Shown piece after piece: positions 1 through 64,000 of a stretch of 64,000 nucleotides of DNA (its first letter is position 1; every line of letters begins with the position of its first letter). The position numbers and the translations under genes are program-made. The notes under the pieces were generated by a model. It saw nothing but the letters and a program-made list of their open reading frames with translations, was not told the DNA's origin and did no database searches. Source of the stretch: Halobacterium rubrum (GTDB taxonomy: Archaea; Halobacteriota; Halobacteria; Halobacteriales; Halobacteriaceae); contig NZ_JAJQQZ010000002.1 in the NCBI RefSeq assembly GCF_021729015.1, forward strand, positions 372,001 through 436,000, in the 5' to 3' direction.

Positions 1-178
1 CCTCGGTGCCGGTCGCCCAGCCGTCGATGTCGCTCATGCTGCCCGAGTCGGTCGCGACGACCTCCAGGACCTCGTCGGCGCCGAGGTCGTCGATTGCGGC
101 CTTGGTCTTGACGACCGGCATGGGGCACGATTCGCCTTTCACGTCGAGCGTCTCCGAGATGTCGAATGCGTCAGTCAT
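1..178 (-). CDS. TusA/SirA-family sulfur carrier protein, partial
   Basis: The gene runs leftward from an ATG at 176-178 and leaves the window before its stop, so only about 59 N-terminal residues are visible. They contain GESCPMPVVKTK, the CPxP motif whose Cys carries persulfide sulfur in TusA/SirA proteins. Known family members pass sulfur between rhodaneses, DsrE-type proteins and biosynthetic acceptors. It lies divergent from a rhodanese/persulfide dioxygenase and near YeeE/YedE transporters, a typical TusA neighbourhood. That supports a role in sulfur trafficking, although the acceptor cannot be read from the sequence. The missing C-terminus prevents a full-length check. Confidence 0.85.
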   Translation of the reverse strand, partial: MTDAFDISETLDVKGESCPMPVVKTKAAIDDLGADEVLEVVATDSGSMSDIDGWATGTE

Positions 179-428
179 GGGTAATCTGCTCCGTTGGTCT
201 GTATTGGAGCTAACGCACAATATTATTGCGGCAGGTAAAAGAATGTCGTTTCTTGTGCACTCGTCGAACATCCGAGGCAGCGTGAGGTGGGCCAAAATGC
301 GTACAAAGCACCCTATTCGAGACATCCACAGTCGTTCTGCGTTTCTACCGCTCCAATTGTATTGTGCGCTTTGTGGATTTCTATGCAAACTCTTTTGTGC
401 GTCCATCCGGTAGCCGGGAGTGCACGAC
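179..428. promoter_or_regulatory. Divergent promoter region of the sulfur block
   Basis: About 250 AT-richer bases separate two divergent sulfur genes. The text CACAATATTATTG near 217-229 holds a CAAT-N3-ATTG inverted repeat facing the TusA-like gene, and ATTGTATTGTG near 357-367 faces the dioxygenase. Both resemble the ATTGT elements upstream of 4284 and 6224, but the match is loose. No ORF in the gap looks coding. Confidence 0.35.
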
Positions 429-1622
429 ATGAACCCGGAAGACTTCCCGACCCCCGACGTCGAGGTCGACTCGCTCGCGCCGGAGACGCTCAAAGACAGC
501 ATCGACGCCGGCGACGACGTGACGCTGCTGGACGCTCGCATGGAAAGCGAGTACGAGGAGTGGCACATCGACGGCCCCACCGTCGAGTCCATCAACGTCC
601 CCTACTACGAGTTCCTCGACGAGGAAATCGACGACGACGTCCTCGAACAGATTCCCGACGACCGCGAGGTCACCGTGCTCTGCGCGAAGGGCGGCGCCAG
701 CGAATACGTCGCGGGCACGCTCGCGGAGCGCGGCTACGACGTCGACCACCTCGACGAGGGCATGAACGGCTGGGCGGGCATCTACGAGGCCGTCGAAGTC
801 GACCGCTACGACGGCCCCGGCACGCTGCTGCAGTACCAGCGCCCGTCCTCGGGCTGTCTGGGCTACCTGCTCTACGACGACGGCGAGGCCGCCATCGTCG
901 ACCCCCTGCGCGCGTTCACCGACCGGTACCTCGACGACGCCGACGACCTCGGCGTCGACCTCCAGTACGCGCTGGACACCCACATCCACGCCGACCACAT
1001 CTCGGGCGTGCGCGACCTCGACGACGAAGGCGTCGAAGGCGTCATCCCCGAGGCAGCCGTCGAACGCGGCGTCACGTACGCCAACGACCTCACGACCGCC
1101 GCAGACGGCGACACGTTCACGGTCGGCGACGCCACCGTCGAGACCGTCGCCACGCCCGGCCACACGTCCGGGATGACCTCCTACCTGCTCGGCGACAGCC
1201 TGCTCGCGACCGGCGACGGCCTGTTCGTCGAGAGCGTCGCCCGCCCCGACCTCGAGGAGGGCGACGACGGCGCGCCGGACGCCGCCCGCCAGCTCTACGA
1301 GTCCCTTCAGGAGCGCGTCCTCACGCTGCCCGACGACACGCTCGTCGGTGGCGCACACTTCAGCGACGCCGCCGAGGCGGCCGACGACGACACCTACACC
1401 GCCCCCATCGGCGAGCTCGTCGAGGACATGGACGCACTCACGATGGACGAGGACGACTTCGTCGACCTCGTCCTCTCCGACATGCCGCCGCGGCCGGCGA
1501 ACTACGAGGACATCATCGCGACGAACCTCGGCCAGCACTCGGTCGACGACGAGGAAGCGTTCACGCTCGAACTCGGCCCGAACAACTGCGCCGCGAGCCA
1601 GGACTCGCTCGCGGGTGACTGA
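429..1622 (+). CDS. Rhodanese / persulfide dioxygenase-like MBL-fold fusion
   Basis: The 397-residue protein has an N-terminal rhodanese domain (about residues 8-105) with active-site loop CAKGGAS, then a metallo-beta-lactamase fold. The MBL part shows THIHADHISG (HxHxDH), PGHTSG, ATGDGLF and VARPDL, the pattern of ETHE1-type iron persulfide dioxygenases. Such enzymes oxidise glutathione- or protein-type persulfides to sulfite, with rhodanese handling the sulfane sulfur. A GTG at 420 is possible. I prefer the ATG at 429 because GGAG at 417-420 is well placed for it. Sulfite made here could leave through the TauE exporter downstream. The physiological thiol is inferred, not shown. Confidence 0.85.
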   Translation: MNPEDFPTPDVEVDSLAPETLKDSIDAGDDVTLLDARMESEYEEWHIDGPTVESINVPYYEFLDEEIDDDVLEQIPDDREVTVLCAKGGASEYVAGTLAERGYDVDHLDEGMNGWAGIYEAVEVDRYDGPGTLLQYQRPSSGCLGYLLYDDGEAAIVDPLRAFTDRYLDDADDLGVDLQYALDTHIHADHISGVRDLDDEGVEGVIPEAAVERGVTYANDLTTAADGDTFTVGDATVETVATPGHTSGMTSYLLGDSLLATGDGLFVESVARPDLEEGDDGAPDAARQLYESLQERVLTLPDDTLVGGAHFSDAAEAADDDTYTAPIGELVEDMDALTMDEDDFVDLVLSDMPPRPANYEDIIATNLGQHSVDDEEAFTLELGPNNCAASQDSLAGD

Positions 1623-1630
1623 CCACGCCG

Positions 1631-2188
1631 ATGGTCGCTGACCCAGTCCCGCTGCTGTCAGCCGCCGAGCTGTTCCCCAACGGCATCAGCCGGTACGCCG
1701 TCGGCGGCCTGCTGGTCGGCCTCGGCGCGCTCGTCATCTACGTCGGCACCGGTATCCCCGCCGGCGCGAGCACGTTCCTCGAGTCGACGCTGTCGTACGT
1801 CTCCGACCAGTCGCGGTTCCAGCAGTACGTCGGCTCCCGGGACTGGCGCGTGCTGTTCACGCTCGGCATCGTCCTCGGCGGGACGCTGTTCGCCGCCACG
1901 GTGCAGTCCGGCGTCGTCACCACGTCGCTGTACGAGACCGGTAGCACGGGCGAGCTGTACGAGGTCGCGGGCGTGACGCTCTGGTCGACGACCGTCCAGC
2001 CGTGGCGGCTGTTCCTCGGCGGCATCCTCGTCGGCGTCGGCACCCGCGTCGGCAAGGGCTGTACGTCCGGCCACGGCGTCTGCGGCGTCGGCTCGGCGTC
2101 GAAGACGTCGCTGGTCGGCGTCGCGACGTTCCTCGCCGTCGCCATCGGGACCGCTCAGGTCGTCGCCGCTCTGGGGGTGAGCCCGTAA
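1631..2188 (+). CDS. YeeE/YedE-family sulfur transporter, first half
   Basis: A 185-residue integral membrane protein with four or five hydrophobic stretches. The signature VGKGCTSGHGVCG near residues 138-150 is the conserved Cys-bearing motif of YeeE/YedE (TsuA-like) transporters, which take up thiosulfate or related sulfur compounds. The protein is about half the size of fused bacterial members. The second half is encoded at 2319-2780, as is usual in archaea. It begins eight bases after the dioxygenase stop, so co-transcription is likely. Substrate is inferred from the family. Confidence 0.85.
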   Translation: MVADPVPLLSAAELFPNGISRYAVGGLLVGLGALVIYVGTGIPAGASTFLESTLSYVSDQSRFQQYVGSRDWRVLFTLGIVLGGTLFAATVQSGVVTTSLYETGSTGELYEVAGVTLWSTTVQPWRLFLGGILVGVGTRVGKGCTSGHGVCGVGSASKTSLVGVATFLAVAIGTAQVVAALGVSP

Positions 2189-2318
2189 TGCGCGAGACGC
2201 GAGCACAGCGAGGCGCGAACGGGGTGAGCCCCTCGGAGAGCGAACGGCGAACGGACGTGAGCCGTGAGCAGCGAGCGTCTCGAACCGCGCGAGCGGGAGC
2301 GACAGGAGGGAGCGACAC
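2189..2318. repeat. Purine-rich GAGCG-type low-complexity spacer
   Basis: This spacer between the two transporter halves consists of imperfect GCGAG/GAACG/GAGCG repeats with a small hairpin (GGGGTGAGCCCC). Such stretches are common between haloarchaeal genes. It reads open in several frames but has no protein-like composition. Its 3' end supplies GGAGGGA, a good ribosome binding site for the next gene. Confidence 0.45.
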
Positions 2319-2780
2319 GTGAGCGACGACCGACATCCGCTGTTCAAGCCGCTGATATTCCTCGGCGGCATCGTGTTCGGGTTCGGACTCGGATTCAGTC
2401 AGATGGCACGTCCGGAAGTCGTCCTGGACTTCCTCCAGTTCGAGGACTTCGGGCTGCTGTTCGTGATGTTCGGCGCGGCGGTGGTCTCGGGAATCGCCTT
2501 CGCGGTGATGCCCCGGATTCGCGACCGGGCGCCCCTGACGGGCGACCGGTACGAGCGCCGCCTGAAGCCGTTCGACCGGAACGTCCTCGTCGGTGGCGCC
2601 ATCTTCGGCGTCGGCTGGGGGCTCTCGGGCATCTGTCCGGGCGCCGCCTACGCGAGCCTCGGCGTCGGCAACGTCACCATCCTCTGGGCGCTCGCCGGGA
2701 TGTTCCTCGGCGCGTACGCCCAGGGAGTCTACCGGAGTCGCGCGACTGCCTCCGACGCCGCGCCAGCGGGCGCAGACTGA
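2319..2780 (+). CDS. YeeE/YedE-family sulfur transporter, second half
   Basis: The 153-residue protein starts with GTG, preceded by GGAGGGA. It is hydrophobic with about four membrane segments. Near residues 96-108 it carries WGLSGICPGAAYA, the second conserved Cys motif of the YeeE/YedE fold. Together with the upstream gene it would form the two-part pore in which paired cysteines relay a sulfur substrate. The polar C-terminal tail is short and acidic. Family assignment is firm. The exact sulfur species is not determinable from sequence. Confidence 0.85.
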   Translation: MSDDRHPLFKPLIFLGGIVFGFGLGFSQMARPEVVLDFLQFEDFGLLFVMFGAAVVSGIAFAVMPRIRDRAPLTGDRYERRLKPFDRNVLVGGAIFGVGWGLSGICPGAAYASLGVGNVTILWALAGMFLGAYAQGVYRSRATASDAAPAGAD

Positions 2781-2823
2781 TACCGCGCTACCCCGCCGCA
2801 ATCACCCACTTCCCCACCTACTG

Positions 2824-4002
2824 ATGGAGCCCTCCACACTCGCTCTGTTCGTCGTCGCCGGTCTCGCTAGCCTGTTCATGGCGTGGGTCATCGGCGCCGG
2901 GTCCAGCGGCGCGACGCCGTTCGCGCCCGCCGTCGGTGCCAACGCCGTCTCGACGATGCGGGCGGCGTTCGTCGTCGGCGTCTTCGGCTTCGCCGGCGCC
3001 GTCGTGCAGGGCGCAAACGTCTCGGAAGCCGTCGGCAGCGGCCTCGTCGGCGGCGTCAGCCTCCCCGCGACCGGCGTGATTCTCGTGCTGTTCGTCGGCG
3101 CCGGGCTGATGGCCGTCGGCATCGTGACCGGCTACCCGATAGCGACGGCGTTCACCGTCACGGGGTCGGTCGTCGGCGTCGGCCTCGCGCTCGGCGGGAC
3201 GCCGGTCTGGGGGAAGTACCAGCAGATCGCCGCCGTCTGGGTGGCGACACCGTTCGTCGGCGGCGGCATCGCGTACGCCATCGCGAGCGTGCTCCCCCGG
3301 ACGGACGTCCCGGAGCGGTACAGCGTCGCGCTGCTCGCGGGACTGGTCGGCGCCGTCCTCGCCAACGTCGAGTTCGCGTACCTCGGCCCCGGCAGCACGC
3401 CGGACTCGGTCGCCGGAGTGGCGACACGAGCGCTCCCGGTCGACGGCCTGCTCGCGGCAGTCCTCGTCTCGGTGGCCGTGGCGGGCACCGTCGCCGCCGT
3501 CGTCTCCTGGGACGTCGGCCGCGACTTGCGGGGCGGACTGCGGCGGGTGCTACTGACGATGGGGTCGCTGGTGGCGTTCTCCGCTGGCGGCAGTCAGGTC
3601 GGGCTGGCTGTCGGACCGCTGTTGCCCATCCTCGACGACGTCGGCGGCGTGGCGTCCCTGACGGCGGTGCTGGTCGGCGGCGGGTTCGGGATGCTGGTCG
3701 GCTCGTGGACCGGTGCGCCGCGGATGATCAAGTCGCTGGCCCAGGACTACTCCTCGCTGGGGCCGCGGCGCTCGATCGCCGCGCTCGTGCCGTCGTTTCT
3801 CGTCGCGCAGGTCGCCGTCCTGCTGGGCGTGCCCGTCTCGTTCAACGAAATCGTGGTGAGCGCCATCATCGGCGCCGGCGCCGCCGTCGGCGGCGGCGAT
3901 GCCGTGAGCGCTCGCAAGGTCGGGCTCACCGTCGGCGCGTGGGCGGGGTCGTTCGTACTCGCGTTCGTGCTCGGGTACGGCGTCGCGGCGCTCGCGCTGT
4001 AA
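2824..4002 (+). CDS. PiT-family (PHO4) permease, phosphate or sulfate
   Basis: A 392-residue membrane protein with ten or more hydrophobic segments and the duplicated PiT signature: GAGSSGATPFAPAVGANAV near the N-terminus and GAGAAVGGGDAVSARKVGL near the C-terminus. PiT proteins are cation-coupled phosphate transporters, and some (CysP type) carry sulfate. Its place in a sulfur operon, with a second and different PiT at 27361-28536, makes sulfate or thiosulfate a reasonable guess here. An upstream in-frame extension to 2593 overlaps the previous gene and is not protein-like, so the ATG at 2824 is preferred. Confidence 0.8.
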   Translation: MEPSTLALFVVAGLASLFMAWVIGAGSSGATPFAPAVGANAVSTMRAAFVVGVFGFAGAVVQGANVSEAVGSGLVGGVSLPATGVILVLFVGAGLMAVGIVTGYPIATAFTVTGSVVGVGLALGGTPVWGKYQQIAAVWVATPFVGGGIAYAIASVLPRTDVPERYSVALLAGLVGAVLANVEFAYLGPGSTPDSVAGVATRALPVDGLLAAVLVSVAVAGTVAAVVSWDVGRDLRGGLRRVLLTMGSLVAFSAGGSQVGLAVGPLLPILDDVGGVASLTAVLVGGGFGMLVGSWTGAPRMIKSLAQDYSSLGPRRSIAALVPSFLVAQVAVLLGVPVSFNEIVVSAIIGAGAAVGGGDAVSARKVGLTVGAWAGSFVLAFVLGYGVAALAL

Positions 4003-4181
4003 CTCTGTCTGGTTCTCACACAGCTACCGACTTCCGTTCGCGTTCGGACGGGCCCGGTCCCGTGCGCGCGCTGGCACCGCAGACCGCCCCTGAGCGGTGG
4101 CGCTGTCCGTCGCTTTCGTGCGGTCGTGTCCGCACCGTGGGCCGTGTACGTTGCTCGTAACGTATGGAGTACTGCACCAGA

Positions 4182-4215
4182 TAGTATTGTACTACAATCC
4201 CAAAACCATTAAATA
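4182..4215 (+). promoter_or_regulatory. Operator-BRE-TATA block upstream of the TauE operon
   Basis: TAGTATTGT is followed by a small inverted repeat ATTGT-ACT-ACAAT (4186-4198), then TCCCAAAACC (BRE-like) and TTAAATA (4209-4215). The same arrangement with the same spacing recurs at 6167-6200 before thioredoxin. About 25 of 34 positions are identical, including every base of the two flanking blocks. This suggests one regulator controls both units. Confidence 0.65.
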
Positions 4216-4283
4216 GCGTAGCCAGTTAGCCGGAGTCGAGTAGAAATTCATGACTCACGCAATACCGCAGGAGGTGACAGTCA

Positions 4284-4433
4284 GTGCTCGAACTCGGTAA
4301 CGCGACCGGCGTGACCGGCGCCGCGACCGTCGTTGGACTCGTCCTGCTCGAAGCAATCGTACTGTACGTCGTCTACGGCGGGCTCGAGCGGTTCCTCGGC
4401 CCCGCGCTCGTCGACGCGGTGAGCGGCCGATGA
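4284..4433 (+). CDS. Small single-span membrane protein next to TauE
   Basis: A GTG at 4284 preceded by GGAGGTGA (4270-4277) opens a 49-residue protein. It has a short N-terminus, one strongly hydrophobic helix (residues about 9-32, core VVGLVLLEAIVLYVVYG) and a short tail. Its stop overlaps the start of the TauE/SafE gene in ATGA, so translation is coupled. I recall small haloarchaeal membrane proteins of this kind (DUF7512-like) beside TauE exporters. The name is from memory and tentative. It may be an accessory subunit of the exporter. An ATG at 4250 gives only 16 codons in another frame. Confidence 0.7.
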   Translation: MLELGNATGVTGAATVVGLVLLEAIVLYVVYGGLERFLGPALVDAVSGR

Positions 4434-5467
4434 CCGCGGAGCTGTTCGGCGTCGCCGCCACCACCCTCGCCCTGTTCACGGGGTTCGGACTGCTCGTCGG
4501 CCTCCTCTTTGGCTTCTTCGGGATGGGCGGGTCGTTCCTCGTCACGCCCGCGCTGATGGTGATGGGCTACGAGACCGACGTCGCCGTGGCCTCAGGGCTC
4601 GCATTCGTGTTCGCCACGTCCGTCATCGCGACCCTGAAACACCGCGACCTCGGGCAGGTCGACTACAAACTCGGCGTGCTGATGATCGCCGGCACCACGG
4701 CCGGCATCGAAGTCGGGAAGATCGGCCTGCACTACCTCCAGTCCATCGGGCTGGCCGACACCGTCGTCAGCGTCATCTACGTCGGCCTGCTCGGCGGTAT
4801 CGGGGCGTTCATCACCTACCAGGCGACGAAGGGCGACGGCGGCGGCGGCCTCGAACACGACGCCGACGGCGAGGTCGACGCCGACGACGTCCCCGACATC
4901 GCGAAGACTATCCAGTCCTACCGCGTGCCACCGATGATTAGCCTGCAGGGCGGCATCACCGTCTCGCTGTGGATGATTCTGGCGGTGGCGTTCGCCACGG
5001 GCCTGCTGTCGGGGTTCCTCGGCGTCGGCGGCGGTTTCATCCGCATGCCCGCGCTGTTCTACCTCATCGGCGTCCCGGTCCCCATCGCCGTCGGCACCGA
5101 CCTGTTCGAGATCGTGTTCTCGGGCGGCATCGGGAGCTTCCTGTACGCCATGGACGGCGCCGTCGACCTCTCCATCGTGGCACCGCTGCTCGCCGGTAGC
5201 GCGCTCGGCGCGCGGGTCGGCGCCGCCGCCACCAGCATCGTCGACGAGGACGAGATCAAGGTGTACTTCGGCGTGATGTTGCTGCTCGGCGCGCTCGCCG
5301 TCGCCGTCCGGAAGATCGGGAACTTCGCGGATATCCCGGTGCTCCGGCAGGTGTCGCTGGTCATCATCCTCGGCGCGGCGGCGCTGGTCGCCGGCGCCGT
5401 GGTCGTGAGTTCGATTCGCGCGCTCCGCGAGGAGGAGTCGTCGCCGACGCCCAGCACCGCGGACTGA
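4430..5467 (+). CDS. TauE/SafE-family sulfite/organosulfonate exporter
   Basis: A 345-residue protein with the two TauE/SafE repeats: GLLFGFFGMGGSFLVTPAL near the N-terminus and GLLSGFLGVGGGFIRMPAL after a central acidic loop (about residues 134-160). About eight to nine membrane helices are visible. Known members export sulfite, sulfoacetate or related anions, or import them. Translation is coupled to the small membrane protein upstream. With the persulfide dioxygenase nearby, sulfite export is the simplest reading. Expression is probably governed by the conserved block at 4182-4215. Confidence 0.85.
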   Translation: MTAELFGVAATTLALFTGFGLLVGLLFGFFGMGGSFLVTPALMVMGYETDVAVASGLAFVFATSVIATLKHRDLGQVDYKLGVLMIAGTTAGIEVGKIGLHYLQSIGLADTVVSVIYVGLLGGIGAFITYQATKGDGGGGLEHDADGEVDADDVPDIAKTIQSYRVPPMISLQGGITVSLWMILAVAFATGLLSGFLGVGGGFIRMPALFYLIGVPVPIAVGTDLFEIVFSGGIGSFLYAMDGAVDLSIVAPLLAGSALGARVGAAATSIVDEDEIKVYFGVMLLLGALAVAVRKIGNFADIPVLRQVSLVIILGAAALVAGAVVVSSIRALREEESSPTPSTAD

Positions 5468-5521
5468 CGGGCCGCCACCGGCCAACCGAATTCGGTGGTC
5501 GGTCGTCCCACGCCCGTGGAA

Positions 5522-5548
5522 TTGTACGGAATCTACACAAGTCTTTTA
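5522..5548 (+). promoter_or_regulatory. Promoter of the HTH regulator
   Basis: Upstream of 5580 the text reads ATTGTACGGAATCTACACAA followed by a TATA-like CTTTTA near 5542-5547. ATTGTAC and CTACA are also parts of the element at 4182-4198, so the regulator may control itself. The match is weaker than between 4182 and 6167. Confidence 0.4.
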
Positions 5549-5579
5549 CCGGCGAGGTGCGTACGCACACCCGATAACG

Positions 5580-5987
5580 ATGCCAGATTCGATGTCCGAA
5601 CAGCTCCGGCGGGACATGGAGTGCGAGGGGCTCCTCGAGTGCTTCCACGGGCTCAAACAGCTCGACCGCGAGGTCTTCCAGACACTCGTCGGCACCGGAG
5701 AGCCGCTGACGGTCGACGAGATCGCCGACCACGTCGACCGCGAGCGCTCGACCGCCTACCGCGCGGTCCAGCGACTCCTCACGGCCGGCTTCATCCAGAA
5801 AGAGCAGGTCAACTACGACCAGGGCGGCTACTACCACGTCTACAAGCCGACCGACCCCGCCGAAATCGCCGACAACATGCAGCGACTCCTCAACGACTGG
5901 TACGCAAAGATGGGGCAGCTCATCCAGGAGTTCGAAACGAAGTACGAGGGCGAGCAGGACGCCAGCGCCCCTCCGGTCGGGGACTGA
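5580..5987 (+). CDS. HTH transcriptional regulator of the sulfur/thioredoxin block
   Basis: The 135-residue protein has a winged helix-turn-helix centred on residues 40-75 (LTVDEIADHVDRERSTAYRA), followed by a wing and a helical, acidic C-terminus. It resembles TrmB/GbsR-like single-domain haloarchaeal regulators. It has two cysteines near the N-terminus (residues about 14 and 20), which could sense thiol state, but this is only a possibility. It lies between the TauE and thioredoxin units, whose promoters share an element. It is the natural candidate to bind that element and its own promoter. Confidence 0.75.
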   Translation: MPDSMSEQLRRDMECEGLLECFHGLKQLDREVFQTLVGTGEPLTVDEIADHVDRERSTAYRAVQRLLTAGFIQKEQVNYDQGGYYHVYKPTDPAEIADNMQRLLNDWYAKMGQLIQEFETKYEGEQDASAPPVGD

Positions 5988-6166
5988 GCCGGCCGGCCGC
6001 GGCGTCGTTCCGTGCTCCGGCGCTCTCGCGCTCGAGTTCGCACTCCCGCCCGCCGTCTCTCCTGCGGTCTCTCTCTGGTACCCATTTCCTCACGCGAGTG
6101 TCGAGGGGTCACGTTCCCCAGACCAGCCGTTGCCGTGGTCGCCATGAGCACTCGACGCCCGCCTAG

Positions 6167-6200
6167 TAGTATTGTGTAGTTTTCCCAAAACCCTTAATTA
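6167..6200 (+). promoter_or_regulatory. Operator-BRE-TATA block upstream of trxA-trxB
   Basis: TAGTATTGT, then TCCCAAAACC and TTAATTA, in the same order and spacing as at 4182-4215. The TATA box ends 24 bases before the thioredoxin ATG, which fits a leaderless transcript starting at or next to the start codon. Confidence 0.65.
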
Positions 6201-6223
6201 CCGCTGGTGCCTACGTCGAGTCG

Positions 6224-6583
6224 ATGTCAACTGACACCGCAGCCGACGCGACCGCACCGACCCCCACCGAACCCGTCCACGTCGACGGCACCGCTGCCCT
6301 CGACGCCGCCGTCGACGACCACGACGTCGTGCTCGTCGACTTCTACGCGGACTGGTGTGGTCCCTGCCAGATGCTCGAACCGGTCGTCGAGACCATCGCC
6401 GCCGAGACCGACGCCGCCGTCGCCAAAGTCGACGTCGACGCCAACCAGCCGCTGGCCGCCGAGTACGGCGTCCGCGGCGTCCCCACCCTCGTCCTGTTCA
6501 GCGACGGCGAACAGGTCGAGGAGATCGTCGGCGTCCAGCGCGAGGACCAGTTGCGGTCGCTCGTCGGCCAGTACACGGAGTAG
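6224..6583 (+). CDS. trxA: Thioredoxin
   Basis: A 119-residue protein with a 20-residue Ala/Thr-rich N-terminal extension and a complete thioredoxin fold. The active site WCGPC is at residues 44-48, and the cis-Pro motif GVPTL follows. Thioredoxin reduces protein disulfides and is itself reduced by the FAD enzyme encoded immediately downstream: its stop codon is directly followed by the next ATG. The promoter matches that of the TauE unit, so it is likely co-regulated with sulfite/sulfur handling. A second thioredoxin is at 20523-20858. Confidence 0.92.
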   Translation: MSTDTAADATAPTPTEPVHVDGTAALDAAVDDHDVVLVDFYADWCGPCQMLEPVVETIAAETDAAVAKVDVDANQPLAAEYGVRGVPTLVLFSDGEQVEEIVGVQREDQLRSLVGQYTE

Positions 6584-7624
6584 ATGTCCGGCGAGACAGT
6601 CCGAGACCTCGTGGTCGCCGGGTCGGGCGTCGCCGGCCTCTCCGCGGCCGTCTACGCCGCGCGCGCCGACCTCGACCCGCTCGTCCTCGAGGGCGACGAA
6701 CCCGGCGGCCAGCTCACCCTGACCACCGACGTCGAGAACTTCCTCGGGTTCCCCGAGGGCGTCGGCGGCATGGAGCTCGTCCAGCGCGGCAAAGACCAGG
6801 CCCGCGAGTTCGGCGCCGAGTTCCGCCACGGCCGCATCGTGGCCGCCGACCTCGACGGCGGGCAGCCGTTCGCTCTCGAGCTCGCCGACGGTGAGACGCT
6901 CCGGACGCGCGCGCTCGTCGTCGCCACCGGCGCCAGCGCGCGCTGGGTCGGCGCCGAGAACGAGGACGAACTGATGGGCCACGGCCTCTCGACGTGCGCG
7001 ACCTGCGACGGCGCGTTCCACCGCGGCGACGACGTGCTGGTCGTCGGCGGCGGCGACAGCGCGATGGAGGAGGCGCTGTTCCTCGCGAAGTTCGCCGACA
7101 GCGTCACCGTCGTCCACCGGCGCGAGGAGCTGCGTGCGTCCGAGATCATGGCCGACCGCGCCCGCGACCACGACGCCGTCGACTTCCGGTGGAACACCGA
7201 GCTGGACGCCATCCACGGCTCCCAGGAGACGGGCGTGACGGACGCGACGCTCGTCTGTCACCCCGACGGCCACCCCCGCGAGAAGGCCGCGAACGGAGTC
7301 GACGTCGAGACGGAGACCGTCGACGTCGGCGGCGTCTTCTACGCCGTCGGCCACACGCCCAACACGGGCTTCCTCGACGGCACCGGCGTGGAGCGCGACG
7401 ACGACGGCTACCTCCACACCGAACGCGACGAGAACGGCCGGCCGACCGCCCGGACGGCCGTCGACGGCGTGTTCGCCGCGGGCGACGTCGCCGACCCCCG
7501 GTACCGGCAGGCCATCACGTCGGCCGGCACCGGCAGCATGGCCGCTCTCGACGCCGAAACCTACCTCGAATCCCTCGACCGCGAGGGCAGCGAACAGCAG
7601 GCGACCGAAGCCCCGATGGCCTGA
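6584..7624 (+). CDS. trxB: Thioredoxin reductase
   Basis: A 346-residue low-molecular-weight flavoprotein reductase. It has an FAD dinucleotide motif GSGVAGLSAAVYAARA at the N-terminus, redox motif CATCDGAF with cysteines 138 and 141, an NADPH motif GGGDSAMEE, and a C-terminal GDVADPRYRQ FAD motif. It transfers electrons from NAD(P)H to thioredoxin. It abuts trxA with no gap and is probably translated from the same message. The short Gln/Glu-rich tail is unremarkable. Confidence 0.92.
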   Translation: MSGETVRDLVVAGSGVAGLSAAVYAARADLDPLVLEGDEPGGQLTLTTDVENFLGFPEGVGGMELVQRGKDQAREFGAEFRHGRIVAADLDGGQPFALELADGETLRTRALVVATGASARWVGAENEDELMGHGLSTCATCDGAFHRGDDVLVVGGGDSAMEEALFLAKFADSVTVVHRREELRASEIMADRARDHDAVDFRWNTELDAIHGSQETGVTDATLVCHPDGHPREKAANGVDVETETVDVGGVFYAVGHTPNTGFLDGTGVERDDDGYLHTERDENGRPTARTAVDGVFAAGDVADPRYRQAITSAGTGSMAALDAETYLESLDREGSEQQATEAPMA

Positions 7625-7636
7625 CCCCCACGGGCC

Positions 7637-8095
7637 CTACATCCCGCTCTCACTCGTTCTCGACCCCGCGCTCCGCGTCATGACGACGCCGCTGACGAGC
7701 ATGAGCGCAGCTAGCGCGACCATTCCGGCGTCCCACCCCATGCCGGCGGTCGCCGTGCTGCCGCCCATGCCGCCCCCGGACCCCATACCGCCGGTCATTC
7801 CCGAACCGTCGGACATCCCCGACCCGCTGCCGTCGGCCAGCAGCCCGGCCCCCAGCAGCGCCTGATTCAGCAGCATCACGGCGGCGTACGCGACCATCAG
7901 GGGGCCGCTGGCGCTTCCGAGCCGGTCGGCGTACCCGGTCAGGAGGACGGCGCCGTGGGCGACGACGACGACGCCGAGCACGCTCATCAGCCAGCCACTG
8001 GCGGCCATCCGGGACGCGGTCGTCGCGCTCCACAGCGAGTACAGGCCGGACGCGAACGCGATGGCAGCGCCGTACAGGCGCGTGTTCGAGACCAT
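7637..8095 (-). CDS. Met/Gly-rich four-helix membrane protein (DUF3179 module, copy 1)
   Basis: A 152-residue protein with about four membrane helices (residues 5-30, 35-52, 65-85 and 120-140). Between helices 3 and 4 is a flexible Gly/Ser/Met loop with repeated GM or GSGM units (about residues 88-120). Methionine-rich loops of this kind bind soft metals such as Cu(I) in other proteins, but no known family is recognised here. A paralogue with the same layout lies at 57380-57847. Both adjoin DUF3179 genes. The start ATG at 8093-8095 follows an upstream frame that is not protein-like. Confidence 0.7.
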   Translation of the reverse strand: MVSNTRLYGAAIAFASGLYSLWSATTASRMAASGWLMSVLGVVVVAHGAVLLTGYADRLGSASGPLMVAYAAVMLLNQALLGAGLLADGSGSGMSDGSGMTGGMGSGGGMGGSTATAGMGWDAGMVALAALMLVSGVVMTRSAGSRTSESGM

Positions 8096-8197
8096 ATCGA
8101 CGCCTGTCCGCCGACACACCAAATACTCCGGGGTGGTAGCTGGTCGAACCGACACGGCAGCGAGTGGTATTAAGTCCGGAAGCCGGTATCGTGACGC

Positions 8198-9253
8198 GTG
8201 CACGTTCGACAGGTCATTCCCCGGGACGCGATTCCGAGCGTCGACGACCCGACGTTCGGCCAGCAGTACGACGGCGGCGCCGCGGACACGGTCGTGGTCG
8301 TCGAGGCTGCGTCCGGGGCCCGCGCGTACCCGACGCGGTACCTGAACTACCACGAGATCGTCAACGACGACATCGGCGTCGCGCCGGGCGAGTCCGGCGG
8401 CGAGAGCGGCGCCGCGGACCCGGTGGCCGTGACGTGGTGTCCGCTCTGCGGGAGCGCCGTCGTCTACGACCGCGAGGTCGACGACGACAGCGAGGACCGC
8501 GTGCTGGAGTTCGGGGTGTCGGGGAAGCTCGCCGACGACGATCTCGTCATGTACGACCGGGAGACGGGCAGCGAGTGGAAGCAGTCCAGCGGCGAGTGCA
8601 TCGCCGGCGACCTCGAGGGGGCGTCGCTGTCGGTCCGGCCGGCGTCGATGGTCTCCTACCGGGAGTTCCGGAACGCTCACCCGGAGGGCGTCGTGCTCCA
8701 GCCGCCGGGCGGCCAGAGCGAGGCCGCGGGCGACGGCGACGACCCGGAGCCGATCGACTACGACGACGCCCCCTACAACGACTACGTCACCGGGGAGGGG
8801 TTCGGGCTGGCCGTCCACCGGGGGAGCGGCAGCGGCGAGCGAGACTGGGACCGCAGCGACGACCTCGACCCGAAGAGCGTCGTTCTCGGCGTCGAACTCG
8901 GCGACGACGCCGTCGGCTTCCCGATGGCACGCGTCCGGGACGCCGGCGGCGTCGTCCGCGCGACCGTCGGCGGCGAGGACGTCGTCGTGTTCGCCACCGA
9001 GTCCGCTGGCGTCCACGCCTACGCCGACCCCGGAATCGCGTTCGCGTCGAGCGACGGCGACGGGGGCGGACGTGAGAGCGAGGAGGGCGACGACGACGAC
9101 GCGGCCGGGTTCGACGGCGACGGTGCCGTCTGGAACCCGGCGACCGGGCGAGCGAGCGACGGCCGGCGCCTCGACCGCGTGCCGTCCCGGCGGCTGTTCG
9201 CGTTCGCGTGGCAGGACGACCACGGCCCAGACAGCTTCTACGACCCGACGTAA
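8198..9253 (+). CDS. DUF3179 protein, cytoplasmic type (copy 1)
   Basis: A 351-residue acidic protein without a signal peptide. It starts with GTG and reads VRQVIPRDAIPSVDD. The DUF3179 core contains YHEIVNDD, the motif TWCPLCGSAVVYDR (C81, C84), then FGVSGKLADDDLVMYDRET. The C-terminus ends in GRRLDRVPSRRLFAFAWQDD. DUF3179 has no established biochemical role that I can cite. The paired cysteines suggest metal or redox chemistry. Close paralogues are at 29127-30080 and 52722-53660. An Asp/Glu/Gly-rich insertion (about residues 270-300) is specific to this copy. Confidence 0.85.
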   Translation: MHVRQVIPRDAIPSVDDPTFGQQYDGGAADTVVVVEAASGARAYPTRYLNYHEIVNDDIGVAPGESGGESGAADPVAVTWCPLCGSAVVYDREVDDDSEDRVLEFGVSGKLADDDLVMYDRETGSEWKQSSGECIAGDLEGASLSVRPASMVSYREFRNAHPEGVVLQPPGGQSEAAGDGDDPEPIDYDDAPYNDYVTGEGFGLAVHRGSGSGERDWDRSDDLDPKSVVLGVELGDDAVGFPMARVRDAGGVVRATVGGEDVVVFATESAGVHAYADPGIAFASSDGDGGGRESEEGDDDDAAGFDGDGAVWNPATGRASDGRRLDRVPSRRLFAFAWQDDHGPDSFYDPT

Positions 9254-9273
9254 CACCGCAGGCGGCCCCGAAC

Positions 9274-9885
9274 CTACAGCAGTTCGGGGTCGACCTCGCG
9301 GCCGACGAGCAGCAGCGACCCGACGAGCATCGCGACGGCGACGGGGACGAGATACTGGAAGCCGGTGATGACGGTGGCGCTGGCCTGCACGCCGACGACG
9401 AGCAGAATCGTCGGTCCACAGCAGGCCGCGCCGGAGAGCAGCGCCGGAATCCCGGCGAGGACGCCGGTGGAGCTCTCCAGCCCGCAGGCCCGCGGCTGGA
9501 CGAGTCCGAGGTACGTCAGCGCGAAGTTCGCGCCGACGAGCACCGAGAGGACGGCGGCGAGCGCGGCGTTCAGCGGCGAGAACAGGTAGGTGACCGGGCC
9601 GGCGGCGACGACGGCGACGGCGCCGAACCGGAAGAACCCGAGGCTCGCCACCGCCCGGGAGAGGTCGTCGGCGACCCGGACCGACAGCGGACCGCTGCTG
9701 CTGCCGGTGGCGACCGAGAGGTCGCCGACGGTGGCGAGGTAGACGAGGAAGTAGCCGACGGCCGCCAGGGCGAACACCGCCCGGGCGTCCCACCGGCGAC
9801 CGAGGACGCCGAGCGCGGCGCGCGTCCGGGCGAGCACGCCCGGCCCGTCGCGGGTCGCCGTCGGCGTCGCAGCGCTACTGGACAT
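9274..9885 (-). CDS. Polytopic membrane protein with vicinal Cys pair (DUF3179 module, copy 1)
   Basis: A 203-residue protein with about five membrane segments. It contains QPRACGLES (C134) and LLSGAACCGPTILLVVG (C155, C156). A Cys-Cys pair followed by Gly-Pro in a membrane helix resembles the metal-accepting helix of MerT-type mercury transporters, but the rest is not MerT-like and the similarity is only suggestive. The start overlaps the end of the upstream DUF3179 lipoprotein gene by 11 bases, so translation is coupled. The paralogue at 56751-57353 has the same coupling. A joint role in moving a metal or thiol across the membrane is inferred. Confidence 0.75.
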   Translation of the reverse strand: MSSSAATPTATRDGPGVLARTRAALGVLGRRWDARAVFALAAVGYFLVYLATVGDLSVATGSSSGPLSVRVADDLSRAVASLGFFRFGAVAVVAAGPVTYLFSPLNAALAAVLSVLVGANFALTYLGLVQPRACGLESSTGVLAGIPALLSGAACCGPTILLVVGVQASATVITGFQYLVPVAVAMLVGSLLLVGREVDPELL

Positions 9886-11005
9886 AGCGTTCGGTGTCCG
9901 GGTAGAAACCGATCCACGCGAACCACATCGCGTCGAACGCCAGCACGCGGTCAAGCGGGAGCGAATCCGGGTCGTGGACCTCGCCTTCCGGGCCCTCGAC
10001 CGTTCCGTCGTCGGCGTCGTACTCGAAGTCGCGCTCGTCGGGGTTCCGGTACACGTAGCCGGTGTCCAGGGCGTCGTCGTAGACGGCCAGCACGGGCGTT
10101 CCGGCGAGGTCACCGGCGACGAGGCGGTCGTCCCGCAGTCGGTCCTTCCCGAACGCGACCGCGCCCTCCGGCGTCCGGGCGCCCAGCACGACGGCCTTCG
10201 GCGGCAGGGTGTCGTCGTCGGACAGCGACGCGAACATCGGCGACGACTCGGGCGCGTAGTACCCCCGACGGGGGTTGTACGAGCCGTACGGGTCGCGGTC
10301 GTAGTTCTTCGCGAATCCGGTGTCCCGGGAGAGCACGGTCGTGTCCGGGTGTGTCGACGACCAGCGCTCCCACGTCGTCCAGACGACCCGGAACTCCGCC
10401 AGCGACCGGGTTTCGGGCTCCTCGTTCCACGGGCCGGGGACGGCGGTGGCAAGCACCTGCGGCCACCACGTCTCCGTGGCCCGGTCGTACATGATGAGGT
10501 TGTTGTTGACGAGCCGGCCGGAGACGCCGAACGTCGTGTCGCCGCGCTCGAAGCCCATCGCGGTGCCGGTCAGCGGACAGTACGTGACGCTCACGGGCTC
10601 CCCCGCGACGACGTCGTTGCAGATCTCGTGGGAGACGAGAATCGACTGGGGGTACGCCCGCGCCTCGCCGCCCCTCGTGAGACCGAACACCGGGTCGCCG
10701 GGGTCGAATCGGCCCGCGGCCTCGTCGGCACTCTCGAAGGCAGGGTCGTCGATGGAGGGAATGCCGTCTTTCGGTGGACCGCCCGACACCGCCTGCTCCC
10801 GAATCGACGCGGGTGACGACGGCAGTGGGAGCGCGGCGTCGCTGGTCGGCGGCCCAGCCCGACCGGTCGACGTCGTCGGTGTCGACTCCGTCGAAGTCGA
10901 CCCGGAGCCGCCGGCCGCCGGCCCGCGCCCGAGGCAGCCGGCGGCTCCAGCGACGCCGGCGCCGAATCCCGCGAGAACCGCCCGCCGGGTTGTGCGCCGT
11001 CTCAT
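9875..11005 (-). CDS. DUF3179 Tat lipoprotein (copy 1)
   Basis: A 376-residue exported protein. It has a twin-arginine signal (RRRTTRRAVLAG) and a lipobox ending in AAGC with C24, then a Ser/Thr/Gly-rich tether (about 25-60). The DUF3179 core carries SHEICNDVV, VTYCPLTGTAMGF and FGVSGRLVNNNLIMYDR. Unlike the cytoplasmic type, one cysteine sits in HEIC and one in CPLTG. The protein would be anchored outside the membrane, facing the Cys-Cys membrane protein encoded by the overlapping downstream gene. The paralogue at 55628-56758 is also exactly 376 residues. An ATG at 11005 is chosen over an upstream start because it opens directly on the signal. Confidence 0.88.
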   Translation of the reverse strand: MRRRTTRRAVLAGFGAGVAGAAGCLGRGPAAGGSGSTSTESTPTTSTGRAGPPTSDAALPLPSSPASIREQAVSGGPPKDGIPSIDDPAFESADEAAGRFDPGDPVFGLTRGGEARAYPQSILVSHEICNDVVAGEPVSVTYCPLTGTAMGFERGDTTFGVSGRLVNNNLIMYDRATETWWPQVLATAVPGPWNEEPETRSLAEFRVVWTTWERWSSTHPDTTVLSRDTGFAKNYDRDPYGSYNPRRGYYAPESSPMFASLSDDDTLPPKAVVLGARTPEGAVAFGKDRLRDDRLVAGDLAGTPVLAVYDDALDTGYVYRNPDERDFEYDADDGTVEGPEGEVHDPDSLPLDRVLAFDAMWFAWIGFYPDTERYVQ

Positions 11006-11082
11006 GTGGTAACGTATGTCTCGGACGGGCAAAAGCACTCGATAACCGCGAGGTAACTCCCGGGTCGCCCCTCAGCCGCCGG

Positions 11083-11565
11083 TCACGACGGGTCTCGCAC
11101 CCACTCCTCGAGCGTGAACCGGTCGAACGCCTCGCTGTCGGCGAGTCGCCAGCTGTCGCGGTCCCAGTCGGGGAAGTACGTGTCGCCGTCGTACTCGCCG
11201 TGGACCCTGCTGAGCACCATCCGGTCCACGTGCGGCTGGAAGAGCTCGTAGACGCCGGCGCCGCCGATGACGAACGCGCGGTCCGCGCCCAGCGACCCGA
11301 CCACGTCGACTGCGTCCTCCACGCCCGACGCGTGGTGGGCCGTCTCCACGTCGAACTCTCGCTGTGACCGGCTGAGCACGACCTGCGCGCTGCCCGGGAG
11401 GTCGTCCAGCATCGACTCGAAGGTCACCCGGCCCAGAATCACCGGGTCGTCGGCGATTCGCTCGCGGTACTGCCGCTTGTCCGCCTCGATGCTCCGCCAC
11501 GGCAGCTCGCCGTCCCGCCCGATGACGCGGTTCTCGGCGAGCGCGGCGACGGACGTCAGTTCCAT
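11083..11565 (-). CDS. folA: Dihydrofolate reductase (copy 1)
   Basis: A 160-residue type-I DHFR. It has [18 protein letters not shown] at the N-terminus, [10 protein letters not shown] and the nucleotide-binding [12 protein letters not shown]. It reduces dihydrofolate with NADPH for one-carbon metabolism. It sits directly downstream of the DUF3179 module on the same strand, about 80 bases upstream of that module's Tat lipoprotein gene. A second, clearly homologous DHFR lies at 38154-38636. The region after the active site is shorter than in bacterial enzymes, as usual for haloarchaea. Confidence 0.9.
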
Positions 11566-11724
11566 GGCCGCCAGTTGGACGCGGAGGCTGATAACGGTTC
11601 GAGTGCCACGCCGGCGCGCGCTCCACCCCGACCCCCGGAGCGCTGACAGCAGTGGGTCTACTCGGCGAGACCTGACGCCGGGCTGGCAGCAAGTGATAAG
11701 CCCACAGCGTCCCTCTACTGCGGT

Positions 11725-12711
11725 ATGAAACTCCGGTCCGTCGTCGGTTCAGTGCTCGCAGGGACTGGCGTCCTCGCCGCCGCGAACAGGCTGCTCGCGT
11801 GGCGAGCGGGCGACCTCGAAGCGCCGCTGGACGGTCGCGAGGCGACGTACCGCTGGCGCGGGTTCGACGTCGCGTACACCGAGGCCGGCGACCCAGTAGA
11901 CCCCGACCTCGTGTTGCTGCACGGGCTGAACGCCGCCGGGTCCAGCTTCGAGTTCCGGCACGTCTCCGACGCGCTCGCGGACGACTACCACGTCGTCGCA
12001 CCCGACCTGCCGGGGTTCGGTCGCTCCGACCGGCCGCCCATCCAGTACACGGCCGACCACTACACGACGTTCGTCGGCGACTTCCTCCGGGACGTTGCCG
12101 ACGACCCGACCGTCGTCGCGTCGTCGCACTCGGGCGCCTACGCGGCCGAATCCGTCGCGGACGGCGCGCCGGCCGCCGAACTCGTCCTGATCTCCCCCAC
12201 CGCGACCAGCTTCCCCGGCAAACGGCCGCTCGTCCGGTCGCTCGTCCGGACGCCGCTGCTCGGAACCGCGCTGTTCAATCTCGCGACGAGCAAGCGCGCC
12301 ATCCGGTACTTCAACGCGGACCACGGCTACGACGACACCGACGTCGTCACCGACGATGTCGTCGACTACCACTGGCAGACCACCCACCAGCCCGGCGCCC
12401 GGTTCGCCGCCGCCTCGTTCTTCGGCGGCTTCCTCGACGTCGACACGGACCTCGGCGCGACGCTGGCCGACCTCGACGTCCCAGTGACGCTGGCGTGGGG
12501 CCGGGAAGCCACCATCTCGCCGCTCGAAGACGGCCGGGAACTCGCCGAAGCGGCGGACGCACAGCTAGAGGTCTTCGACGACTCGGACGTCCAGCCCCAC
12601 GTCGAGCGTCCCGACGCATTCCTCGAACGAGCGATGCACTCGACGGGAGCGGCGGAACAGACCGACGGCGAAGACGGCCCCGAGCGCGTCGACGAAGAGC
12701 CGGGCTCATAG
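11725..12711 (+). CDS. Alpha/beta-fold hydrolase
   Basis: A 328-residue protein with an N-terminal hydrophobic segment (residues 1-25). It has the oxyanion region [11 protein letters not shown], the strand [11 protein letters not shown] and a nucleophile elbow SHSGAY with Ser136. The usual GxSxG is altered to SxSxA. Late acid and histidine candidates are in [11 protein letters not shown] and [10 protein letters not shown]. It fits the haloperoxidase/epoxide hydrolase-like group, but substrate cannot be assigned. The C-terminal 25 residues are acidic and probably disordered. It is divergent from folA and has its own TATA-like promoter. Confidence 0.8.
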
Positions 12712-13182
12712 CGACGACGCGAAACGGCGACACCGCCCCTCGTCGACCAGAACGACCGCCTGACCGCGCCCACCGAATCCGGCGGCCCTGACGCCACCTG
12801 CTCCGGGTCTGTTTCTCCCTCTGCCTCGTCCTCTCGGGCGTGGTCGAGATTACGCTTCTCGGCTGGCTGGTCGAAACACCGCCCGGTAACGGATTTCGAT
12901 AACCCGGGAGTCGATTCGTCGACGGGTGGCGGTGCTTCTACCCGTTTTTCGATGTGAGGAAGAACCGTCGAGGGAGTGGATGGGCCCTGGCGGCGCCAAT
13001 CCAGAAAGTCCCATCCCGCTAGCAAGCGATTCTAATGCCGCTTAGGAGCTGTACTGCGTGATTTGAATTCCAGTCTGTCGCTTATATGATGTATCTCGAT
13101 AGCGACCGACCCCAACCCAGCGACCAGACCGAGATGTATCACTGCGAATAAACATCGGGAACGCACGTTCCAATGGCTCTGA
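12712..13182. other. Intergenic region without recognised gene
   Basis: About 470 bases between the hydrolase and the toxin gene. Open frames here are antisense or low-quality and have no domain-like composition. The right half is less GC-rich than its surroundings, which fits the junction with a mobile toxin-antitoxin locus. Confidence 0.5.
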
Positions 13183-13467
13183 TCAGTCGTCGTCTGCTGT
13201 ATATGCGCCCCCACGACGCTTGATTCGGGCAATGACGAGCCGCGTTTCGCTCTGTCGGAATGTCACGGCGAGTCGAAATCCGCCAACTCGGATTTTTTTG
13301 TGGGGACTGTTTTGCAGTGGCTCGCCGTAGTCCGGCGGGTCGCGCCACGGGGAGGTGACGATTTCATCAAGTTTGTCGAGGATCCGTTCCTGCTCCTCGG
13401 GGGAGAATGCGTCAAGGTCGGTCCGCGCGGTCGAGGAGAGTTCCCATGTCCACTCCTCGTCACTCAT
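13183..13467 (-). CDS. RelE/ParE-family toxin
   Basis: A 94-residue basic-ended protein. It begins MSDEEWTWELSSTARTDLDA and continues with the ILDKLDEIV helix and a KIRVGGFRLAVTFRQ beta strand typical of RelE/ParE toxins. RelE toxins cleave mRNA at ribosomes and ParE types poison gyrase. The sequence alone does not decide which. Its ATG overlaps the end of the antitoxin gene by eight bases, the standard coupled order with antitoxin first. Basic residues KRRGG near the C-terminus fit nucleic-acid contact. Confidence 0.8.
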   Translation of the reverse strand: MSDEEWTWELSSTARTDLDAFSPEEQERILDKLDEIVTSPWRDPPDYGEPLQNSPHKKIRVGGFRLAVTFRQSETRLVIARIKRRGGAYTADDD

Positions 13468-13741
13468 CGCTTGTTCCGAACGTCTCACGCGCTTGTTCGG
13501 CATCCATCGTCTTGCCCTTGCGGCTGTCTTCCTCGGCGGCGAGCAGTGCGATGAGCTCATCACGGTCGAACGTCGGGTTCTCGACTGCATCTCGGAGCGT
13601 GTACCGAATGAACTCGCTCCGACTGTTGAAACCGCGACCTTGCCAGGCCTCGTCGATCTCGGTGAGGAATGACTGCGTGGTTTTGAAATTCACCGTGACA
13701 ATCTCGTCTTCCTCCTCGCCCCCCGTAGAAGCTTCAGACAT
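13460..13741 (-). CDS. Ribbon-helix-helix antitoxin
   Basis: A 93-residue protein with an acidic N-terminus, a DEIVTVNFKTTQSFLTEID strand-helix segment and SRSEFIRYTLRDAV, the RHH dimerisation helix. The C-terminal third (LIALLAAEEDSRKGKTMDA) is the likely toxin-wrapping tail. It precedes and overlaps the toxin gene. Upstream bases carry GTTAAC (near 13768), a candidate half-site for autoregulation. Family assignment rests on the RHH pattern and the toxin partner. Confidence 0.78.
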   Translation of the reverse strand: MSEASTGGEEEDEIVTVNFKTTQSFLTEIDEAWQGRGFNSRSEFIRYTLRDAVENPTFDRDELIALLAAEEDSRKGKTMDAEQARETFGTSDE

Positions 13742-13868
13742 ACGGACGTAATACGTGAGTGATACTGTTAACCGTTTCGCCGACTTCGACGCCCGAACCT
13801 CCTGATGCGCTCGCGGCGCTTCGTTCCGGCCGATTCAGAATCAGAGCCGTCGCATTATCCAGCAAACC

Positions 13869-14153
13869 GTGAGTACGAGCATCCGCGTCAGCGACGAAAC
13901 CAAGCGCAAGCTCACGTGGCTCAAACGCGACGGCGAGACGAGGGACGAGTTCCTCAGCCGGCTCGCCGACGACGCAGAGCCGATTAACGTCGGCGCGTGG
14001 GCCGAGAACGACGCTGACCGCGCTCGCGACGCCGTCGAGCGCTCCCGGGAGCGCTTCAGATCGCAACGTTCCTCGACTCTCCATCACGCAGGTAGAGCGA
14101 TTCTGCGGAACGACGGTTCTCCGTACTGGCACAAGACTGAAGCATCTCGTTAA
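13869..14153 (+). CDS. VapB-type antitoxin with aberrant tail (orphan)
   Basis: A GTG start gives STSIRVSDETKRKLTWLKRD, the N-terminal RHH of a large haloarchaeal antitoxin family, and NVGAWAENDADRARDAVERS, its usual C-terminal part. Normal members end about here and are followed by a PIN toxin. In this copy the frame runs on about 30 residues of unlike composition. A short ATFLDS-like stretch, reminiscent of a PIN toxin start (FLDSS), appears in another frame near 14060. The toxin therefore looks deleted and the tail is probably junction sequence. Confidence 0.6.
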   Translation: MSTSIRVSDETKRKLTWLKRDGETRDEFLSRLADDAEPINVGAWAENDADRARDAVERSRERFRSQRSSTLHHAGRAILRNDGSPYWHKTEASR

Positions 14154-14165
14154 CAGACGTTAACA
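14148..14165 (+). promoter_or_regulatory. Direct repeat CGTTAACA upstream of vapB
   Basis: CGTTAACA occurs at 14148-14155 and again at 14158-14165, one helical turn apart, directly before the ATG at 14168. Each copy contains the palindrome GTTAAC. This placement fits an autoregulatory site for the antitoxin. Confidence 0.5.
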
Positions 14166-14167
14166 AC

Positions 14168-14398
14168 ATGGGGACGAGACACATCCGAGTCGACGACGAC
14201 CTCTACGAGCGACTGGAGGCCCACAAGCGGGAGGGCGAGTCGTTCTCGGACGTCATCGACCGACTGACCAGCGACTACACGCTCTTGGACTTCGCAGAAG
14301 ACGCTCCCGACGACTACGACGCCGACGAGCACCGCGCGCTCGTCGAGGCCAGCGACGAGGAGGACGAGCACGACGTGCAGAATCTCCTGGAGCAGTAG
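14168..14398 (+). CDS. vapB: VapB-type antitoxin
   Basis: A 76-residue protein with GTRHIRVDDDLYERLEAHKR (ribbon-helix-helix) and FSDVIDRLTSDYTLLDFAED. The remaining half is strongly acidic, typical for the toxin-neutralising tail. The stop is four bases before the PIN toxin start. Haloarchaeal VapBC pairs use this layout. Repeats CGTTAACA immediately upstream probably serve autoregulation. Confidence 0.82.
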   Translation: MGTRHIRVDDDLYERLEAHKREGESFSDVIDRLTSDYTLLDFAEDAPDDYDADEHRALVEASDEEDEHDVQNLLEQ

Positions 14399-14402
14399 CT
14401 GG

Positions 14403-14804
14403 ATGATTCTCGACACCAGTTTCTGCATCTCGCTGCGGGCCGGCGACCAGAACGCTCTCGAAGCAGCAGCGGCGCTGGAGGCGGACCAAGTCCCGGCACG
14501 CATCCCGACCGTCGTCGTGCAGGAACTCTACCTGAGCGTCGGCTACGGCGACAACAGCCACCAGAACAGCCGCGACTACGAGCGACTCCTCGCGAACAAG
14601 CCGGTCGTCCCGCTCGACGAGAACATCGCGCGCCGCGCTGGCGTCCTCCAGGGCGAACATAGAGCGGCCGACGACAAGCCGAACCTCGGCTCCCACGACG
14701 CCGCCATCGCCGCCACCGGTCTCACCTACAACGAAGCGGTGTTGACTGCAGACGAGGACTTCCACTCGGTCGAGAGACTCACCGTCGAGACCTTCGAAGA
14801 GTAG
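14403..14804 (+). CDS. vapC: VapC-type PIN-domain ribonuclease toxin
   Basis: A 133-residue PIN protein. It begins MILDTSFCI, placing the first catalytic Asp at residue 4. Glu41 is in VVVQELYLSVG, Asp99 in LGSHDAAIA and Asp117/119 in LTADEDF. These form the acidic metal site of PIN endoribonucleases, which cleave tRNA or rRNA in characterised VapC proteins. It is paired with vapB four bases upstream and appears intact. The locus is the only complete VapBC in the window. Confidence 0.86.
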   Translation: MILDTSFCISLRAGDQNALEAAAALEADQVPARIPTVVVQELYLSVGYGDNSHQNSRDYERLLANKPVVPLDENIARRAGVLQGEHRAADDKPNLGSHDAAIAATGLTYNEAVLTADEDFHSVERLTVETFEE

Positions 14805-14852
14805 CGCGTCGACATAGCCCCGACCGAAACGGGCGGGGTCAGGGGATCCGCC

Positions 14853-15209
14853 TCAGAAGGTGATGATCTCGTACTCGTCGTCGACGAGCGACCTGACGCT
14901 CGGGTGGCCGTCGTGGTCGTCGAGGACGTCGACACCTGAGTCGGCGACGGCGTCCTCGACGCCAAAGGCACCCGAACAGAAGTCACAGGCCGACGTGTCG
15001 TCCTTGACGGCTTGGTAGAGTTCGTGGTAGTCGCTGTCCTCGTCTTCGAGTTCCGGAATCCACTGGGTGCCGGCGCCGTCGAAGATCAGCTCGACGTCGT
15101 CCTCGGGGTTCTCCGCGAACTCCTTGGCTGCTTCCAGCCCGTTTGCGAGGCGGCCGAGGTTCTCGTGTCCGTCCGTGCCTGCCAGGATGATGACTGCTGC
15201 CTTCGCCAT
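14853..15209 (-). CDS. DsrE/DsrF-like family protein
   Basis: A 118-residue protein with a beta-strand start AKAAVIILAG, ENLGRLANGLEAAKEF, DDVELIFDGAG and a C-terminal CDFCSGAFGV (C75, C78). This is the DsrE fold, whose conserved cysteine region carries sulfur in sulfur-relay proteins. The CxxC pair could also be redox active. The 17-bp palindrome at 15229-15245 lies over its probable TATA region, so it is likely repressed by a regulator shared with other genes in this window. The ATG at 15209 is chosen over an upstream in-frame ATG. Confidence 0.82.
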   Translation of the reverse strand: MAKAAVIILAGTDGHENLGRLANGLEAAKEFAENPEDDVELIFDGAGTQWIPELEDEDSDYHELYQAVKDDTSACDFCSGAFGVEDAVADSGVDVLDDHDGHPSVRSLVDDEYEIITF

Positions 15210-15228
15210 TGTACTCCACACAACGCGA

Positions 15229-15245
15229 GGTTACCTTAAGTAACC
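15229..15245 (-). promoter_or_regulatory. 17-bp palindromic operator, DsrE gene
   Basis: Read on the gene strand it is GGTTACTTAAGGTAACC, arms GGTTAC/GTAACC around five bases. It lies 20-36 bases before the ATG, overlapping the expected TATA box. Related 17-mers are at 19150, 23845 and 51643. Confidence 0.65.
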
Positions 15246-15364
15246 AATCGTCGTGGCCGTTCTCGCTCCTTTCGCCGAGACGGCCAGTACTGTTCCAAAG
15301 CCGGCACCAATGCATCGGCTTTTGAGCCGCCCGAACCGGTGTTCGAACCTCAGCCGGGGACGGG

Positions 15365-16159
15365 TCACGACTCCCATTCGGCGGAGAGCGCCACAGTATC
15401 ACCGACACCACCCACGAACGGGGACTGGTACTCGACGCCGACTCGTTCGAAGACTGTCGCCGGGATGCCGATGTCGAGCAGCAAGACGTCTGCTCCCGGC
15501 GATTCGTGAAGCCACGACGACGCGAGCCCGGTTTTCGGGAGAGCGAGCGTCACTACGACGTCCGGGTCGACAGCGACGCCCAGTTGTTCCCCAGTCGTCG
15601 CGTCGATACCAGATGGCACGTCGAGAGACACCACCGAGGCGTCGATATCGTTGACCCGGTCCACGATAGCGGCCGCCGGCTCACGGAGCGCACCGTCGAG
15701 CCCGTACCCGACGAGCGAATCGACGACGAGCGTAGACCTGTCCACGTCACCGAGGACACTCCCGGAGCGTTCGGCTGACGCGACAGCCACGGGAACGCCC
15801 ATCTCGTCGAGGATCCGGTGCTGGACCGCTGCGGCGCCCGACAGCGAGGCGGGCTCCCTATCGAGGACCACGCGCACCTCCACGCCGTGGTTCGCGAGGT
15901 GGCGGGCACTAGCCATCCCGCCACCGCCGTTCCCACCGTTTCCGGCCACCACGACGGCACCACTCGGAGACTGCCGGTGGACGACGGCCGCCAGCCCGCG
16001 CCCGGCGTTCTCCATCATCTGGAGCAACTGGAGCCCGAGATCTTCGACCGCGACCCGGTCGACGGCACGCATCTCGGTCGCGGTGACGACTGGGACTCGG
16101 GTGCCTGATTCCGTGTAGAACCGGGGTGTGCCGTCCGGGCAGCGGCTGTTCTCTGTCAT
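15365..16159 (-). CDS. nnrE: NAD(P)H-hydrate epimerase (YjeF N-terminal domain)
   Basis: A 264-residue protein with VTATEMRAVDRVAVEDLGL, MMENAGRGLA, VVVAGNGGNGGGGMASARHL and SLDVPSGIDATTGEQ, the characteristic motifs of the YjeF_N epimerase. The enzyme interconverts R and S forms of hydrated NAD(P)H so that the dehydratase can repair them. The C-terminal dehydratase (NnrD) domain of fused archaeal proteins is absent here, so this is the stand-alone epimerase type. The ATG at 16159 is preferred. Confidence 0.85.
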   Translation of the reverse strand: MTENSRCPDGTPRFYTESGTRVPVVTATEMRAVDRVAVEDLGLQLLQMMENAGRGLAAVVHRQSPSGAVVVAGNGGNGGGGMASARHLANHGVEVRVVLDREPASLSGAAAVQHRILDEMGVPVAVASAERSGSVLGDVDRSTLVVDSLVGYGLDGALREPAAAIVDRVNDIDASVVSLDVPSGIDATTGEQLGVAVDPDVVVTLALPKTGLASSWLHESPGADVLLLDIGIPATVFERVGVEYQSPFVGGVGDTVALSAEWES

Positions 16160-16295
16160 CGTGCCGAGTACTGCCACCGGGGCGACCAAAGCGTTGGTGC
16201 GACAGCCGAGCGCTGGCCCGGCGCCGAGTCGAGAGTCGTGCCGTCGGCATCCGTCCGGAGCTGTGTAGTGGCTGTCCGGAGATAGACAGAACGCA

Positions 16296-16679
16296 TCACC
16301 GGTAGCTCGTGGCCCCGTGAGTCAGTCCCCAGTCGACGGCGGCTTCAACCACTGGCTGGAGCGCAGCTCCGGATTCAGTGAGGGTGTATTCAACACTGAG
16401 CGGCTTGTCCGAGACGACGCGACGGTCCACGACGTCGTCTGCTTCGAGGCGAGACAGACTCTCCGAGAGGACTTTCGACGAGACGGCGTCGATGCGGTCG
16501 TTCAGCGAACTGAACCGGAGTGGCTCCGCGTCGAGGAGGTGGGAGACGATGCGGAGGTGCCACTTGTGCCCGAGCACGTCGCGGACGGCGTCGAACGCCT
16601 CGTCGGGGATTTCGCCGTCCGGCCGCGGGTCGTCGATACGTGAGACGTCTCGACGCATAGGACGACTGTCGGAGCTCAT
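16296..16679 (-). CDS. HxlR-family transcriptional regulator
   Basis: A 127-residue winged-helix protein. The HxlR core is DVLGHKWHLRIVSHLLDAEPLRFSSLNDRI..VSSKVLSESLSRLEADDVVDRR, ending in a VEYTLTESG wing. Unlike the HxlR proteins at 23892 and 63612, it has no N-terminal cysteine cluster. The ATG at 16679 fits a leaderless start better than a TTG at 16709. Its target is unknown. Neighbouring genes on the same strand encode the epimerase and a TauE exporter. Confidence 0.82.
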   Translation of the reverse strand: MSSDSRPMRRDVSRIDDPRPDGEIPDEAFDAVRDVLGHKWHLRIVSHLLDAEPLRFSSLNDRIDAVSSKVLSESLSRLEADDVVDRRVVSDKPLSVEYTLTESGAALQPVVEAAVDWGLTHGATSYR

Positions 16680-16989
16680 TTCCGGAGGACGGAAACGGGA
16701 GCTATTCAACCTGAAGCGGTCGGTGAGCGCAGCTACAGTCCCGCGAAAGAATTAATTAGCTCTCCGAGAGGGAGCGTGGCGCCAGGGGTACACCCCCGAG
16801 CGCTGTCGGGGCGAGGGGTCGACAGGCGCCACCGGGACACGCCTCTGACACTCGCAGGCACGGGGTAGTGTGCCCACTGTCACCCAAGCGCCCCAGTATC
16901 ATAACGCTGAGACAACCGTGTAGTAAGAACGTGAGCGGGAGGTAAGCGCCACGCTGCTGGCGGCCAGGGCGAACTGCCACCTGCGTGCG
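16680..16989. other. Intergenic region without recognised gene
   Basis: About 310 bases between the HxlR gene and the TauE stop. An AT-rich patch near 16748-16760 (AATTAATTAGC) could be a promoter element. No protein-like frame or RNA structure was recognised. Confidence 0.45.
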
Positions 16990-17883
16990 TCACGCGAGCA
17001 GTTCGACGCCGAGCACGAGCGCGCCCACGAGACCGAACACGACGCCGAGACCAGTCTCCATCAGGTCGCTGGGCAGGTACTTGCCGACGCGAGTGCCGAT
17101 CTGGCCGCCGACGAGGACGCCCGGAATCGACCACGCGACCACCCACCAGACCGGCGTCGCAGACAGCGCGTGGACCGTGGCGCCGACCGAGGCCGTGATG
17201 GCGAGCACGAAGACGCTCGTGCCGATGGCGACCCGGGGCGGGACGCGGCACCGGACGACGAGCTGGGTCGTCACGATTTCGGGGAGCCCGGCGCTGATGA
17301 GGCCCGTGACGAACGCGCCGACGCCCGCCAGCCCGACGCCCGGCGGCCGCCAGCAGGTGTCGTACTCGAAGCGCTCGCCGTCGGCGGCCTCGACGACCGT
17401 CGTGCCCCGGCCGTCGTTCTTCCGACGGAGGTACGACCCCTCGCACTCGCCGGGCTCGCAGTCCTCAGTCGGCTCGTAGTAGACCAGGAAGCCGCCGAGC
17501 GCGAGTAACCCGACCCCGAACAGGACCTTCAGGAGTGTCGTCGGGACGTAGTGGGCGGCGAGTGCGCCAACGACGACCGCCGGCAGCGCGGCCGCCAGGA
17601 GATATTTCGCGGTCGAGAAGTCGACGACGCCCTGGCCAACGTACGACCGGAGGCCGTTGCCCATCCCGAACACCTCGGTGAGGAGGCCGGCGCCGATGGC
17701 CTGTGCGGGTGCCAGCCCGACCCCCAGCATGAAGAACGGACTGAAGAACAGCGCCCCGGAGACCCCCGACGCGAGCGCGACTGTCGAGAACACCACCGAG
17801 ACGGGGAAGATCCACCAGTGCGTGAGGAACGTCTCGACGGGGAACCCCGAGAGTGCGAGCGGGGCCGCTACCGACTGGAGCAT
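16990..17883 (-). CDS. TauE/SafE-family exporter (second)
   Basis: A 297-residue membrane protein with VSGALFFSPFFMLGVGL in the first repeat and VTGLISAGLPEIVTTQL in the second. It has about eight helices and a central polar loop that contains three cysteines (DCEPGEC and TCW). It differs clearly from the 4430 and 39917 TauE proteins, so the three are not recent duplicates. Members of this subgroup export sulfite or organosulfur anions. The substrate here is unassigned. A peroxiredoxin follows upstream on the same strand. Confidence 0.82.
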   Translation of the reverse strand: MLQSVAAPLALSGFPVETFLTHWWIFPVSVVFSTVALASGVSGALFFSPFFMLGVGLAPAQAIGAGLLTEVFGMGNGLRSYVGQGVVDFSTAKYLLAAALPAVVVGALAAHYVPTTLLKVLFGVGLLALGGFLVYYEPTEDCEPGECEGSYLRRKNDGRGTTVVEAADGERFEYDTCWRPPGVGLAGVGAFVTGLISAGLPEIVTTQLVVRCRVPPRVAIGTSVFVLAITASVGATVHALSATPVWWVVAWSIPGVLVGGQIGTRVGKYLPSDLMETGLGVVFGLVGALVLGVELLA

Positions 17884-17960
17884 ACGCGACAGTTCCCGGC
17901 AACCGGCTTAATCCTCAGCCAACCCCGCCGTTACGTGCTTACCGTCCGGTGAGTCCCGAT

Positions 17961-18467
17961 TCAGAAGTCGCCCCCGAGCGTCGCGAGCGTCTCCCGAACG
18001 GGCCCCCAGTCCGGCTGTTCGCTGGGGTCGTCAGTCGCCCAGGCGTAGCGGACGGTCCGATCGGTGTCGATGACGAACACGGAGCGCTTCGAGACGCGCT
18101 TGTGGTCCCGGAACTCGTCGTAGAGAACGTCGTAGGTCTCGGCGACCGTTCCGTCGCTGTCGGAGAGCAACGTGAACGCCAGCCCCTCGCGTTCGGCGAA
18201 CGCACCGTGGCTGAACGACTTGTCCGTGGAGACGCCGAAGACGGTGACGTCCTCCTCCAGGTCGACCCAGGCGAGATCGTGCAGCGAACACATGTGGTCC
18301 GTACACGCGGGGTGGAAGTCGAAGAGGTAGAAGCTCAGGACGACCGGGCCGTCCTCGAGCGCGTCGACGAGGCGGTGCCGGCGGACCGCGTCGTCGGTCG
18401 GGTCCGTGGTGGTTCCTGGGAGCTGGAAATCCGGTGCCTCACTGCCTTCAGAAAGCACCGCCTCCAC
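17961..18467 (-). CDS. Peroxiredoxin (AhpC/TSA, Bcp-like)
   Basis: A 168-residue redoxin with GSEAPDFQLPG, then SFYLFDFHPACTDHMCSLHD. The peroxidatic Cys55 sits in the FHPACT variant of the usual FTPxCT, and Cys60, five residues later, can act as resolving cysteine as in Bcp-type enzymes. GVSTDKSFSHGAFAE and RSVFVIDTDRTVRY complete the fold. It would reduce hydrogen peroxide and organic peroxides, using thioredoxin or glutaredoxin, both encoded in this window. No palindromic operator was seen upstream. Confidence 0.85.
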   Translation of the reverse strand: MEAVLSEGSEAPDFQLPGTTTDPTDDAVRRHRLVDALEDGPVVLSFYLFDFHPACTDHMCSLHDLAWVDLEEDVTVFGVSTDKSFSHGAFAEREGLAFTLLSDSDGTVAETYDVLYDEFRDHKRVSKRSVFVIDTDRTVRYAWATDDPSEQPDWGPVRETLATLGGDF

Positions 18468-18655
18468 CTCCGGGGCTACGGTCCGCGGTCTGGTATTGTA
18501 ATGGCGGGTGCTGTGCCGGAATCGGCGACCGGTCGGTCGTCCGAGGGGCCATACGAGAACGAGCGCAAGTTCCCAGCTTTACTGTTCGCGAACCGTCCGG
18601 TTACGGACTTACCTCGACGAAACCGGGGTTCGGTCGCGAACCGGGTGCCGGGTGC

Positions 18656-19090
18656 TCACGCGAGGACGCCGGCACCGACCCAGGCGCCGAGCACGGCGCC
18701 GTAGACGAGGTGGAAGAACAGGAACTGGGCGACGTCCGCGGGTTCCGGGTCCATGTCGAGGACGATGTTCATCCAGAAGACGGCGGCGCCGACGAACAGC
18801 ACGAAGCCGTAGGCGAGCCCGTTGAGGACGCCGTTCGTGAGGTCGACCGGGGTCAACAGGAAAAGCCCGGCGACGCCGATTGCGGCGAATGCGACGCCCG
18901 CGCCGATGCCGTACATCATGTGGAGGAACATGCCCTGTGGCATGTAGTCGTCCGGGCTGCCGTTCCCGACGTACTTCGCGTAGAATGCCGCCGTCGGCGG
19001 TGGTGAGTCGTCTCCGAGCGTCATCATGAACGCCGTCATTATGATTGTCGCAACGATGCCGCCTGCCAGGCCGTCGATGAGTGTGACCAT
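18656..19090 (-). CDS. Conserved four-helix membrane protein
   Basis: A 144-residue protein with about four membrane helices. It starts TLIDGLAGGIVATIIMTAFM, includes MFLHMMYGIGAGVAFAAIG and ends FFHLVYGAVLGAWVGAG. It is haloarchaeal in style, and the repeated GxGAGxAFA helix and His in helices may be functional. I do not recognise a named family with certainty. Two GTTAC-type elements lie upstream (19150-19166 and 19207-19221), suggesting the same control as the DsrE gene. The ATG at 19090 follows a non-coding-like in-frame extension. Confidence 0.72.
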   Translation of the reverse strand: MVTLIDGLAGGIVATIIMTAFMMTLGDDSPPPTAAFYAKYVGNGSPDDYMPQGMFLHMMYGIGAGVAFAAIGVAGLFLLTPVDLTNGVLNGLAYGFVLFVGAAVFWMNIVLDMDPEPADVAQFLFFHLVYGAVLGAWVGAGVLA

Positions 19091-19149
19091 TGGTGTGTAC
19101 TCCGGGCACCCGGTCGGCGGTTCTCGGTTCCGCACCGGAGAACCGCTTG

Positions 19150-19166
19150 GGTTACCTCTAGTTACC
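19150..19166 (-). promoter_or_regulatory. 17-bp operator, membrane-protein gene
   Basis: On the gene strand it reads GGTAACTAGAGGTAACC, matching 14 of 17 positions of the DsrE operator. It lies about 60-76 bases before the ATG at 19090. Confidence 0.55.
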
Positions 19167-19206
19167 TTCGTGGCCACCCACTGGCATAAGTGTGCGTTGA
19201 GCGACT

Positions 19207-19221
19207 GGTTACGGAGTAACC
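19207..19221 (-). promoter_or_regulatory. Inverted repeat GGTTAC-N3-GTAACC
   Basis: GGTTACGGAGTAACC is a near-perfect inverted repeat with a shorter 3-bp spacer, 40 bases beyond the 19150 operator. The adjoining text GAGTAACCAACTGGT is nearly repeated at 42234, before a flavoprotein gene. Confidence 0.45.
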
Positions 19222-19368
19222 AACTGGTAGCCGATGGCAACGCGGGCCGGCGCGTTCCCACAGCAACGGCTGGGCAATCGGCAGCGAGCCGCCCCCACCC
19301 GGCAGGGGAGCGCCGGATGATGAGGATGGCGGCGAGGATGGTGGGACCGTCAGTCGTCGGGCTGCTCG

Positions 19369-19485
19369 TCAGTCCGAGAAGTTCTCCTCGTACGCTTCGG
19401 GGTGGTTCTCCTTGGCGTGCTGTTTCAGCTCGTCGAGGGTGTCGAACGTCGCGCCACAGTCACAGGCGTGTTGGTCGTCGCTCAT
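19369..19485 (-). CDS. 38-residue C2H2 zinc-finger microprotein
   Basis: An ATG at 19485 opens a 38-residue frame: MSDDQHACDCGATFDTLDEL, then KQHAKENHPEAYEENFSD. Cys8 and Cys10 with His23 and His28 form a compact C-x-C-x12-H-x4-H finger. Haloarchaea encode many such single-finger proteins. The composition (acidic, G/C third positions) supports coding. It is too short for default gene calling. Function unknown; it could bind nucleic acid or a partner protein. It lies between the membrane protein and the transducer. Confidence 0.72.
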   Translation of the reverse strand: MSDDQHACDCGATFDTLDELKQHAKENHPEAYEENFSD

Positions 19486-19617
19486 GCACGTCGACCGTCG
19501 GGTCAGTTCGACATAAAATCAGCAGTGAGCCGCAGGTAAGCCGTGTAGCGTCCCGTAACCCGGTGAGAGTTCGGTTAGTACGGACTTATTGTCGCGTGCG
19601 CCAGAATCCCGACAACA

Positions 19618-20526
19618 ATGGCAAGCCACTCCGTCGGCGACGAGGGCGTCGACACCGGAGACGACCCACACCACGACGAACTGGCGGAACTACGTGCGTT
19701 CAAACGAGCAGTCGAGGACGAACTCGACACCGTCGCCGAGACGGCGCCCGGGGCCCACGACCGTCTCTCGACACTCGTCGACACCGTCGACGACCACTCC
19801 GCGTCGCTGACGGTGACGTCTGGAACGCTCGGTGAGCTCGGCGAGGACATCGACTCAGTGTCGCGGAGCGCCGCCGACATCAATCAGGTGAGCGACGAGA
19901 CCGAGTCGGTCGTCCGCGACGCTGAGGAGACCGCGGGCAAGGCACTCACGCAGATCGAGCAGTCCGAGGGGGCGATTGCCGAACTGGCTGACGACGTCGA
20001 CGCGCTCCAGGATTCGTTCGCCGAAGTCGCCGAGCTCCTCGACGTCATCCACACGATTGCCGAGCAGACGAACATGCTCGCGATCAACGCCTCCATCGAG
20101 GCATCCCGCGTCGGCGAAGACGGCGACGGATTCGCCGTCGTGGCCGACGAGGTCAAGGAGCTCGCAGAGCGCTCGGAGGCCCAGGCCCACGAGATCGAGG
20201 ACATCGTCGACGACGTGCAGGGCGAACTCGACGAGACGGTCGACAGCCTCGGGACCGTGAACAGCGCGACCAGCGAAGCGGCCGACGACGTGCAGGCTGT
20301 CATCGAGGACCTGGGCCGCATCGAGGAGTTCGTCGATAGAACCTCTGAAGGCGTCGACGACATCGCGGCGGCCACGCAGTCCCAGGCCGACCGCGCCAGC
20401 GAGGTCGCGAACTCGATGATGGACGCGATGCGGACGGTCGACGGCCTCCAGACTGACCTCGAAGCGGCCCGCGGGGACGCGCGTCGGCTCGCCGACGCGG
20501 CCGACAGCCTGGAATCACAGCGCTAG
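19618..20526 (+). CDS. Soluble methyl-accepting chemotaxis-type transducer
   Basis: A 302-residue protein with no membrane helix, almost entirely coiled coil. The conserved signalling hairpin [18 protein letters not shown] (about residues 154-171) and [15 protein letters not shown] identify the MCP cytoplasmic domain that docks CheW/CheA. The N-terminal about 60 residues are acidic and contain no known sensor domain. It belongs to the cytoplasmic Htr-type transducers, and the signal is unknown. No che genes are in the window. The ATG at 19618 ends a promoter with ACTTATT at 19585-19591. Confidence 0.88.
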
Positions 20527-20858
20527 TTTTCGAGCGCCGCCCGGAGCGCCGCCGCCTCGTGGACGCCACTCATTCGTTCAGCGGCCATACCGTCCTCGTA
20601 GACGACGAACGTGGGGATCGACCGGACGCTGTGGTCGACGGCGACCGTTGGGAGCGCTTCCACGTCGACGGTGAGGATTGGTGTTTCGACTGTCGCAGCT
20701 ACTGTCTCTACGATGGGTGCGGCGATGGTGCACGGGCCACACCAGTCCGCGTAGAAGTACGCGAGTACGCGGTCGTCGGTCGCGAGGGCGGTTTCGAACT
20801 CGTCGACGGTCTCGATTGCCACTGGGCCGCTGGTGGTCTCGTTGGGCTGACTCGCCAT
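20523..20858 (-). CDS. Thioredoxin (second)
   Basis: A 111-residue thioredoxin fold with YADWCGPC ending at residue 43 (Cys40, Cys43) and cis-Pro in [11 protein letters not shown]. The last codons overlap the end of the convergent transducer gene by four bases. Upstream bases contain GTTACC (20883) and GTAAGTTAC (20910-20918), which do not fit the 17-bp operator consensus. It may serve the peroxiredoxin or the flavoproteins nearby. It differs clearly from the trxA at 6224. Confidence 0.88.
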
Positions 20859-20932
20859 ACCGCTAGCTTCACGTCGGGGCGTGTTACCACTTAGCGAACG
20901 TCTGCGTGAGTAAGTTACGTCCCGTTCACTCC

Positions 20933-21958
20933 CTATTCGGCTTCGCCCGAATCTGTCCGCGACTCGATTATCTGTTGCGTTCGCTCGTCGACTTTGACGA
21001 AGTGACAGAGCGGGTTCCCGGGGTAGACGACGGGGTTCTCCAGCACGCCGACGAGCACGCCCGTGAACGGCGCCCTCACCTCGGTGACGTCGGTCTTGAA
21101 CGGATTCGTGATGCGACAGATAACCGCGTCCTCCCGGACGAGATCGCCGTGGTCGTATCGCATCTCCACGATGCCGCCGTCGTCCGCGCGCAGCCACGTC
21201 TTCTCGTCCCAGCCCGAGATAACGGTGCGCCAGCCCGGCCAGCGCACCGTCTCCTGGGGGTAGACGCCATACTCGGCGAGGACGCTCCGGACGCCCGCGA
21301 GCGCGTCGTCGATGAACGACCGTTCGAACCGGTGGGCTTCCCCCATCTCGATGGTAATGGTGGGGATGCCGGCCTTCGTCGCCTCGGTGCGCAACATCCC
21401 CTCGGAGCCCTCGCCGTCCATGATGACACTCGACCCGAACGCCTGCGCGAGCCGCGCGACCTCGTCGTCGCCCATGTCGGCGCGGACGTGGAACAAGTTG
21501 GTGCGGCCACGCGTGGAGGTGTGGAAGTCGAGGCCGTAGTCGCAGGGCTCGATGAAGTTCTCGAAGATCGTGGCGGCGACCCGCCGCGTGCTCGTGGACC
21601 CCTCCTTCCCCGGGAACGCCCGGTTGAGGTCCCTGTCGTAGACGGGGAAGTACCGCTGCTGGGTGACGAACCCCTGGACGTTCAACACGGGCAGGCAGAC
21701 CAGGGTGCCGTGGATGTGCTCGTGCTCCCACTCGTGAGCGACCTCGCGGACCACTTCGATACCGTTCAGTTCGTCGCCGTGGATGGCCGCCGAGAGGAAC
21801 ACCGTCGGTCCGCCGTGGCTGCCGTTGATGACGGTGACGGGGATGCGGACCGGGTCGCCGAGGTACGTCTCGCTGACGGGATACCGGAACTGTTCGGTCT
21901 CGCCCGGCTGCACCGCGCCGCCCTCGTAGGTGAAGGGTGTCGCAGGTTCGGTGGTCAT
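20933..21958 (-). CDS. Succinylglutamate desuccinylase/aspartoacylase-family hydrolase
   Basis: A 341-residue M14-like zinc hydrolase. AAIHGDELNGIEVV places ligands His60 and Glu63, and YGLDFHTST gives the third ligand His146. The C-terminal third (from about residue 250) is the beta-rich lipoyl-like domain of this group. Characterised relatives remove acyl groups from N-acylated amino acids. It is divergent from a RimK-type ATP-grasp ligase. Such pairing is known in bacteria and suggests that the hydrolase trims a peptide or amide product made by the ligase. The substrate is unknown. Confidence 0.85.
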   Translation of the reverse strand: MTTEPATPFTYEGGAVQPGETEQFRYPVSETYLGDPVRIPVTVINGSHGGPTVFLSAAIHGDELNGIEVVREVAHEWEHEHIHGTLVCLPVLNVQGFVTQQRYFPVYDRDLNRAFPGKEGSTSTRRVAATIFENFIEPCDYGLDFHTSTRGRTNLFHVRADMGDDEVARLAQAFGSSVIMDGEGSEGMLRTEATKAGIPTITIEMGEAHRFERSFIDDALAGVRSVLAEYGVYPQETVRWPGWRTVISGWDEKTWLRADDGGIVEMRYDHGDLVREDAVICRITNPFKTDVTEVRAPFTGVLVGVLENPVVYPGNPLCHFVKVDERTQQIIESRTDSGEAE

Positions 21959-22074
21959 GGTGTGTCGAACGCAGTCGGCAGCCACATTGAAACCAGCACC
22001 GAGGGTGCAACCGTGTTACACACTCGCACTGTGGATAAGGCGGCGCGTCGCGACTGTCGACAGGAGGCGTCCCC

Positions 22075-23460
22075 ATGGCTGGCACACCAACCGACACGAC
22101 AGCGAGACAGCGCGCGGCCGACGCACAGGTGACCGACCGAGCGGAGGCCACAGCTGACGGCCACGGCGTCCGGGTCGGCGTTCTCAGCACCCACAACAGC
22201 AAGGAGACGAAGGCGATCCTGAACGCCGTCCGAGCGCTCGGCCACGACCCCGTCTGGCTCCGCGACGAGAACGTGGCGTCCCGTATCGAGGACGGGACGG
22301 TCCACCGTACGCCCGCCGTCGACGTCCTCGTCAACCGCCTGCTGCTCACGAAGAGCGACAGCCTCCTCGAGGACCTCGAACTCGCGGCGCTGTACGAAGA
22401 CGGGACGCCGACGCTGAACGCGACGGCAGCGGTCACGGACGCGCTCCACAAGTTCCGCGCCGGCGCGAAGCTCGCCGCGGCGGGGCTCCCGATTCCCGAC
22501 GCGTACTTCGGCCGGTCACCACAGACGTTCGACGCGTGGACAGACCACCTCGAGGACGCCGCGCACAAGCAGACAGTCGGGACGAACGGCCGACAGATGG
22601 CCATCGTCTCCCCGGACGAGGCTGTCGGTCCGACTATCGGCGGCGAGCAGTCGTTCGTGCAGGCGCTCCTCGACGAGAGCCGCGACCGGCCGTCGGACCT
22701 CCGCGTCTACGTCGTCGACGGCGAGGTGGTGGCGGCGATGCGGCGGTACGCACCCGACGGGGACTGGCGGACGAACGTGGCGCTCGGCGGCGACGTCGAG
22801 GACGCGACCGACGATCTCGGCGCCGAGCCGCGGCGATTGGCCGTCGAGGCCGCGGACGTCCTCGACCTCGACGTGGCCGGCGTGGACCTGATGCTGGACG
22901 GCGGGGAGTGGTACGTCCTGGAGGTGAACGTCACTGCGGGGTTCAAGGGCCTGTTCGAGGCGACCGGCGTGTCCGTGGCACCGTACATCGCGCAGTTGGC
23001 AATCGAACAGGGTGGCGGTCGCGTCGACCCTGACGCCGTCGCCGACCTGGCGTCGACGCTCGACGACTCGGTGCCGGACTGCAAGCCTACAGCCGATGAG
23101 AGCAACGGCGGCGGGGACGACGTACTCGGGTACACGACACGAGTCGCAGTCAGCGGCTGCGACGGTGCGGCGGAGGCAGTCGCGAAGTCCGACTCGGGAG
23201 CCCGGCGAACGAGCGTCGACGCCGAGCTGGCGGGCCGCGTCGGGGCGGGACCGCTGGTCGGCACGACGTCGGTGCGGTCGGGGTCCGCACGTGGGACGGA
23301 GACTCGACCGCTGGTGGACCTCGACGTGCGCGTGAGCGGCGAGTGGCGGACGGTCACGGCGAGCGTCGCGGACCGCACAGACATGACCTATCCCGTGTTG
23401 CTCGGCCGGGATCTCTTGGAATCGTATAAGCTGGACATCAGCCGGACGGTCGAGGAGTGA
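22075..23460 (+). CDS. RimK-type ATP-grasp ligase fused to RimB/retropepsin-like domain
   Basis: A 461-residue protein. Residues about 30-325 form an ATP-grasp ligase: VGVLSTHNSKETKAI, KFRAGAKLAAAGLPIPD, DLRVYVVDGEVVAAM and the metal-binding LEVNVTAGFKGL. Residues about 355-461 contain SDSGARRTSVDA with Asp373 and RTDMTYPVLLGRDLL, the pattern of the aspartyl-protease-like RimB/ATP-dependent zinc protease family. RimK enzymes add Glu residues to ribosomal protein S6 or make glutamate peptides. The fused domain may cleave or recognise such products. Its partner is the divergent aspartoacylase-like gene. Confidence 0.82.
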   Translation: MAGTPTDTTARQRAADAQVTDRAEATADGHGVRVGVLSTHNSKETKAILNAVRALGHDPVWLRDENVASRIEDGTVHRTPAVDVLVNRLLLTKSDSLLEDLELAALYEDGTPTLNATAAVTDALHKFRAGAKLAAAGLPIPDAYFGRSPQTFDAWTDHLEDAAHKQTVGTNGRQMAIVSPDEAVGPTIGGEQSFVQALLDESRDRPSDLRVYVVDGEVVAAMRRYAPDGDWRTNVALGGDVEDATDDLGAEPRRLAVEAADVLDLDVAGVDLMLDGGEWYVLEVNVTAGFKGLFEATGVSVAPYIAQLAIEQGGGRVDPDAVADLASTLDDSVPDCKPTADESNGGGDDVLGYTTRVAVSGCDGAAEAVAKSDSGARRTSVDAELAGRVGAGPLVGTTSVRSGSARGTETRPLVDLDVRVSGEWRTVTASVADRTDMTYPVLLGRDLLESYKLDISRTVEE

Positions 23461-23525
23461 TGGCCGTGATTCCGGACCAGTGGACGGACAGCGATACCGA
23501 GGGAGCGAGTGACCGATGGCGCTGA
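23460..23525 (+). CDS. Possible 21-residue coupled peptide
   Basis: The RimK stop TGA overlaps an ATG (TGATG). This opens MAVIPDQWTDSDTEGASDRW plus Arg, which ends ten bases inside the next gene. It may only serve to carry ribosomes from RimK to the wHTH gene, or be noise. No family is recognised. Confidence 0.25.
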   Translation: MAVIPDQWTDSDTEGASDRWR

Positions 23526-23779
23526 GTCGGGCGGCGGTACTCGACGCGCTCGCAACGCAGAGCGAGGATAGACCACCTCGAACGACGACGGTGGCCGACC
23601 TCGCAACGGCGCTGGACGCAGACTGTCACGCAGTCCGTAGGCAGGTCAGTAACCTCGTGGACTGTGGGCTCGCTAGTCGCGACGGCGAGGGGGAGGTTCG
23701 CGTCACCCGGGCCGGTGCGGCAGTTGCAGCGATGGACGTCGAGGGCGTCGTCGTGGTAGACCTGGATGGAACGGAATGA
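23516..23779 (+). CDS. Small winged-helix DNA-binding protein
   Basis: An 87-residue protein predicted to be a single winged helix: TVADLATALDADCHAVRRQV (recognition helix), VSNLVDCGLASRDGEGEVRVT (wing). It has haloarchaeal codon use and lies downstream of the RimK fusion on the same strand, so it may be co-transcribed. It has two cysteines. It has no effector domain. Likely regulator, target unknown. Alternative: a nucleic-acid-binding accessory protein of the ligase system. Confidence 0.65.
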   Translation: MALSRAAVLDALATQSEDRPPRTTTVADLATALDADCHAVRRQVSNLVDCGLASRDGEGEVRVTRAGAAVAAMDVEGVVVVDLDGTE

Positions 23780-23844
23780 ACCGGTGACGAGTCGGCAGAG
23801 CGGCGCCCGACCCCGTGGCCGATGTGGATTGTGTTCCGTAACTA

Positions 23845-23861
23845 AGTTTCTTAGGGTAACT
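23845..23861 (+). promoter_or_regulatory. 17-bp operator upstream of HxlR gene
   Basis: AGTTTCTTAGGGTAACT matches the consensus of the 15229 and 51643 palindromes at about 15 of 17 positions (allowing R/Y at the ends). It ends 30 bases before the HxlR ATG. It is embedded in CTAAG-TTT-CTTAG (23842-23854), a second inverted repeat. Autoregulation is likely. Confidence 0.55.
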
Positions 23862-23891
23862 ACTAAGTCGTCGGCGACCGAAGAGATAGGT

Positions 23892-24284
23892 ATGACAGAC
23901 GACACCGGCGACTCGGCGGGCGAACTCGCCGTCTGGTGTGCCGGCGAGGAGTGGTGTCCGGTCACGACGACATCCTCGCTCATCGGGAAGAAGTGGCATC
24001 CAGTCATCGTCCACCGTCTGCTGTCGAACGGTGAATCGGGATTCAACGAGCTGAAAGCCGACGTCGACGGCATCTCCAGCAAAGTGCTCTCGGACAGCCT
24101 CGACGACCTAGAGGAGAAGGGGTTGGTCGACCGCGAGGTTCTCAGCGAAAAACCGGTCCGCGTCCAGTACTCCCTGACCGAGCACGGGCAGTCGCTCGAA
24201 CCGGTCATCACAGCGATGCGCGACTGGGGACTCGAACACCTCACCGAACCAGACCCCGAGAACACCGACGCCTCGGCCATCTAA
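23892..24284 (+). CDS. HxlR-family regulator with N-terminal Cys pair
   Basis: A 130-residue HxlR winged helix: SLIGKKWHPVIVHRLLSNGE, GISSKVLSDSLDDLEEKGLV, VQYSLTEHGQSLEP. Before the domain is WCAGEEWCP with Cys16 and Cys22. In bacterial HxlR relatives such as YodB and HypR, N-terminal cysteines sense electrophiles, disulfides or hypochlorite. The 17-bp palindrome in its own promoter recurs before the DsrE, membrane-protein and isochorismatase-like genes, making this the best candidate for their regulator. The ATG at 23892 follows the motif at leaderless distance. Confidence 0.85.
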   Translation: MTDDTGDSAGELAVWCAGEEWCPVTTTSSLIGKKWHPVIVHRLLSNGESGFNELKADVDGISSKVLSDSLDDLEEKGLVDREVLSEKPVRVQYSLTEHGQSLEPVITAMRDWGLEHLTEPDPENTDASAI

Positions 24285-24494
24285 GGCCTCCAACCATCCC
24301 GGAGCCGCCGTACCGCACTGCGGCGTAGTTCTGCTTCCAGACGGTACCGGGTTCGTCTCTCAGACGAGAGGCTGCCGAACGACTTCTTCGACGCGACAGC
24401 CACATCGTTCGCACTGGAATGGACTGCGTTCTCTGCCGAACCACGAGTCGGTAACCGGTTGCTCACCCCGTGAGCCAGTGGTTCGCTGAAGGTA

Positions 24495-26678
24495 ATGAGT
24501 GTCTCTAGCAAACACTCGAACATGGGAATTGACGACCTCAACAGACGAACTCTCCTCGGCGCGAGCGGCGCCACGCTCTTCGGGCTACTCGCGGGCTGCA
24601 ACAGCCCAGCGGGCGATACTGATGCGAACGACGCAGGTGACGGGGCGACCACAGGCGAACCCACCACCGCGGACACGACGACGACTACCACCGGCGGAGA
24701 CGCGCCCCCCGGCGCCGACCAGCTCGGCAGCCCCGACGACCTCCAGGCGTCGGCCACCGTCGACGCGACGGTCCTCGACGCCGACCAGGGCGCAGGCCAG
24801 AACGTCTTCACGCCGGCCGTCGCCTGGGTCGAACAGGGTGCGACCGTGACGTGGAACGTCGCTGAAGGGAGCCACTCCGCGACCGCCTACCACCCCGACA
24901 ACGACAAGACGCTGCGCATCCCCGACGAGGCGTCGGGGTTCGACTCCGGCACGCTGTCGGCCGGCGGCACGTTCGAGCACACGTTCGAGACGCCGGGCGC
25001 CTACAACTACTACTGTCGTCCACACGAGGGGCTCGGCATGGTGGGCCTGGTGGTGGTCGAAGCACCGCAGGGCGGCCCGGGCACCGCCGCCCCCGGCGAG
25101 GTCGAACAGTCCGCGGCTGCCGACAGCCTCGCACGGCTCTTCGAGGTAGCGGGCATCACCGAGGGCGACGGCGGCGACACAGGCGCCGCATACGCGTGGT
25201 CGGACGCCACCTGGGACTCGTACTGGTACTCGCTGTACAACATGAGCACGAACATCGCGATGAGCGGGAACGGCGTCCTGTTCCCGCACAACGACCAGCA
25301 GCGCGAGCAGTTCAATCAGCGCCTCCCCGCGATGCTCGAGCAGGCCGACACCGACAAGCCGCCCATCCGGAACCCGAACCTGAACATGGCGGCGTTCACG
25401 GAGGGCGACCCGCACTTCACTGAGCAACCCGTCTTCGACGCGGGCGACGGCCGCCCGGACGCCGCCACGCTCACGTGGGACATGGCCGAGTCCTCGAAGG
25501 TCGTGAGCCCCTCCTCGCTGGCGTGGACGCACCTCAAGGGCGTGACGTGGGCGAAGAACTTCCAGGAGCACTTCGAGACACTCCCGCCGGAGATTGCGGC
25601 GAAGTTCCGCGCCCAGCTGCTGTCGACGCTCGCCCAGATCGGCGTGAACGCGACGCTCATCGCGGGCGGCCCGGAGGGCAACGGCGCGCTCACGAAAGGC
25701 GAGTCGATGGAGCTCGTCTCGGAGTTCCGGCCGGGCGACGGCACCGTGGTCGACGACACCTCTCGCCCGAACCACCACTCGGCGATGCTGTGGTTCCTCT
25801 CGGGACTGAACAGCCTCGCACAGAACGGCTGGTTCGGCTACGTGAATCCCGAGCCACTGATTCCCGCACCCAAGATCCAGCAGCTGACTGACGGCATGGC
25901 ACAGGCGACGATGGGTCTGTTCGAGCCCGCGAACGTCGTCGAGATGGGGTCTGCGCGGGACCTCGGCCAGATGCTGTCCGCCGTGGGCTGGTACGGCACG
26001 CAGGCCGGCAGCGACGACCTGCGGTCGCAGGCTGCCGAGTACGCGAACGCGCTGGCGAGCGAAGTCGAGGCACACGTCGAGGACGGCGGCCGCGTCACGG
26101 GCGGCGCCGAGAACCAGGCGGCGACCCAGGGCGCAATCACGCAGGGACTCCTCTGGGCGTCACAGCTCGACGGCATCGACCACGCCGGGCTCGCGGAGGA
26201 CACCCTGACGTTCATGCTCGAGGAGCTCTGGAACGAGGACGCCGGCACGTTCGCGTCCGGCGTCGACGACGCGACGTACCGCATCACCTCGCGAGACGCC
26301 GGCGACGTGACCGGCGGCATCAACGCCGCGGACGTCCTCCTCGACCGCGACGTCCAGTCGACGTACGCCCGGTACTTCAACCAAACGTTCAATCGCGGGC
26401 GCCTGCAGCGCGCCGAGCGGCCGCAGAGCCGCGACGAATCGGCCGAGTACACCCTCCCGCTGCCGCCGGCAGCGGGCGGCGAGTACGGGCAGGCAGCGGT
26501 GTACAACGACGCCGTCGAGTACGACGCCGAGAGCGACGAGTGGTCGATCGTCGAGGACCGGTTCACAACCGCCTGGGCGCTGTACACGGCGAACCAGGAC
26601 ATCTGGATCGGAGCGTGGGCCGGCGACTTCTACCGCGGACGCGGCGTCCCCGGGGAGACCGACGAGCCGCCACAGTAG
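24495..26678 (+). CDS. Halocyanin domain fused to a large unknown domain, Tat lipoprotein
   Basis: A 727-residue exported protein: Tat motif NRRTLLGASGATLFGLLAGC (lipobox Cys), a Thr/Gly/Asp linker, then a halocyanin-type cupredoxin (about residues 85-195). Copper ligands are a His in EGSHSATAYH and the Cys, His and Met of YYCRPHEGLGMVG. The remaining 500 residues (about 210-727) are rich in aromatic residues and helices, with repeated hairpin-like segments, and match no family I know. An alpha/alpha toroid is possible. Halocyanins carry electrons in respiratory chains. The fused part may be an oxidoreductase or binding domain. An ATG at 24522 is an alternative start. Confidence 0.75.
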   Translation: MSVSSKHSNMGIDDLNRRTLLGASGATLFGLLAGCNSPAGDTDANDAGDGATTGEPTTADTTTTTTGGDAPPGADQLGSPDDLQASATVDATVLDADQGAGQNVFTPAVAWVEQGATVTWNVAEGSHSATAYHPDNDKTLRIPDEASGFDSGTLSAGGTFEHTFETPGAYNYYCRPHEGLGMVGLVVVEAPQGGPGTAAPGEVEQSAAADSLARLFEVAGITEGDGGDTGAAYAWSDATWDSYWYSLYNMSTNIAMSGNGVLFPHNDQQREQFNQRLPAMLEQADTDKPPIRNPNLNMAAFTEGDPHFTEQPVFDAGDGRPDAATLTWDMAESSKVVSPSSLAWTHLKGVTWAKNFQEHFETLPPEIAAKFRAQLLSTLAQIGVNATLIAGGPEGNGALTKGESMELVSEFRPGDGTVVDDTSRPNHHSAMLWFLSGLNSLAQNGWFGYVNPEPLIPAPKIQQLTDGMAQATMGLFEPANVVEMGSARDLGQMLSAVGWYGTQAGSDDLRSQAAEYANALASEVEAHVEDGGRVTGGAENQAATQGAITQGLLWASQLDGIDHAGLAEDTLTFMLEELWNEDAGTFASGVDDATYRITSRDAGDVTGGINAADVLLDRDVQSTYARYFNQTFNRGRLQRAERPQSRDESAEYTLPLPPAAGGEYGQAAVYNDAVEYDAESDEWSIVEDRFTTAWALYTANQDIWIGAWAGDFYRGRGVPGETDEPPQ

Positions 26679-26710
26679 TTCTCGCGGCGGTCTCTTTTTC
26701 CACCTTCGGG
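26679..26710 (+). terminator. T-rich terminator after the halocyanin gene
   Basis: The stop is followed by GCGGCGGTCTCTTTTTCC. A T run after a GC-rich stretch is the usual archaeal termination signal. Confidence 0.4.
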
Positions 26711-26855
26711 GTGTCTGCCCGCGTTCGTGTGCTCGGTTTGGACCCTATTTGGGAACTCACTGTCCGGTAACGTGGTATCGAAGCAGTTGTCCCAGGTTTA
26801 CGTGAGTCGGGCCCCATAGAATAAATGTAGGTAACTAGGGGGAGGAGAAACTACA

Positions 26856-27176
26856 ATGTCAGATAAAATCGACACCGCATCCGACGCGCCACTCGACTTC
26901 GCGCCAGCGAAACAGTGGGCAATCCACAGCGCCGTCCTCGATTACGTCGAAGACGCTCTCGAAGACGACGACAGCCCCGGACCAGTCGTCGAACTCGTCA
27001 TTCTGGAGAAAATCGAAGCCGGCGACTACCGATTCACCGCCTTCGAGTACGACCGGCTCCGTGACATCCTCGCTGACTATGCAGATAGCGAGGAGACGCC
27101 GGATGTCGACCGTAACCCCGCCAACGCAGTCGTCGACCGGATCGACCACCAGTGCCCCGGCAAAGTCCATCGCTGA
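26856..27176 (+). CDS. Conserved haloarchaeal protein, unknown function
   Basis: A 106-residue very acidic protein. It has an N-terminal helix around KQWAIHSAVLDYVEDALED and a second unit LVILEKIEAGDYRFTAFEYDRLRDILADYAD. A strong ribosome site GGGGGAGGAG lies 5-14 bases before the ATG. Upstream AGGTAACTAGGGGG shares one arm with the 19150 operator, but not the second arm. No catalytic motif is apparent. The composition and G/C-ending codons indicate a real gene. Confidence 0.68.
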   Translation: MSDKIDTASDAPLDFAPAKQWAIHSAVLDYVEDALEDDDSPGPVVELVILEKIEAGDYRFTAFEYDRLRDILADYADSEETPDVDRNPANAVVDRIDHQCPGKVHR

Positions 27177-27285
27177 CCGGTTCACCCCCTCCGTTCGCGA
27201 AACGAATCAGAGCGAGAAGTTCCGTGATGTCGTCGTCCCGCAGCCACAGGCGCTCGCGCGTTTCGATGCCACTGAAAGGTATCAT
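27175..27285 (-). pseudogene. Possible N-terminal gene remnant
   Basis: On the minus strand an ATG at 27285 reads MIPFSGIETRERLWLRDDDI and continues TELLALIRFANGGGEPVS before running antisense into the 26856 gene. This part looks like a helical acidic haloarchaeal protein with good codon use, while the continuation does not. It may be the start of a lost gene, or chance. Confidence 0.2.
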
Positions 27286-27360
27286 AGAACGATTCACGAG
27301 GAAATCATTCCACTGTAGACCGAATCGAATGCCCTGGTAAGTAGGACCGCTTCTTTAGCA

Positions 27361-28536
27361 TCAGGTGGTTCCTGCAATCGGCAGAAGAAGGAACGCTACG
27401 TAGGAAAGTGCGGTAGCGATCGAGGGCCCGATAATCCAGAACGCAACGAATCGAACGACTGAGGAGGGGTCGAACAACTGCTGGGCGTCTTGCACACCCC
27501 CGGGCTCTTCTTCGCCAACCCGAGAGACTTCGTCACCCGTCTCGTGGGTAATTGCATCCACCGAAATATCGGTTTCAATATTTCCTTTCACGAGGTCACC
27601 AGCTCCCGTTGGCCGGGTTGCTCGCCCCCACCCCAGACCGACGATGCACATGACCGTCGAGAGAGCGAGGCTCATCGGGATGCCGAGGGCCGAGGCCACA
27701 GTCGTGATACTCGCAGCGACGACCATCACGATAGTCGCAGCCAGTAATGGCAGCTCAGTGAGGTCGTTCCCGACTGACTCCATCGTCCGTCGTGCGATGG
27801 TGAATGCACCAATCCCGATTGCGACAGTCCCGAGGATGACGGCATTATTGACACCGATCAAGTCACCACCGACGAGTGGTGCAACCGCGTTCGCGACGTT
27901 GCTCGCCCCAGCACTGAACGACATGTAACAGGCGATGCCGATTACCACGACCGTGCTGACTGCTTCACGCGGGGTGGTTCCAGGCCCCAGTTTCGGTGTC
28001 GGTAGGACTCCCGACCGGTTGAGCGTGAGAAGCGGGCCGCTGGATTGTTCGAGGGCGACCTTCTGGTCGAGATAGTCGTAGAGATACCGACCGAAGATGA
28101 CACCGAACCAGAACCCGAGGACTGGTGCGATGGCCCACCAGACCATGATCGAGCCGAGGACGCCATAATCGAGTTCGCCAGTTGCGAGTCCGAGGCCGGC
28201 AATCGCCCCGACCGCCGTCATCGAGGTCGAAACGGGAACACCGTAGAGGTTGGCGAACAGCATGCCGAGTCCGATGAACGCCAGGACGACGATGCTCGCT
28301 GCGGGAGAGAATATTGTCTGTGGGACGAGGTCACCGCCGAGTGTATCGATGACGTTTCGCCCGACCGTCCAGCCACCGAGGAAGACGAACCCCGTCATCA
28401 GGGCGGCTGCTCCGGTCTTGCTCATGATGTTCGCCCCGACGGGCGGCCCCCACGCGACGCCCGTCGATGACCCACCAATATTGAATCCGACAAAGACCGC
28501 AGCAACGAGTGCAACAAGTAATAGCAGCGAAACCAT
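27361..28536 (-). CDS. PiT-family inorganic phosphate transporter
   Basis: A 391-residue protein with about ten helices and both PiT signatures: FNIGGSSTGVAWGPPVGANI at the N-terminus and SAGASNVANAVAPLVGG in the second half, separated by a hydrophilic loop. It has the GANDxxN-like pattern of phosphate permeases more clearly than the 2824 gene. It would import phosphate with a cation. Base composition is slightly less GC-rich than that of its neighbours. A UspA gene is divergent on the upstream side. Confidence 0.85.
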   Translation of the reverse strand: MVSLLLLVALVAAVFVGFNIGGSSTGVAWGPPVGANIMSKTGAAALMTGFVFLGGWTVGRNVIDTLGGDLVPQTIFSPAASIVVLAFIGLGMLFANLYGVPVSTSMTAVGAIAGLGLATGELDYGVLGSIMVWWAIAPVLGFWFGVIFGRYLYDYLDQKVALEQSSGPLLTLNRSGVLPTPKLGPGTTPREAVSTVVVIGIACYMSFSAGASNVANAVAPLVGGDLIGVNNAVILGTVAIGIGAFTIARRTMESVGNDLTELPLLAATIVMVVAASITTVASALGIPMSLALSTVMCIVGLGWGRATRPTGAGDLVKGNIETDISVDAITHETGDEVSRVGEEEPGGVQDAQQLFDPSSVVRFVAFWIIGPSIATALSYVAFLLLPIAGTT

Positions 28537-28642
28537 GTGATACCATTCTGGTGACGTTCGCGTATCTGTTACGATTCCACTGAGCGGTTCATCTGAGACT
28601 GTCTAACCAGTGGTTTATGCTGTTGGCTGCTGTAGTTCACGT

Positions 28643-29062
28643 ATGATTTCCCGGGTTCTCGTTCCGATGGACGAGTCGGAGATGGCTGAACACGCGCTTG
28701 AATACGCGCTTGAGGCCCATCCAAATGCGGAGATCACGGTCTTACATATTGTGGGTGAACCCTCGCCGATGATGGGGAAAGCGATGGGACTTGCAATTGA
28801 GGATAATCTTGAGGAAGCAGCGGAAGAGCATGCATCAGCAGTCCTTGACCGAGCGCGTGAGATTGCGCAAGAACAGGACAAAGAGATCGAGACGGACGTG
28901 ATGTGGGGGAGTCCAGCGAAAGCAATCGTCAACCGAGCGGCTGACTTCGATACCGTCGTGATCGGGAGTCACAGTGGATCGCTTGCCGACCGATTGTTCG
29001 TGGGGAACGTCGCGCAGAAAGTGTTCCGTCGCTCACCGGCTCCGGTAACTGTTGTTCGATAG
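28643..29062 (+). CDS. Universal stress protein, UspA family
   Basis: A 139-residue protein. It begins MISRVLVPMDESEMAEHAL, with Val-Leu-Val-Pro-x-Asp marking the nucleotide pocket, and ends GSHSGSLADRLFVGNVAQKV, the G2xG9xG(S/T) ATP-binding motif. ATP-binding UspA proteins act as stress-related switches. Codon use is noticeably less GC-biased than in the rest of the window, with many A/T third positions, which points to a recent arrival or a different expression class. It is divergent from the PiT gene, suggesting linked regulation. Confidence 0.88.
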   Translation: MISRVLVPMDESEMAEHALEYALEAHPNAEITVLHIVGEPSPMMGKAMGLAIEDNLEEAAEEHASAVLDRAREIAQEQDKEIETDVMWGSPAKAIVNRAADFDTVVIGSHSGSLADRLFVGNVAQKVFRRSPAPVTVVR

Positions 29063-29126
29063 CTCCACTTTACTTACGACTCCAACCAAGTGCGGTAACT
29101 GCTCGGAAAACGGCCGTCGACGCACC

Positions 29127-30080
29127 TCACGCGTCGTGGTGGTAAAACGCGTCTTCGCCGTGGTCGTCCTGCCACGCGAACGCGAACAACCGACGTGACG
29201 GGACGCGTTCGAGTCGTCGACCATCCGCGCTGCGTCCTGTCGCTACGTTCCACGACGTGCCGTCACCGACGATGTCGCCCTCCTCCAGATCGAACTCGTA
29301 GCCGGGGTCTTCGTACGCGTGGATGCCATCGGCAGTCGCAAACACGACGATCGACCGGTCGCCGACGTGGTCGGTCACGACGCCTCCGGCATCTCGCACG
29401 TCGGGAAGTGGATAGCCGACTGCGTCGGCGCCCTGTTCGACCCCGAGTACGACTGTCTTCGGGGCCAGGTCGTCTCGGTTCCACTCGCGGCTGTCGCTGG
29501 TGCCGCGGTGTGCAGCGAGTCCGAACCCCTCGCCGTCGACGTACTCGTCGTACGGCGACTCGTCGTAGTCGATCGACGCAGGTTCATCGCCGTCGCTCGC
29601 GGCTTCGCTTTCGCCACCCGGTGCCTGTAGCACGACGCCGTCTGGGTACGTCTCGCGGAATTCCTGCCAGGAACCCAGTGACGCTGGCCGCACCGTGAGC
29701 GATGTGTCCTGGAGTTCGCCGCGGATACATTCGCCGAGCGACTGCTTCCACTCGCTCTCGGTCTGGCGGTCGTACATGACAAGATCGTCGTCAGCGAGCT
29801 TTCCGGAGACGCCGAACTCGAGCGTTTGCCCGTTCACACGTCTGTCGTAGACGACAGCGCTACCACACAGCGGACACCACGTCACTGCGACCGGGTCGCC
29901 GTCCACTACGTCGTTGACGATCTCGTGGTAGTTCAGGTACCGCACGGGGTACGCCCGTGCCGGGTCGCACGTATCGAGGACGACCACGTCGTCCTCGCCG
30001 TCGCCGTCGTAAGTCGCGCCGAACTCGGGGGCGTCGACGCTCGGAATCGCGTCCCGAGGGATGACTTGCCGGACGTTCAC
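29127..30080 (-). CDS. DUF3179 protein, cytoplasmic type (copy 2)
   Basis: A 317-residue protein lacking a signal peptide. A GTG at 30080 gives NVRQVIPRDAIPSVDAPEFG, aligned with the starts of the 8198 and 52722 proteins. The upstream ATG would add ten unlike residues. Core motifs are YHEIVNDVV, VTWCPLCGSAVVYDR (C69, C72), FGVSGKLADDDLVMYDRQT and C-terminal RLERVPSRRLFAFAWQDD. It stands alone, without the exported partner or the two membrane proteins. Its function is unknown. Confidence 0.85.
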   Translation of the reverse strand: MNVRQVIPRDAIPSVDAPEFGATYDGDGEDDVVVLDTCDPARAYPVRYLNYHEIVNDVVDGDPVAVTWCPLCGSAVVYDRRVNGQTLEFGVSGKLADDDLVMYDRQTESEWKQSLGECIRGELQDTSLTVRPASLGSWQEFRETYPDGVVLQAPGGESEAASDGDEPASIDYDESPYDEYVDGEGFGLAAHRGTSDSREWNRDDLAPKTVVLGVEQGADAVGYPLPDVRDAGGVVTDHVGDRSIVVFATADGIHAYEDPGYEFDLEEGDIVGDGTSWNVATGRSADGRRLERVPSRRLFAFAWQDDHGEDAFYHHDA

Positions 30081-30261
30081 GGCCCCGGCTACTCGCCACC
30101 CTTGCATAGAACTACTGCCAACGCTCGAGACATCCGGCTCTCCCCGCTGCTTGTGCGAGGTTGATTACGTGCGACCAAGTAACAGGGGCCATGGAACCGG
30201 TCGACTCCTCGGTCGTCGAAGTCCCTCTGGGACCGGCGCGTAGAGCCGTCTCCGGGGTGCG

Positions 30262-30882
30262 GTGAGCGTGCCGGACTGCCGGTACTGCGAAGCGGAGTTC
30301 GACGACGAAGACGCGTACCTCGACCACCTGGTTGCCGACCACGCCGACGACCTCGGGACCATCGACCAGCGGCGCGTGGCCGGCCGCACGGACGACAACA
30401 GTGGTCTCGACGTCCCGACGGGGCCACTGGTTATCGGCCTCGTCGTCCTCGGTGGCGTCGCCGTCATCGTTGCCGCCTGGGTCACGACCACGGGTGGTGG
30501 CGGCTCGACAGGGAGCGTGGACGCGGCAGTCCAGCCGACCGATCTCCGGACCGTCCACTACCACGGTACCATAGAGGTCGTCATCGCTGGCGACCAGGTC
30601 GACTTCAGCCGGGACCGGTACCAGCTGCAGAGCGAGGCGTTCCACTTCGAGGGCGGCGGCGGGACGCGCTGGCACGTCCACGCCCGCCAGGTCACCCTCG
30701 AGTACGCGATGGCGACCCTCGACATCGACGTGACGACCGACACCGTCACCTACGACGGCACGACGTACCGGGACGCCGACTCGGGGACGGACGTGACGGT
30801 GGCAGTGAACGGCGAGTCGGTCCAGCCCAGCGAGTACGTCCTCCAGGAGGGAGACCGGATTACCGTCCGTATCGAACAGTAA
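30262..30882 (+). CDS. Zinc-finger, single-span membrane protein with extracellular beta-grasp-like domain
   Basis: A 206-residue protein. Residues about 5-26 form a C2H2 finger (CRYCEAEFDDEDAYLDHLV with His). A membrane helix follows (about residues 55-75, GPLVIGLVVLGGVAVIVAAW). The outer domain (about 95-206) contains WHVHARQVTLEYAMATLDID and ends in VAVNGESVQPSEYVLQEGDR, a strand pattern like small ubiquitin/ThiS folds. Related archaeal exported proteins with WHTH and this ending exist, but their function is not known to me. Start is GTG at 30262 or 30268. It lies upstream of the Rieske-ThDP gene. Confidence 0.65.
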   Translation: MSVPDCRYCEAEFDDEDAYLDHLVADHADDLGTIDQRRVAGRTDDNSGLDVPTGPLVIGLVVLGGVAVIVAAWVTTTGGGGSTGSVDAAVQPTDLRTVHYHGTIEVVIAGDQVDFSRDRYQLQSEAFHFEGGGGTRWHVHARQVTLEYAMATLDIDVTTDTVTYDGTTYRDADSGTDVTVAVNGESVQPSEYVLQEGDRITVRIEQ

Positions 30883-30984
30883 CGGGGCACCAGCCCGAGC
30901 ATCGCACTTAACTGTTTGCTGGCTGCGTACCGCGACTGAACACCCGCAGCGTCGTTTACGTCGGTCGACCACGATTGACTCGTC

Positions 30985-32961
30985 ATGAGTACAGACGACG
31001 TCTCGGAACCGACGACCTGGCACAAGGCCCTCGACCACGACGACCTCCCCGAGGGCCGCGTCGAGGCGGTCAACTGCGGGGACACCACCGTCGCCGTCAC
31101 CCACTATGACGGCGAGTACGCCGCTCTCGACAACAACTGCCCCCACCAGGGCGGCCCGCTCGGCGAGGGGTCGATCGAGACCGGGCTGCTGCGGTGTCCC
31201 TGGCACGGGTGGGATTTCGACCCGCTGACCGGTGAAACGCCCGGCCCCCACGACGACTGCGTGCAGACGTACCCCGTCGAGGAGCGTGAAGACGGGATCT
31301 ACGTCGGCTTTCCCGAGGCAGACGACCACGAACGCACGGTCTCCGACGTGGTTGCCGAGACCCTCGTCAACTGGGGTGTCCGCCAGGTCTGGGGCATCGT
31401 CGGCCACTCCAATCTCGGTCTGGCGGACGCACTCCGCCGTGAAGCCGAGAACGGAAACATGGACTACTACGGCGTCCGCCACGAGGGTGCCGCAGCGTTC
31501 GCTGCCTCTGCGTACGGCAAACTGACGGGTCGGCCGGCAGCGTGCTTCTCTATCGCTGGACCGGGCGCCACGAACATGCTCACCGGGCTCTGGGACGCGC
31601 ACGTCGACGGCGCCCCCACGATCGCGCTCACCGGCCAGGTCGAGTCACAGGTCTTGGGAACCGGGAACTTCCAGGAACTCGACCTGGAGGCCGCCTACGG
31701 CGACGTCGCCGAGTTCGAAGCGACGATGCTGGCGGACAGCCAGCACGCGGAGCTCGCGACCCGGGCCGCCAAGACCGCCATCCTCGAGGACGGCGTCTCC
31801 CACCTCGTCTTCCCGGACGAGATCCAGACCCAGTCCGCCGAAGGCGCCGACCCCGGCGACCCGGCGGGCCGCATCACCGACCGCGACATCGCGCCGCCCG
31901 AGGACGCCCTCGAGGATGCGGTCGGCCTGCTCGAAACGGCCGAGCGACCCGTCGTCGTGGTCGGGCACGGGGCGCGCTTCGATATGGACGGCGTCGTCGA
32001 GCTCGCCGAGCGCCTGGACTGCCCGGTCGTCACGACGTTCAAGGCGAAAGGTCAGATACCGGACTCCCACCCGCTGGCGGGCGGGGTGCTCGGCCGGTCG
32101 GGGACGCCCATCGCGAGCCACTTCATGAACGAGGCGGACTTGCTGGCGGTGTTCGGTGCGAGCTTCTCGAACCACACGGGGATTGCCGAGTACAAGCCCA
32201 CCATCCACGTCGACTACGACGCGATGACACTGGGGAAGTTCCACAGCGTCGACGTCCCCGTCTGGGGCGAGATCGGCGTGACCGTCGACGAGCTCCACGA
32301 GCGCCTGGGCGAGGACCTCGCCGCCGAGAGCCAGCGCGACGAGCTCGTCGACCGCTGGGCGATCTGGCGCGAGGAGAAGGCGACGCGGCGCGCCCAGCCC
32401 CCCGAGCGCGGCATCAACTACGCCACGGTGTTCGACGCGATGAGTCGACTCGTGCCGGACGACGCCATCGTGCCGGTCGACGTCGGCAACAACACGTACG
32501 CGTTCGGTCGGTACTTCGAGCCGGAGGACCAGTCCGTCCTGATGTCCGGCTACCTCGGCTCCATCGGGTTCGCGTTCCCCGCCGCACTCGGCGCGTGGGC
32601 GGCCACCCAGGAGCCCTGCTCGCAGTTCGCGGGCCGTGACGTGGTCTCGGTGTCCAGCGACGGCGGCTTCGGCCAGTACATGAGCGAGTTCACGACCGCC
32701 GTGAAGTACGACATGGACCTCACGCACGTCCTCCTGAACGACGACGAGCTCGGGAAGATCAGCAAGGAGCAACGCACGGGCGGCTGGGACGTCTGGCAGA
32801 CCGACCTCGTCAACCCCGGGTTCGCCGAGTTCGCGGACAACTGCGGCGGCCACGGCGTCTACGTCGAGGACGCCGACGACCTCGACGACGCACTTCGAGA
32901 AGCAATCGCCCACGACGGCCCGTCGCTGGTCGAGATCCCGACCGACTCCGACCCGGTGTGA
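30985..32961 (+). CDS. Rieske ferredoxin domain fused to ThDP-dependent enzyme
   Basis: A 658-residue two-part protein. Residues about 10-105 are a Rieske [2Fe-2S] domain: NNCPHQGGPLG (Cys52, His54) and RCPWHGWDFDP (Cys71, His74). Residues about 112-655 are a complete pyruvate-oxidase/acetolactate-synthase-type ThDP enzyme: catalytic Glu in GVRHEGAAAF, SIAGPGATNMLTG, a central domain VVVVGHGARF and the ThDP/Mg motif SSDGGFGQYMSEF followed by LLNDDELGKI. The fusion suggests that electrons from oxidative decarboxylation pass to or from the iron-sulfur cluster without a flavin. The 2-oxo acid substrate is unknown. It is probably cytoplasmic. Confidence 0.85.
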   Translation: MSTDDVSEPTTWHKALDHDDLPEGRVEAVNCGDTTVAVTHYDGEYAALDNNCPHQGGPLGEGSIETGLLRCPWHGWDFDPLTGETPGPHDDCVQTYPVEEREDGIYVGFPEADDHERTVSDVVAETLVNWGVRQVWGIVGHSNLGLADALRREAENGNMDYYGVRHEGAAAFAASAYGKLTGRPAACFSIAGPGATNMLTGLWDAHVDGAPTIALTGQVESQVLGTGNFQELDLEAAYGDVAEFEATMLADSQHAELATRAAKTAILEDGVSHLVFPDEIQTQSAEGADPGDPAGRITDRDIAPPEDALEDAVGLLETAERPVVVVGHGARFDMDGVVELAERLDCPVVTTFKAKGQIPDSHPLAGGVLGRSGTPIASHFMNEADLLAVFGASFSNHTGIAEYKPTIHVDYDAMTLGKFHSVDVPVWGEIGVTVDELHERLGEDLAAESQRDELVDRWAIWREEKATRRAQPPERGINYATVFDAMSRLVPDDAIVPVDVGNNTYAFGRYFEPEDQSVLMSGYLGSIGFAFPAALGAWAATQEPCSQFAGRDVVSVSSDGGFGQYMSEFTTAVKYDMDLTHVLLNDDELGKISKEQRTGGWDVWQTDLVNPGFAEFADNCGGHGVYVEDADDLDDALREAIAHDGPSLVEIPTDSDPV

Positions 32962-33028
32962 CCGGCACCCAGTCGGCCGCGTTCGGGGCGCCCGAACGCA
33001 CCACGCCCCAGTCCAGCGGGCAGCCACT

Positions 33029-34267
33029 ATGAGCGGGCTCGCGGCCACGCTCGTGAGCGTCCTCGCCGTGTTCGCGGTGGCGTTCGCCGTCCGCCTGCTC
33101 GTCGCGGGCCGCGACCGGGTCGCGTTCGCGAGCGTGCTCGTGTCCGTCGGCGTCGCCGTGTCGGCGCTCGGCCTGTCGTTCGGCCTCGAGCTCACGCCGG
33201 ACCTGATACTGATGGTGTTCCTGCCGGCCGTCATCTTCCACGGCACGACGACGCTGGACGTCCGGCGGCTGTGGGCGAACGCCGGCCTCGTCGCGGTACT
33301 GACCGTCGTCGGCCTGCCGCTAGCGGTCGGCATCCTGGGCGCCGCCGGAACCGTCGCGTTCGGGTTCCCCCTGCTCGTGTCGCTGCTGTTCGCGACCATC
33401 GTCCTGCCCACGGACCCCGCGGCCGTGCTGTCGATCTTCGAGGAGCTGGACGTCTCCGAGCGCCTCGCGGTCACCATCGAGGGCGAGAGCCTGTTCAACG
33501 ACGGCGTCGCGGTCGTGCTGTTCACCACGCTGGTCGCCGCCTTCGAGTCCTCCGGCTCCGTCGCCGGCCTCGCGACGCCCGCGGGGCTCATCGGCGTCCT
33601 CGTCGAGGTCGCCGTCGTCGGCGGCGGCGGGTTCCTGCTCGGTGCCGCCGTCGGCTACGCCGCCCACGCCGTGATGCGGCGCCTCGAGGACGAGATGAGC
33701 GTCCTCCTGTTGACGGTGCTGGTCGCCTACGGCAGCTTCCTGCTCGCCGAGCACGCCCTCGGCGTCAGCGGCATCCTCGCAGTGGTCGGCGCCGGCCTGC
33801 TGGCAGGCGCCCACGAGGAGACCCACCACAAGATGAGCACCAGCGAGTATCACGTCCAGCAGGTGTGGACGACCGCCTCCTTCATGGCGACCACCGTCCT
33901 CTACGTCCTCATCGGCGCCGAGGTCGGGTTCGACAGCCTCGTCGCGCACGCCGACGTCGTCGCCCTGGCGGCCGTGCTGGTCGTCGCGACGCGCGCGGCG
34001 ACCATCTACCCGCTGGTGACGGCGACGAACCTCGCTGGCAGCCGGCCCGTCCCCGGCTACTGCCAGCACGTCATGGTCTGGGGCGGCCTCCACACCGTGG
34101 TGCCGGTCGCGCTGGTGCTGTCGCTGCCCGAGGGCGTGCCGTTCCTGGGGCAGTTGCGCGCGATGGTGTTCGGCGTCGCCGCGCTCAGCATCGTCGTCCA
34201 GGGCCTGCTGATGCCGGTCGTGCTGTCCAAGCTCGGGATGGGAGAGACGACAGGCGAGGACGACTGA
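33029..34267 (+). CDS. Na+/H+ antiporter, CPA1 (NhaP-type)
   Basis: A 412-residue protein with twelve or so helices. Key motifs are FLPAVIFHGT, ATIVLPTDPAAVLSIFEEL (ion-binding Thr-Asp-Pro) and IEGESLFNDGVAVVLFT (Asn-Asp), the two half-helices of CPA1 antiporters. It exports sodium in exchange for protons, expected in a high-salt organism. It is 67 bases after the Rieske-ThDP stop on the same strand. Residues GGLHTVVPVALVLSLPE near the end carry the conserved helix 11. It lacks the long cytoplasmic tail of bacterial members. Confidence 0.88.
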   Translation: MSGLAATLVSVLAVFAVAFAVRLLVAGRDRVAFASVLVSVGVAVSALGLSFGLELTPDLILMVFLPAVIFHGTTTLDVRRLWANAGLVAVLTVVGLPLAVGILGAAGTVAFGFPLLVSLLFATIVLPTDPAAVLSIFEELDVSERLAVTIEGESLFNDGVAVVLFTTLVAAFESSGSVAGLATPAGLIGVLVEVAVVGGGGFLLGAAVGYAAHAVMRRLEDEMSVLLLTVLVAYGSFLLAEHALGVSGILAVVGAGLLAGAHEETHHKMSTSEYHVQQVWTTASFMATTVLYVLIGAEVGFDSLVAHADVVALAAVLVVATRAATIYPLVTATNLAGSRPVPGYCQHVMVWGGLHTVVPVALVLSLPEGVPFLGQLRAMVFGVAALSIVVQGLLMPVVLSKLGMGETTGEDD

Positions 34268-34278
34268 CGGCGCCGACG

Positions 34279-35808
34279 CTACCGCGTCACGCGGCGCCCC
34301 AGCGAGAACACGAAAATGGCGGTCAGCAGCGCGCCGGCCAGCCCCTCCGACGCGGCGACGAACCGGCCGAGCGACCCGACCGGGTGGACGTCGCCGAGCC
34401 CCAGCGTCGCGAACGTCACGACGCTGAAGTAGAGGCCGTCAACGACTGCCGAGGGCCCGTGAGTCGCGTACCGCACGACGTCGCTGCCGGCTGCGAGCCC
34501 GGCCGTCGCGGGGTACACCAGGGCGCTGGCCAAGATGACGGCGGCCGATAGTGCGACGGTGCGCTGCGGGCGCTCGCCGAACCCGGCGACGGCGTCCAGG
34601 AAAACGTTGGTCAGCCAGCGCACCACGGCGTCCCCACGATGCCACGTCGAGTGCGACGGGTCGAGTGCGTGGGCGGCGTATCGCCGCCGCTGGTAGCGTA
34701 GCTCCTCGACGAAGAACAGCGACGCCGTCTCGCCGTCGCCGATGCCGGACGCGCCCTGTTTGGCCTCCAGGTACGTCCGCTCGAGGCTCTCGACGTCCGT
34801 CTCGGTGGCCGGGTCGCCGGCGTACTCGTGGATACGCCACCGGTTCGCCCGGAGGACGCCGCGGTAGGACGCGAACGGGAAGCCGTCGAAGCGCGTCCGG
34901 TAGAACCGGTAGCGGTCGAACGTCTCCGGGTCGCAGTCCAGGTCCACGTCGCCGACCGTCGCGTCCGTGAGGTCGTAGAAGGCGGCCGTGTCCTCGGGCT
35001 GCCCGAGCCACCCGGCCGCGACGTCGGCGTCCGCCAGCAGGCAGTCGGTCGAGTCGTCGGGGAGGACCCGCAGCCGCGAGATCGACGCCGCCGAGAGGTC
35101 CAGTGTCGCGCCCTCCGGGACCGTGACGCCGTCGAAGGTGGCGGTCTCGCAGTCGGCCCCCGCGAACTCGGCGCCCGCTGCGAAGGTCGTCGCGGCGAAC
35201 TGCGCGGTGTCGACGACGACCCGCGGGAAGTGCGCGCGGCCCGCGACGGTAACGCCGTCGACGTTCAGCCAGCCGTCGACGCTGGCCGCCGCGAACTCGG
35301 CGCTCCCCTCGAGCCGGGTGGCGTGCAGGCGCAGGCTGCGCTCGAAGGACGCGCGTTTCGCGCGGACGCACGTCGACAGGTCGGTGGCGGCGCCGAGCGT
35401 CGACTCGTCGACCGTGACGTCCATCTCGAAGGTCGCGTCCGAGGCGTCGAGGTGACCGACCCGGGAGTCCTCGACGACCAGCGGATGGGCGAGCACGGCC
35501 CCGGAGAGGTCGAGGGTTCCCTCGACGGTGACGTCGCGGAACGCGACGGGGCCGACGTCGTGGCCGTCGACGACGAGCGCGGACAGGTCGAGGTCCCGGA
35601 CGTGCACGCCGACGTACTCGCGTCGCGCCGGGTCGTCGGCGTCGACGTCCGCCAGGAACGCCTCGCGGAGCGTCGGGGCGTCGGGCCCGTCGGCCTCGCG
35701 TTCGGCGGGCGAGAGGTGGAACACGCACCGGTCGTGGCCGTCCGCCGACGGACGGGGACACGTCCGCTCGGTCCCGTCGGCGGCGTACTGGTACGTGCAG
35801 TCGGTCAC
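34279..35808 (-). CDS. Beta-helix sensor-like protein with C-terminal ion-channel pore
   Basis: A 509-residue protein. The N-terminus has a small Cys cluster (TDCTYQYAADGTERTCPRP..CVFHL). Residues about 70-260 are degenerate pentapeptide/right-handed beta-helix repeats (patterns such as ATFEMDVTVDES). The C-terminal about 110 residues contain two membrane helices around VTFATLGLGDVHP, a potassium-channel-like filter with TLGLGD in place of TVGYGD. Haloarchaea have such fusions, in which the repeat domain probably forms a cytoplasmic module. A GTG at 35808 (MTDCTYQ) is preferred to a TTG at 35880. Ion specificity is uncertain because the filter is altered. Confidence 0.75.
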   Translation of the reverse strand: MTDCTYQYAADGTERTCPRPSADGHDRCVFHLSPAEREADGPDAPTLREAFLADVDADDPARREYVGVHVRDLDLSALVVDGHDVGPVAFRDVTVEGTLDLSGAVLAHPLVVEDSRVGHLDASDATFEMDVTVDESTLGAATDLSTCVRAKRASFERSLRLHATRLEGSAEFAAASVDGWLNVDGVTVAGRAHFPRVVVDTAQFAATTFAAGAEFAGADCETATFDGVTVPEGATLDLSAASISRLRVLPDDSTDCLLADADVAAGWLGQPEDTAAFYDLTDATVGDVDLDCDPETFDRYRFYRTRFDGFPFASYRGVLRANRWRIHEYAGDPATETDVESLERTYLEAKQGASGIGDGETASLFFVEELRYQRRRYAAHALDPSHSTWHRGDAVVRWLTNVFLDAVAGFGERPQRTVALSAAVILASALVYPATAGLAAGSDVVRYATHGPSAVVDGLYFSVVTFATLGLGDVHPVGSLGRFVAASEGLAGALLTAIFVFSLGRRVTR

Positions 35809-36120
35809 CGTCGTCGGCCCTCCGCGGACGCCGAAGCGGCGGGTCGCGGCCGTGACATCGTGTTGGCTACCACTCCGCAACCAGCCCTACATAACTTCGG
35901 GTCGACTGTGGTACTGGGTTGCACGGTCGCGCGACGGATTTACGTCCGGGGTCGCGTGTCTCACGTGGCTGGGGCCACCCCGGCACCCCCCGTGTGCCGG
36001 AACTCGGTCCCCCGCGCCCCAGCCGCCCCGTTCACTACTCATGACTCGCGATATCGACGCCCACGTCCGGCACCGACAGCATGCGAATCGAGGCGCGCCA
36101 GTTGCGGCGCGGAGGCAGCG
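35809..36120. other. Divergent intergenic region
   Basis: About 310 bases between two divergent genes. No protein-like frame or operator was recognised. A very long frame crossing this region on the plus strand is an artefact of antisense GC bias joined to the 36121 gene. Confidence 0.45.
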
Positions 36121-37779
36121 ATGAGGCCTTCGGACGCCGGCGACCCCGAGCGGGTCGCGACCTGGAGTGACCTCCCGGACCGCGAGCCGGCCCACGCGAA
36201 GGCAGCGGGCGTCGACCTCGTCGTGGTGCGGTACGACGACGATGTATCGGTGCTGTACGGCCGGTGTCTCCACCGGGGCGTGCTGCTCGGCGACGGCCAC
36301 GTGGAGGGACAGAACCTCATCTGCGGCGTCCACGGCTGGGACTACCGGTACGACACGGGCATTAGCGAGTACGACAACTCCGAACAGCTCGAGACGTTCA
36401 CGGCGTGGGTCGACGAAGGGGACGACGCCGTCTACGTCGACGCCGCGGAGGTCGCCGACTGGGCCGCGGACAACCCCCAGCCGTACGACGACCTGGACCC
36501 CGAGGAGGCGGACAGCGCGACCAACCCCGAGTTCTACGGCGACCCCGACCCCGAGAAGGAACCCCACACCCACTACATCCAGGAACTCGCCCAGCTGGGC
36601 GCGGAGGGCATCGGCGAGCACGGCGACGTGTCTGCGATGGGCGTCCCCCGGGACGAGCTGCCGTCCTGGGACGACCTCCAGCTGTTGACGGCGCAGCTCG
36701 CGCGCACGCCGCTGGACGACGAGGCGCCCGTCGACACCAGTCTGGTGGTCGGCCCGAACGCCGAGAACCCACTCGAACTGGAGATCCCCGTCTTCGTCAG
36801 CGACATGAGCTTCGGTGCGCTCAGCGAGGAGGCGAAAGTCGCCATCTCGACGGGCGCCGAGCGCGCCGGCACCGGCGTCTGCTCGGGCGAGGGCGGGATG
36901 CTGCCCGAGGAACGGGACGCGAACTCGCGGTACGTCTACGAGTACGCCTCCGGGAAGTTCGGCTGGGACATCGAGAAGGTCGCGGACGTCCAGGCGTTCC
37001 ACTTCAAGGCCGGCCAGGGCGCGAAGACCGGGACCGGGGGTCACCTGCCGGGCGAGAAGGTCCAGGGGCGGATCGCGGAGGTCCGCGACCTCGAACCGGG
37101 CACCGACGCGGTCAGCCCGGCCCGGTTCCCGGACCTGCGGATGCCCGAGGACTTCGCCGAAATGGCGGACCGCGTGCGCGACGTCGGCGGCGGCATCCCG
37201 GTCGGGTTCAAGCTCTCGGCCCAGCACGTCGAGGACGACCTCGACTTCGCGCTCGAGGCGGGCGCCGACTACGTCATCCTCGACGGCCGCGGCGGCGGCA
37301 CGGGGGCGGCGCCGGACGTCTTCAAGGACAACATCTCCGTGCCGACGATGCCCGCCATCGCGCGCGCTCGCCGCCACCTCGACGACCGGGGCGCGTCGGA
37401 CGTCACCCTGATCGCGACCGGCGGCCTGCGCACGGAGTCGGACTTCGTGAAGGCGATGGCGCTGGGCGCGGACGGCGTCGCCGTCGCCAACGCGGCGATG
37501 CAGGCGATCGGCTGTCTCGGGATGCGGGCCTGTGACTCGAACAACTGCCCGGTCGGCATCGCCACACAGAAGGAGGGACTCCGGGACCGCCTGGTCGTGG
37601 AGTCGGCTGCCGACGGGCTGCGGAACTACTTCGAGGCGACTGTCTCTCTGATGAAGGTCCTGGCGCGTGCCTGTGGCCACGACAGCCTCGCCGGCTTCGA
37701 CCGCCGCGACCTGACGACCTGGAAGAAGGACGTCGCCGAACTGACCGGTGTCGAGTACGCCGGCGTCGGGGACTACTGA
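36121..37779 (+). CDS. Rieske-like domain fused to glutamate-synthase FMN domain
   Basis: A 552-residue protein. Residues about 10-110 form a Rieske-like domain: GRCLHRGVLLGDG (Cys49, His51) and LICGVHGWDYRYD (Cys68, His71), a four-residue C-G-V-H second box. From about residue 150 it is an FMN-binding glutamate-synthase-like TIM barrel: PVFVSDMSFGALSEEAK, GTGVCSGEGGMLPEE, HFKAGQGAKTGTGGHLPG, and CLGMRACDSNNCPVGIATQ (Cys465, 471, 476) for a [3Fe-4S] cluster. The ammonia-producing amidotransferase domain is missing. So it may be an electron-transfer or unknown oxidoreductase rather than glutamate synthase. The start is the ATG at 36121. Confidence 0.82.
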   Translation: MRPSDAGDPERVATWSDLPDREPAHAKAAGVDLVVVRYDDDVSVLYGRCLHRGVLLGDGHVEGQNLICGVHGWDYRYDTGISEYDNSEQLETFTAWVDEGDDAVYVDAAEVADWAADNPQPYDDLDPEEADSATNPEFYGDPDPEKEPHTHYIQELAQLGAEGIGEHGDVSAMGVPRDELPSWDDLQLLTAQLARTPLDDEAPVDTSLVVGPNAENPLELEIPVFVSDMSFGALSEEAKVAISTGAERAGTGVCSGEGGMLPEERDANSRYVYEYASGKFGWDIEKVADVQAFHFKAGQGAKTGTGGHLPGEKVQGRIAEVRDLEPGTDAVSPARFPDLRMPEDFAEMADRVRDVGGGIPVGFKLSAQHVEDDLDFALEAGADYVILDGRGGGTGAAPDVFKDNISVPTMPAIARARRHLDDRGASDVTLIATGGLRTESDFVKAMALGADGVAVANAAMQAIGCLGMRACDSNNCPVGIATQKEGLRDRLVVESAADGLRNYFEATVSLMKVLARACGHDSLAGFDRRDLTTWKKDVAELTGVEYAGVGDY

Positions 37780-37861
37780 TGTGGCATAAAGCTATCGCAG
37801 GTGTGTGCGAGGACGTCCCACGTGCGACGACGACAAACCCACCCGAGCAGTACGTGGTCGC

Positions 37862-38134
37862 ATGAGCAGTGACGCGACCACCCCGGACGACACCCCGAAC
37901 CAGACCGACGTCATTCCGGACAGTTACGGGATTCACGTGATGGACGAGCAGATCCACGTGTGGCAGTATCGCATCGACGTCGCCGAGCCGGCAGGCCAGT
38001 GGCGCTTCGTCGAGACGCTGGACCGCACCGACGATCCGAAACTGTCTCTGGAGTACGCGTCGCCGATGGCGCCAGCTACGGACGGCTACTGGATCTACAG
38101 CCGGTCCTACGACTGCGAACTGGACTGCGCGTGA
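37862..38134 (+). CDS. Small conserved haloarchaeal protein, unknown
   Basis: A 90-residue acidic protein, with residues 18-40 ([20 protein letters not shown]) and the ending [15 protein letters not shown]. Two cysteines close to the C-terminus are notable. No fold is recognised. It is 19 bases upstream of the second DHFR and likely co-transcribed with it. An earlier ATG at 37805 gives a poorly coding extension. Confidence 0.6.
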
Positions 38135-38153
38135 CGACCGACAACAGCATACA

Positions 38154-38636
38154 ATGGAACTGATATCAGTCGCAGCGGTGGCAGAGAACGGCGTCATCGG
38201 CCGAGACGGCGAGATACCCTGGCAGAGCATCCCGGCAGACAAACGCCAGTACCGGAACCGGATCGCGGACTGGCCCGTGATTCTCGGCCGGCGGACGTTC
38301 GACTCGATGCGGGCCGACCTCCCCGGGACGGCGCAAATCGTGTTGAGCCGGTCGCAATCCGAGTACGACGTCGATTCGGCCCACCACGCGTCGGGGGTAG
38401 ACGACGCGGTCGCGGTCGTCGAGTCGCTCGGATTCGACCGCGCCTACGTCATCGGCGGGGCCGGCATCTACGACCTGTTCCAGTCCGCCGTCGACCGGAT
38501 GGTGCTCAGTCGGGTCCCGGGTGAGTACGACGGCGACGCCTACTTCCCGGAGTGGGACCGGGACGACTGGGCGGTCGTCGATCGCACCGACTACGACGAC
38601 TTCACGCTCGAGGAGTGGGTCCGGGAGGAGCGCTAA
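38154..38636 (+). CDS. folA: Dihydrofolate reductase (copy 2)
   Basis: A 160-residue type-I DHFR with [28 protein letters not shown] and [12 protein letters not shown]. It is the same length as the DHFR at 11083-11565 and clearly its paralogue over the whole sequence, with identical VLSRSQ and [16 protein letters not shown] stretches. Conserved active-site acid Asp in the IPADKRQ region is present in both. Why two DHFRs are kept in 27 kb is not evident. Its neighbours are an unknown protein and an M20 peptidase. Confidence 0.9.
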
Positions 38637-38651
38637 CCAGCCCCCACAACG

Positions 38652-39920
38652 ATGAATTCGTCCGACCTCCCGACGGCCGTCGCCGAGTACCTCTCCGCCA
38701 ATCGCAGTGAGCTCTTCGCGCTCACCGAGACACTGGTCGGTCACGACACGCAGAATCCACCCGGAGGAACGGTCGAGATCGTCGAGTGGCTGAAGCGTGC
38801 GCTCGACGAACCGTCGTTGGCCGTCGAACGGTTCGAGGTCGACCCCGAGAAGCCGAATCTGCTCGCGACGCTCCCCGGCCGGACCGACCGAACGCTGTGT
38901 TTCAACGGCCACCTGGACACCGTCCCGTTCGACGAGAGCGACTGGACGTACGACCCGCTCGGCGAGAGAGACGGGGATCGCATCTACGGGCGCGGCACGA
39001 CCGACATGAAAGGCGCCGTCGCTGCGATGCTACAGGTCGCACTCGCGTACGCTCGAACCGGGACGAAGCCGCCAGTGACACTCCAGTTCGCGTTCGTGAG
39101 CGACGAGGAGACGGGCGGCGACGCCGGCCTCACGACGCTCCTGGACACCAGCGACTTCGCCCCCGACGCCTGCGTCGTCGGCGAGACGACCGCTCGCAAC
39201 GGTCGGTACTCCGTCTCGGTCGCCGACCGCGGCAACATCTGGCTCACCCTCGAGGCGTCCGGGACGGCCGCCCACGGCTCGCGGCCGATGATCGGGGAGA
39301 ACGCGATCGACCGACTGACAGCGGCCATCGACCAGTTGCGGGGCGACTTCGGACAGCAGGAGCAGCCGGTCGACGCGTCGATGGACGACATCATCGAAGA
39401 GTCGGTCGGCTTCTACGAACCCGAGGCCGGGGCCGACGCCACCCGCCGGCTGTACAGGTACCCGACCATCAACCTCGGCGTCATCGAGGGCGGCACGGCA
39501 ATCAACACGGTACCGGCGTCGGCGTCCGCGAGCGTCGATATCCGATTGACTGCCGGTGTCGACACGAGAGCGGCACTCGGCGGCATACGGAACTGTTTGA
39601 CCGGGATGGACGGCATCGAGATCACGGACATCTCGTGGACCCGTGGTTCCTACGAACCGCTCGGGAGCCCCATCGTCGAAGCGAGCGCGAACGCGGCCGA
39701 GCACGTCGTCGACGAGCAGGTCTACCGACGCAGCGCGACCGGCGGCGGCGACGCCAAGGCCCTCCGACACAGCGGGATTCCGACGGTCGAGTTCGGGTTC
39801 GGCACGCAGACGGCCCACGGGACCGACGAGTACACGACGACCGAGGCGCTCGTCCGGAACGCCGTCAGCTACGGGACGCTCCCCGTCCTCTACGAGCGAT
39901 TCGCGAGCGCCGACGGATGA
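38652..39920 (+). CDS. M20-family peptidase/deacylase (ArgE/DapE/CPG2-like)
   Basis: A 422-residue zinc hydrolase. It has LCFNGHLDTVPFD (first metal His, Asp), GRGTTDMKGAVAAML (bridging Asp), FVSDEETGGDAG (catalytic Glu pair), a dimerisation insert containing AHGSRP, and a late GFGTQTAHGTDEY. The family includes acetylornithine deacetylase, succinyl-diaminopimelate desuccinylase and carboxypeptidase G. The actual substrate is unassigned. The carboxypeptidase G possibility is interesting beside DHFR because that subgroup cleaves folate-type glutamate, but nothing here proves it. It overlaps the following gene by four bases (ATGA). Confidence 0.82.
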   Translation: MNSSDLPTAVAEYLSANRSELFALTETLVGHDTQNPPGGTVEIVEWLKRALDEPSLAVERFEVDPEKPNLLATLPGRTDRTLCFNGHLDTVPFDESDWTYDPLGERDGDRIYGRGTTDMKGAVAAMLQVALAYARTGTKPPVTLQFAFVSDEETGGDAGLTTLLDTSDFAPDACVVGETTARNGRYSVSVADRGNIWLTLEASGTAAHGSRPMIGENAIDRLTAAIDQLRGDFGQQEQPVDASMDDIIEESVGFYEPEAGADATRRLYRYPTINLGVIEGGTAINTVPASASASVDIRLTAGVDTRAALGGIRNCLTGMDGIEITDISWTRGSYEPLGSPIVEASANAAEHVVDEQVYRRSATGGGDAKALRHSGIPTVEFGFGTQTAHGTDEYTTTEALVRNAVSYGTLPVLYERFASADG

Positions 39921-40702
39921 TTTCGGCTCTCGGGTGGCCGACCCTCGCGCTGCTGACGCTCGTCATCGTGATCGCCGGGGCGACGAACGGGCTCGCCGGC
40001 TTCGGGTTCGCCCTCGTCGGGACGATGGCGCTCGCGACGACGATCGACCCGGCGACGGCGGTCGTGTTCATGATCGTCCCGATTCTCGCGGTCAACCTTT
40101 CGCTGGTCGGGGACCTCTCCGGGGACGAACTCCGGACCTGTAGCCGGCGGTTCGCGCCACTCGTCGGTGCGGCGCTGGTCGGCACGGTCGTCGGCATGAT
40201 AGCCCTCAATAGCATCCCGAGTAGCCCCCTGCGTGTCGGTCTCGGGGTTCTGACACTCGGATTCGTCGCGACCACGCAACAGCGGATTCCGCTGCCCCAG
40301 TGGTCCTCAGGGAACGCGGGGGCAGTCAGCCGGACGCGGCTCGGGATGGTCGGCGTCGGCAGTGTTTCGGGGCTCCTGTTCGGCGGGACGAACGTCGGCG
40401 TCCAGCTCATCGCGTACCTCCGGAGCTTCGACCTCTCACACGGGCTGTTCGTCGGCGTTGTCGCCCTCGTGTTCCTGGGACTCAACGGGATTCGAGTCGT
40501 GGTCGCTGGCGTGCTCGGGCTCTATCCGAGTAGTGCCGTTCTGGGAGCGTCCATCGCTGCGGCGCTCCCGGCAGTCGTCGGCGTCGCTGTCGGGAAACGT
40601 CTCCGGACCATCGCGAGCGAACGCTCACGCAGACTCGTCGTGCTCGGACTGCTCACAGTGGTTGGTGTTCGACTGGTCGGTGGCGGCCTCGGACTACTCT
40701 GA
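39917..40702 (+). CDS. TauE/SafE-family transporter (third)
   Basis: A 261-residue membrane protein with GATNGLAGFGFALVGTMAL in the first repeat and GSVSGLLFGGTNVGVQLIA in the second, about eight helices. Its start overlaps the M20 peptidase stop as ATGA, so translation is coupled and the two probably act together. It lacks the acidic loop of the 4430 protein. The substrate could be an organic acid released by the peptidase rather than sulfite. This is inference from coupling. Confidence 0.8.
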   Translation: MISALGWPTLALLTLVIVIAGATNGLAGFGFALVGTMALATTIDPATAVVFMIVPILAVNLSLVGDLSGDELRTCSRRFAPLVGAALVGTVVGMIALNSIPSSPLRVGLGVLTLGFVATTQQRIPLPQWSSGNAGAVSRTRLGMVGVGSVSGLLFGGTNVGVQLIAYLRSFDLSHGLFVGVVALVFLGLNGIRVVVAGVLGLYPSSAVLGASIAAALPAVVGVAVGKRLRTIASERSRRLVVLGLLTVVGVRLVGGGLGLL

Positions 40703-40822
40703 CGGGAGTGCGTGCCCCCCTGGAGCAGTGTGGCGTACGGAGCGGACACGGGTCACTCTCTGTCTGGTCGCGTCTCGGGAAGCAGCGTCGAGTCACCCAG
40801 GCAAGCCGAGCGGAGCGCAGCA

Positions 40823-42082
40823 TCATCCGCGACCGCCAGCCAGTGCGGCCGCCTCGGGGAGTCGTCGGAGCCACAGCATTGCGACAGTCCCGACGAGCGG
40901 CCCGACGACCAGTGGCGCGAACGCCCACTGCCAGCCGACGGCATCGGCAATAATCGGCGTGACCTGGATCGACCCCACCGTGAGCAGGAATCCGACGGCA
41001 GTCTGCAGCGTCAGGGCCGACCCGACGTAACTGTCCTCGGCGAGTTCCGAGACGGCCGCCGAGAACTGCGCGGAGTCGGCGACGATGACGAACCCCCAGA
41101 CCAACAGGAACGGCACGAGAACGAGCAAGGGCCCACCGAACACGAAGCCGGCGCCGACACAGGCACTGCCGCTGACGATCATACTGCCACTCGTGACACT
41201 CGTCCGCCCGATCCGGTCCGCGAACACACCGGCGACCAGGGCACCGATACCGCCTATCGCAATCGTCGCGAATGCGAGCAGGGCAGCGAGTGTCGGCGCC
41301 GGGTCACCGCTGGCAGCGAAACTCGCAGTGATGTACACTGGAATCCACGCCCAGACGGCGTACAACTCCCACATGTGACCGAAGTACCCGAGGTTTGCGA
41401 GCATCGTCCCGCGGTCACCGAGCATCCGACGAACGGCGCCGGGGTCGAATGGCGCTGCCGGCGCTTGGTGGGGACCGGGGCGGACGAAGAGCACGAGCAC
41501 ACTACTGACGACTGCGAGGGCACTCGCCCCCAGGAGGACGAGGCGTGGACGGTCGACGCCACCAACTGCTCGAAGCAGATGCGGCAGTGCCGAACCGATT
41601 GTGAGCGCGCCGACGAGCGTGCCGATAGCCAACCCGCGCCCCTCCCGGAACCAGCCGGCCATGATCTTCATTCCGGTCGGATACACGCCGGCGAGAGCGG
41701 CACCGGTCAAGAATCGCAGGAGAACCGCCGGAAGGAACGACGACACGGCGAGCGCAATGAGCGCAGTCGCGCCTGCGCCGACGACGGCCGAGACGGCAAA
41801 GAGGTACCGCGGCGGAATCGTATCCGAGAGCGTGAGCGTCGCCGAAAGCACGGCACCGACGACGAACCCGAGTTGCACGGCGTTGGTCAACCATGCAGTT
41901 TCAGCGCTCGAGAGGCTCCAGAGCGACGCGAGTTCCGGACCGACTGCTGACGCGCTGAACCAGAGCGTCATCGCCAGCAGTTCGGCAACAGCGAGAACGA
42001 GCAGGACACGGTATCGACTCCTCTGTGCGTGGCCGTGCTTCGCCTCCGACCCAGATCTGTCAGTTTTCCCCACGGACCCCAT
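40823..42082 (-). CDS. MFS transporter
   Basis: A 419-residue protein with twelve membrane helices and typical MFS features: LTNAVQLGFVVGAVLSATL, LTGAALAGVYPTGMKIMAG in helix 4 and FADRIGRTSV between helices 8 and 9. Its nearest type is the NNP/CynX- or oxalate/formate-like group, but no substrate motif decides. The ATG at 42082 is chosen because the extension upstream crosses the promoter at 42108-42142. Convergent with the TauE gene. Confidence 0.82.
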   Translation of the reverse strand: MGSVGKTDRSGSEAKHGHAQRSRYRVLLVLAVAELLAMTLWFSASAVGPELASLWSLSSAETAWLTNAVQLGFVVGAVLSATLTLSDTIPPRYLFAVSAVVGAGATALIALAVSSFLPAVLLRFLTGAALAGVYPTGMKIMAGWFREGRGLAIGTLVGALTIGSALPHLLRAVGGVDRPRLVLLGASALAVVSSVLVLFVRPGPHQAPAAPFDPGAVRRMLGDRGTMLANLGYFGHMWELYAVWAWIPVYITASFAASGDPAPTLAALLAFATIAIGGIGALVAGVFADRIGRTSVTSGSMIVSGSACVGAGFVFGGPLLVLVPFLLVWGFVIVADSAQFSAAVSELAEDSYVGSALTLQTAVGFLLTVGSIQVTPIIADAVGWQWAFAPLVVGPLVGTVAMLWLRRLPEAAALAGGRG

Positions 42083-42107
42083 CTCTACCACGCTGGGTTG
42101 TGCATCT

Positions 42108-42142
42108 ACGTAATAAAAACATGCGCGTAGGTTCGAGCCTAC
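42108..42142 (-). promoter_or_regulatory. MFS promoter: TATA box and inverted repeat
   Basis: The plus strand reads ACGTAATAAAAACATGCGCG. On the gene strand this gives a TTTTATTA TATA box about 30 bases before the ATG. Just upstream is GTAGGTTCGAGCCTAC (42127-42142), arms GTAGG/CCTAC, a likely regulator site beside the TATA box. Confidence 0.5.
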
Positions 42143-42233
42143 TGCACACCCGAGAAGACGGACAGGATACAGACGAGAGTCGGACACAGCGGAGCCGGCC
42201 GGTCTCGACCGAGACAGTTCGTGTCCGGCGGAA

Positions 42234-42252
42234 GAGTAACCCACTGGTTACC
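42234..42252 (+). promoter_or_regulatory. Inverted repeat before the 42288 flavoprotein
   Basis: GAGTAACCCACTGGTTACC has arms GTAACC and GGTTAC around four bases. The orientation is opposite to the 17-bp operator family, so it may bind a different protein. It nearly repeats GAGTAACCAACTGGT found at 19214. Confidence 0.4.
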
Positions 42253-42287
42253 GGTCTTTGATGACGTCAGCGAGCGTACCGGGGGCC

Positions 42288-43712
42288 ATGCAGGAATTTG
42301 ACTTCCTCGTAATCGGGACCGGCTCGGGCCTGGACGTGGCGAACGTCGCGGCGAATCAGGGCCAGTCGGTCGCGATCGTCGAGAAAGGACGCATCGGGGG
42401 GACGTGTTTGAACCGGGGGTGCATCCCCTCGAAGCAGCTCCTCTATCACGCCGACGTGCTGGAGACTATCGACCGCGCCGGCGAGTTCGGCATCGAGGCG
42501 TCCGTCGAGGACGTCGCGTTCGCCGACATCGTCCGCGAAGTGACCGAAGACGTCCACGGCGACTCGGACTCGATCCGGCGCGGGCTGGAGTCCTCTGACG
42601 CCCACGAGCTGTTCGACGGCGAAGCCCGATTCGTCGACGACCACACCGTCGAGGTCCACGGTGGTGAGGACGACGGTGCCACGCTGCGGGCCGACACGAT
42701 ACTCGTCGCGGCAGGAACGCGCCCCGCGATTCCGCCCATCGATGGCATCGAGGGCGTCGATTACCTCACGAGTACCGAAGCGCTCACACTGACGGAGCGC
42801 CCGGACAGTCTCGTCGTCGTCGGCGGGGGGTACATCGCGGCGGAGCTCGGGCACTTCTTCGGAACGTTCGGGACCGACGTGACCATCGTGGGTCGGCGTC
42901 CGAATCTCCTCCCGTCGGCCGACCAGGAGGTCGCCGAGGCGTTCACCGAGCGCTACGCCGACCGCTTCGACGTCCATACCGGCCACGAAGTCACCAGTGT
43001 ATCGGAGGGGGACGGCGAGATCACCGTCGAGGCTCGCGAGTACGAGTACGGCGACAACGGGGGGATCGTGGCGGAGGCAGAGCCGGTGCGCGTGACGGGC
43101 GACGAGCTGCTCGTCGCGGCCGGCCGCAGGCCGAACACCGACACCCTCGCCCTCGAGAACACGAGCATCGAGACGGACGAGGCGGGGTTCGTCGAGACAG
43201 ACGAGTACCTCCGGACGGACGCCGACGGCGTCTGGGCGCTCGGCGACATCGTCGGCGAGTACCTGCTGAAGCACAACGCCAACCACGAGGCGAGGACTGT
43301 CACGCTGAACATATTCGACGACGAGCTGACGCCGGTCGACTACTCGGCGATGCCGTTCGCCGTGTTCGGGTCGCCAGAAGTGGCCGGTGTGGGTGCGACG
43401 GAGTCAGAGCTCCAGCAAGCGGGCCGAGAGTACGCCACGAACACTCACGCGTTCGAGGATACGGGCCGCGGTGACGCGATGCACGCCGAGGGCTTCGTGA
43501 AAGTCCTCATCGACCTCGACGGCGAGATTCTCGGCTGCCACATCGTCGGCCCGGACGCCTCGACGCTCATCCAGGAGGTCGTCGTCGCGATGAAAGCCGG
43601 CTCCGGCACCGTCCAGGACATCCGGGAGTCGATTCACGTCCACCCCGCGCTCCCGGAGGTCGTCCAGCGCGCGTTCTCCGGCCAGTTCACTCGAGGCAGC
43701 CACTCGCACTGA
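42288..43712 (+). CDS. NAD(P)/FAD disulfide reductase, MerA/dihydrolipoyl-dehydrogenase-like
   Basis: A 474-residue flavoprotein. FAD motif IGTGSGLDVANVAANQG, redox disulfide GGTCLNRGCIPSK (Cys40, Cys45), NAD(P) motif VVGGGYIAAELGHFFG, VWALGDIV and a C-terminal interface motif VHPALPEVVQ with His. Characterised relatives reduce disulfides such as mycothione or bis-gamma-glutamylcystine, the latter being the haloarchaeal thiol. It has no N-terminal HMA domain and no C-terminal Cys pair, so mercury reduction is unlikely. An upstream ATG at 42258 is possible, but ATG 42288 matches family starts. Confidence 0.82.
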   Translation: MQEFDFLVIGTGSGLDVANVAANQGQSVAIVEKGRIGGTCLNRGCIPSKQLLYHADVLETIDRAGEFGIEASVEDVAFADIVREVTEDVHGDSDSIRRGLESSDAHELFDGEARFVDDHTVEVHGGEDDGATLRADTILVAAGTRPAIPPIDGIEGVDYLTSTEALTLTERPDSLVVVGGGYIAAELGHFFGTFGTDVTIVGRRPNLLPSADQEVAEAFTERYADRFDVHTGHEVTSVSEGDGEITVEAREYEYGDNGGIVAEAEPVRVTGDELLVAAGRRPNTDTLALENTSIETDEAGFVETDEYLRTDADGVWALGDIVGEYLLKHNANHEARTVTLNIFDDELTPVDYSAMPFAVFGSPEVAGVGATESELQQAGREYATNTHAFEDTGRGDAMHAEGFVKVLIDLDGEILGCHIVGPDASTLIQEVVVAMKAGSGTVQDIRESIHVHPALPEVVQRAFSGQFTRGSHSH

Positions 43713-44258
43713 CCTGGCTCAACAGCGCCACGGACGAGTGAGGGCCACTGTCGCCCTGATTACCAGCATACACTGAGCAGCTATTCGCTTGTGTTCGTGC
43801 CAATATTGAGGTCAGAAAGCAGGTGGCTCGAGCCGGGGAGCAGACACCCGGCCGAACCTGCAGGAAGGCAAGTCCACGGATGGCGGCCGTGGATGACTTC
43901 GTTCACCGAAACGCGGACGGCGAAGTCCTCGGCCAAATTGGCGTCATCGGACACCATAATTACCCAGTCTCGCAACTAGGGAGTGTGTCTCAGTCCAACC
44001 TTCGCGATTCTCGTCCTTAGGCGTTGCGATATTGGAACTCAGCCTCCTGATTGTCGATGTGCGTCCAGATTATACGAAATCTATTTAAAAACGGGCTGCC
44101 AAAGCAGTAATGATTCGGGGTCGTCCCGGCCTTTCTTCGCCCCTATCGGTCCGCCACGCCGCGGGATTCACCACCGCTGGTCGTCTCCCCATTGCGGCGA
44201 CTTCGCTCCGGCTCGTCCGAGGGTGCTACGACGGGACTCGACCGAACCGCTCTCACCC
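43713..44258. other. Intergenic region with hairpins, no recognised gene
   Basis: About 545 bases, less GC-rich toward the right. CCACGG-N7-CCGTGG (43874-43892) and GACTTCG/CGAAGTC form potential hairpins. A frame near 43880-43960 (MAAVDDFVHRNADGEVLGQI) looks coding-like but has no complete gene. A clear TATA-like CTATTTAAAAA near 44080-44090 precedes the small-gene patch. Could hold a decayed gene or an RNA; neither is demonstrable. Confidence 0.4.
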
Positions 44259-44468
44259 ATGAACAAAATAGACCTTCCCTGCTCGGACTGTGGTAGCACA
44301 CTCACCGAACGAACGATCCCCTCTACGGAGCTACCGCATTTGACAACGTCAGCCGACACCATCGAAATTACAAGCTGCCTGACCTATGGAGCGCGCTACT
44401 ACTCGGAACGGACATTGGCGAAGCTCGCCCAACCGACGAACGATGAACAACTACGCGGGGGTCGGTGA
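44259..44468 (+). CDS. Degenerate zinc-ribbon small protein
   Basis: A 69-residue protein with CSDCG (Cys8, Cys11) and TSCLTYGARYYSERTLAKL. Haloarchaeal zinc-ribbon proteins usually have two CxxC pairs, the second as CxxCGARYY. Here the last Cys is Tyr43, leaving three possible ligands. It may bind metal through another residue or have lost metal. The stop overlaps the next gene start, so the small cluster is translationally linked. Confidence 0.6.
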   Translation: MNKIDLPCSDCGSTLTERTIPSTELPHLTTSADTIEITSCLTYGARYYSERTLAKLAQPTNDEQLRGGR

Positions 44469-45124
44469 GCACGATGGAGGGCGGCTTCACTACCTCTCAT
44501 GACGGGCAGGCCAAGCGGTTTCCCGACGTATTCGAAACCGGTGTAACGGTTCTCGTCCTTACTGATGGGGCACCGACTGAGTACTGCGTGACCTTAGACG
44601 CGCTCGCCACCTTCGGAACAGGCTCGGATACTGCGGTCATCATCACAACAGCCACCTCCCCAACACGGGCAGTCAAATCCTTTGCTGGTCGGGCAGCCGT
44701 TAGTGAGCGGCCCGCTCTCAAACTGATAGATACGACAGGTGACCGTCCCGCGTATGGAGCACCGTACGACGAAGTTCCCGTTCGTTCGACCACCGGACCG
44801 CGTGACCTAGAACGGCTTCTCGTCGCGCTCGCTGATCACACTGACACCGCACCATCGTCCCCAGGCCGCCGCCACCTCATCGTCCGGTCACTCTCCCCAC
44901 TTCTAGATGCGAATCCGCCGACACGTCTCTCGGCGGTTCTCGACGATTTCCGGGCGCATCGGTCATCGGACGGTCTCTGTCTGTTCGGACTCGACTACAC
45001 GAACCACGACACGGACACGATTGCTACGCTCTCCGAACACGTCGATGGCGTCCTCCGCGTTCAGGAGTCAGGGGCCGACAAGCCGGTATTCGACTACCAG
45101 TCAACGACCACATTCCAGTCATGA
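44465..45124 (+). CDS. DUF7504-like haloarchaeal protein
   Basis: A 219-residue protein starting at GTG that overlaps the previous stop. It has a RecA/KaiC-like strand order: GVTVLVLTDGAPTEYC, AVIITTATSPTRAVKSF, RRHLIVRSLSPLLDANPP, DGLCLFGLDYTNHD. The Walker A lysine loop is absent, so ATP binding is doubtful. I recall such proteins as a haloarchaeal family beside small signalling genes. The family name is from memory and tentative. The gene overlaps the next by four bases (ATGA). Confidence 0.6.
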   Translation: MSTMEGGFTTSHDGQAKRFPDVFETGVTVLVLTDGAPTEYCVTLDALATFGTGSDTAVIITTATSPTRAVKSFAGRAAVSERPALKLIDTTGDRPAYGAPYDEVPVRSTTGPRDLERLLVALADHTDTAPSSPGRRHLIVRSLSPLLDANPPTRLSAVLDDFRAHRSSDGLCLFGLDYTNHDTDTIATLSEHVDGVLRVQESGADKPVFDYQSTTTFQS

Positions 45125-45519
45125 GAGATTCCGAGTTCGACCTCCCCCCAGACTGGCGCGTCGCCGAACACGCTGAACAGTCGGATGGGGCCATCAAATT
45201 CCGCTTCCGGACAGCTACCGGAACGATGTTTACGGTCGAAGTCGTCTCGGATCCGGAAGTCAGCAACGCCCACCAACTTCGTCTCTCGACGGACACGCCG
45301 ACGAACGTCCGCCACAATTACCTGATTGACTCGTACGAATCGAAGGAATCGACCGTTTCAGCGGCTGAATCTTTCGCCAAGCATCTGATGCGAAGGGTTC
45401 GGCAGAACAAACTCTCTGCCTCCGACCCGAGTGTCAACGCAGTTCAAGAGACCATCAAGGAGTTTGGCGAGGATTCCCTTCTCGTCTCGCTTCGACGGAA
45501 TATCACTCAACTCTGGTAG
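45121..45519 (+). CDS. Conserved haloarchaeal protein, unknown
   Basis: A 132-residue protein with LPPDWRVAEHAEQSDGAIKF, a beta strand TGTMFTVEVVSD and a helical C-terminus. It is translationally coupled to the preceding DUF7504-like gene, so they probably act together. No catalytic motif is visible. Its composition is less biased than that of the rest of the window but consistent within the patch 44259-45870. Confidence 0.6.
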   Translation: MRDSEFDLPPDWRVAEHAEQSDGAIKFRFRTATGTMFTVEVVSDPEVSNAHQLRLSTDTPTNVRHNYLIDSYESKESTVSAAESFAKHLMRRVRQNKLSASDPSVNAVQETIKEFGEDSLLVSLRRNITQLW

Positions 45520-45699
45520 GAGACGACGAGGTCGCTCAATCCCATATCGGAGCGGTTGTTTATCTAACCTCTCCACCACTCGATTCTGTGTTCTTGGTAG
45601 GAGAGGAGGTATTCACTAGTAAAATTCGGCTTTCCCCAGCCCAGGAGAACTCAAAATCCACATCTCTCAACTTTTGCGGAGAGCCACGAATGCAGGCGT

Positions 45700-45870
45700 A
45701 TGGGTTTTGGTAGCTACGACGAGTCTGAGCAAAAAGACCAGAGCGTAGATACAGACGAGGACAAGGGAGTCAATGTCCACGAAAACGACCACGATGGTGA
45801 CGTCCACTTCGAGACGAAAGCCTCCACGGACGACCTCGTCAACCAGCTAAAAGACATCAAAAACGACTAA
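45700..45870 (+). CDS. DUF5786-like small haloarchaeal protein
   Basis: An ATG at 45700 gives a 56-residue protein: MGFGSYDESEQKDQSVDTDE at the start, an acidic HENDHDGDVHFE middle and a helical KASTDDLVNQLKDIKND end. I recognise the MGFGSYDESEQ start and NDHDGDV core as those of the widespread haloarchaeal DUF5786 family. Function is unknown. It is below the usual gene-calling length. Confidence 0.82.
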   Translation: MGFGSYDESEQKDQSVDTDEDKGVNVHENDHDGDVHFETKASTDDLVNQLKDIKND

Positions 45871-46116
45871 CACGTCCCCATCTCGTCCCTATTTCGACTG
45901 CCTGACCTCACGAGTTCTGTCCCCGAGTCCTGAACTGACCGTCTACAGCCGACTTAGCCCTGATACGATTCCAGATTATCAATCACGCCCCGGAATCGTA
46001 CAAGACGGCACAGTTTCGAGAGAAAATCCGAACCAGAACGGGTGAGCAGGAGGCTCCCACACCCGCAGAGCTTTTATGAGCGTTCCCAGGTCAAGATAGT
46101 CAGAGCCTGGTCAGAG
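45871..46116. other. Intergenic, no recognised gene
   Basis: About 245 bases before the kinase. An in-frame GTG at 46042 would extend the kinase by 25 residues of unlike composition. No operator was identified. Confidence 0.4.
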
Positions 46117-47187
46117 ATGTCCGAAGATCCCGACCCGTACTGTGACCGGGAGAATTCCGCCCGCCCACCCGTCGACGAACTCTACCGGAAGGTGTTCGAG
46201 CACAGCAACGACGCCGTGATGGTCGTCGACTTCGACACCGAACGGTTCGTCGACGTCAACCCCGCCGCCTGCGAGCTACTGGGGTACACGCGCGAGGAGT
46301 TGCTCGACCTGGACCCGGAAGACATCCATCCCGAGGACTTCGAGGAGGTCAGAGACGAGTTCCTCAGGGACGTCCTCAGGGACGGCTCCGGGTGGACGGA
46401 CGATCTGGCCTGCGTCACGAAGGCCGGCGAGACGGTCCCGACCGAAATCTCGGGAGCGTCTCTGGACGTCAGTAGTGGTGGTGGGGGCGAATCGACGTGG
46501 ATGGTGGCGATGCTCAGAGACGTCTCCGAGCGCGTCGCATACGAGCGCGAGCTCGAGGCGGAGGTCGAGCGCCTCGACCAGTTCGCGAGCGTGCTCTCAC
46601 ACGACCTCCGGAACCCCCTGAACGTCGTCTCCGGACGCGTGGACCTCGCCGAAGAGACCGGCGACCCGGAGCACTTCGAGGCGATCCGGAACGCGGCCGA
46701 GCGCATGAACGCCCTCGTAGATGATGTGCTCGTCGTCGCCCGCCAGGGCGAGACGGTAGAAACGATCGAGGCGGTCGACCTGGCGTCGCAGTCCCGGGAA
46801 GCCTGGCGGCTAGCCAACGCACCTACGGCTTCGCTATCCGTCGAAACCGGCCAGGCCATCGCGGCAGACCCGTCCCGCGTGAAACAGTTACTCGCGAACC
46901 TCTTCCGAAACGCCGTCGAACACGGCGGTGAAGACGTGACGGTCACCGTCGGTGACATGCCGGACGGCTTCTTCGTCGCCGACGACGGGACTGGGCTGCC
47001 GTCCGAGGGACGGGATGCCCTCTTCGACCGCGGTGTCACCGAGGACGACACGGGGACCGGCCTCGGCCTCGCAATCGTCGCCAGCATCGCCGACGACCAC
47101 GGGTGGGACGTCGTGGCGACCGACAGCGCGGATGGCGGTGCGCGCTTCGAGGTTAGTGGCGTCGGTGGTCGCGCCAACGGCGAGTGA
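46117..47187 (+). CDS. PAS-domain sensor histidine kinase
   Basis: A 356-residue cytoplasmic kinase. Residues about 22-145 form a PAS domain (FEHSNDAVMVVDFDTERFVDVNPAACELLGY). The HisKA helix has phospho-acceptor His162 in LSHDLRNPLN. The ATPase domain has N-box NLFRNAVEHG, G1 VADDGTGLP and G2 DTGTGLGLAIV. No transmembrane segment is present. The signal is unknown, and no response regulator is adjacent. The ATG at 46117 is preferred since the preceding 25 codons do not look like protein. Confidence 0.85.
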   Translation: MSEDPDPYCDRENSARPPVDELYRKVFEHSNDAVMVVDFDTERFVDVNPAACELLGYTREELLDLDPEDIHPEDFEEVRDEFLRDVLRDGSGWTDDLACVTKAGETVPTEISGASLDVSSGGGGESTWMVAMLRDVSERVAYERELEAEVERLDQFASVLSHDLRNPLNVVSGRVDLAEETGDPEHFEAIRNAAERMNALVDDVLVVARQGETVETIEAVDLASQSREAWRLANAPTASLSVETGQAIAADPSRVKQLLANLFRNAVEHGGEDVTVTVGDMPDGFFVADDGTGLPSEGRDALFDRGVTEDDTGTGLGLAIVASIADDHGWDVVATDSADGGARFEVSGVGGRANGE

Positions 47188-47325
47188 CGCTGAGCGTGAC
47201 AGCCGGCTCGTGGTCGCAGCGAGGGAGAACGGACGGCCCGGCGGGTTCCTGGGTGACGGGGTCCGAGGCGGGTATTTATTCCCGGTGAGTCCGTTCTCCC
47301 GCACGAATGGAGGCTTCGAGAAGCG

Positions 47326-47937
47326 ATGGCTAACCCCCGCGGCGACGACGGCACCGACGACCCGTCCGCACAGATTCCCGAAGAGGTGGAGTACGACCCG
47401 GCGTCGAGCCGCTACGACATCTACGAGTGCCGCGACTGCGACAACGTGGTGCTCACCATCGGCAGCGACGACCCGCCGATGTCCTGTCACGACACGCCGA
47501 TGGAGCGCGTGACCGACGTCTCGATGCGGGTCGAGCCGCCGGACGTCAAGCAGGTGTTGCTGGAGGCGTTCGGCCTGCCGAAGGCGGGCCTCGACATCTG
47601 CCTGTGCGTCATCGGCGAGGGGCCGCTGTCGGCCACCGAGGTCGCCGACCAGCTCGGCTACGAGCGCAGCACGGTGACCCGGTACCTGAACACGCTCGTC
47701 GACCTGGGCCTCCTCAAGCAGTCCGAGCTCAACCGCGAGGGCGGCGGCGTCGTCAACGTCTATCATTCGGTAGACCTCGACCGGATGCGCCGGGAGACGC
47801 TCGTCGGGTTCTACGTGTGGGCCGGCGAGGCCGCGGAGCTCATCGAGGACGCGAACCTCACCAAGCGGGACTACCTCGCCGAGAACCCCGACAGCGACCT
47901 CCCCGACGTCTTCTGGGAGGACTCCGCCGAAGACTGA
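47326..47937 (+). CDS. TrmB-like regulator with N-terminal Cys cluster
   Basis: A 203-residue protein. The N-terminal region has YECRDCDNVVL (Cys35, Cys38) and PMSCHDTPMERV (Cys54), a metal or redox cluster. It is followed by a winged helix: LSATEVADQLGYERSTVTRY (recognition helix) and a helical C-terminus. The regulator encoded at 59396-59888 has the same organisation. Haloarchaeal members sit near respiratory and redox genes. A TATA-like GTATTTATTCCC near 47271 precedes it. It is upstream of the 48049 disulfide reductase and may control it. Confidence 0.75.
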   Translation: MANPRGDDGTDDPSAQIPEEVEYDPASSRYDIYECRDCDNVVLTIGSDDPPMSCHDTPMERVTDVSMRVEPPDVKQVLLEAFGLPKAGLDICLCVIGEGPLSATEVADQLGYERSTVTRYLNTLVDLGLLKQSELNREGGGVVNVYHSVDLDRMRRETLVGFYVWAGEAAELIEDANLTKRDYLAENPDSDLPDVFWEDSAED

Positions 47938-48048
47938 CACGGTAGCACAGCAGGCTGTCCGCGGGGGCTGTGGTGTAGGAATCGCGTGTGTGCAACCGGC
48001 TTACACTTACGCTGAGAGGTTTTGCCTGTCGGCCCCGTCCGGGACGAC

Positions 48049-49416
48049 ATGACATCAGACTTCGACGTGCTCGTGGTCGGCGGCGGGACCGGGAACAACG
48101 TCGCCGCCGCGGCCGCGGACGCCGGCCTCGACACCGCACTCGTGGAGCCGGGGCCGCTCGGTGGGACGTGCCTCAACCGGGGCTGCAACCCCTCGAAGAT
48201 GCTCATCCAGGCTGCGGACGCCATCAGCGACGTCCGGGCAGCGGGGAAGTTTCACGTGGACGCGTCCGTGCACGGCGTCGACCACGCGGCCGTCGTCGAC
48301 GAGATGGACGACCTTCTCGGCGGCATCGCAGACGGGATGGAGGAGCGCTACCGAGAGAAACCGAACCTCACGCTGTTCGACGAGTACACCCGGTTCGTCG
48401 ACGAGCGCACCGTGGAGCTCGGTGGTGACGAGGTAAGTGCCGAGAAGGTTGTGGTCGCCGCCGGCAGTCGTCCGATGGTTCCGCCCATCGACGGTCTCGA
48501 CGACATCGACTACATGACCAGTAAGGACGCGCTTTACCGCCGAGACGTTCCGGAGAGCATGGTTGTCCTCGGCGGCGGCTACATCGCCGTCGAACTCGGG
48601 TACGCCTTCGACGCGTTCGGCACCGACGTGACCGTCCTGGAGATGGAGGACTCGCTGCTGCCCCGCGAGGACGACGCCGTGGGCGAAGCGTTCACTGATA
48701 TTGCAGCCGACCGGCACGATGTCTACACGGGCCACCGGGTGACGGCCGTCGAGGAGGCCGCTGAGGGTTACGCCGTCCACGCGGAAACCGCGGACGGCGA
48801 CACCCGAACTGTCGAGGGCGACGAAGTGCTGGTGGCGCTCGGCCGCCGGCCGAACAGCGACACCCTGAACCTCGAGGCGGCCGGCGTCGACGTCGACGAC
48901 CGGGGGTTCGTCGAGACCGACGACTACCTGGAGACGTCCGCCCGGGGCGTCTGGGCGCAGGGCGACATCGCCGACAACGGCATGTTCAAACACTCGGGCG
49001 ACTACGAGACTCGGCACACCGTCGCGAACGTCGTCCACGGTGAACGACGCGCGCTGGACCTCTCGGCGATGCCCCACACGGTGTTCACCGACCCGCAGGT
49101 CGCGGGTGTCGGCGCGACGGAGGCCGACCTCGCGGCCGCGGACGCGCCGTACGTCGTCGGGCGCGCCGACCACGCCGACTCGGCGATGGGGCGCGCGAAG
49201 AAACTCGACGCCGGCTTCGTGAAGGTGCTCGCCGACCCCGGGAGCGGCGAGATCCTCGGCGCCCACGCACTCGGTCGCGACGCGTCTGCCCTGCTCCACG
49301 AGGCCGTCGTCGCGATGCGGCACGGCCTCACCGTCGACGACGTCGCCGACACGATTCACTCCCACCCGACGCTGAGCAAAGTCGTCGAGTCGGCGTTCGA
49401 GGACGCCGCGAACTGA
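48049..49416 (+). CDS. NAD(P)/FAD disulfide reductase (second of its group)
   Basis: A 455-residue flavoprotein. VVGGGTGNNVAAAAADAG FAD motif, redox GGTCLNRGCNPSK (Cys41, Cys46), VVLGGGYIAVELGYAFD NAD(P) motif, VWAQGDIADNG and C-terminal IHSHPTLSKVVESAF with the base His. It is closest to the 42288 protein within the window. It lacks an HMA domain and the C-terminal Cys pair of mercuric reductase. The substrate may be bis-gamma-glutamylcystine or another disulfide. Start at ATG 48049 agrees with the paralogue. Confidence 0.82.
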   Translation: MTSDFDVLVVGGGTGNNVAAAAADAGLDTALVEPGPLGGTCLNRGCNPSKMLIQAADAISDVRAAGKFHVDASVHGVDHAAVVDEMDDLLGGIADGMEERYREKPNLTLFDEYTRFVDERTVELGGDEVSAEKVVVAAGSRPMVPPIDGLDDIDYMTSKDALYRRDVPESMVVLGGGYIAVELGYAFDAFGTDVTVLEMEDSLLPREDDAVGEAFTDIAADRHDVYTGHRVTAVEEAAEGYAVHAETADGDTRTVEGDEVLVALGRRPNSDTLNLEAAGVDVDDRGFVETDDYLETSARGVWAQGDIADNGMFKHSGDYETRHTVANVVHGERRALDLSAMPHTVFTDPQVAGVGATEADLAAADAPYVVGRADHADSAMGRAKKLDAGFVKVLADPGSGEILGAHALGRDASALLHEAVVAMRHGLTVDDVADTIHSHPTLSKVVESAFEDAAN

Positions 49417-49486
49417 TTCGGCGTGGCTGGGACAAACGGGCGACCGGACCCGTCAGGGCCGCGGCGAACGTCGGCTCCGTCCAGCG

Positions 49487-50380
49487 ATGACTGAGCTGCG
49501 AGCCCCACCGGCGTCCGGAATCCGGTCGGCCATCGGGACGGCGAGGAACGTTGCGGCCGCGTTCCGCGACCTCCTCGACCAGGAGTTCTCGTACTCGGCG
49601 GGCTACCTCGCGGCCATCCTGAACGGCTGCCTGTTCGCGCCGTCCGTGCTCACGTTCTGGTTCGTGAACGGCGTCGTGGACTTCTCGACGGCGATCGCCA
49701 TCGGCGCCGCGGGGACGGCGGCCGGCCTCCAGGTCCGGCTGGCGGCCTACGTGTTGCTCGTGCCGACGTTCCTCCTGACGCGGGTCGTCGCCCACCTGCT
49801 CCACCCGGGACACCGCGCCGAAGTCCTCGCGGGGTCGTGTCCGAGCAGCCGGCTGTTGAGCCTCGACTGGTTCAGCGTCGGCATCCTCGCCACGGGGCTG
49901 CCACTGGCGATGCAGGACTTCGGCCCGTGGGCTGGCATGAACGCCGTGTTCCTGCTCGGCGTGTTCGTCCTGCCGCGCGCACTACCCACCGTCCACCGCG
50001 GGCGCGTCAGGCTCGCCGCCCTCGTCGGCGGCAGCACACTGTTCCTGTACGCGAACTACGGCGGCGCTGTCGCAGTGCTCCCGGCCCCCGCGTCCGTCGT
50101 CGGGCCCGTCGCCACCGTCGAGTTGAGCGACGCCGCGACCAGCCAGTTCGTCACTGCCGTCAACAGCGTTGTCGCTGGTCCCGTGCTGGTGGCCGGCTTC
50201 GGCACGGTGATGAATCGTGTCGTCACCCGGCCCGAGCTCGCCGACATCCCGGTCGTGGGGCACGCGATGCCGCGGCGCGACCCCGACCTGGTCGTGGTCG
50301 CGAGCGCGGCGCTCGGCACCGCGTTCTACCTCGGCGTGCGCGCCGCGGCCACGGGCGAGTTCGTCGTGCTGCCGTGGTGA
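49487..50380 (+). CDS. Polytopic membrane protein, unknown function
   Basis: A 297-residue protein with about six to seven membrane helices (for example YLAAILNGCLFAPSVLTFWF, AAYVLLVPTFLLTRVVAHLL, LAALVGGSTLFLYANYGGAV). No transport or enzymatic signature was recognised. The Leu/Val/Ala composition and absence of charged motifs in helices suggest a structural or channel-like role. Haloarchaeal style. It follows the reductase by about 70 bases and may be co-transcribed. Confidence 0.6.
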   Translation: MTELRAPPASGIRSAIGTARNVAAAFRDLLDQEFSYSAGYLAAILNGCLFAPSVLTFWFVNGVVDFSTAIAIGAAGTAAGLQVRLAAYVLLVPTFLLTRVVAHLLHPGHRAEVLAGSCPSSRLLSLDWFSVGILATGLPLAMQDFGPWAGMNAVFLLGVFVLPRALPTVHRGRVRLAALVGGSTLFLYANYGGAVAVLPAPASVVGPVATVELSDAATSQFVTAVNSVVAGPVLVAGFGTVMNRVVTRPELADIPVVGHAMPRRDPDLVVVASAALGTAFYLGVRAAATGEFVVLPW

Positions 50381-50440
50381 CGGCGGCGGGACGGCTGCCG
50401 GCTGGTGGCGTTTTATTCGACTGGCCCGCGGACGCCCCGT

Positions 50441-50935
50441 ATGGAGCGAGTCACCATCGCGGACGTCGAGAACAGCGTGCAGCCGGCGGCGGTGATGCGC
50501 CAGCTCACCGACGCGCTGGGCGCGACCGACGTCGCGGTCAACTACTACGAGCTGGAGCCCGGCGACAGCTTCGCGTTCGCCTATCACAACCACGAGATCC
50601 AAGAGGAGCTGTTCTACGTGCAGTCGGGCACCGCGACGTTCGACACCGAGGACGGCCCGGTAACTGTCGACGCGGGAGAGATCGTGCGGTTCGGTCCGGG
50701 GGAGTTCCAGCGCGGCTGGAACCGGGGCAGCGAGCGCGTCCGGGCGTTGACGCTGGGCGCGCCGCTCGAATACGGCGAGCAGCGGAAGCTCCGGCACTGT
50801 GCCGAGTGCGATGCGGAGACGGAGTCCGAGTTGGAGGAGGCGGGTGACGGGGCGGCGGTCGCGGCGCGCTGTCAGGAGTGCGGCGCCGAGACCGGCCGCT
50901 GGTACGAGGGGTCGATGCCCGGCGAGGTCCCGTAG
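50441..50935 (+). CDS. Cupin protein with C-terminal zinc ribbon
   Basis: A 164-residue protein. The cupin barrel has YHNHEIQEELFYVQSGTATF (two His and a Glu ligand set) and a second motif FGPGEFQRGWNRGS, residues about 30-105. The C-terminus has HCAECDAETE and RCQECGAETGRW, four cysteines forming a zinc ribbon. Cupins bind metals and diverse small substrates, and the pairing suggests a regulatory or stress-related role. The ATG at 50441 is preferred over an in-frame ATG 12 codons upstream. Confidence 0.75.
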   Translation: MERVTIADVENSVQPAAVMRQLTDALGATDVAVNYYELEPGDSFAFAYHNHEIQEELFYVQSGTATFDTEDGPVTVDAGEIVRFGPGEFQRGWNRGSERVRALTLGAPLEYGEQRKLRHCAECDAETESELEEAGDGAAVAARCQECGAETGRWYEGSMPGEVP

Positions 50936-51006
50936 GGACGCGCTGGCGCCGCAGTGGCGGACAGTCGACTCCGGTCGTCAGTCCGCGCGTGGAGCCGTTC
51001 CGGACG

Positions 51007-51642
51007 TCAGGCCGAGCCGTCGGCGGCCGCTTCGAGGCGGTCGACGACATCGCCGGTGGTCGCGGTCTCGTGGGCGATGAACTCGTAGTTGGTGAGCGCG
51101 GCCTCGAGGGCGTCCTCGCCGGCGGCCGCTGTGGCGTCCGTGACCGTCAGCACCTCGAAGCCGTTCTCGACGGCGTCCCGGAGGTGGGACTCCACGCAGA
51201 GGTTCGCGCTCATGCCCGCGAGGACGATCGTGTCGATCCCGCGCTGGCGGAGCTGGATCTGCGCGTCGTTGCTCCAGAACCCCGAGAGCTGCTTGTGGGG
51301 GGAGAGGACGAATGTGTTGTCGTCGGGTTCGAGCTCAGGGACGAAGTCCGCGCCGTCACCGGCCACGTCGAACATCCGGGTGTCGAACATGATCTCGTCG
51401 ATGGTGTTGAGGTGCTGCCACTCGTCGTACTCGGCGTCCTCGTACTCGTGGGGCGAGTAGACGACGGGGACGTCGCCCGCGCGAGCGGCGTCTCGGAGCC
51501 GCCGCAGCTTCTCGACGACGGCGTTCTCCTCGACCGTCTCGCCGACCTTCTCCCAGACGACGCTCTCCGGCTTGAGGAAGTCGATCTGTGGGTCCGTGAT
51601 CAGTACTGCCGTGCGTTCGGTGTCGATTTCGACGCCTGTCAT
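51007..51642 (-). CDS. Isochorismatase-like cysteine hydrolase
   Basis: A 211-residue enzyme with catalytic triad Asp17 (AVLITDPQIDF), Lys117 (LSPHKQLSGF) and Cys149 (GMSANLCVESHLRDA), the isochorismatase/nicotinamidase fold. Substrates in the family range from isochorismate to amides. None is assignable. The 17-bp palindrome AGTTACTGTAAGTAACT abuts the ATG (positions 51643-51659), a site where a bound repressor would block transcription or translation. So expression is likely induced with the DsrE and membrane-protein genes. Confidence 0.82.
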   Translation of the reverse strand: MTGVEIDTERTAVLITDPQIDFLKPESVVWEKVGETVEENAVVEKLRRLRDAARAGDVPVVYSPHEYEDAEYDEWQHLNTIDEIMFDTRMFDVAGDGADFVPELEPDDNTFVLSPHKQLSGFWSNDAQIQLRQRGIDTIVLAGMSANLCVESHLRDAVENGFEVLTVTDATAAAGEDALEAALTNYEFIAHETATTGDVVDRLEAAADGSA

Positions 51643-51659
51643 AGTTACTTACAGTAACT
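51643..51659 (-). promoter_or_regulatory. 17-bp palindromic operator, isochorismatase-like gene
   Basis: AGTTACTGTAAGTAACT on the gene strand, arms AGTTAC/GTAACT, ending at base -1 of the ATG. A TATA-like TTTTATG lies about 33-39 bases upstream, near 51675-51681. This matches GGTTACTTAAGGTAACC at 15229 in geometry. Confidence 0.62.
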
Positions 51660-51856
51660 CAGTAGTGTTTGGTAACATAAAAGGCCGCGCGAACCAGCCG
51701 GTAACCACGTAACGGAACCGTAGCGGAGACGTGCCTCGCCAACGGACGCGGCCCGCTACCCCGACCGAACAGCCGGGACCGCGGCGGCCCGGTCGAATCG
51801 ACGAGCCCACGCTGGGACAGTAAGGTTCAGGGGGCGATGGGCGCGTCCTCGGAGTG

Positions 51857-52405
51857 ATGCACCTCGAGTACGTCACTGCGGCCGACGCCGACGAGGAGAC
51901 GGCCGAACTGCTCGCGGCGGACGCCGACCAGTACGGCGAGCCGTCGCTGTTCGCGCGGGCCGTCGCCACCAACTCCGACGTCCTCGCGGCCCGCCAGCGG
52001 TACCACGACGCCGTCGTCGACGCGGCGGGCGTGGACCGACGGCTCGCGGAACTCGTCTACCTGGCCGTCTCGGTCGCGAACGACTGCGAGTACTGCGTCG
52101 CCAGCCATCGCGAGGCGCTCGTCGAACAGGTGGGCGTCCCGGACGCCGACGTCGACGCTGTCGCGCGCGGCGACACCGACGCCTTCGACGACCGGGAGCG
52201 CGCGGCCATCGGGTTCGCCGAACAGGTGGCCGCCGACCCGTCCGCCGTCTCGGCTGGCGACGTGGACGCGCTCCGCGACGCGGGGTTCGACGACCCGGCC
52301 ATCGTCGGCCTCCTCGCCGTCGCCGCCACTGCGGTGTCCGCGAACACCGTCGCAGACGCGCTGAACATCCGTCCCGGCGACCGGCCGAACGCCCCAGAAC
52401 AGTGA
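51857..52405 (+). CDS. AhpD/carboxymuconolactone-decarboxylase-like protein
   Basis: A 182-residue helical protein. YLAVSVANDCEYCVASHREA holds Cys77 and Cys80 (CxxC) and His84, the catalytic AhpD pattern for peroxidase-related thiol chemistry. GEPSLFARAVATNSDVL and a second helical pair complete the fold. It would work with lipoyl or thioredoxin-like donors. ATG 51857 is chosen over the GTG directly before it. It is divergent from the isochorismatase-like gene. Confidence 0.82.
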   Translation: MHLEYVTAADADEETAELLAADADQYGEPSLFARAVATNSDVLAARQRYHDAVVDAAGVDRRLAELVYLAVSVANDCEYCVASHREALVEQVGVPDADVDAVARGDTDAFDDRERAAIGFAEQVAADPSAVSAGDVDALRDAGFDDPAIVGLLAVAATAVSANTVADALNIRPGDRPNAPEQ

Positions 52406-52721
52406 CCGCCCCGTCCCCCGCAGTTACCTGCCGTTCACTCCGTAACCCGGCCGTTGTCTCAGCTTTTTGTCCGAGCGACGCGTCTGTGGGCGTGGCGTCT
52501 GCTCCCCGAGGGCGCCAGTCTGCGGCCTGACCCGGGGACCCCTTCCCCCAGTTCTCGTTGGCTGCCGGGCGGCCGGCCCGTAGTCCCGGTGTCCGGCCGC
52601 CCCGCCGCCGCGTCCTCGCGGCTCCCGAGCTCGACCGATTCGACTCCCCGGGAGCGCGCCAGTAACGGCCCAACCCGCGGGTTCCCGAACGGCTATCCTC
52701 GCAGGCCGAGTACGCGCCAAT
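52406..52721. other. Intergenic region without recognised gene
   Basis: About 315 bases upstream of a DUF3179 gene. AGTTACC near 52423 and GTAACCC near 52441 are too far apart for the 17-bp operator. No coding-like frame. Confidence 0.45.
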
Positions 52722-53660
52722 ATGCACGTCGAGTCGGTGCTGCCCCGGGACGCGATTCCGAGCGTCGACGCCCCCGAGTTCGGCCCGAGTTACTTCGGCG
52801 ACCCCGGCGACCAGGTCGTCGTGGTCGACGCCGACCCGCCGCGCGCGTACCCGATTCGGCTGTTGAGCTACCACGAGGTCGTCAACGACGTCCTCGACGC
52901 TGACGGCGACCGAACGCCGATCGCCGTGACGTGGTGTCCGATCTGCTGGAGCGCCGTCGTCTACGACCGCACAGTCGCCCGCCAGACGCTGGAGTTCGGG
53001 GTCTCCGGGAAGCTCGCCGACGACGCGCTCGTCCTGTACGACCGCCAGACCGACAGCGAGTGGAAGCAGACGACGGGCGAGGCGTTCGCGGGCGACCTCG
53101 AGGGCGCGAAACTCGACGTGCTGCCCGCGTCGCTCGTCCCCTACGAAGCGTTCCGGGACGCCAACCCGAACGGCGTCGTCCTCCAGCCGACCCATGGCCG
53201 CGATGGAACCCAGTCGCCGCGAACGCACTACGACATGGAACCCTACGAGCGGTACGCGGAGAGCGAACCGTTCGGGCTGTACGGCATGCGCGGCGAGGGC
53301 CGCCAGCGGTCCTGGAACCGGGCGGACCTCGACCCGAAAGACGTCGTTCTGGGTGTCGAAGCCGACGGCGAGGCAGTCGGGTACCCCGCCCGGCGCGTCG
53401 AGGCGGCCGGCGGCGTCGTCGCGGACACCGTCGGTGGCCTGGCGGTCGTCGTGATAGCCGCTGACGGCGGCATCTCCGCCTTCGAAGACCCGGGATTCGC
53501 GTTCGAGCGCCGCGACGACGACCTGGCCGCAGACGGCGCGACGTGGGACCCAGCGACCGGACGAGCGAGCGACGGTCGTCGCCTCGACCCCGTTCCCTCT
53601 CGCCGTCTGTTCGCGTTCGCCTGGCAGGACGCTCACGGGGAGGACGCGTTCTACGCCTGA
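52722..53660 (+). CDS. DUF3179 protein, cytoplasmic type (copy 3)
   Basis: A 312-residue protein starting HVESVLPRDAIPSVDAPEFG. Motifs: YHEVVNDVL, VTWCPICWSAVVYDR (Cys72, Cys75, with Trp replacing the usual Gly), FGVSGKLADDALVLYDRQT and RLDPVPSRRLFAFAWQD. It has no signal peptide, so it is cytoplasmic like the 8198 and 29127 copies. It is the most divergent of the three. It lies about 2 kb upstream of the exported DUF3179 (55628), with a reductase between them. Confidence 0.85.
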   Translation: MHVESVLPRDAIPSVDAPEFGPSYFGDPGDQVVVVDADPPRAYPIRLLSYHEVVNDVLDADGDRTPIAVTWCPICWSAVVYDRTVARQTLEFGVSGKLADDALVLYDRQTDSEWKQTTGEAFAGDLEGAKLDVLPASLVPYEAFRDANPNGVVLQPTHGRDGTQSPRTHYDMEPYERYAESEPFGLYGMRGEGRQRSWNRADLDPKDVVLGVEADGEAVGYPARRVEAAGGVVADTVGGLAVVVIAADGGISAFEDPGFAFERRDDDLAADGATWDPATGRASDGRRLDPVPSRRLFAFAWQDAHGEDAFYA

Positions 53661-53769
53661 ACCGAGAGCACCTCGGAGTTCTCAGCGAGCAGCTACGTCC
53701 CGCCGCCGTGTTGCAACGGGAATGCACGGCGGAACTACCCTTTTCTCGCTGCCCCGTGATTAGGACGAC

Positions 53770-54792
53770 ATGACAGACGACCTGTCCGTCGAGGAGTACG
53801 AGATAGTCGTCGTCGGCGGCGGCCCCGCCGGCCAGACCGCGGCGCTGTACAGCACGCGACTCGGCCACCGGACCGCGCTCGTCGACCGCGGCGGCGGCCG
53901 GGCGGCGATGATGCAGGAGGTCCACAACGTCCTGGGCGTCCGAGAGGAGACCAGCGGGAACGAGTACCTCGGCGTCGGGAAAGAGCAACTCGAGGAGTAC
54001 GGCTGTGACATCGTCCGGGACGTGCTGTCGTCGTGTTCGCGGACCGACGACGGCCGATTCGAGCTGTCCGGCGGCGACACGGCCTACCGGGCGGAGTACG
54101 TCGTGCTGGCGACCGGCATGAACGACGTGCGCCCGGAGCCCCCGCTGCCCCGGACGGGACGGGGCCTCCACTACTGCCTGCACTGTGACGCCCACATGTT
54201 CGTCGACGAGTCCGTCTACGTGATGGGGCACGCTGAGAGCACCGCCCACGTCGCCGGCATCATGCTGAACTTCACCGACGAGGTGGACGTGCTCACCCGC
54301 GGCGAGGATCCGGAGTGGAGCGACGAGACCGCGGCGATGCTCGACGGCCACCCCATCGACGTGATCCACGAGGACGTCACCGGCGTGCAGAACGGCGAGG
54401 ACGGCTGGCTGAAGGCCCTCGAGTTCGAAGACGGCACCGTCCGCGAGTACAAGGGCGGGTTCGCGATGTACGGCGCCGAGTACAACAACGGGCTGGCGCG
54501 CGAACTCGGCGTCGACATCAACGACGACGGCACCGTGGAGGTCGGCGACCACGGTCAAACCTCCGTCGACGGCGTGTACGCCGTCGGCGACCTGACGCCC
54601 GGCCACAACCAGGTCCCCATCGCGCTCGCGGACGGTGCGAAAGCCGGCATCGACGTCCACTTTTCGCTCCGGGACTTCCCACGGGAACCGGACGCCATCG
54701 AGGAGGCAGGGCCGGTCCGTTGCGAGGAGGTACCAGGGATTCCCGACGAACTCCTCGAACAGGCGGTCTCCTTCCACACCTACGACGACTGA
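53770..54792 (+). CDS. Thioredoxin-reductase-like flavoprotein
   Basis: A 340-residue NAD(P)/FAD protein with VVVGGGPAGQTAALYSTRLG, HYCLHCDAHMFVD (Cys136, Cys139 in CxxC), a NAD(P)-type domain and TSVDGVYAVGDLTPGHNQ. It resembles thioredoxin reductase in order of domains, but the second dinucleotide motif is changed (VYVMGHAEST instead of GGGDSA), so NADPH binding or partner may differ. It sits between cytoplasmic and exported DUF3179 genes and could serve that module. This link is by position only. Confidence 0.8.
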   Translation: MTDDLSVEEYEIVVVGGGPAGQTAALYSTRLGHRTALVDRGGGRAAMMQEVHNVLGVREETSGNEYLGVGKEQLEEYGCDIVRDVLSSCSRTDDGRFELSGGDTAYRAEYVVLATGMNDVRPEPPLPRTGRGLHYCLHCDAHMFVDESVYVMGHAESTAHVAGIMLNFTDEVDVLTRGEDPEWSDETAAMLDGHPIDVIHEDVTGVQNGEDGWLKALEFEDGTVREYKGGFAMYGAEYNNGLARELGVDINDDGTVEVGDHGQTSVDGVYAVGDLTPGHNQVPIALADGAKAGIDVHFSLRDFPREPDAIEEAGPVRCEEVPGIPDELLEQAVSFHTYDD

Positions 54793-54825
54793 CGTAGCGA
54801 GCGACGGCGAACCCGGCGGCGTCGA

Positions 54826-55200
54826 CTACCCGTCGTAGATGTCAGCGCGGATATCAGTCACAAAGTCTGCGAGGTCGCTCGCCGCGCTCACGTCGAGGAC
54901 GACCACCGTTCCCGACTCGTCGTCCCGCGGCAGATTGAGAACAACACGATAGTCGAAGACCCGGACGGTCGCCCGCAGGCTGCCCTCGTACGCTTTCGCG
55001 GCCTCGCTCTCGCGGCGTCGCTTATCCGATCGGATGTCCGCCAGCACCTCGGCGTCCAGTTCTGACCCGTGGAGTTCCACGACGTCCTCGCGGCGGTAGA
55101 GGTCTCGGTGGTCGTCGCCAAGATAGACGACGACCGCCTGGAGCGCGTCGCCCGCGTGGTCCTGGAGGTGGTCGACGAGTCCGGAGAACTCCTCGTTCAT
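54826..55200 (-). CDS. DUF7522-like haloarchaeal protein
   Basis: A 124-residue mostly helical and beta protein. It begins EFSGLVDHLQDHAGDALQAV and contains VVVYLGDDHRDLYRREDVVE and a C-terminal TVVVLDVSAASDLADFVTDI. I recall a haloarchaeal family with GDDxxxLYxREDV, but the name is tentative. Charged DxxxLYRR motifs are typical. No enzyme signature is visible. The ATG at 55200 matches the conserved start. Confidence 0.6.
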   Translation of the reverse strand: MNEEFSGLVDHLQDHAGDALQAVVVYLGDDHRDLYRREDVVELHGSELDAEVLADIRSDKRRRESEAAKAYEGSLRATVRVFDYRVVLNLPRDDESGTVVVLDVSAASDLADFVTDIRADIYDG

Positions 55201-55604
55201 AGTGACAGGGTACAGAGCCACGGGGCTTCGGTGTTCGGGTCGGTCGTGTGCGTGTCGACAGTGCGAAACGGTGGGGAGAGGTGGAACGGTGAGGACGGGG
55301 CGTGTGACGACAGTGAATCGCGGCACACACTGGCGGAACGCTCGGACACCCGCAGTGGGCGTCCACCTGTACGCACCACCGGGACCGATATAAGCCTCAG
55401 CCAACACTCGCGTAAGCCAGTGAGACAGCGGTAACCCGGACCACTGCGACGCCGAACCGGTCAGTCTGGTCCTCGCTCGTCAGCCGAGGGGTCGAGGTGA
55501 GCCGGTGAGGGAGCCGTGCGTGACGACGACGCCGTTTCGGCAGGGGTCTGAGAGCGGTGATTCGCTCCGTTTCGGGTTACCGAGCGGTTATGGAGCGCTT
55601 TTGG
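55201..55604. other. Intergenic region without recognised gene
   Basis: About 400 bases between divergent genes. Open frames here lack protein-like composition. The right end holds the operator-like repeat described separately. Confidence 0.45.
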
Positions 55605-55621
55605 CCGTACACGTTGTACGG
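55605..55621 (+). promoter_or_regulatory. Inverted repeat CCGTAC-N5-GTACGG before the DUF3179 lipoprotein
   Basis: CCGTACACGTTGTACGG is a perfect 6-5-6 inverted repeat ending six bases before the ATG at 55628. The gene-strand text TACCACATG at the start codon also occurs at the paralogue (11005), but the repeat itself is not conserved there. Confidence 0.5.
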
Positions 55622-55627
55622 TACCAC

Positions 55628-56758
55628 ATGAACAGGGAATCGTCCCGACGGGCGTTCCTCGCGAGCGTAGGGGTGGGGACGGCGGCGCTCGCCGGCTGTC
55701 TCGGCGGGCGGAATGGCACTGGTGACGCCAGCGGCGCCTCGACCTCCAGCGAGGAGACGACGGCGGCAGGTGGCACCCAGACGGGACCACCGTCGCGCCC
55801 GGACGCGCTCCCGCTGCCGTGGCCGGCAGGCGACGTCGCGGGCCGGGCAGTCTCCGGCGGCCCGCCGAAGGACGGCATCCCCTCCATCGACGACCCGAGC
55901 TTCGAATCCGCCGATGACGCCGACGACCACCTCGACCCCGGCGACCCGGTGTTCGGGCTCGCGGTCGACGGCGACGTCCGCGCGTATCCCCAATCGATTC
56001 TGGTCGCCCACGAGATCTGCAACGACGTCGTCGCCGGCCGGCCGGTGAGCGTGACGTACTGCCCGCTGACCGGCACCGCGATGGGGTTCGAGCGCGGCGA
56101 AACCACCTTCGGCGTCTCCGGCCGCCTCGTGAACAACAACCTCGTCATGTACGACCGGGCGACCGAGACTTGGTGGCCCCAGGTGCTCGCGACCGGCGTC
56201 CCCGGGCCGTGGAACTCCCCGGAGGAGACGCGGTCGCTCCGGGAGTTCCGGCTCGTGTGGACGACCTGGGGGCGCTGGCGTGACCAGCACCCCGACACCG
56301 AGGTGCTCTCCCGGGACACGGGGTTCGCGAAGAACTACGACCGCGACCCCTACGGCTCGTACAACCCCCGGCGGGGCTACTACGAACCCGAGTCCGCGCC
56401 GATGTTCAGCTCGCCGGCCGACGACGACCGCCTCGCGACGAAGACCGTCGTGCTCGGCGCCCGAACGCCGGAGGGCGCGGTCGCCTTCGAGAAACACCGC
56501 CTCCGTAACGAACACCTCGTCACGGGCGACCTCGCGGGAACCCCGGTACTGGCTGTCTACGACGACGCCCTCGACACCGGCTACGTCTACCGGAACCCCG
56601 AGGACCGCGCGTTCGAATTCCGTGACGACGGCACCGTCGAGAGTGCGGACGGCGAGACGCACGACCCCACGTCGCTCCCGCTCGACCGAGTGCTCGCGTT
56701 CGACGCGATGTGGTTCGCGTGGAACGGCTTCTACCCCGACACCAGCCTCTATGCCTGA
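55628..56758 (+). CDS. DUF3179 Tat lipoprotein (copy 2)
   Basis: A 376-residue protein, equal in length to the 9875-11005 copy. Tat signal RESSRRAFLASVGVGTAALAGC (with lipobox Cys24), a Thr/Ser/Gly tether, then DUF3179 motifs AHEICNDVV (Cys131), VTYCPLTGTAMGF (Cys145), FGVSGRLVNNNLVMYDR and a WFAWNGFYPDT C-terminus. The outward-facing protein overlaps the Cys-Cys membrane protein gene by eight bases. The same coupled pair in the first module shows that the association is old and selected. Confidence 0.88.
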   Translation: MNRESSRRAFLASVGVGTAALAGCLGGRNGTGDASGASTSSEETTAAGGTQTGPPSRPDALPLPWPAGDVAGRAVSGGPPKDGIPSIDDPSFESADDADDHLDPGDPVFGLAVDGDVRAYPQSILVAHEICNDVVAGRPVSVTYCPLTGTAMGFERGETTFGVSGRLVNNNLVMYDRATETWWPQVLATGVPGPWNSPEETRSLREFRLVWTTWGRWRDQHPDTEVLSRDTGFAKNYDRDPYGSYNPRRGYYEPESAPMFSSPADDDRLATKTVVLGARTPEGAVAFEKHRLRNEHLVTGDLAGTPVLAVYDDALDTGYVYRNPEDRAFEFRDDGTVESADGETHDPTSLPLDRVLAFDAMWFAWNGFYPDTSLYA

Positions 56759-57353
56759 GTTGCGCCAGTCACCCACCCCAGCCGGCCCGAGCGTCCTCGC
56801 CCGAACGCGCGCCGCGCTCGGCGTCGTCGCCAGACGCCGGGACGCCCGCCTCGTCTTCGTCGCCGCAACCGTCGGCTATCTCCTCGTCTACCTCGCCACG
56901 GTCGGCGACCTCACGTTCGCGTCGGGCGGCCGCGGCCCCCTCTCCATCCGGGTCGCCGACGACCTCTCGCGAGCGTTCGCCAGCCTCGGTTTCTTCCGGT
57001 ACGGCGCGGTCGCCGTCGTGTCCGCCGGCCCACTCACGTACCTGTTCTCGCCGCTGAACGCCGCGCTCGCGGTCGGCCTCTCCGTGCTGGTCGGCGCGAA
57101 CCTCGCGCTCACCTACCTCGGACTCGTCCAGCCCCGAGCCTGCGGACTGGAGAGCTCGACTGGCGTCCTCGCCGGCGTCCCCGCACTGCTCTCCGGCGCG
57201 GCCTGCTGCGGACCGACGATACTGCTCGTCGTCGGCGTCCAGGCAAGCGCCACCGTCATCACGGGGTTCCAGTACCTCGTCCCCCTCGCCGTCGCGATGC
57301 TCGTCGCCTCGCTGCTGTTGATCGGCCGGCGCGTCGACCCCGCGCTCCTCTGA
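56751..57353 (+). CDS. Polytopic membrane protein with vicinal Cys pair (DUF3179 module, copy 2)
   Basis: A 200-residue paralogue of the 9274-9885 protein with the same five-helix profile. It shares QPRACGLESSTGVLAG (Cys131), LLSGAACCGPTILLVVG (Cys152, Cys153) and VQASATVITGFQYLVP, with near-identity over the C-terminal half. The ATG at 56751 overlaps the DUF3179 lipoprotein stop. The conservation of all three cysteines in both copies argues for function. The conserved core lies in about residues 85-200. Confidence 0.78.
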   Translation: MPELRQSPTPAGPSVLARTRAALGVVARRRDARLVFVAATVGYLLVYLATVGDLTFASGGRGPLSIRVADDLSRAFASLGFFRYGAVAVVSAGPLTYLFSPLNAALAVGLSVLVGANLALTYLGLVQPRACGLESSTGVLAGVPALLSGAACCGPTILLVVGVQASATVITGFQYLVPLAVAMLVASLLLIGRRVDPALL

Positions 57354-57379
57354 CCGTCTACAGTCGCATCCGGCAGCCG

Positions 57380-57847
57380 TCACATCCCGGACTCGCGGCG
57401 CGTCATGATGACGCCGCTGGCCAGCATCAACGCCGCAATCGCCACCATCCCGGCGTCGGCGCCCATCGCTGACGCCGCGTCCATCCCGCTCTGCATGCCG
57501 TCGTTCATCGACCCGCCGTCCATCATCCCGCCGTCGTTCATCCCGCCACCGGCCATTCCGTCTCCGAACGTGCTCGCCAGCCACGCCTGGTTCACCAGCA
57601 TCAGGACCGAATAGGCGATCATCAACGGGCCGCTCGCCCGCCCGAGCGCCGACGTCGCCGGCGTCACCAGGACGACGCCGTGGACGAGGACGACTGCGCC
57701 GAGCGCCGCCATGAACCACGCACTTCCCGACATCCCGGCCCCCGTCGTCGCCTGAAACAACGAGTACACCCCCGAAACGACGCCGATGCTCGCGCCGTAC
57801 AGCCGGGCCGTCGAGACGCCCTCTGCAGCACTCATCTGGTCGTTCAT
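57380..57847 (-). CDS. Met-rich four-helix membrane protein (DUF3179 module, copy 2)
   Basis: A 155-residue protein, paralogue of 7637-8095. It reads TARLYGASIGVVSGVYSLFQ and GRASGPLMIAYSVLMLVNQA, then a Gly/Asp/Met-rich loop (GMNDGGMMDGGSMNDGM) before the last helix ending MVAIAALMLASGVIMTRRES. The loop sequence differs from the first copy, but its Met-Gly character is retained, suggesting that the composition is what matters. Its orientation relative to the exported DUF3179 gene is convergent. Confidence 0.7.
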   Translation of the reverse strand: MNDQMSAAEGVSTARLYGASIGVVSGVYSLFQATTGAGMSGSAWFMAALGAVVLVHGVVLVTPATSALGRASGPLMIAYSVLMLVNQAWLASTFGDGMAGGGMNDGGMMDGGSMNDGMQSGMDAASAMGADAGMVAIAALMLASGVIMTRRESGM

Positions 57848-58387
57848 TTCATGAAGCTAGGAATCGTGGCCACTTCAAATCGAGCCAGTGCACAGAGCAA
57901 TTCTCGAACCGCTGCGAGATGCACTACAGATGTGGGAAGGCAGTGACTGGTTGTATCGTGTCCCGCTCTCCGCCCGGTCGGGGAAGCGCGTCGAGGACTG
58001 CACGAATCCAGGATGACTGACCGTACAGCCCGAGACCTATCAGTCACCCAGATTGAGCCGTCGACCTCGTATGAGCGAACTCGCTAAAGACGCCCCGCCC
58101 CAGAAGAAGGCCACTCCTAGCGGTGCTCGCGCTCGTCTTCCCGTGCCAGTGGCAATAATCCGGTGTGTCGTGAGTGTCGGTTCGCTACGGGAGACGCGAG
58201 TAGCGATTCAGCGCTCGCGCCTTAGTGAGAACCTGCATACATTTTTCGCTCGCCTCGTTCCGGAGGAGGGAGCGGGCGCTGCGACAATGCGGGGGTACCG
58301 CACAATCGCGATTTATAACAAACACCGGATACGTCGTGGTCTTAGTCAGCCCGGTGGGGACCGGCCCCACCGAAGCACACCACTCTC
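57848..58387. other. Intergenic region, possible decayed sequence
   Basis: About 540 bases. A start at 58071 (MSELAKDAPPQKKATP) reads briefly like protein. A different frame continues hydrophobic (LLAVLALVFPCQWQ) to a stop near 58150. This could be a decayed small membrane protein or chance. No operator or RNA was recognised. Confidence 0.35.
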
Positions 58388-59320
58388 ATGTCACAAGAGA
58401 CAGCACGGAACGACAACGGTGAGCGCGAAGAATCGAAACTACCGAGCGTACTCGAAGGAGTCCTGTCCCGCCGCGAGGTCCTGCGACGAGGCGCCATCGC
58501 GTCGACGGTTGCAGGAGTGGGGCTCTCAGCGGCCGGCGGCAACGCCGCGGCCACCAGTTCGCGTGGTAGTTCCGACGAACACGAAGGTGGGCAAGACGGA
58601 GAAGGCGGCTACAGCGGCGAACTGACGCTAGCGAGCCCCGACCTCGCCGGGTTCGACAAGACGCTGATGTACATCGCGGAAGGTGTCACCACGGGCGACT
58701 GGGACCGGATCGAACGCGGGGACTTCTTCCAGACGGAGATCATGGGCCGCAGCGAAGAGGAGGCCCAGGAACTCGACAGAGAAGCCGCTGCGTTCTTCGA
58801 GGAGACGTTCGGCCTCCCGTTCGAGGGCGAGGACCTCGGCGACGGAAACGTCGAAACCATCGACGACGACGTCGGCGGTGGCGCGCAGTTCTTCCGGTTC
58901 ATGCAGGACCTCGACACCGAGTACCGGGCCTACATGATATCGGGAGAGGGAGTCTCCGAAGAGGGAGCGCTCGTGCGCGACGGCGGCCACTTCGTGTCGA
59001 TACAGGAGGAGATGACCCTCCACGGCGAGTGGGGCGGCGAAGAAGGGAAGTCGGTCCCGGCCGGTTCGTTCCTGGTCTTCGGCGACTACAACATCGACCC
59101 GGAGAACATCCGCGGCCGGAGCGACCCGATCGAGATTCACTACGAATCCGGGAGTCCGATCATCCCCGGAATGGACCCGTTCACGTTCAGTTGCGTCATC
59201 ACCCACCCCGAATGGGGCGAGGGGAAGGCTAACGGAACGGTCATTCCAGGCGAAGAGGTCGAGGGCGGCACGACGAACCACATCCGGAACGTCCTCACGT
59301 TCCCCGCCGTCCTGAACTAG
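58388..59320 (+). CDS. Tat-exported protein, unknown function
   Basis: A 310-residue protein. The signal LSRREVLRRGAIASTVAGVG (residues about 27-46) has the twin-arginine RRE-VLRR form with no following lipobox Cys, so it is probably secreted. The mature part is acidic, with LTLASPDLAGFDKTLMYIAEG and TFSCVITHPEWGEGKANGTV. A single cysteine lies in FSCVITHPEW. No known domain was recognised. It is haloarchaeal in composition. It is followed by a T-rich terminator ACTTTTTTGACC. Confidence 0.68.
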   Translation: MSQETARNDNGEREESKLPSVLEGVLSRREVLRRGAIASTVAGVGLSAAGGNAAATSSRGSSDEHEGGQDGEGGYSGELTLASPDLAGFDKTLMYIAEGVTTGDWDRIERGDFFQTEIMGRSEEEAQELDREAAAFFEETFGLPFEGEDLGDGNVETIDDDVGGGAQFFRFMQDLDTEYRAYMISGEGVSEEGALVRDGGHFVSIQEEMTLHGEWGGEEGKSVPAGSFLVFGDYNIDPENIRGRSDPIEIHYESGSPIIPGMDPFTFSCVITHPEWGEGKANGTVIPGEEVEGGTTNHIRNVLTFPAVLN

Positions 59321-59395
59321 CCCGCGCTCCGAACGATTCCACTTTTTTGACCGGGCCCGGGAACTTTGACTCTCCACGCCGATGTAGCTACTGTC

Positions 59396-59888
59396 ATGCC
59401 CGAGGACGGCGGTGACGGGGTAACCGTGTACGCCTGTCCCCACTGTGAGGGCGTCGCGCTCGACGACCGACACCGAGAGTGCTGTGGCGAGCCTATGGAA
59501 CCGGTGACCGTCGACGCCGCCAAAGAGCCCGACCTGGCGACGCTCGTGACCCAGGTGTTTGGCGTCTCGGAGACAGGGGTAGACATCTGCGTGCTCCTCA
59601 TGGAACGCGACGAGGTGACCATCGAAGACATCGCTGCTGCGCTCGACGTCAACCGCACCACTGCCTCTCGGCAACTCACCCAGCTTCGGTCGCTCGGCGT
59701 CATCGAGCGCCGCGAGGAGTCACTGGACGACGGCGGGCAGCGCTACGTCTACACTGCACGCCATCGAAGAGGTGCGACGGCGGCACCGCGACGCACTCCT
59801 CGGCTGGGTTGCCGACGCGATGGCACTCCTCGACGAGTTGGACGAGCAGAAGCTCGCAGCCGTCGCCGAGCAGGAGCCGGGAAAGTAG
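59396..59888 (+). pseudogene. TrmB-like Cys-rich regulator, frameshifted
   Basis: An ATG at 59396 starts VYACPHCEGVALDD (Cys14, Cys17), HRECCGEPMEPV (Cys29, Cys30), then a winged helix VTIEDIAAALDVNRTTASRQ and GGQRYVYTA, homologous in layout to the 47326 regulator. After about 59750 the frame goes to unrelated sequence. In another frame the expected C-terminus continues: AIEEVRRRHRDALLGWVADA..LDELDEQKLAAVAEQEPGK, to TAG at 59886-59888. A one-base frameshift around 59754-59762 therefore separates two good halves. Either a recent mutation, a sequencing error or recoding. Confidence 0.75.
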
Positions 59889-60072
59889 TGCCACAGGCGG
59901 GCGACGAGTGTGAGTGCTGGGAGACTCGGCAATACGGGGAGTTCGTCGCCAGGGAGCTGCGTAATTGCGTACTGGCCGTATTCGGTGCGGTGACGAATGC
60001 GGCGACCGTTTGTCGACCGGAATTAGAGACACCGTCAGTACGGCTTTGCGGGTCCGGCTCGTATGGTCGGGT

Positions 60073-60792
60073 ATGACTCGCACGGCAGTCATCGCTGGTG
60101 TCGGTCCCGGACTCGGTGAATCGCTCGCCCGGAAATTAGCAACGGAAGGCTGCCGGGTCGCACTCTTCGCCCGGTCGCGGGACTACATCGCGGACCTGGC
60201 CGACGACCTCCCGGACCCCGGCGAAGGGCTCGCGGTCCAGACCGACCTCACCGACGTCGAGCAGATCCGGGACGGCTTCGAGGCGGTTCGCGAAGAATTC
60301 GGCCCGGTCGACGTCCTGGTGAACCACGCCAGCGCCGCCGCCTGGAATGGACTCATGGATGCCAGCGTCGAGGAGTTCGAGCGGGCGTGGGCGGTCAACG
60401 GCCGCGGCGCGTTCGTCTGCTCGCAGGAAGCCGTCGGCGACATGCTCGAGACGGGCGGCGGCACAGTCGTGTTCACCGGCGCGACCTCCGCGGTGCGGAG
60501 TCTCGGTGGGACAATCGGGTTCACGGCCGCGAAGTTCGCCGCCCGCGGCATGGCGATGGACATCGCACAGGAGTTCGGCCCCGAGGGCGTCCACGTCGCA
60601 CACGTCGTCATCGACGGCCAGATCGACTCGCCCCGGGTCCGCGAGCAATCCCCCGACCGCGACGGAGAGACGTTCCTCGACCCGGACGAGATGGCCGAGA
60701 CCTACTGGCATCTCGTCGAACAGGACGACGTCAGCACCCAGCCCTTCGAGGTCCACATCACGAACGGTCCGCAGAACTCCGAGTTCATTTAG
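60073..60792 (+). CDS. Short-chain dehydrogenase/reductase with Tyr-to-Phe active site
   Basis: A 239-residue Rossmann protein. Cofactor motif IAGVGPGLGESLARKLA, NHASAAA in place of NNAG, VFTGATSAVR with Ser139, then GFTAAKFAARG. In the catalytic YxxxK the Tyr is Phe150, Lys154 retained. Classical SDR reduction needs this Tyr, so the protein may be inactive, a binding protein or use other chemistry. The rest is well conserved and selected. The ATG at 60073 is chosen over an in-frame extension. Confidence 0.8.
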   Translation: MTRTAVIAGVGPGLGESLARKLATEGCRVALFARSRDYIADLADDLPDPGEGLAVQTDLTDVEQIRDGFEAVREEFGPVDVLVNHASAAAWNGLMDASVEEFERAWAVNGRGAFVCSQEAVGDMLETGGGTVVFTGATSAVRSLGGTIGFTAAKFAARGMAMDIAQEFGPEGVHVAHVVIDGQIDSPRVREQSPDRDGETFLDPDEMAETYWHLVEQDDVSTQPFEVHITNGPQNSEFI

Positions 60793-60866
60793 GGCCGGCG
60801 GGTCATCGGTTCCGTCGCGCAGAACGCGGTGTCTCGAGTGGACGGAATCTGAGCGAACCAGCGAGG

Positions 60867-61640
60867 CTAACGGACCGTGAGTGCGAACAGCGTGAGGTTG
60901 TGGACGGCAGGGACGAGGCCTGCGGCAGCCGCGACGACGAGGAACGTGACGGTGTCACGACCGGCGCGGTCGGGGTCAGTATCGAGGACCGTCAGGACGA
61001 ACGAGGCGACCATCACTTTCACTAACAGGAAGAGAACGACGCCGGACGGGCCGATGCCGTCGCCGAGCTGGATGATGGTCGCGGAGACCGGGTTGCGTTC
61101 GGTCGCCCCGAGACGCTCGAGGCCGACTCCAGTCGTCGTCGCATCGAGGACGTGTGCGAAGAGGACGCCAGTTCCGAGCCAGCCGTGCGTAGACCAGCGT
61201 GTGTCTGGCACCGTCTGCAGGACGAGTCCGGTGACGGCAACCGCCAAGACGACCGCGACGACGTTCCACGCGAGGACGTGCATCTGGATGGCTTCTGCCG
61301 CGAGCAATGTCCCGCTCGCGGCACCGATAGCTACGAGGACGCCGCTGTGGACCGTCCATCTCGAGGTGTCGTCGACGCCGGCGGTATCGAGTACGAGCCA
61401 CAGGCCCGTGACGAGCGACCCCACCGCGAGGTAGACCGTCGGACTCTTGAGGAACCCAGCAGACAGGCTCGACGACGGTGCCGTGCGGCCGACGGCGACC
61501 GCGACGCCGACGATGCCGAACCACGGGAGCGTGGCTGCAATCTCGTCCGCGGCCACCACGACGCGTCGACGATGAAGGATCCACGCCAGGAGGGCGCCCA
61601 CGACGGCAGTGAGTGCGAACGCGATGCTGAACGCACTCAT
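60867..61640 (-). CDS. DUF63-family membrane protein
   Basis: A 257-residue protein with about seven helices: AFSIAFALTAVVGALLAWIL, VYLAVGSLVTGLWLVLD, WNVVAVVLAVAVTGLVLQ and VLFAHVLDATTTGVGLERLG. The last motif with ERNPVS, then GDGIGPSGVVLFLLVK, is typical of the archaeal DUF63 family. No function is established. The orientation is convergent with the SDR and the same as the glutaredoxin and MerA genes. Confidence 0.78.
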   Translation of the reverse strand: MSAFSIAFALTAVVGALLAWILHRRRVVVAADEIAATLPWFGIVGVAVAVGRTAPSSSLSAGFLKSPTVYLAVGSLVTGLWLVLDTAGVDDTSRWTVHSGVLVAIGAASGTLLAAEAIQMHVLAWNVVAVVLAVAVTGLVLQTVPDTRWSTHGWLGTGVLFAHVLDATTTGVGLERLGATERNPVSATIIQLGDGIGPSGVVLFLLVKVMVASFVLTVLDTDPDRAGRDTVTFLVVAAAAGLVPAVHNLTLFALTVR

Positions 61641-61703
61641 GCCGGCAGCTCCGGTCGAGCCGTTTCGGGGTCGTTTCGCACTGGACAGGCGTCCGGAGCC
61701 ACG

Positions 61704-61943
61704 TCAGGCGTACGTGTTCTCGAGGTGGGCGACGATATCGTCGCTCTCCGCCAGTCCATCGATCCCGTGTTCGGGATCGACGAGTACTGGCACACCGGAC
61801 TGCCCGCTCACCGATTTCACCTCGAACCGGAGGAAGCGGAACGGGAGCACGTTGTGCGCCTTGTAGTCGAGGTCGAGCGCGTCGAGCTTGCGCTCGACTT
61901 TTGCACAGTACGGGCAGCCGGGGAGTCGATAGAGTTCCAGCAT
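61704..61943 (-). CDS. Glutaredoxin
   Basis: A 79-residue thioredoxin-fold protein: MLELYRLPGCPYCAKVERKL (Cys10, Cys13), then SGQSGVPVLVDP (cis-Pro). A CPYC active site is the glutaredoxin type. In haloarchaea it would use gamma-glutamylcysteine rather than glutathione. The spacing to the mercuric reductase suggests a shared thiol/metal defence role. ATG 61943 is chosen over a longer frame because it matches the family start. Confidence 0.85.
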   Translation of the reverse strand: MLELYRLPGCPYCAKVERKLDALDLDYKAHNVLPFRFLRFEVKSVSGQSGVPVLVDPEHGIDGLAESDDIVAHLENTYA

Positions 61944-62076
61944 CGAAGCTGGCACCCAGTAGGTCCGGTCGGGGTAAAACCCCACCGCGGGTCGGCAACG
62001 CGGTTGCACGGCCGCCGTCACTATCCGCGTCTCCGAGCGAGGGCTGGACCCCCGGAGAATCCTGATTCGTGGCTCC

Positions 62077-63534
62077 TCACTCGACACAGCAGCTCATCGT
62101 CGAGGTGTCCCGCCGGAACGCCTGGCAGGCCTGCTTGAATGCCTCGCTGAACGTTGGGAACGGATGAACCGTGTCGATGATGTCGTCAATCGTGAGGCCG
62201 AACTTCACCGCCAGCGTCGCTTCCATAATCATGTCGGCGGCACGCGGCCCGACCATGTGGACGCCCACGATCTCGTCGGTCTCGTGGTGCTTGACGACTT
62301 GGACGAGGCCATCCGTGTTCTCGACTGCTTTCGCCCGCGGGACGTCCGCCATCTGGACGGTCCGACACGAACAGGTGCCGTACTCGTCCATGTACTCCAG
62401 TTCGGTCGTGCCAACGGCTGCGACCTCGGGACTGGTGAATACGACTGCGGGGACCGCATCGTAGTCGATGCTGAGGTCCTCGTCGCCGAAGGCGTTCTTG
62501 ACGGCGTGGTTGCCCTCCTTGGCGGCGACCGTCTCCAGTTCGGGTGCGCCGATTACATCGCCGGCAGCGTACACGTCCGGGTTCGTCGTCTGAAAGTGGT
62601 CGTCGACCCGGACTGTTCCGTCGCCGTTCATCTCGACGCCGACCGACTCGAGGCCGATGCCCTCGCTGTTGGGCTGGACGCCGGTCGCGACGAACAGCGC
62701 ATCGCCCGTGACTGTCCGCGTGGTGCCGTCGACGACCGTCTCGACCGCGACGCCCGACTGCATCGTTTCAGTTCCTCCGTCGCCTGCTGGCGTGCGGACT
62801 CGTTGGAACTCGTTGCCAGTCACCACCTCGATGCCTTCCGCCTCGAACACGCGTTGTATCTCTCGCCCTAGCTGGCCTTCCATCCCCGACAGCACTCGGT
62901 CAGAGCGCTGGAGAATCGTCACGTCGACGCCAACCCGGTGGAGGATCTGTCCCCACTCGAGCGCGATGTACCCGCCACCAAGCATCACGATGCTCTCGGG
63001 GAGGTCGCGCTCCTCGAGGATGGTCTCGCTCGTGTAGTACTCGATGTCGTCGAGCCCGTCGATGGGTGGCGCCCACGGCGAACTCCCAGTCGCGACGAGC
63101 ACTTTCTCGCCGGTTATTCGTGCGCCCTCGTCGGCGCCGTCGACGACCCTGATGGTTGTGTCGTCGACCAGCTGGCCGTAGCCTTCGTAGATGTCGGTCT
63201 CGAAATGCTCAGCGACATCGACGTAGTTCGACTGCCGGAACTCCTCCACGAGCTCGTCGGTTCCGTCGAGGGCGGCCGCCCAGTCGACCGCCGGTTCGCC
63301 GTCGCTGTACTGGACGGCGTCGAACGGGTTCTCCGCTGGTGTCACGGCGTTTTCGCCGACCGCCAGCAGGTGTTTGCTCGGCACGCAACCGACGTTCACG
63401 CAGGTGCCACCCAGCGGCAGCCCTGTGTTCACCATCGCCGTGGAGAACCCTCGGTTGCTAGCTTCAGTGATTGCAGCAAATGCCGCCGCACCGCCACCGA
63501 GAACGACGAGGTCGTAGGAGTGCGCTGAAACCAT
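62077..63534 (-). CDS. merA: Mercuric reductase
   Basis: A 485-residue FAD/NAD(P) enzyme. GGGAAAFAAITEASNRG FAD motif, GGTCVNVGCVPSK redox pair (Cys45, Cys50) in the exact MerA wording, VMLGGGYIALEWGQIL NAD(P) motif, VYAAGDVIG, and a C-terminus ending MSCCVE with Cys482-Cys483. The terminal Cys pair that hands Hg(II) to the active site separates MerA from dihydrolipoamide dehydrogenases. The N-terminal HMA domain of many bacterial MerA is absent. A haloarchaeal MerA-like enzyme is known to reduce bis-gamma-glutamylcystine, so dual function is possible. Divergent from the 63612 regulator. Confidence 0.88.
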   Translation of the reverse strand: MVSAHSYDLVVLGGGAAAFAAITEASNRGFSTAMVNTGLPLGGTCVNVGCVPSKHLLAVGENAVTPAENPFDAVQYSDGEPAVDWAAALDGTDELVEEFRQSNYVDVAEHFETDIYEGYGQLVDDTTIRVVDGADEGARITGEKVLVATGSSPWAPPIDGLDDIEYYTSETILEERDLPESIVMLGGGYIALEWGQILHRVGVDVTILQRSDRVLSGMEGQLGREIQRVFEAEGIEVVTGNEFQRVRTPAGDGGTETMQSGVAVETVVDGTTRTVTGDALFVATGVQPNSEGIGLESVGVEMNGDGTVRVDDHFQTTNPDVYAAGDVIGAPELETVAAKEGNHAVKNAFGDEDLSIDYDAVPAVVFTSPEVAAVGTTELEYMDEYGTCSCRTVQMADVPRAKAVENTDGLVQVVKHHETDEIVGVHMVGPRAADMIMEATLAVKFGLTIDDIIDTVHPFPTFSEAFKQACQAFRRDTSTMSCCVE

Positions 63535-63575
63535 CTCGTCGTTACTCTAGAGCGCGAAGTAATTATACTGTAGAG

Positions 63576-63615
63576 TCCGAAGCTATGGAGTAGGTTGGAG
63601 GCTCCGAAGCTATGG
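63576..63615 (+). repeat. Direct repeat TCCGAAGCTATGG overlapping the regulator start
   Basis: TCCGAAGCTATGG occurs at 63576-63588 and 63603-63615, 27 bases apart. The second copy contains the regulator ATG (63612). In the first the ATG is followed by GAG TAG. An AATTATACT TATA-like stretch precedes it. This may be a duplicated binding site or start-region duplication. Confidence 0.6.
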
Positions 63616-63956
63616 CAGATACAACCCCATCCGCGCCCAGCTGTGACGTCGACGGGACGTGTTACTGTCCACTGACTGGCGTCATCGACACGCTGAGTCG
63701 GAAGTACGCGATGCAACTGATCAGCGTCATCGGCGCCCACGACTCGCTCCGGTTCGCCGAAATCGAAGCCCACGTCCCGACCGCCAGCTCGTCGACGATC
63801 TCGAAACGCCTCGACGAGTTCGTCGAGGCGGGGCTCGTGACGCGAACGCAGTACGACGAAATCCCGCCCCGAGTCGAGTACGCGGTGACCGACGACGGCG
63901 AGGAAGTCCGGAGACGTCTGGAGCCACTGCTCGAGTGGGCAACAGAGAACAGTTGA
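63612..63956 (+). CDS. HxlR-family regulator with Cys-rich N-terminus, beside merA
   Basis: A 114-residue protein. The N-terminus has CDVDGTCYCPLTG (Cys11, Cys17, Cys19), followed by the HxlR winged helix DTLSRKYAMQLISVIGAHDS, STISKRLDEFVEAGLVTRTQ and VEYAVTDDGEEV. The cysteine cluster suggests a metal or thiol sensor, and the divergent merA is its likely target. Start at the ATG of the second direct repeat. The 63545-63552 CTCTAGAG and nearby TATA sequences serve the shared promoter. Confidence 0.82.
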   Translation: MADTTPSAPSCDVDGTCYCPLTGVIDTLSRKYAMQLISVIGAHDSLRFAEIEAHVPTASSSTISKRLDEFVEAGLVTRTQYDEIPPRVEYAVTDDGEEVRRRLEPLLEWATENS

Positions 63957-64000
63957 GTGATTCTCGACAGGGATGTTGTGATTTGGAAGTCGAAGAGAAG

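Follow-up and report, generated by a model that had tools for sequence, protein, structure and literature searches.

In CcdA and DsbD, paired cysteines on separate transmembrane helices shuttle electrons to extracytoplasmic partners. In mercuric transport, a periplasmic thiol protein hands Hg(II) to MerT, which receives it on a cysteine pair in its first transmembrane helix (PMC5715351). The DUF3179 proteins, which are widespread in bacteria and archaea and include natural selenoproteins, are without an assigned function; catalogues of natural selenoproteins include the family, with the selenocysteine form UxxC/T (PMC9312934, PMC13188914). A first-pass annotation of the DNA analysed here, a window of 64,000 nucleotides from Halobacterium rubrum, had called a module of DUF3179 and membrane proteins undescribed. 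This is mostly right for its function, but the family itself was already listed in these selenoprotein catalogues.

DUF3179 proteins of the window

The window is haloarchaeal (67% GC) and encodes five DUF3179 (PF11376) proteins, which are all the copies that the genome has. They scored 214-315 bits against the family profile, compared to a curated cut-off of 27. Four of them had been listed in the first-pass annotation and were confirmed by the profile search (E values of 1e-63 to 1e-94), but the fifth (29127-30107, minus strand), which is of the cytoplasmic type and has a CPLCG motif, had been overlooked. Two proteins, copy 1 (9875-11005, minus strand; E=1.8e-90) and copy 2 (55628-56758, plus strand; E=9e-94), carry a Tat twin-arginine signal with a lipobox and are here called exported. 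No signal peptide is present in the protein at 29127 or in those encoded at 8198-9253 and 52722-53660 (both plus strand). The exported proteins have the motif CPLTG (TYCPLTG in copy 1). Among the cytoplasmic ones, the protein at 8198 has the CPLCG motif that had been described for this type, but that at 52722, near copy 2, reads CPICW.

The exported DUF3179 protein and a membrane protein form a two-gene unit

As described before, each exported DUF3179 gene overlaps the following gene, by 11 bases in copy 1 and by 8 bases in copy 2. This following gene (9274-9885, minus strand, in copy 1; 56751-57353, plus strand, in copy 2) encodes a membrane protein with two adjacent cysteines, the CC protein. 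The two CC proteins are 82% identical, with a dN/dS of about 0.27 between them, and judged from their sequences both copies are under purifying selection.

We then surveyed 116 haloarchaeal genomes of the order Halobacteriales. The CC protein was present in 37 of these, all of which also encode DUF3179, compared to 19 of the 79 genomes without a CC protein (Fisher p=1.5e-16). Directly upstream of 37 of the 38 CC genes, and on the same strand, lies an exported DUF3179 gene, at a distance of 6-133 bases from match to match. Only in G013, whose assembly is fragmented, was the CC gene found apart, on a different contig from the three CPLT-type DUF3179 genes of this genome. For the CC protein, the synteny in other genomes that had been set as a test of the module was thus borne out. 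In 25 of 36 haloarchaeal pairs the stop and start of the two genes overlap by 1-11 bases. When plasmid-borne CC loci were considered, 10 of 11 had an exported DUF3179 neighbour and the eleventh was a truncated orphan. No other gene was conserved beside the pair across the loci. The exported DUF3179 protein and the CC protein form a real two-gene unit, and the near-constant adjacency of their genes suggests that the two proteins probably work together.

Outside the Halobacteriales, the CC protein was not found in 247 genomes of the phylum, except for one weak match of 19 bits. Among 80 bacterial DUF3179 loci there was also no convincing match (best E=0.025), and the partner gene was found in none of them.

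A single invariant cysteine in a duplicated domain

In 43 DUF3179 sequences, residues H128, E129, N132, C145 and P146 are invariant, forming a His-Glu-Asn and a Cys-Pro motif; R156, an FGVSG segment, D176, W183 and Q185 are invariant as well. The window proteins share the H-E-N...C-P-L motif with DUF3179 at large. Together, the invariant residues look like a reactive site around a single cysteine. This cysteine is probably the published selenocysteine site, which is occupied by Sec in some bacteria, and we infer its exact position from the motif.

A second cysteine (CPLC or CPIC) was present in all haloarchaeal cytoplasmic and CC-less exported DUF3179 proteins that were read. The same holds for the bacterial relatives, in which 62 of 62 loci with a recognisable motif had this cysteine; the scan pattern would have matched T as well as C there. 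CPLT in place of CPLC is confined to the CC-linked proteins. The haloarchaeal sequences fall into three clades in the phylogenetic tree, namely CC-linked exported (support 99), CC-less exported (96) and cytoplasmic (100), and only in the first of these does CPLT go together with a Tat lipoprotein signal and an adjoining membrane partner. Since CPLT and the linkage to CC arise once in the tree, they represent a single evolutionary event and not a repeated correlation.

When the two halves of DUF3179 were compared as profiles, they matched each other with 98% probability (hhalign E=7e-14; reversed control 0.087), which indicates that DUF3179 is an internal tandem duplication. An AlphaFold2 model of exported copy 2 had a pLDDT of 85.5. 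All 50 VIA-align matches listed for this model were Rieske-fold chains, for both halves and including the cluster-less NirD, with Z scores of at most 6.3. At a Z of about 6, a Rieske-like fold of both predicted halves is suggestive only. DUF3179 differs from the Rieske [2Fe-2S] proteins in its tandem duplication and in the absence of the cluster ligands C-x-H...C-x2-H, and the mature exported form has one invariant cysteine; at one locus (L039) it has a single cysteine. Moreover, profile comparison with a small haloarchaeal Rieske set by hhalign did not score above controls made by shuffling or reversal, and sequence homology between the two families is rejected at this sensitivity. Residues 4-104 of NirD align to residues 114-217 of the model, ranges that would place CPLTG in the beta-hairpin before Rieske box I. 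The idea that CPLTG corresponds to box II was therefore dropped. Sequence searches found no solved structure for DUF3179. The tandem duplication, the Rieske-resembling predicted halves and the CPLT motif in the CC-linked clade are new observations of this study, as are the three invariant cysteines and the weak MerT-like hairpin of the CC protein described below.

The CC protein has a weakly MerT-like hairpin

Four transmembrane helices are predicted in the CC protein (residues 30-51, 101-126, 137-161 and 167-194), with a beta segment (54-99) between the first and the second. Only three cysteines are invariant, C131, C152 and C153, and the vicinal pair C152-C153 lies in the predicted helix 137-161. 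The N-terminus is basic, and a charge-based orientation would therefore put it inside the cell together with C131, with the beta segment facing outwards.

The MerT profile (PF02411) was reached by 24 of 36 CC proteins at E<=1, with a best E of 1e-4. The window protein scored 14.4 bits, below the cut-off of 32.9. In a profile comparison, the last two helices of the CC protein weakly matched the TM1-TM2 hairpin of MerT (hhalign E=0.0012; reversed controls 0.13-0.7). Both proteins have a vicinal cysteine pair and a Gly-Pro in a membrane helix that is followed by a second helix, and both are encoded alongside an extracytoplasmic thiol protein. However, the CC protein has two extra helices and a putative extracellular beta domain, its partner is DUF3179 and not MerP, and its one cytoplasmic cysteine precedes the hairpin, whereas MerT has a pair after it. 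Because the profile cut-off is not reached and the cytoplasmic pair is absent, we consider the CC protein MerT-like, but not a MerT. The AlphaFold2 model, made for the copy 2 paralogue, had a pLDDT of 77 only, and its fold matches in the PDB, an assortment of helical proteins, were not informative. Sequence searches likewise turned up no solved structure for the CC protein.

A putative transmembrane thiol relay

We tentatively favour a function of the exported DUF3179 and CC proteins as a thiol relay of two proteins across the membrane, plausibly one of the MerP/MerT kind. In such a relay, the single thiol C145 of the exported protein, the Sec position in some bacterial relatives, would capture a thiol-reactive ligand outside the cell and hand it to Cys152-Cys153 in the third membrane helix of the CC protein, from where it would move to Cys131 on the cytoplasmic side. 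The membrane cysteines of the CC protein would then stand in for the lost second cysteine of CPLC. A soft metal or metalloid would be the likeliest cargo, followed by reducing equivalents. The cytoplasmic CPLC-type DUF3179 and a TrxB-like reductase may act as optional downstream helpers. The supports of the relay are adjacency, co-occurrence and translationally coupled spacing of the two genes, the three invariant cysteines of the CC protein, the one invariant cysteine of the lipoprotein and the occurrence of CPLT only in the CC clade. Against it, the change from CPLC to CPLT rests on one event in the tree, and the single cytoplasmic-side cysteine, C131, weakens the analogy to MerT. The modest pLDDT of the CC model, its charge-based orientation and the non-adjacent CPLT genes of G013 also count against it.

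The soft-metal idea of the first-pass annotation, when applied to the CC protein, gains modest independent support from its MerT-like hairpin. MerA scored over its cut-off in 5 of 37 genomes with a CC protein compared to 4 of the 79 others (p=0.11), and it was not adjacent in CC loci. The pair is thus not part of a standard mer system, and mercury itself is not established as the cargo; a mercury system with MerA was rejected. No metal gene was consistently found near CC loci. Copper ATPases were seen in 2 of 35 CC loci and in 1 of 40 background genomic stretches, and a copper ATPase neighbourhood was rejected as well.

Alternatively, the pair might carry electrons. Cytosolic thioredoxin and TrxB would reduce the CC protein, which in turn would keep the thiol of the exported DUF3179 protein reduced in a CcdA/DsbD-like manner, and DUF3179 would then be a cell-surface thiol oxidoreductase or peroxidase-like enzyme. 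The window encodes a TrxB-like flavin disulfide reductase (53770-54792, plus strand) as a facultative associate. A close homologue was present in 10 genomes, 9 of which also encode DUF3179 (p=0.006), and it adjoins the pair in G059. This enrichment keeps the electron relay alive, and the catalogued UxxC/T selenoprotein form, the CPLC motif in almost all other DUF3179 proteins and the thioredoxin, redoxin and HxlR regulator genes in some neighbourhoods agree with it. CcdA/DsbD also resembles the pair in tying membrane cysteines to an extracytoplasmic thiol protein. However, the cysteines of the CC protein are vicinal in one helix, which is closer to MerT than to the separated pair of CcdA, the searches reported no sequence match to CcdA or DsbD, and the exported DUF3179 protein retains one invariant cysteine only. 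In addition, thioredoxin, TrxB and redoxin were found in 0-2 of 35 CC loci and are not general neighbours. We regard this explanation as possible, but doubtful.

It was also considered that the pair moves sulfane sulfur or a thiosulfate or sulfite ligand, with the cysteines carrying persulfides. Rhodanese-MBL, YeeE and TauE genes lie upstream of copy 1 in the window, TusA-DsrE-YeeE genes are found beside DUF3179 in Haloferax larsenii, and TauE and DsrE occur in Halorarius and Halorubrum plasmids. Homologues of MBL-rhodanese were present in 5 of 35 CC loci and in none of the 40 background stretches. In contrast, TauE, YeeE, TusA and DsrE were each found in 0-1 of the 35 CC loci, and sulfur handling is an unlikely function of the pair. 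As a general rule, a sulfur or thioredoxin neighbourhood was rejected when the 35 CC loci were compared to the background.

Seen more broadly, the thiol relay could be one that has so far gone unrecognised in haloarchaea, in which a duplicated, cluster-less Rieske-fold Cys/Sec family has lost its second active-site cysteine and gained an obligate partner, a MerT-like membrane protein with vicinal cysteines. That it represents a new soft-ligand importer or envelope reductase is a speculative possibility. With the obligate partner and its three cysteines, the model of a duplicated domain and the clear contrast between CPLC and CPLT, the survey opens the DUF3179 question to specific gene-deletion and mutagenesis work in a genetically tractable haloarchaeon.

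Cytoplasmic DUF3179 and Met-rich proteins are optional neighbours

The first-pass annotation had proposed a four-part module in two copies, consisting of the exported DUF3179 and CC proteins, a cytoplasmic DUF3179 protein and a Met-rich membrane protein, with DUF3179 acting on both sides of the membrane and the Met-rich protein as helper. All four parts are indeed present twice in the window. The Met-rich genes are located at 7637-8095 (minus strand; copy 1) and 57380-57847 (minus strand; copy 2), and the cytoplasmic DUF3179 gene at 8198 is convergent with the copy 1 pair. Elsewhere, the four parts were found together only in G059, and the layout of an exported DUF3179-CC pair with a convergent cytoplasmic gene also occurs in G105 (L038) and in Halorarius halobius. 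The grouping is therefore real, but optional.

In the tree, the exported copies of the window are sisters, but the cytoplasmic proteins at 8198 and 52722 belong to different subclades. Similarly, the two Met-rich proteins are 55% identical, and that of copy 1 is closer to a protein of another genus than to that of copy 2. This argues that the pair was duplicated and not a block of four genes. The cytoplasmic type was found in 12 of 37 genomes with a CC protein compared to 11 of the 79 others (p=0.02), and only a few genomes had it near the pair. The remaining 25 of the 37 do without it, which speaks against a general arrangement with DUF3179 proteins on both membrane sides. The Met-rich protein, counted at good scores only, was present in 17 genomes, in 3 of which its gene was near DUF3179. 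Across the 116 genomes it was associated neither with CC (p=0.27) nor with DUF3179 (p=0.44), and is thus a neighbour and not a part of the module. For the Met-rich and cytoplasmic parts, synteny in other genomes consequently failed. The four-part module is largely refuted by the survey and highly improbable as a functional entity; it is reduced to the two-gene unit, to which we ascribe a function by inference.

The Met-rich gene itself was seen in two other settings. In four genomes (L281-L284) it lies beside a gene for a CopA-like P-type ATPase, and in others (L287-L290) it is found next to a HemL-like gene in a housekeeping region, with the names of these neighbours assigned by sight from their N-termini.

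Gene neighbourhood of the DUF3179 loci

Immediately ahead of the first copy of the DUF3179 gene group, the window carries a run of genes (420-7624) for a rhodanese-MBL protein, a YeeE-like transporter, TauE, a TrmB-family regulator, thioredoxin and TrxB, which is a sulfur/thiol cluster. The TrmB-family protein is a candidate relative of OxsR, a thiol-based regulator (PMC9426492). A mercuric reductase gene, merA (62077-63534 (-)), whose product exceeds the TIGR02053 cut-off, is divergent from a gene for an RrpA/RrpB-like HxlR regulator (63612-63956 (+)). In several haloarchaea (loci L035, L036, L081, L082, L245 and L250), DUF3179 genes are adjoined by an HxlR-type regulator with the N-terminus LEVWCAG..WCP, and none of this type was found in the 40 background stretches. 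The N-terminus of the RrpA/RrpB-like regulator in the window also contains the string CPLTG, which is part of the reactive-site motif of the window's exported DUF3179 proteins, those linked to the vicinal-cysteine membrane (CC) protein. The window furthermore carries two dihydrofolate reductase-like paralogues (11083-11565 (-) and 38154-38636 (+)).

In four genomes (L281-L284), a homologue of the Met-rich membrane protein is adjoined by a CopA-like P-type ATPase, hinting at a separate role of the Met-rich protein in copper handling. The annotated start of the Halorarius halobius CC gene (L078, 11241-11723) is too late: tblastn matches the query over its entire length, and this match overlaps the DUF3179 gene.

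DUF3179 in bacteria and a giant virus

Near bacterial DUF3179 genes (L145, L150, L152, L180 and L189) we observed, with gene names assigned by sight, either ECF sigma and anti-sigma genes or putative genes for an ArsS-type radical SAM protein and a selenodomain transferase. Nitrospira-type DUF3179 genes (L155, L156, L159 and L162) are preceded by a gene for a small protein of ~84 aa with an HxGC/DxC start, and in three of these four loci a ~160 aa protein follows. Finally, the predicted DUF3179 model was structurally matched by a giant-virus protein of Indivirus ILV1 (BFVD A0A1V0SD44; Foldseek E=3.6e-9).
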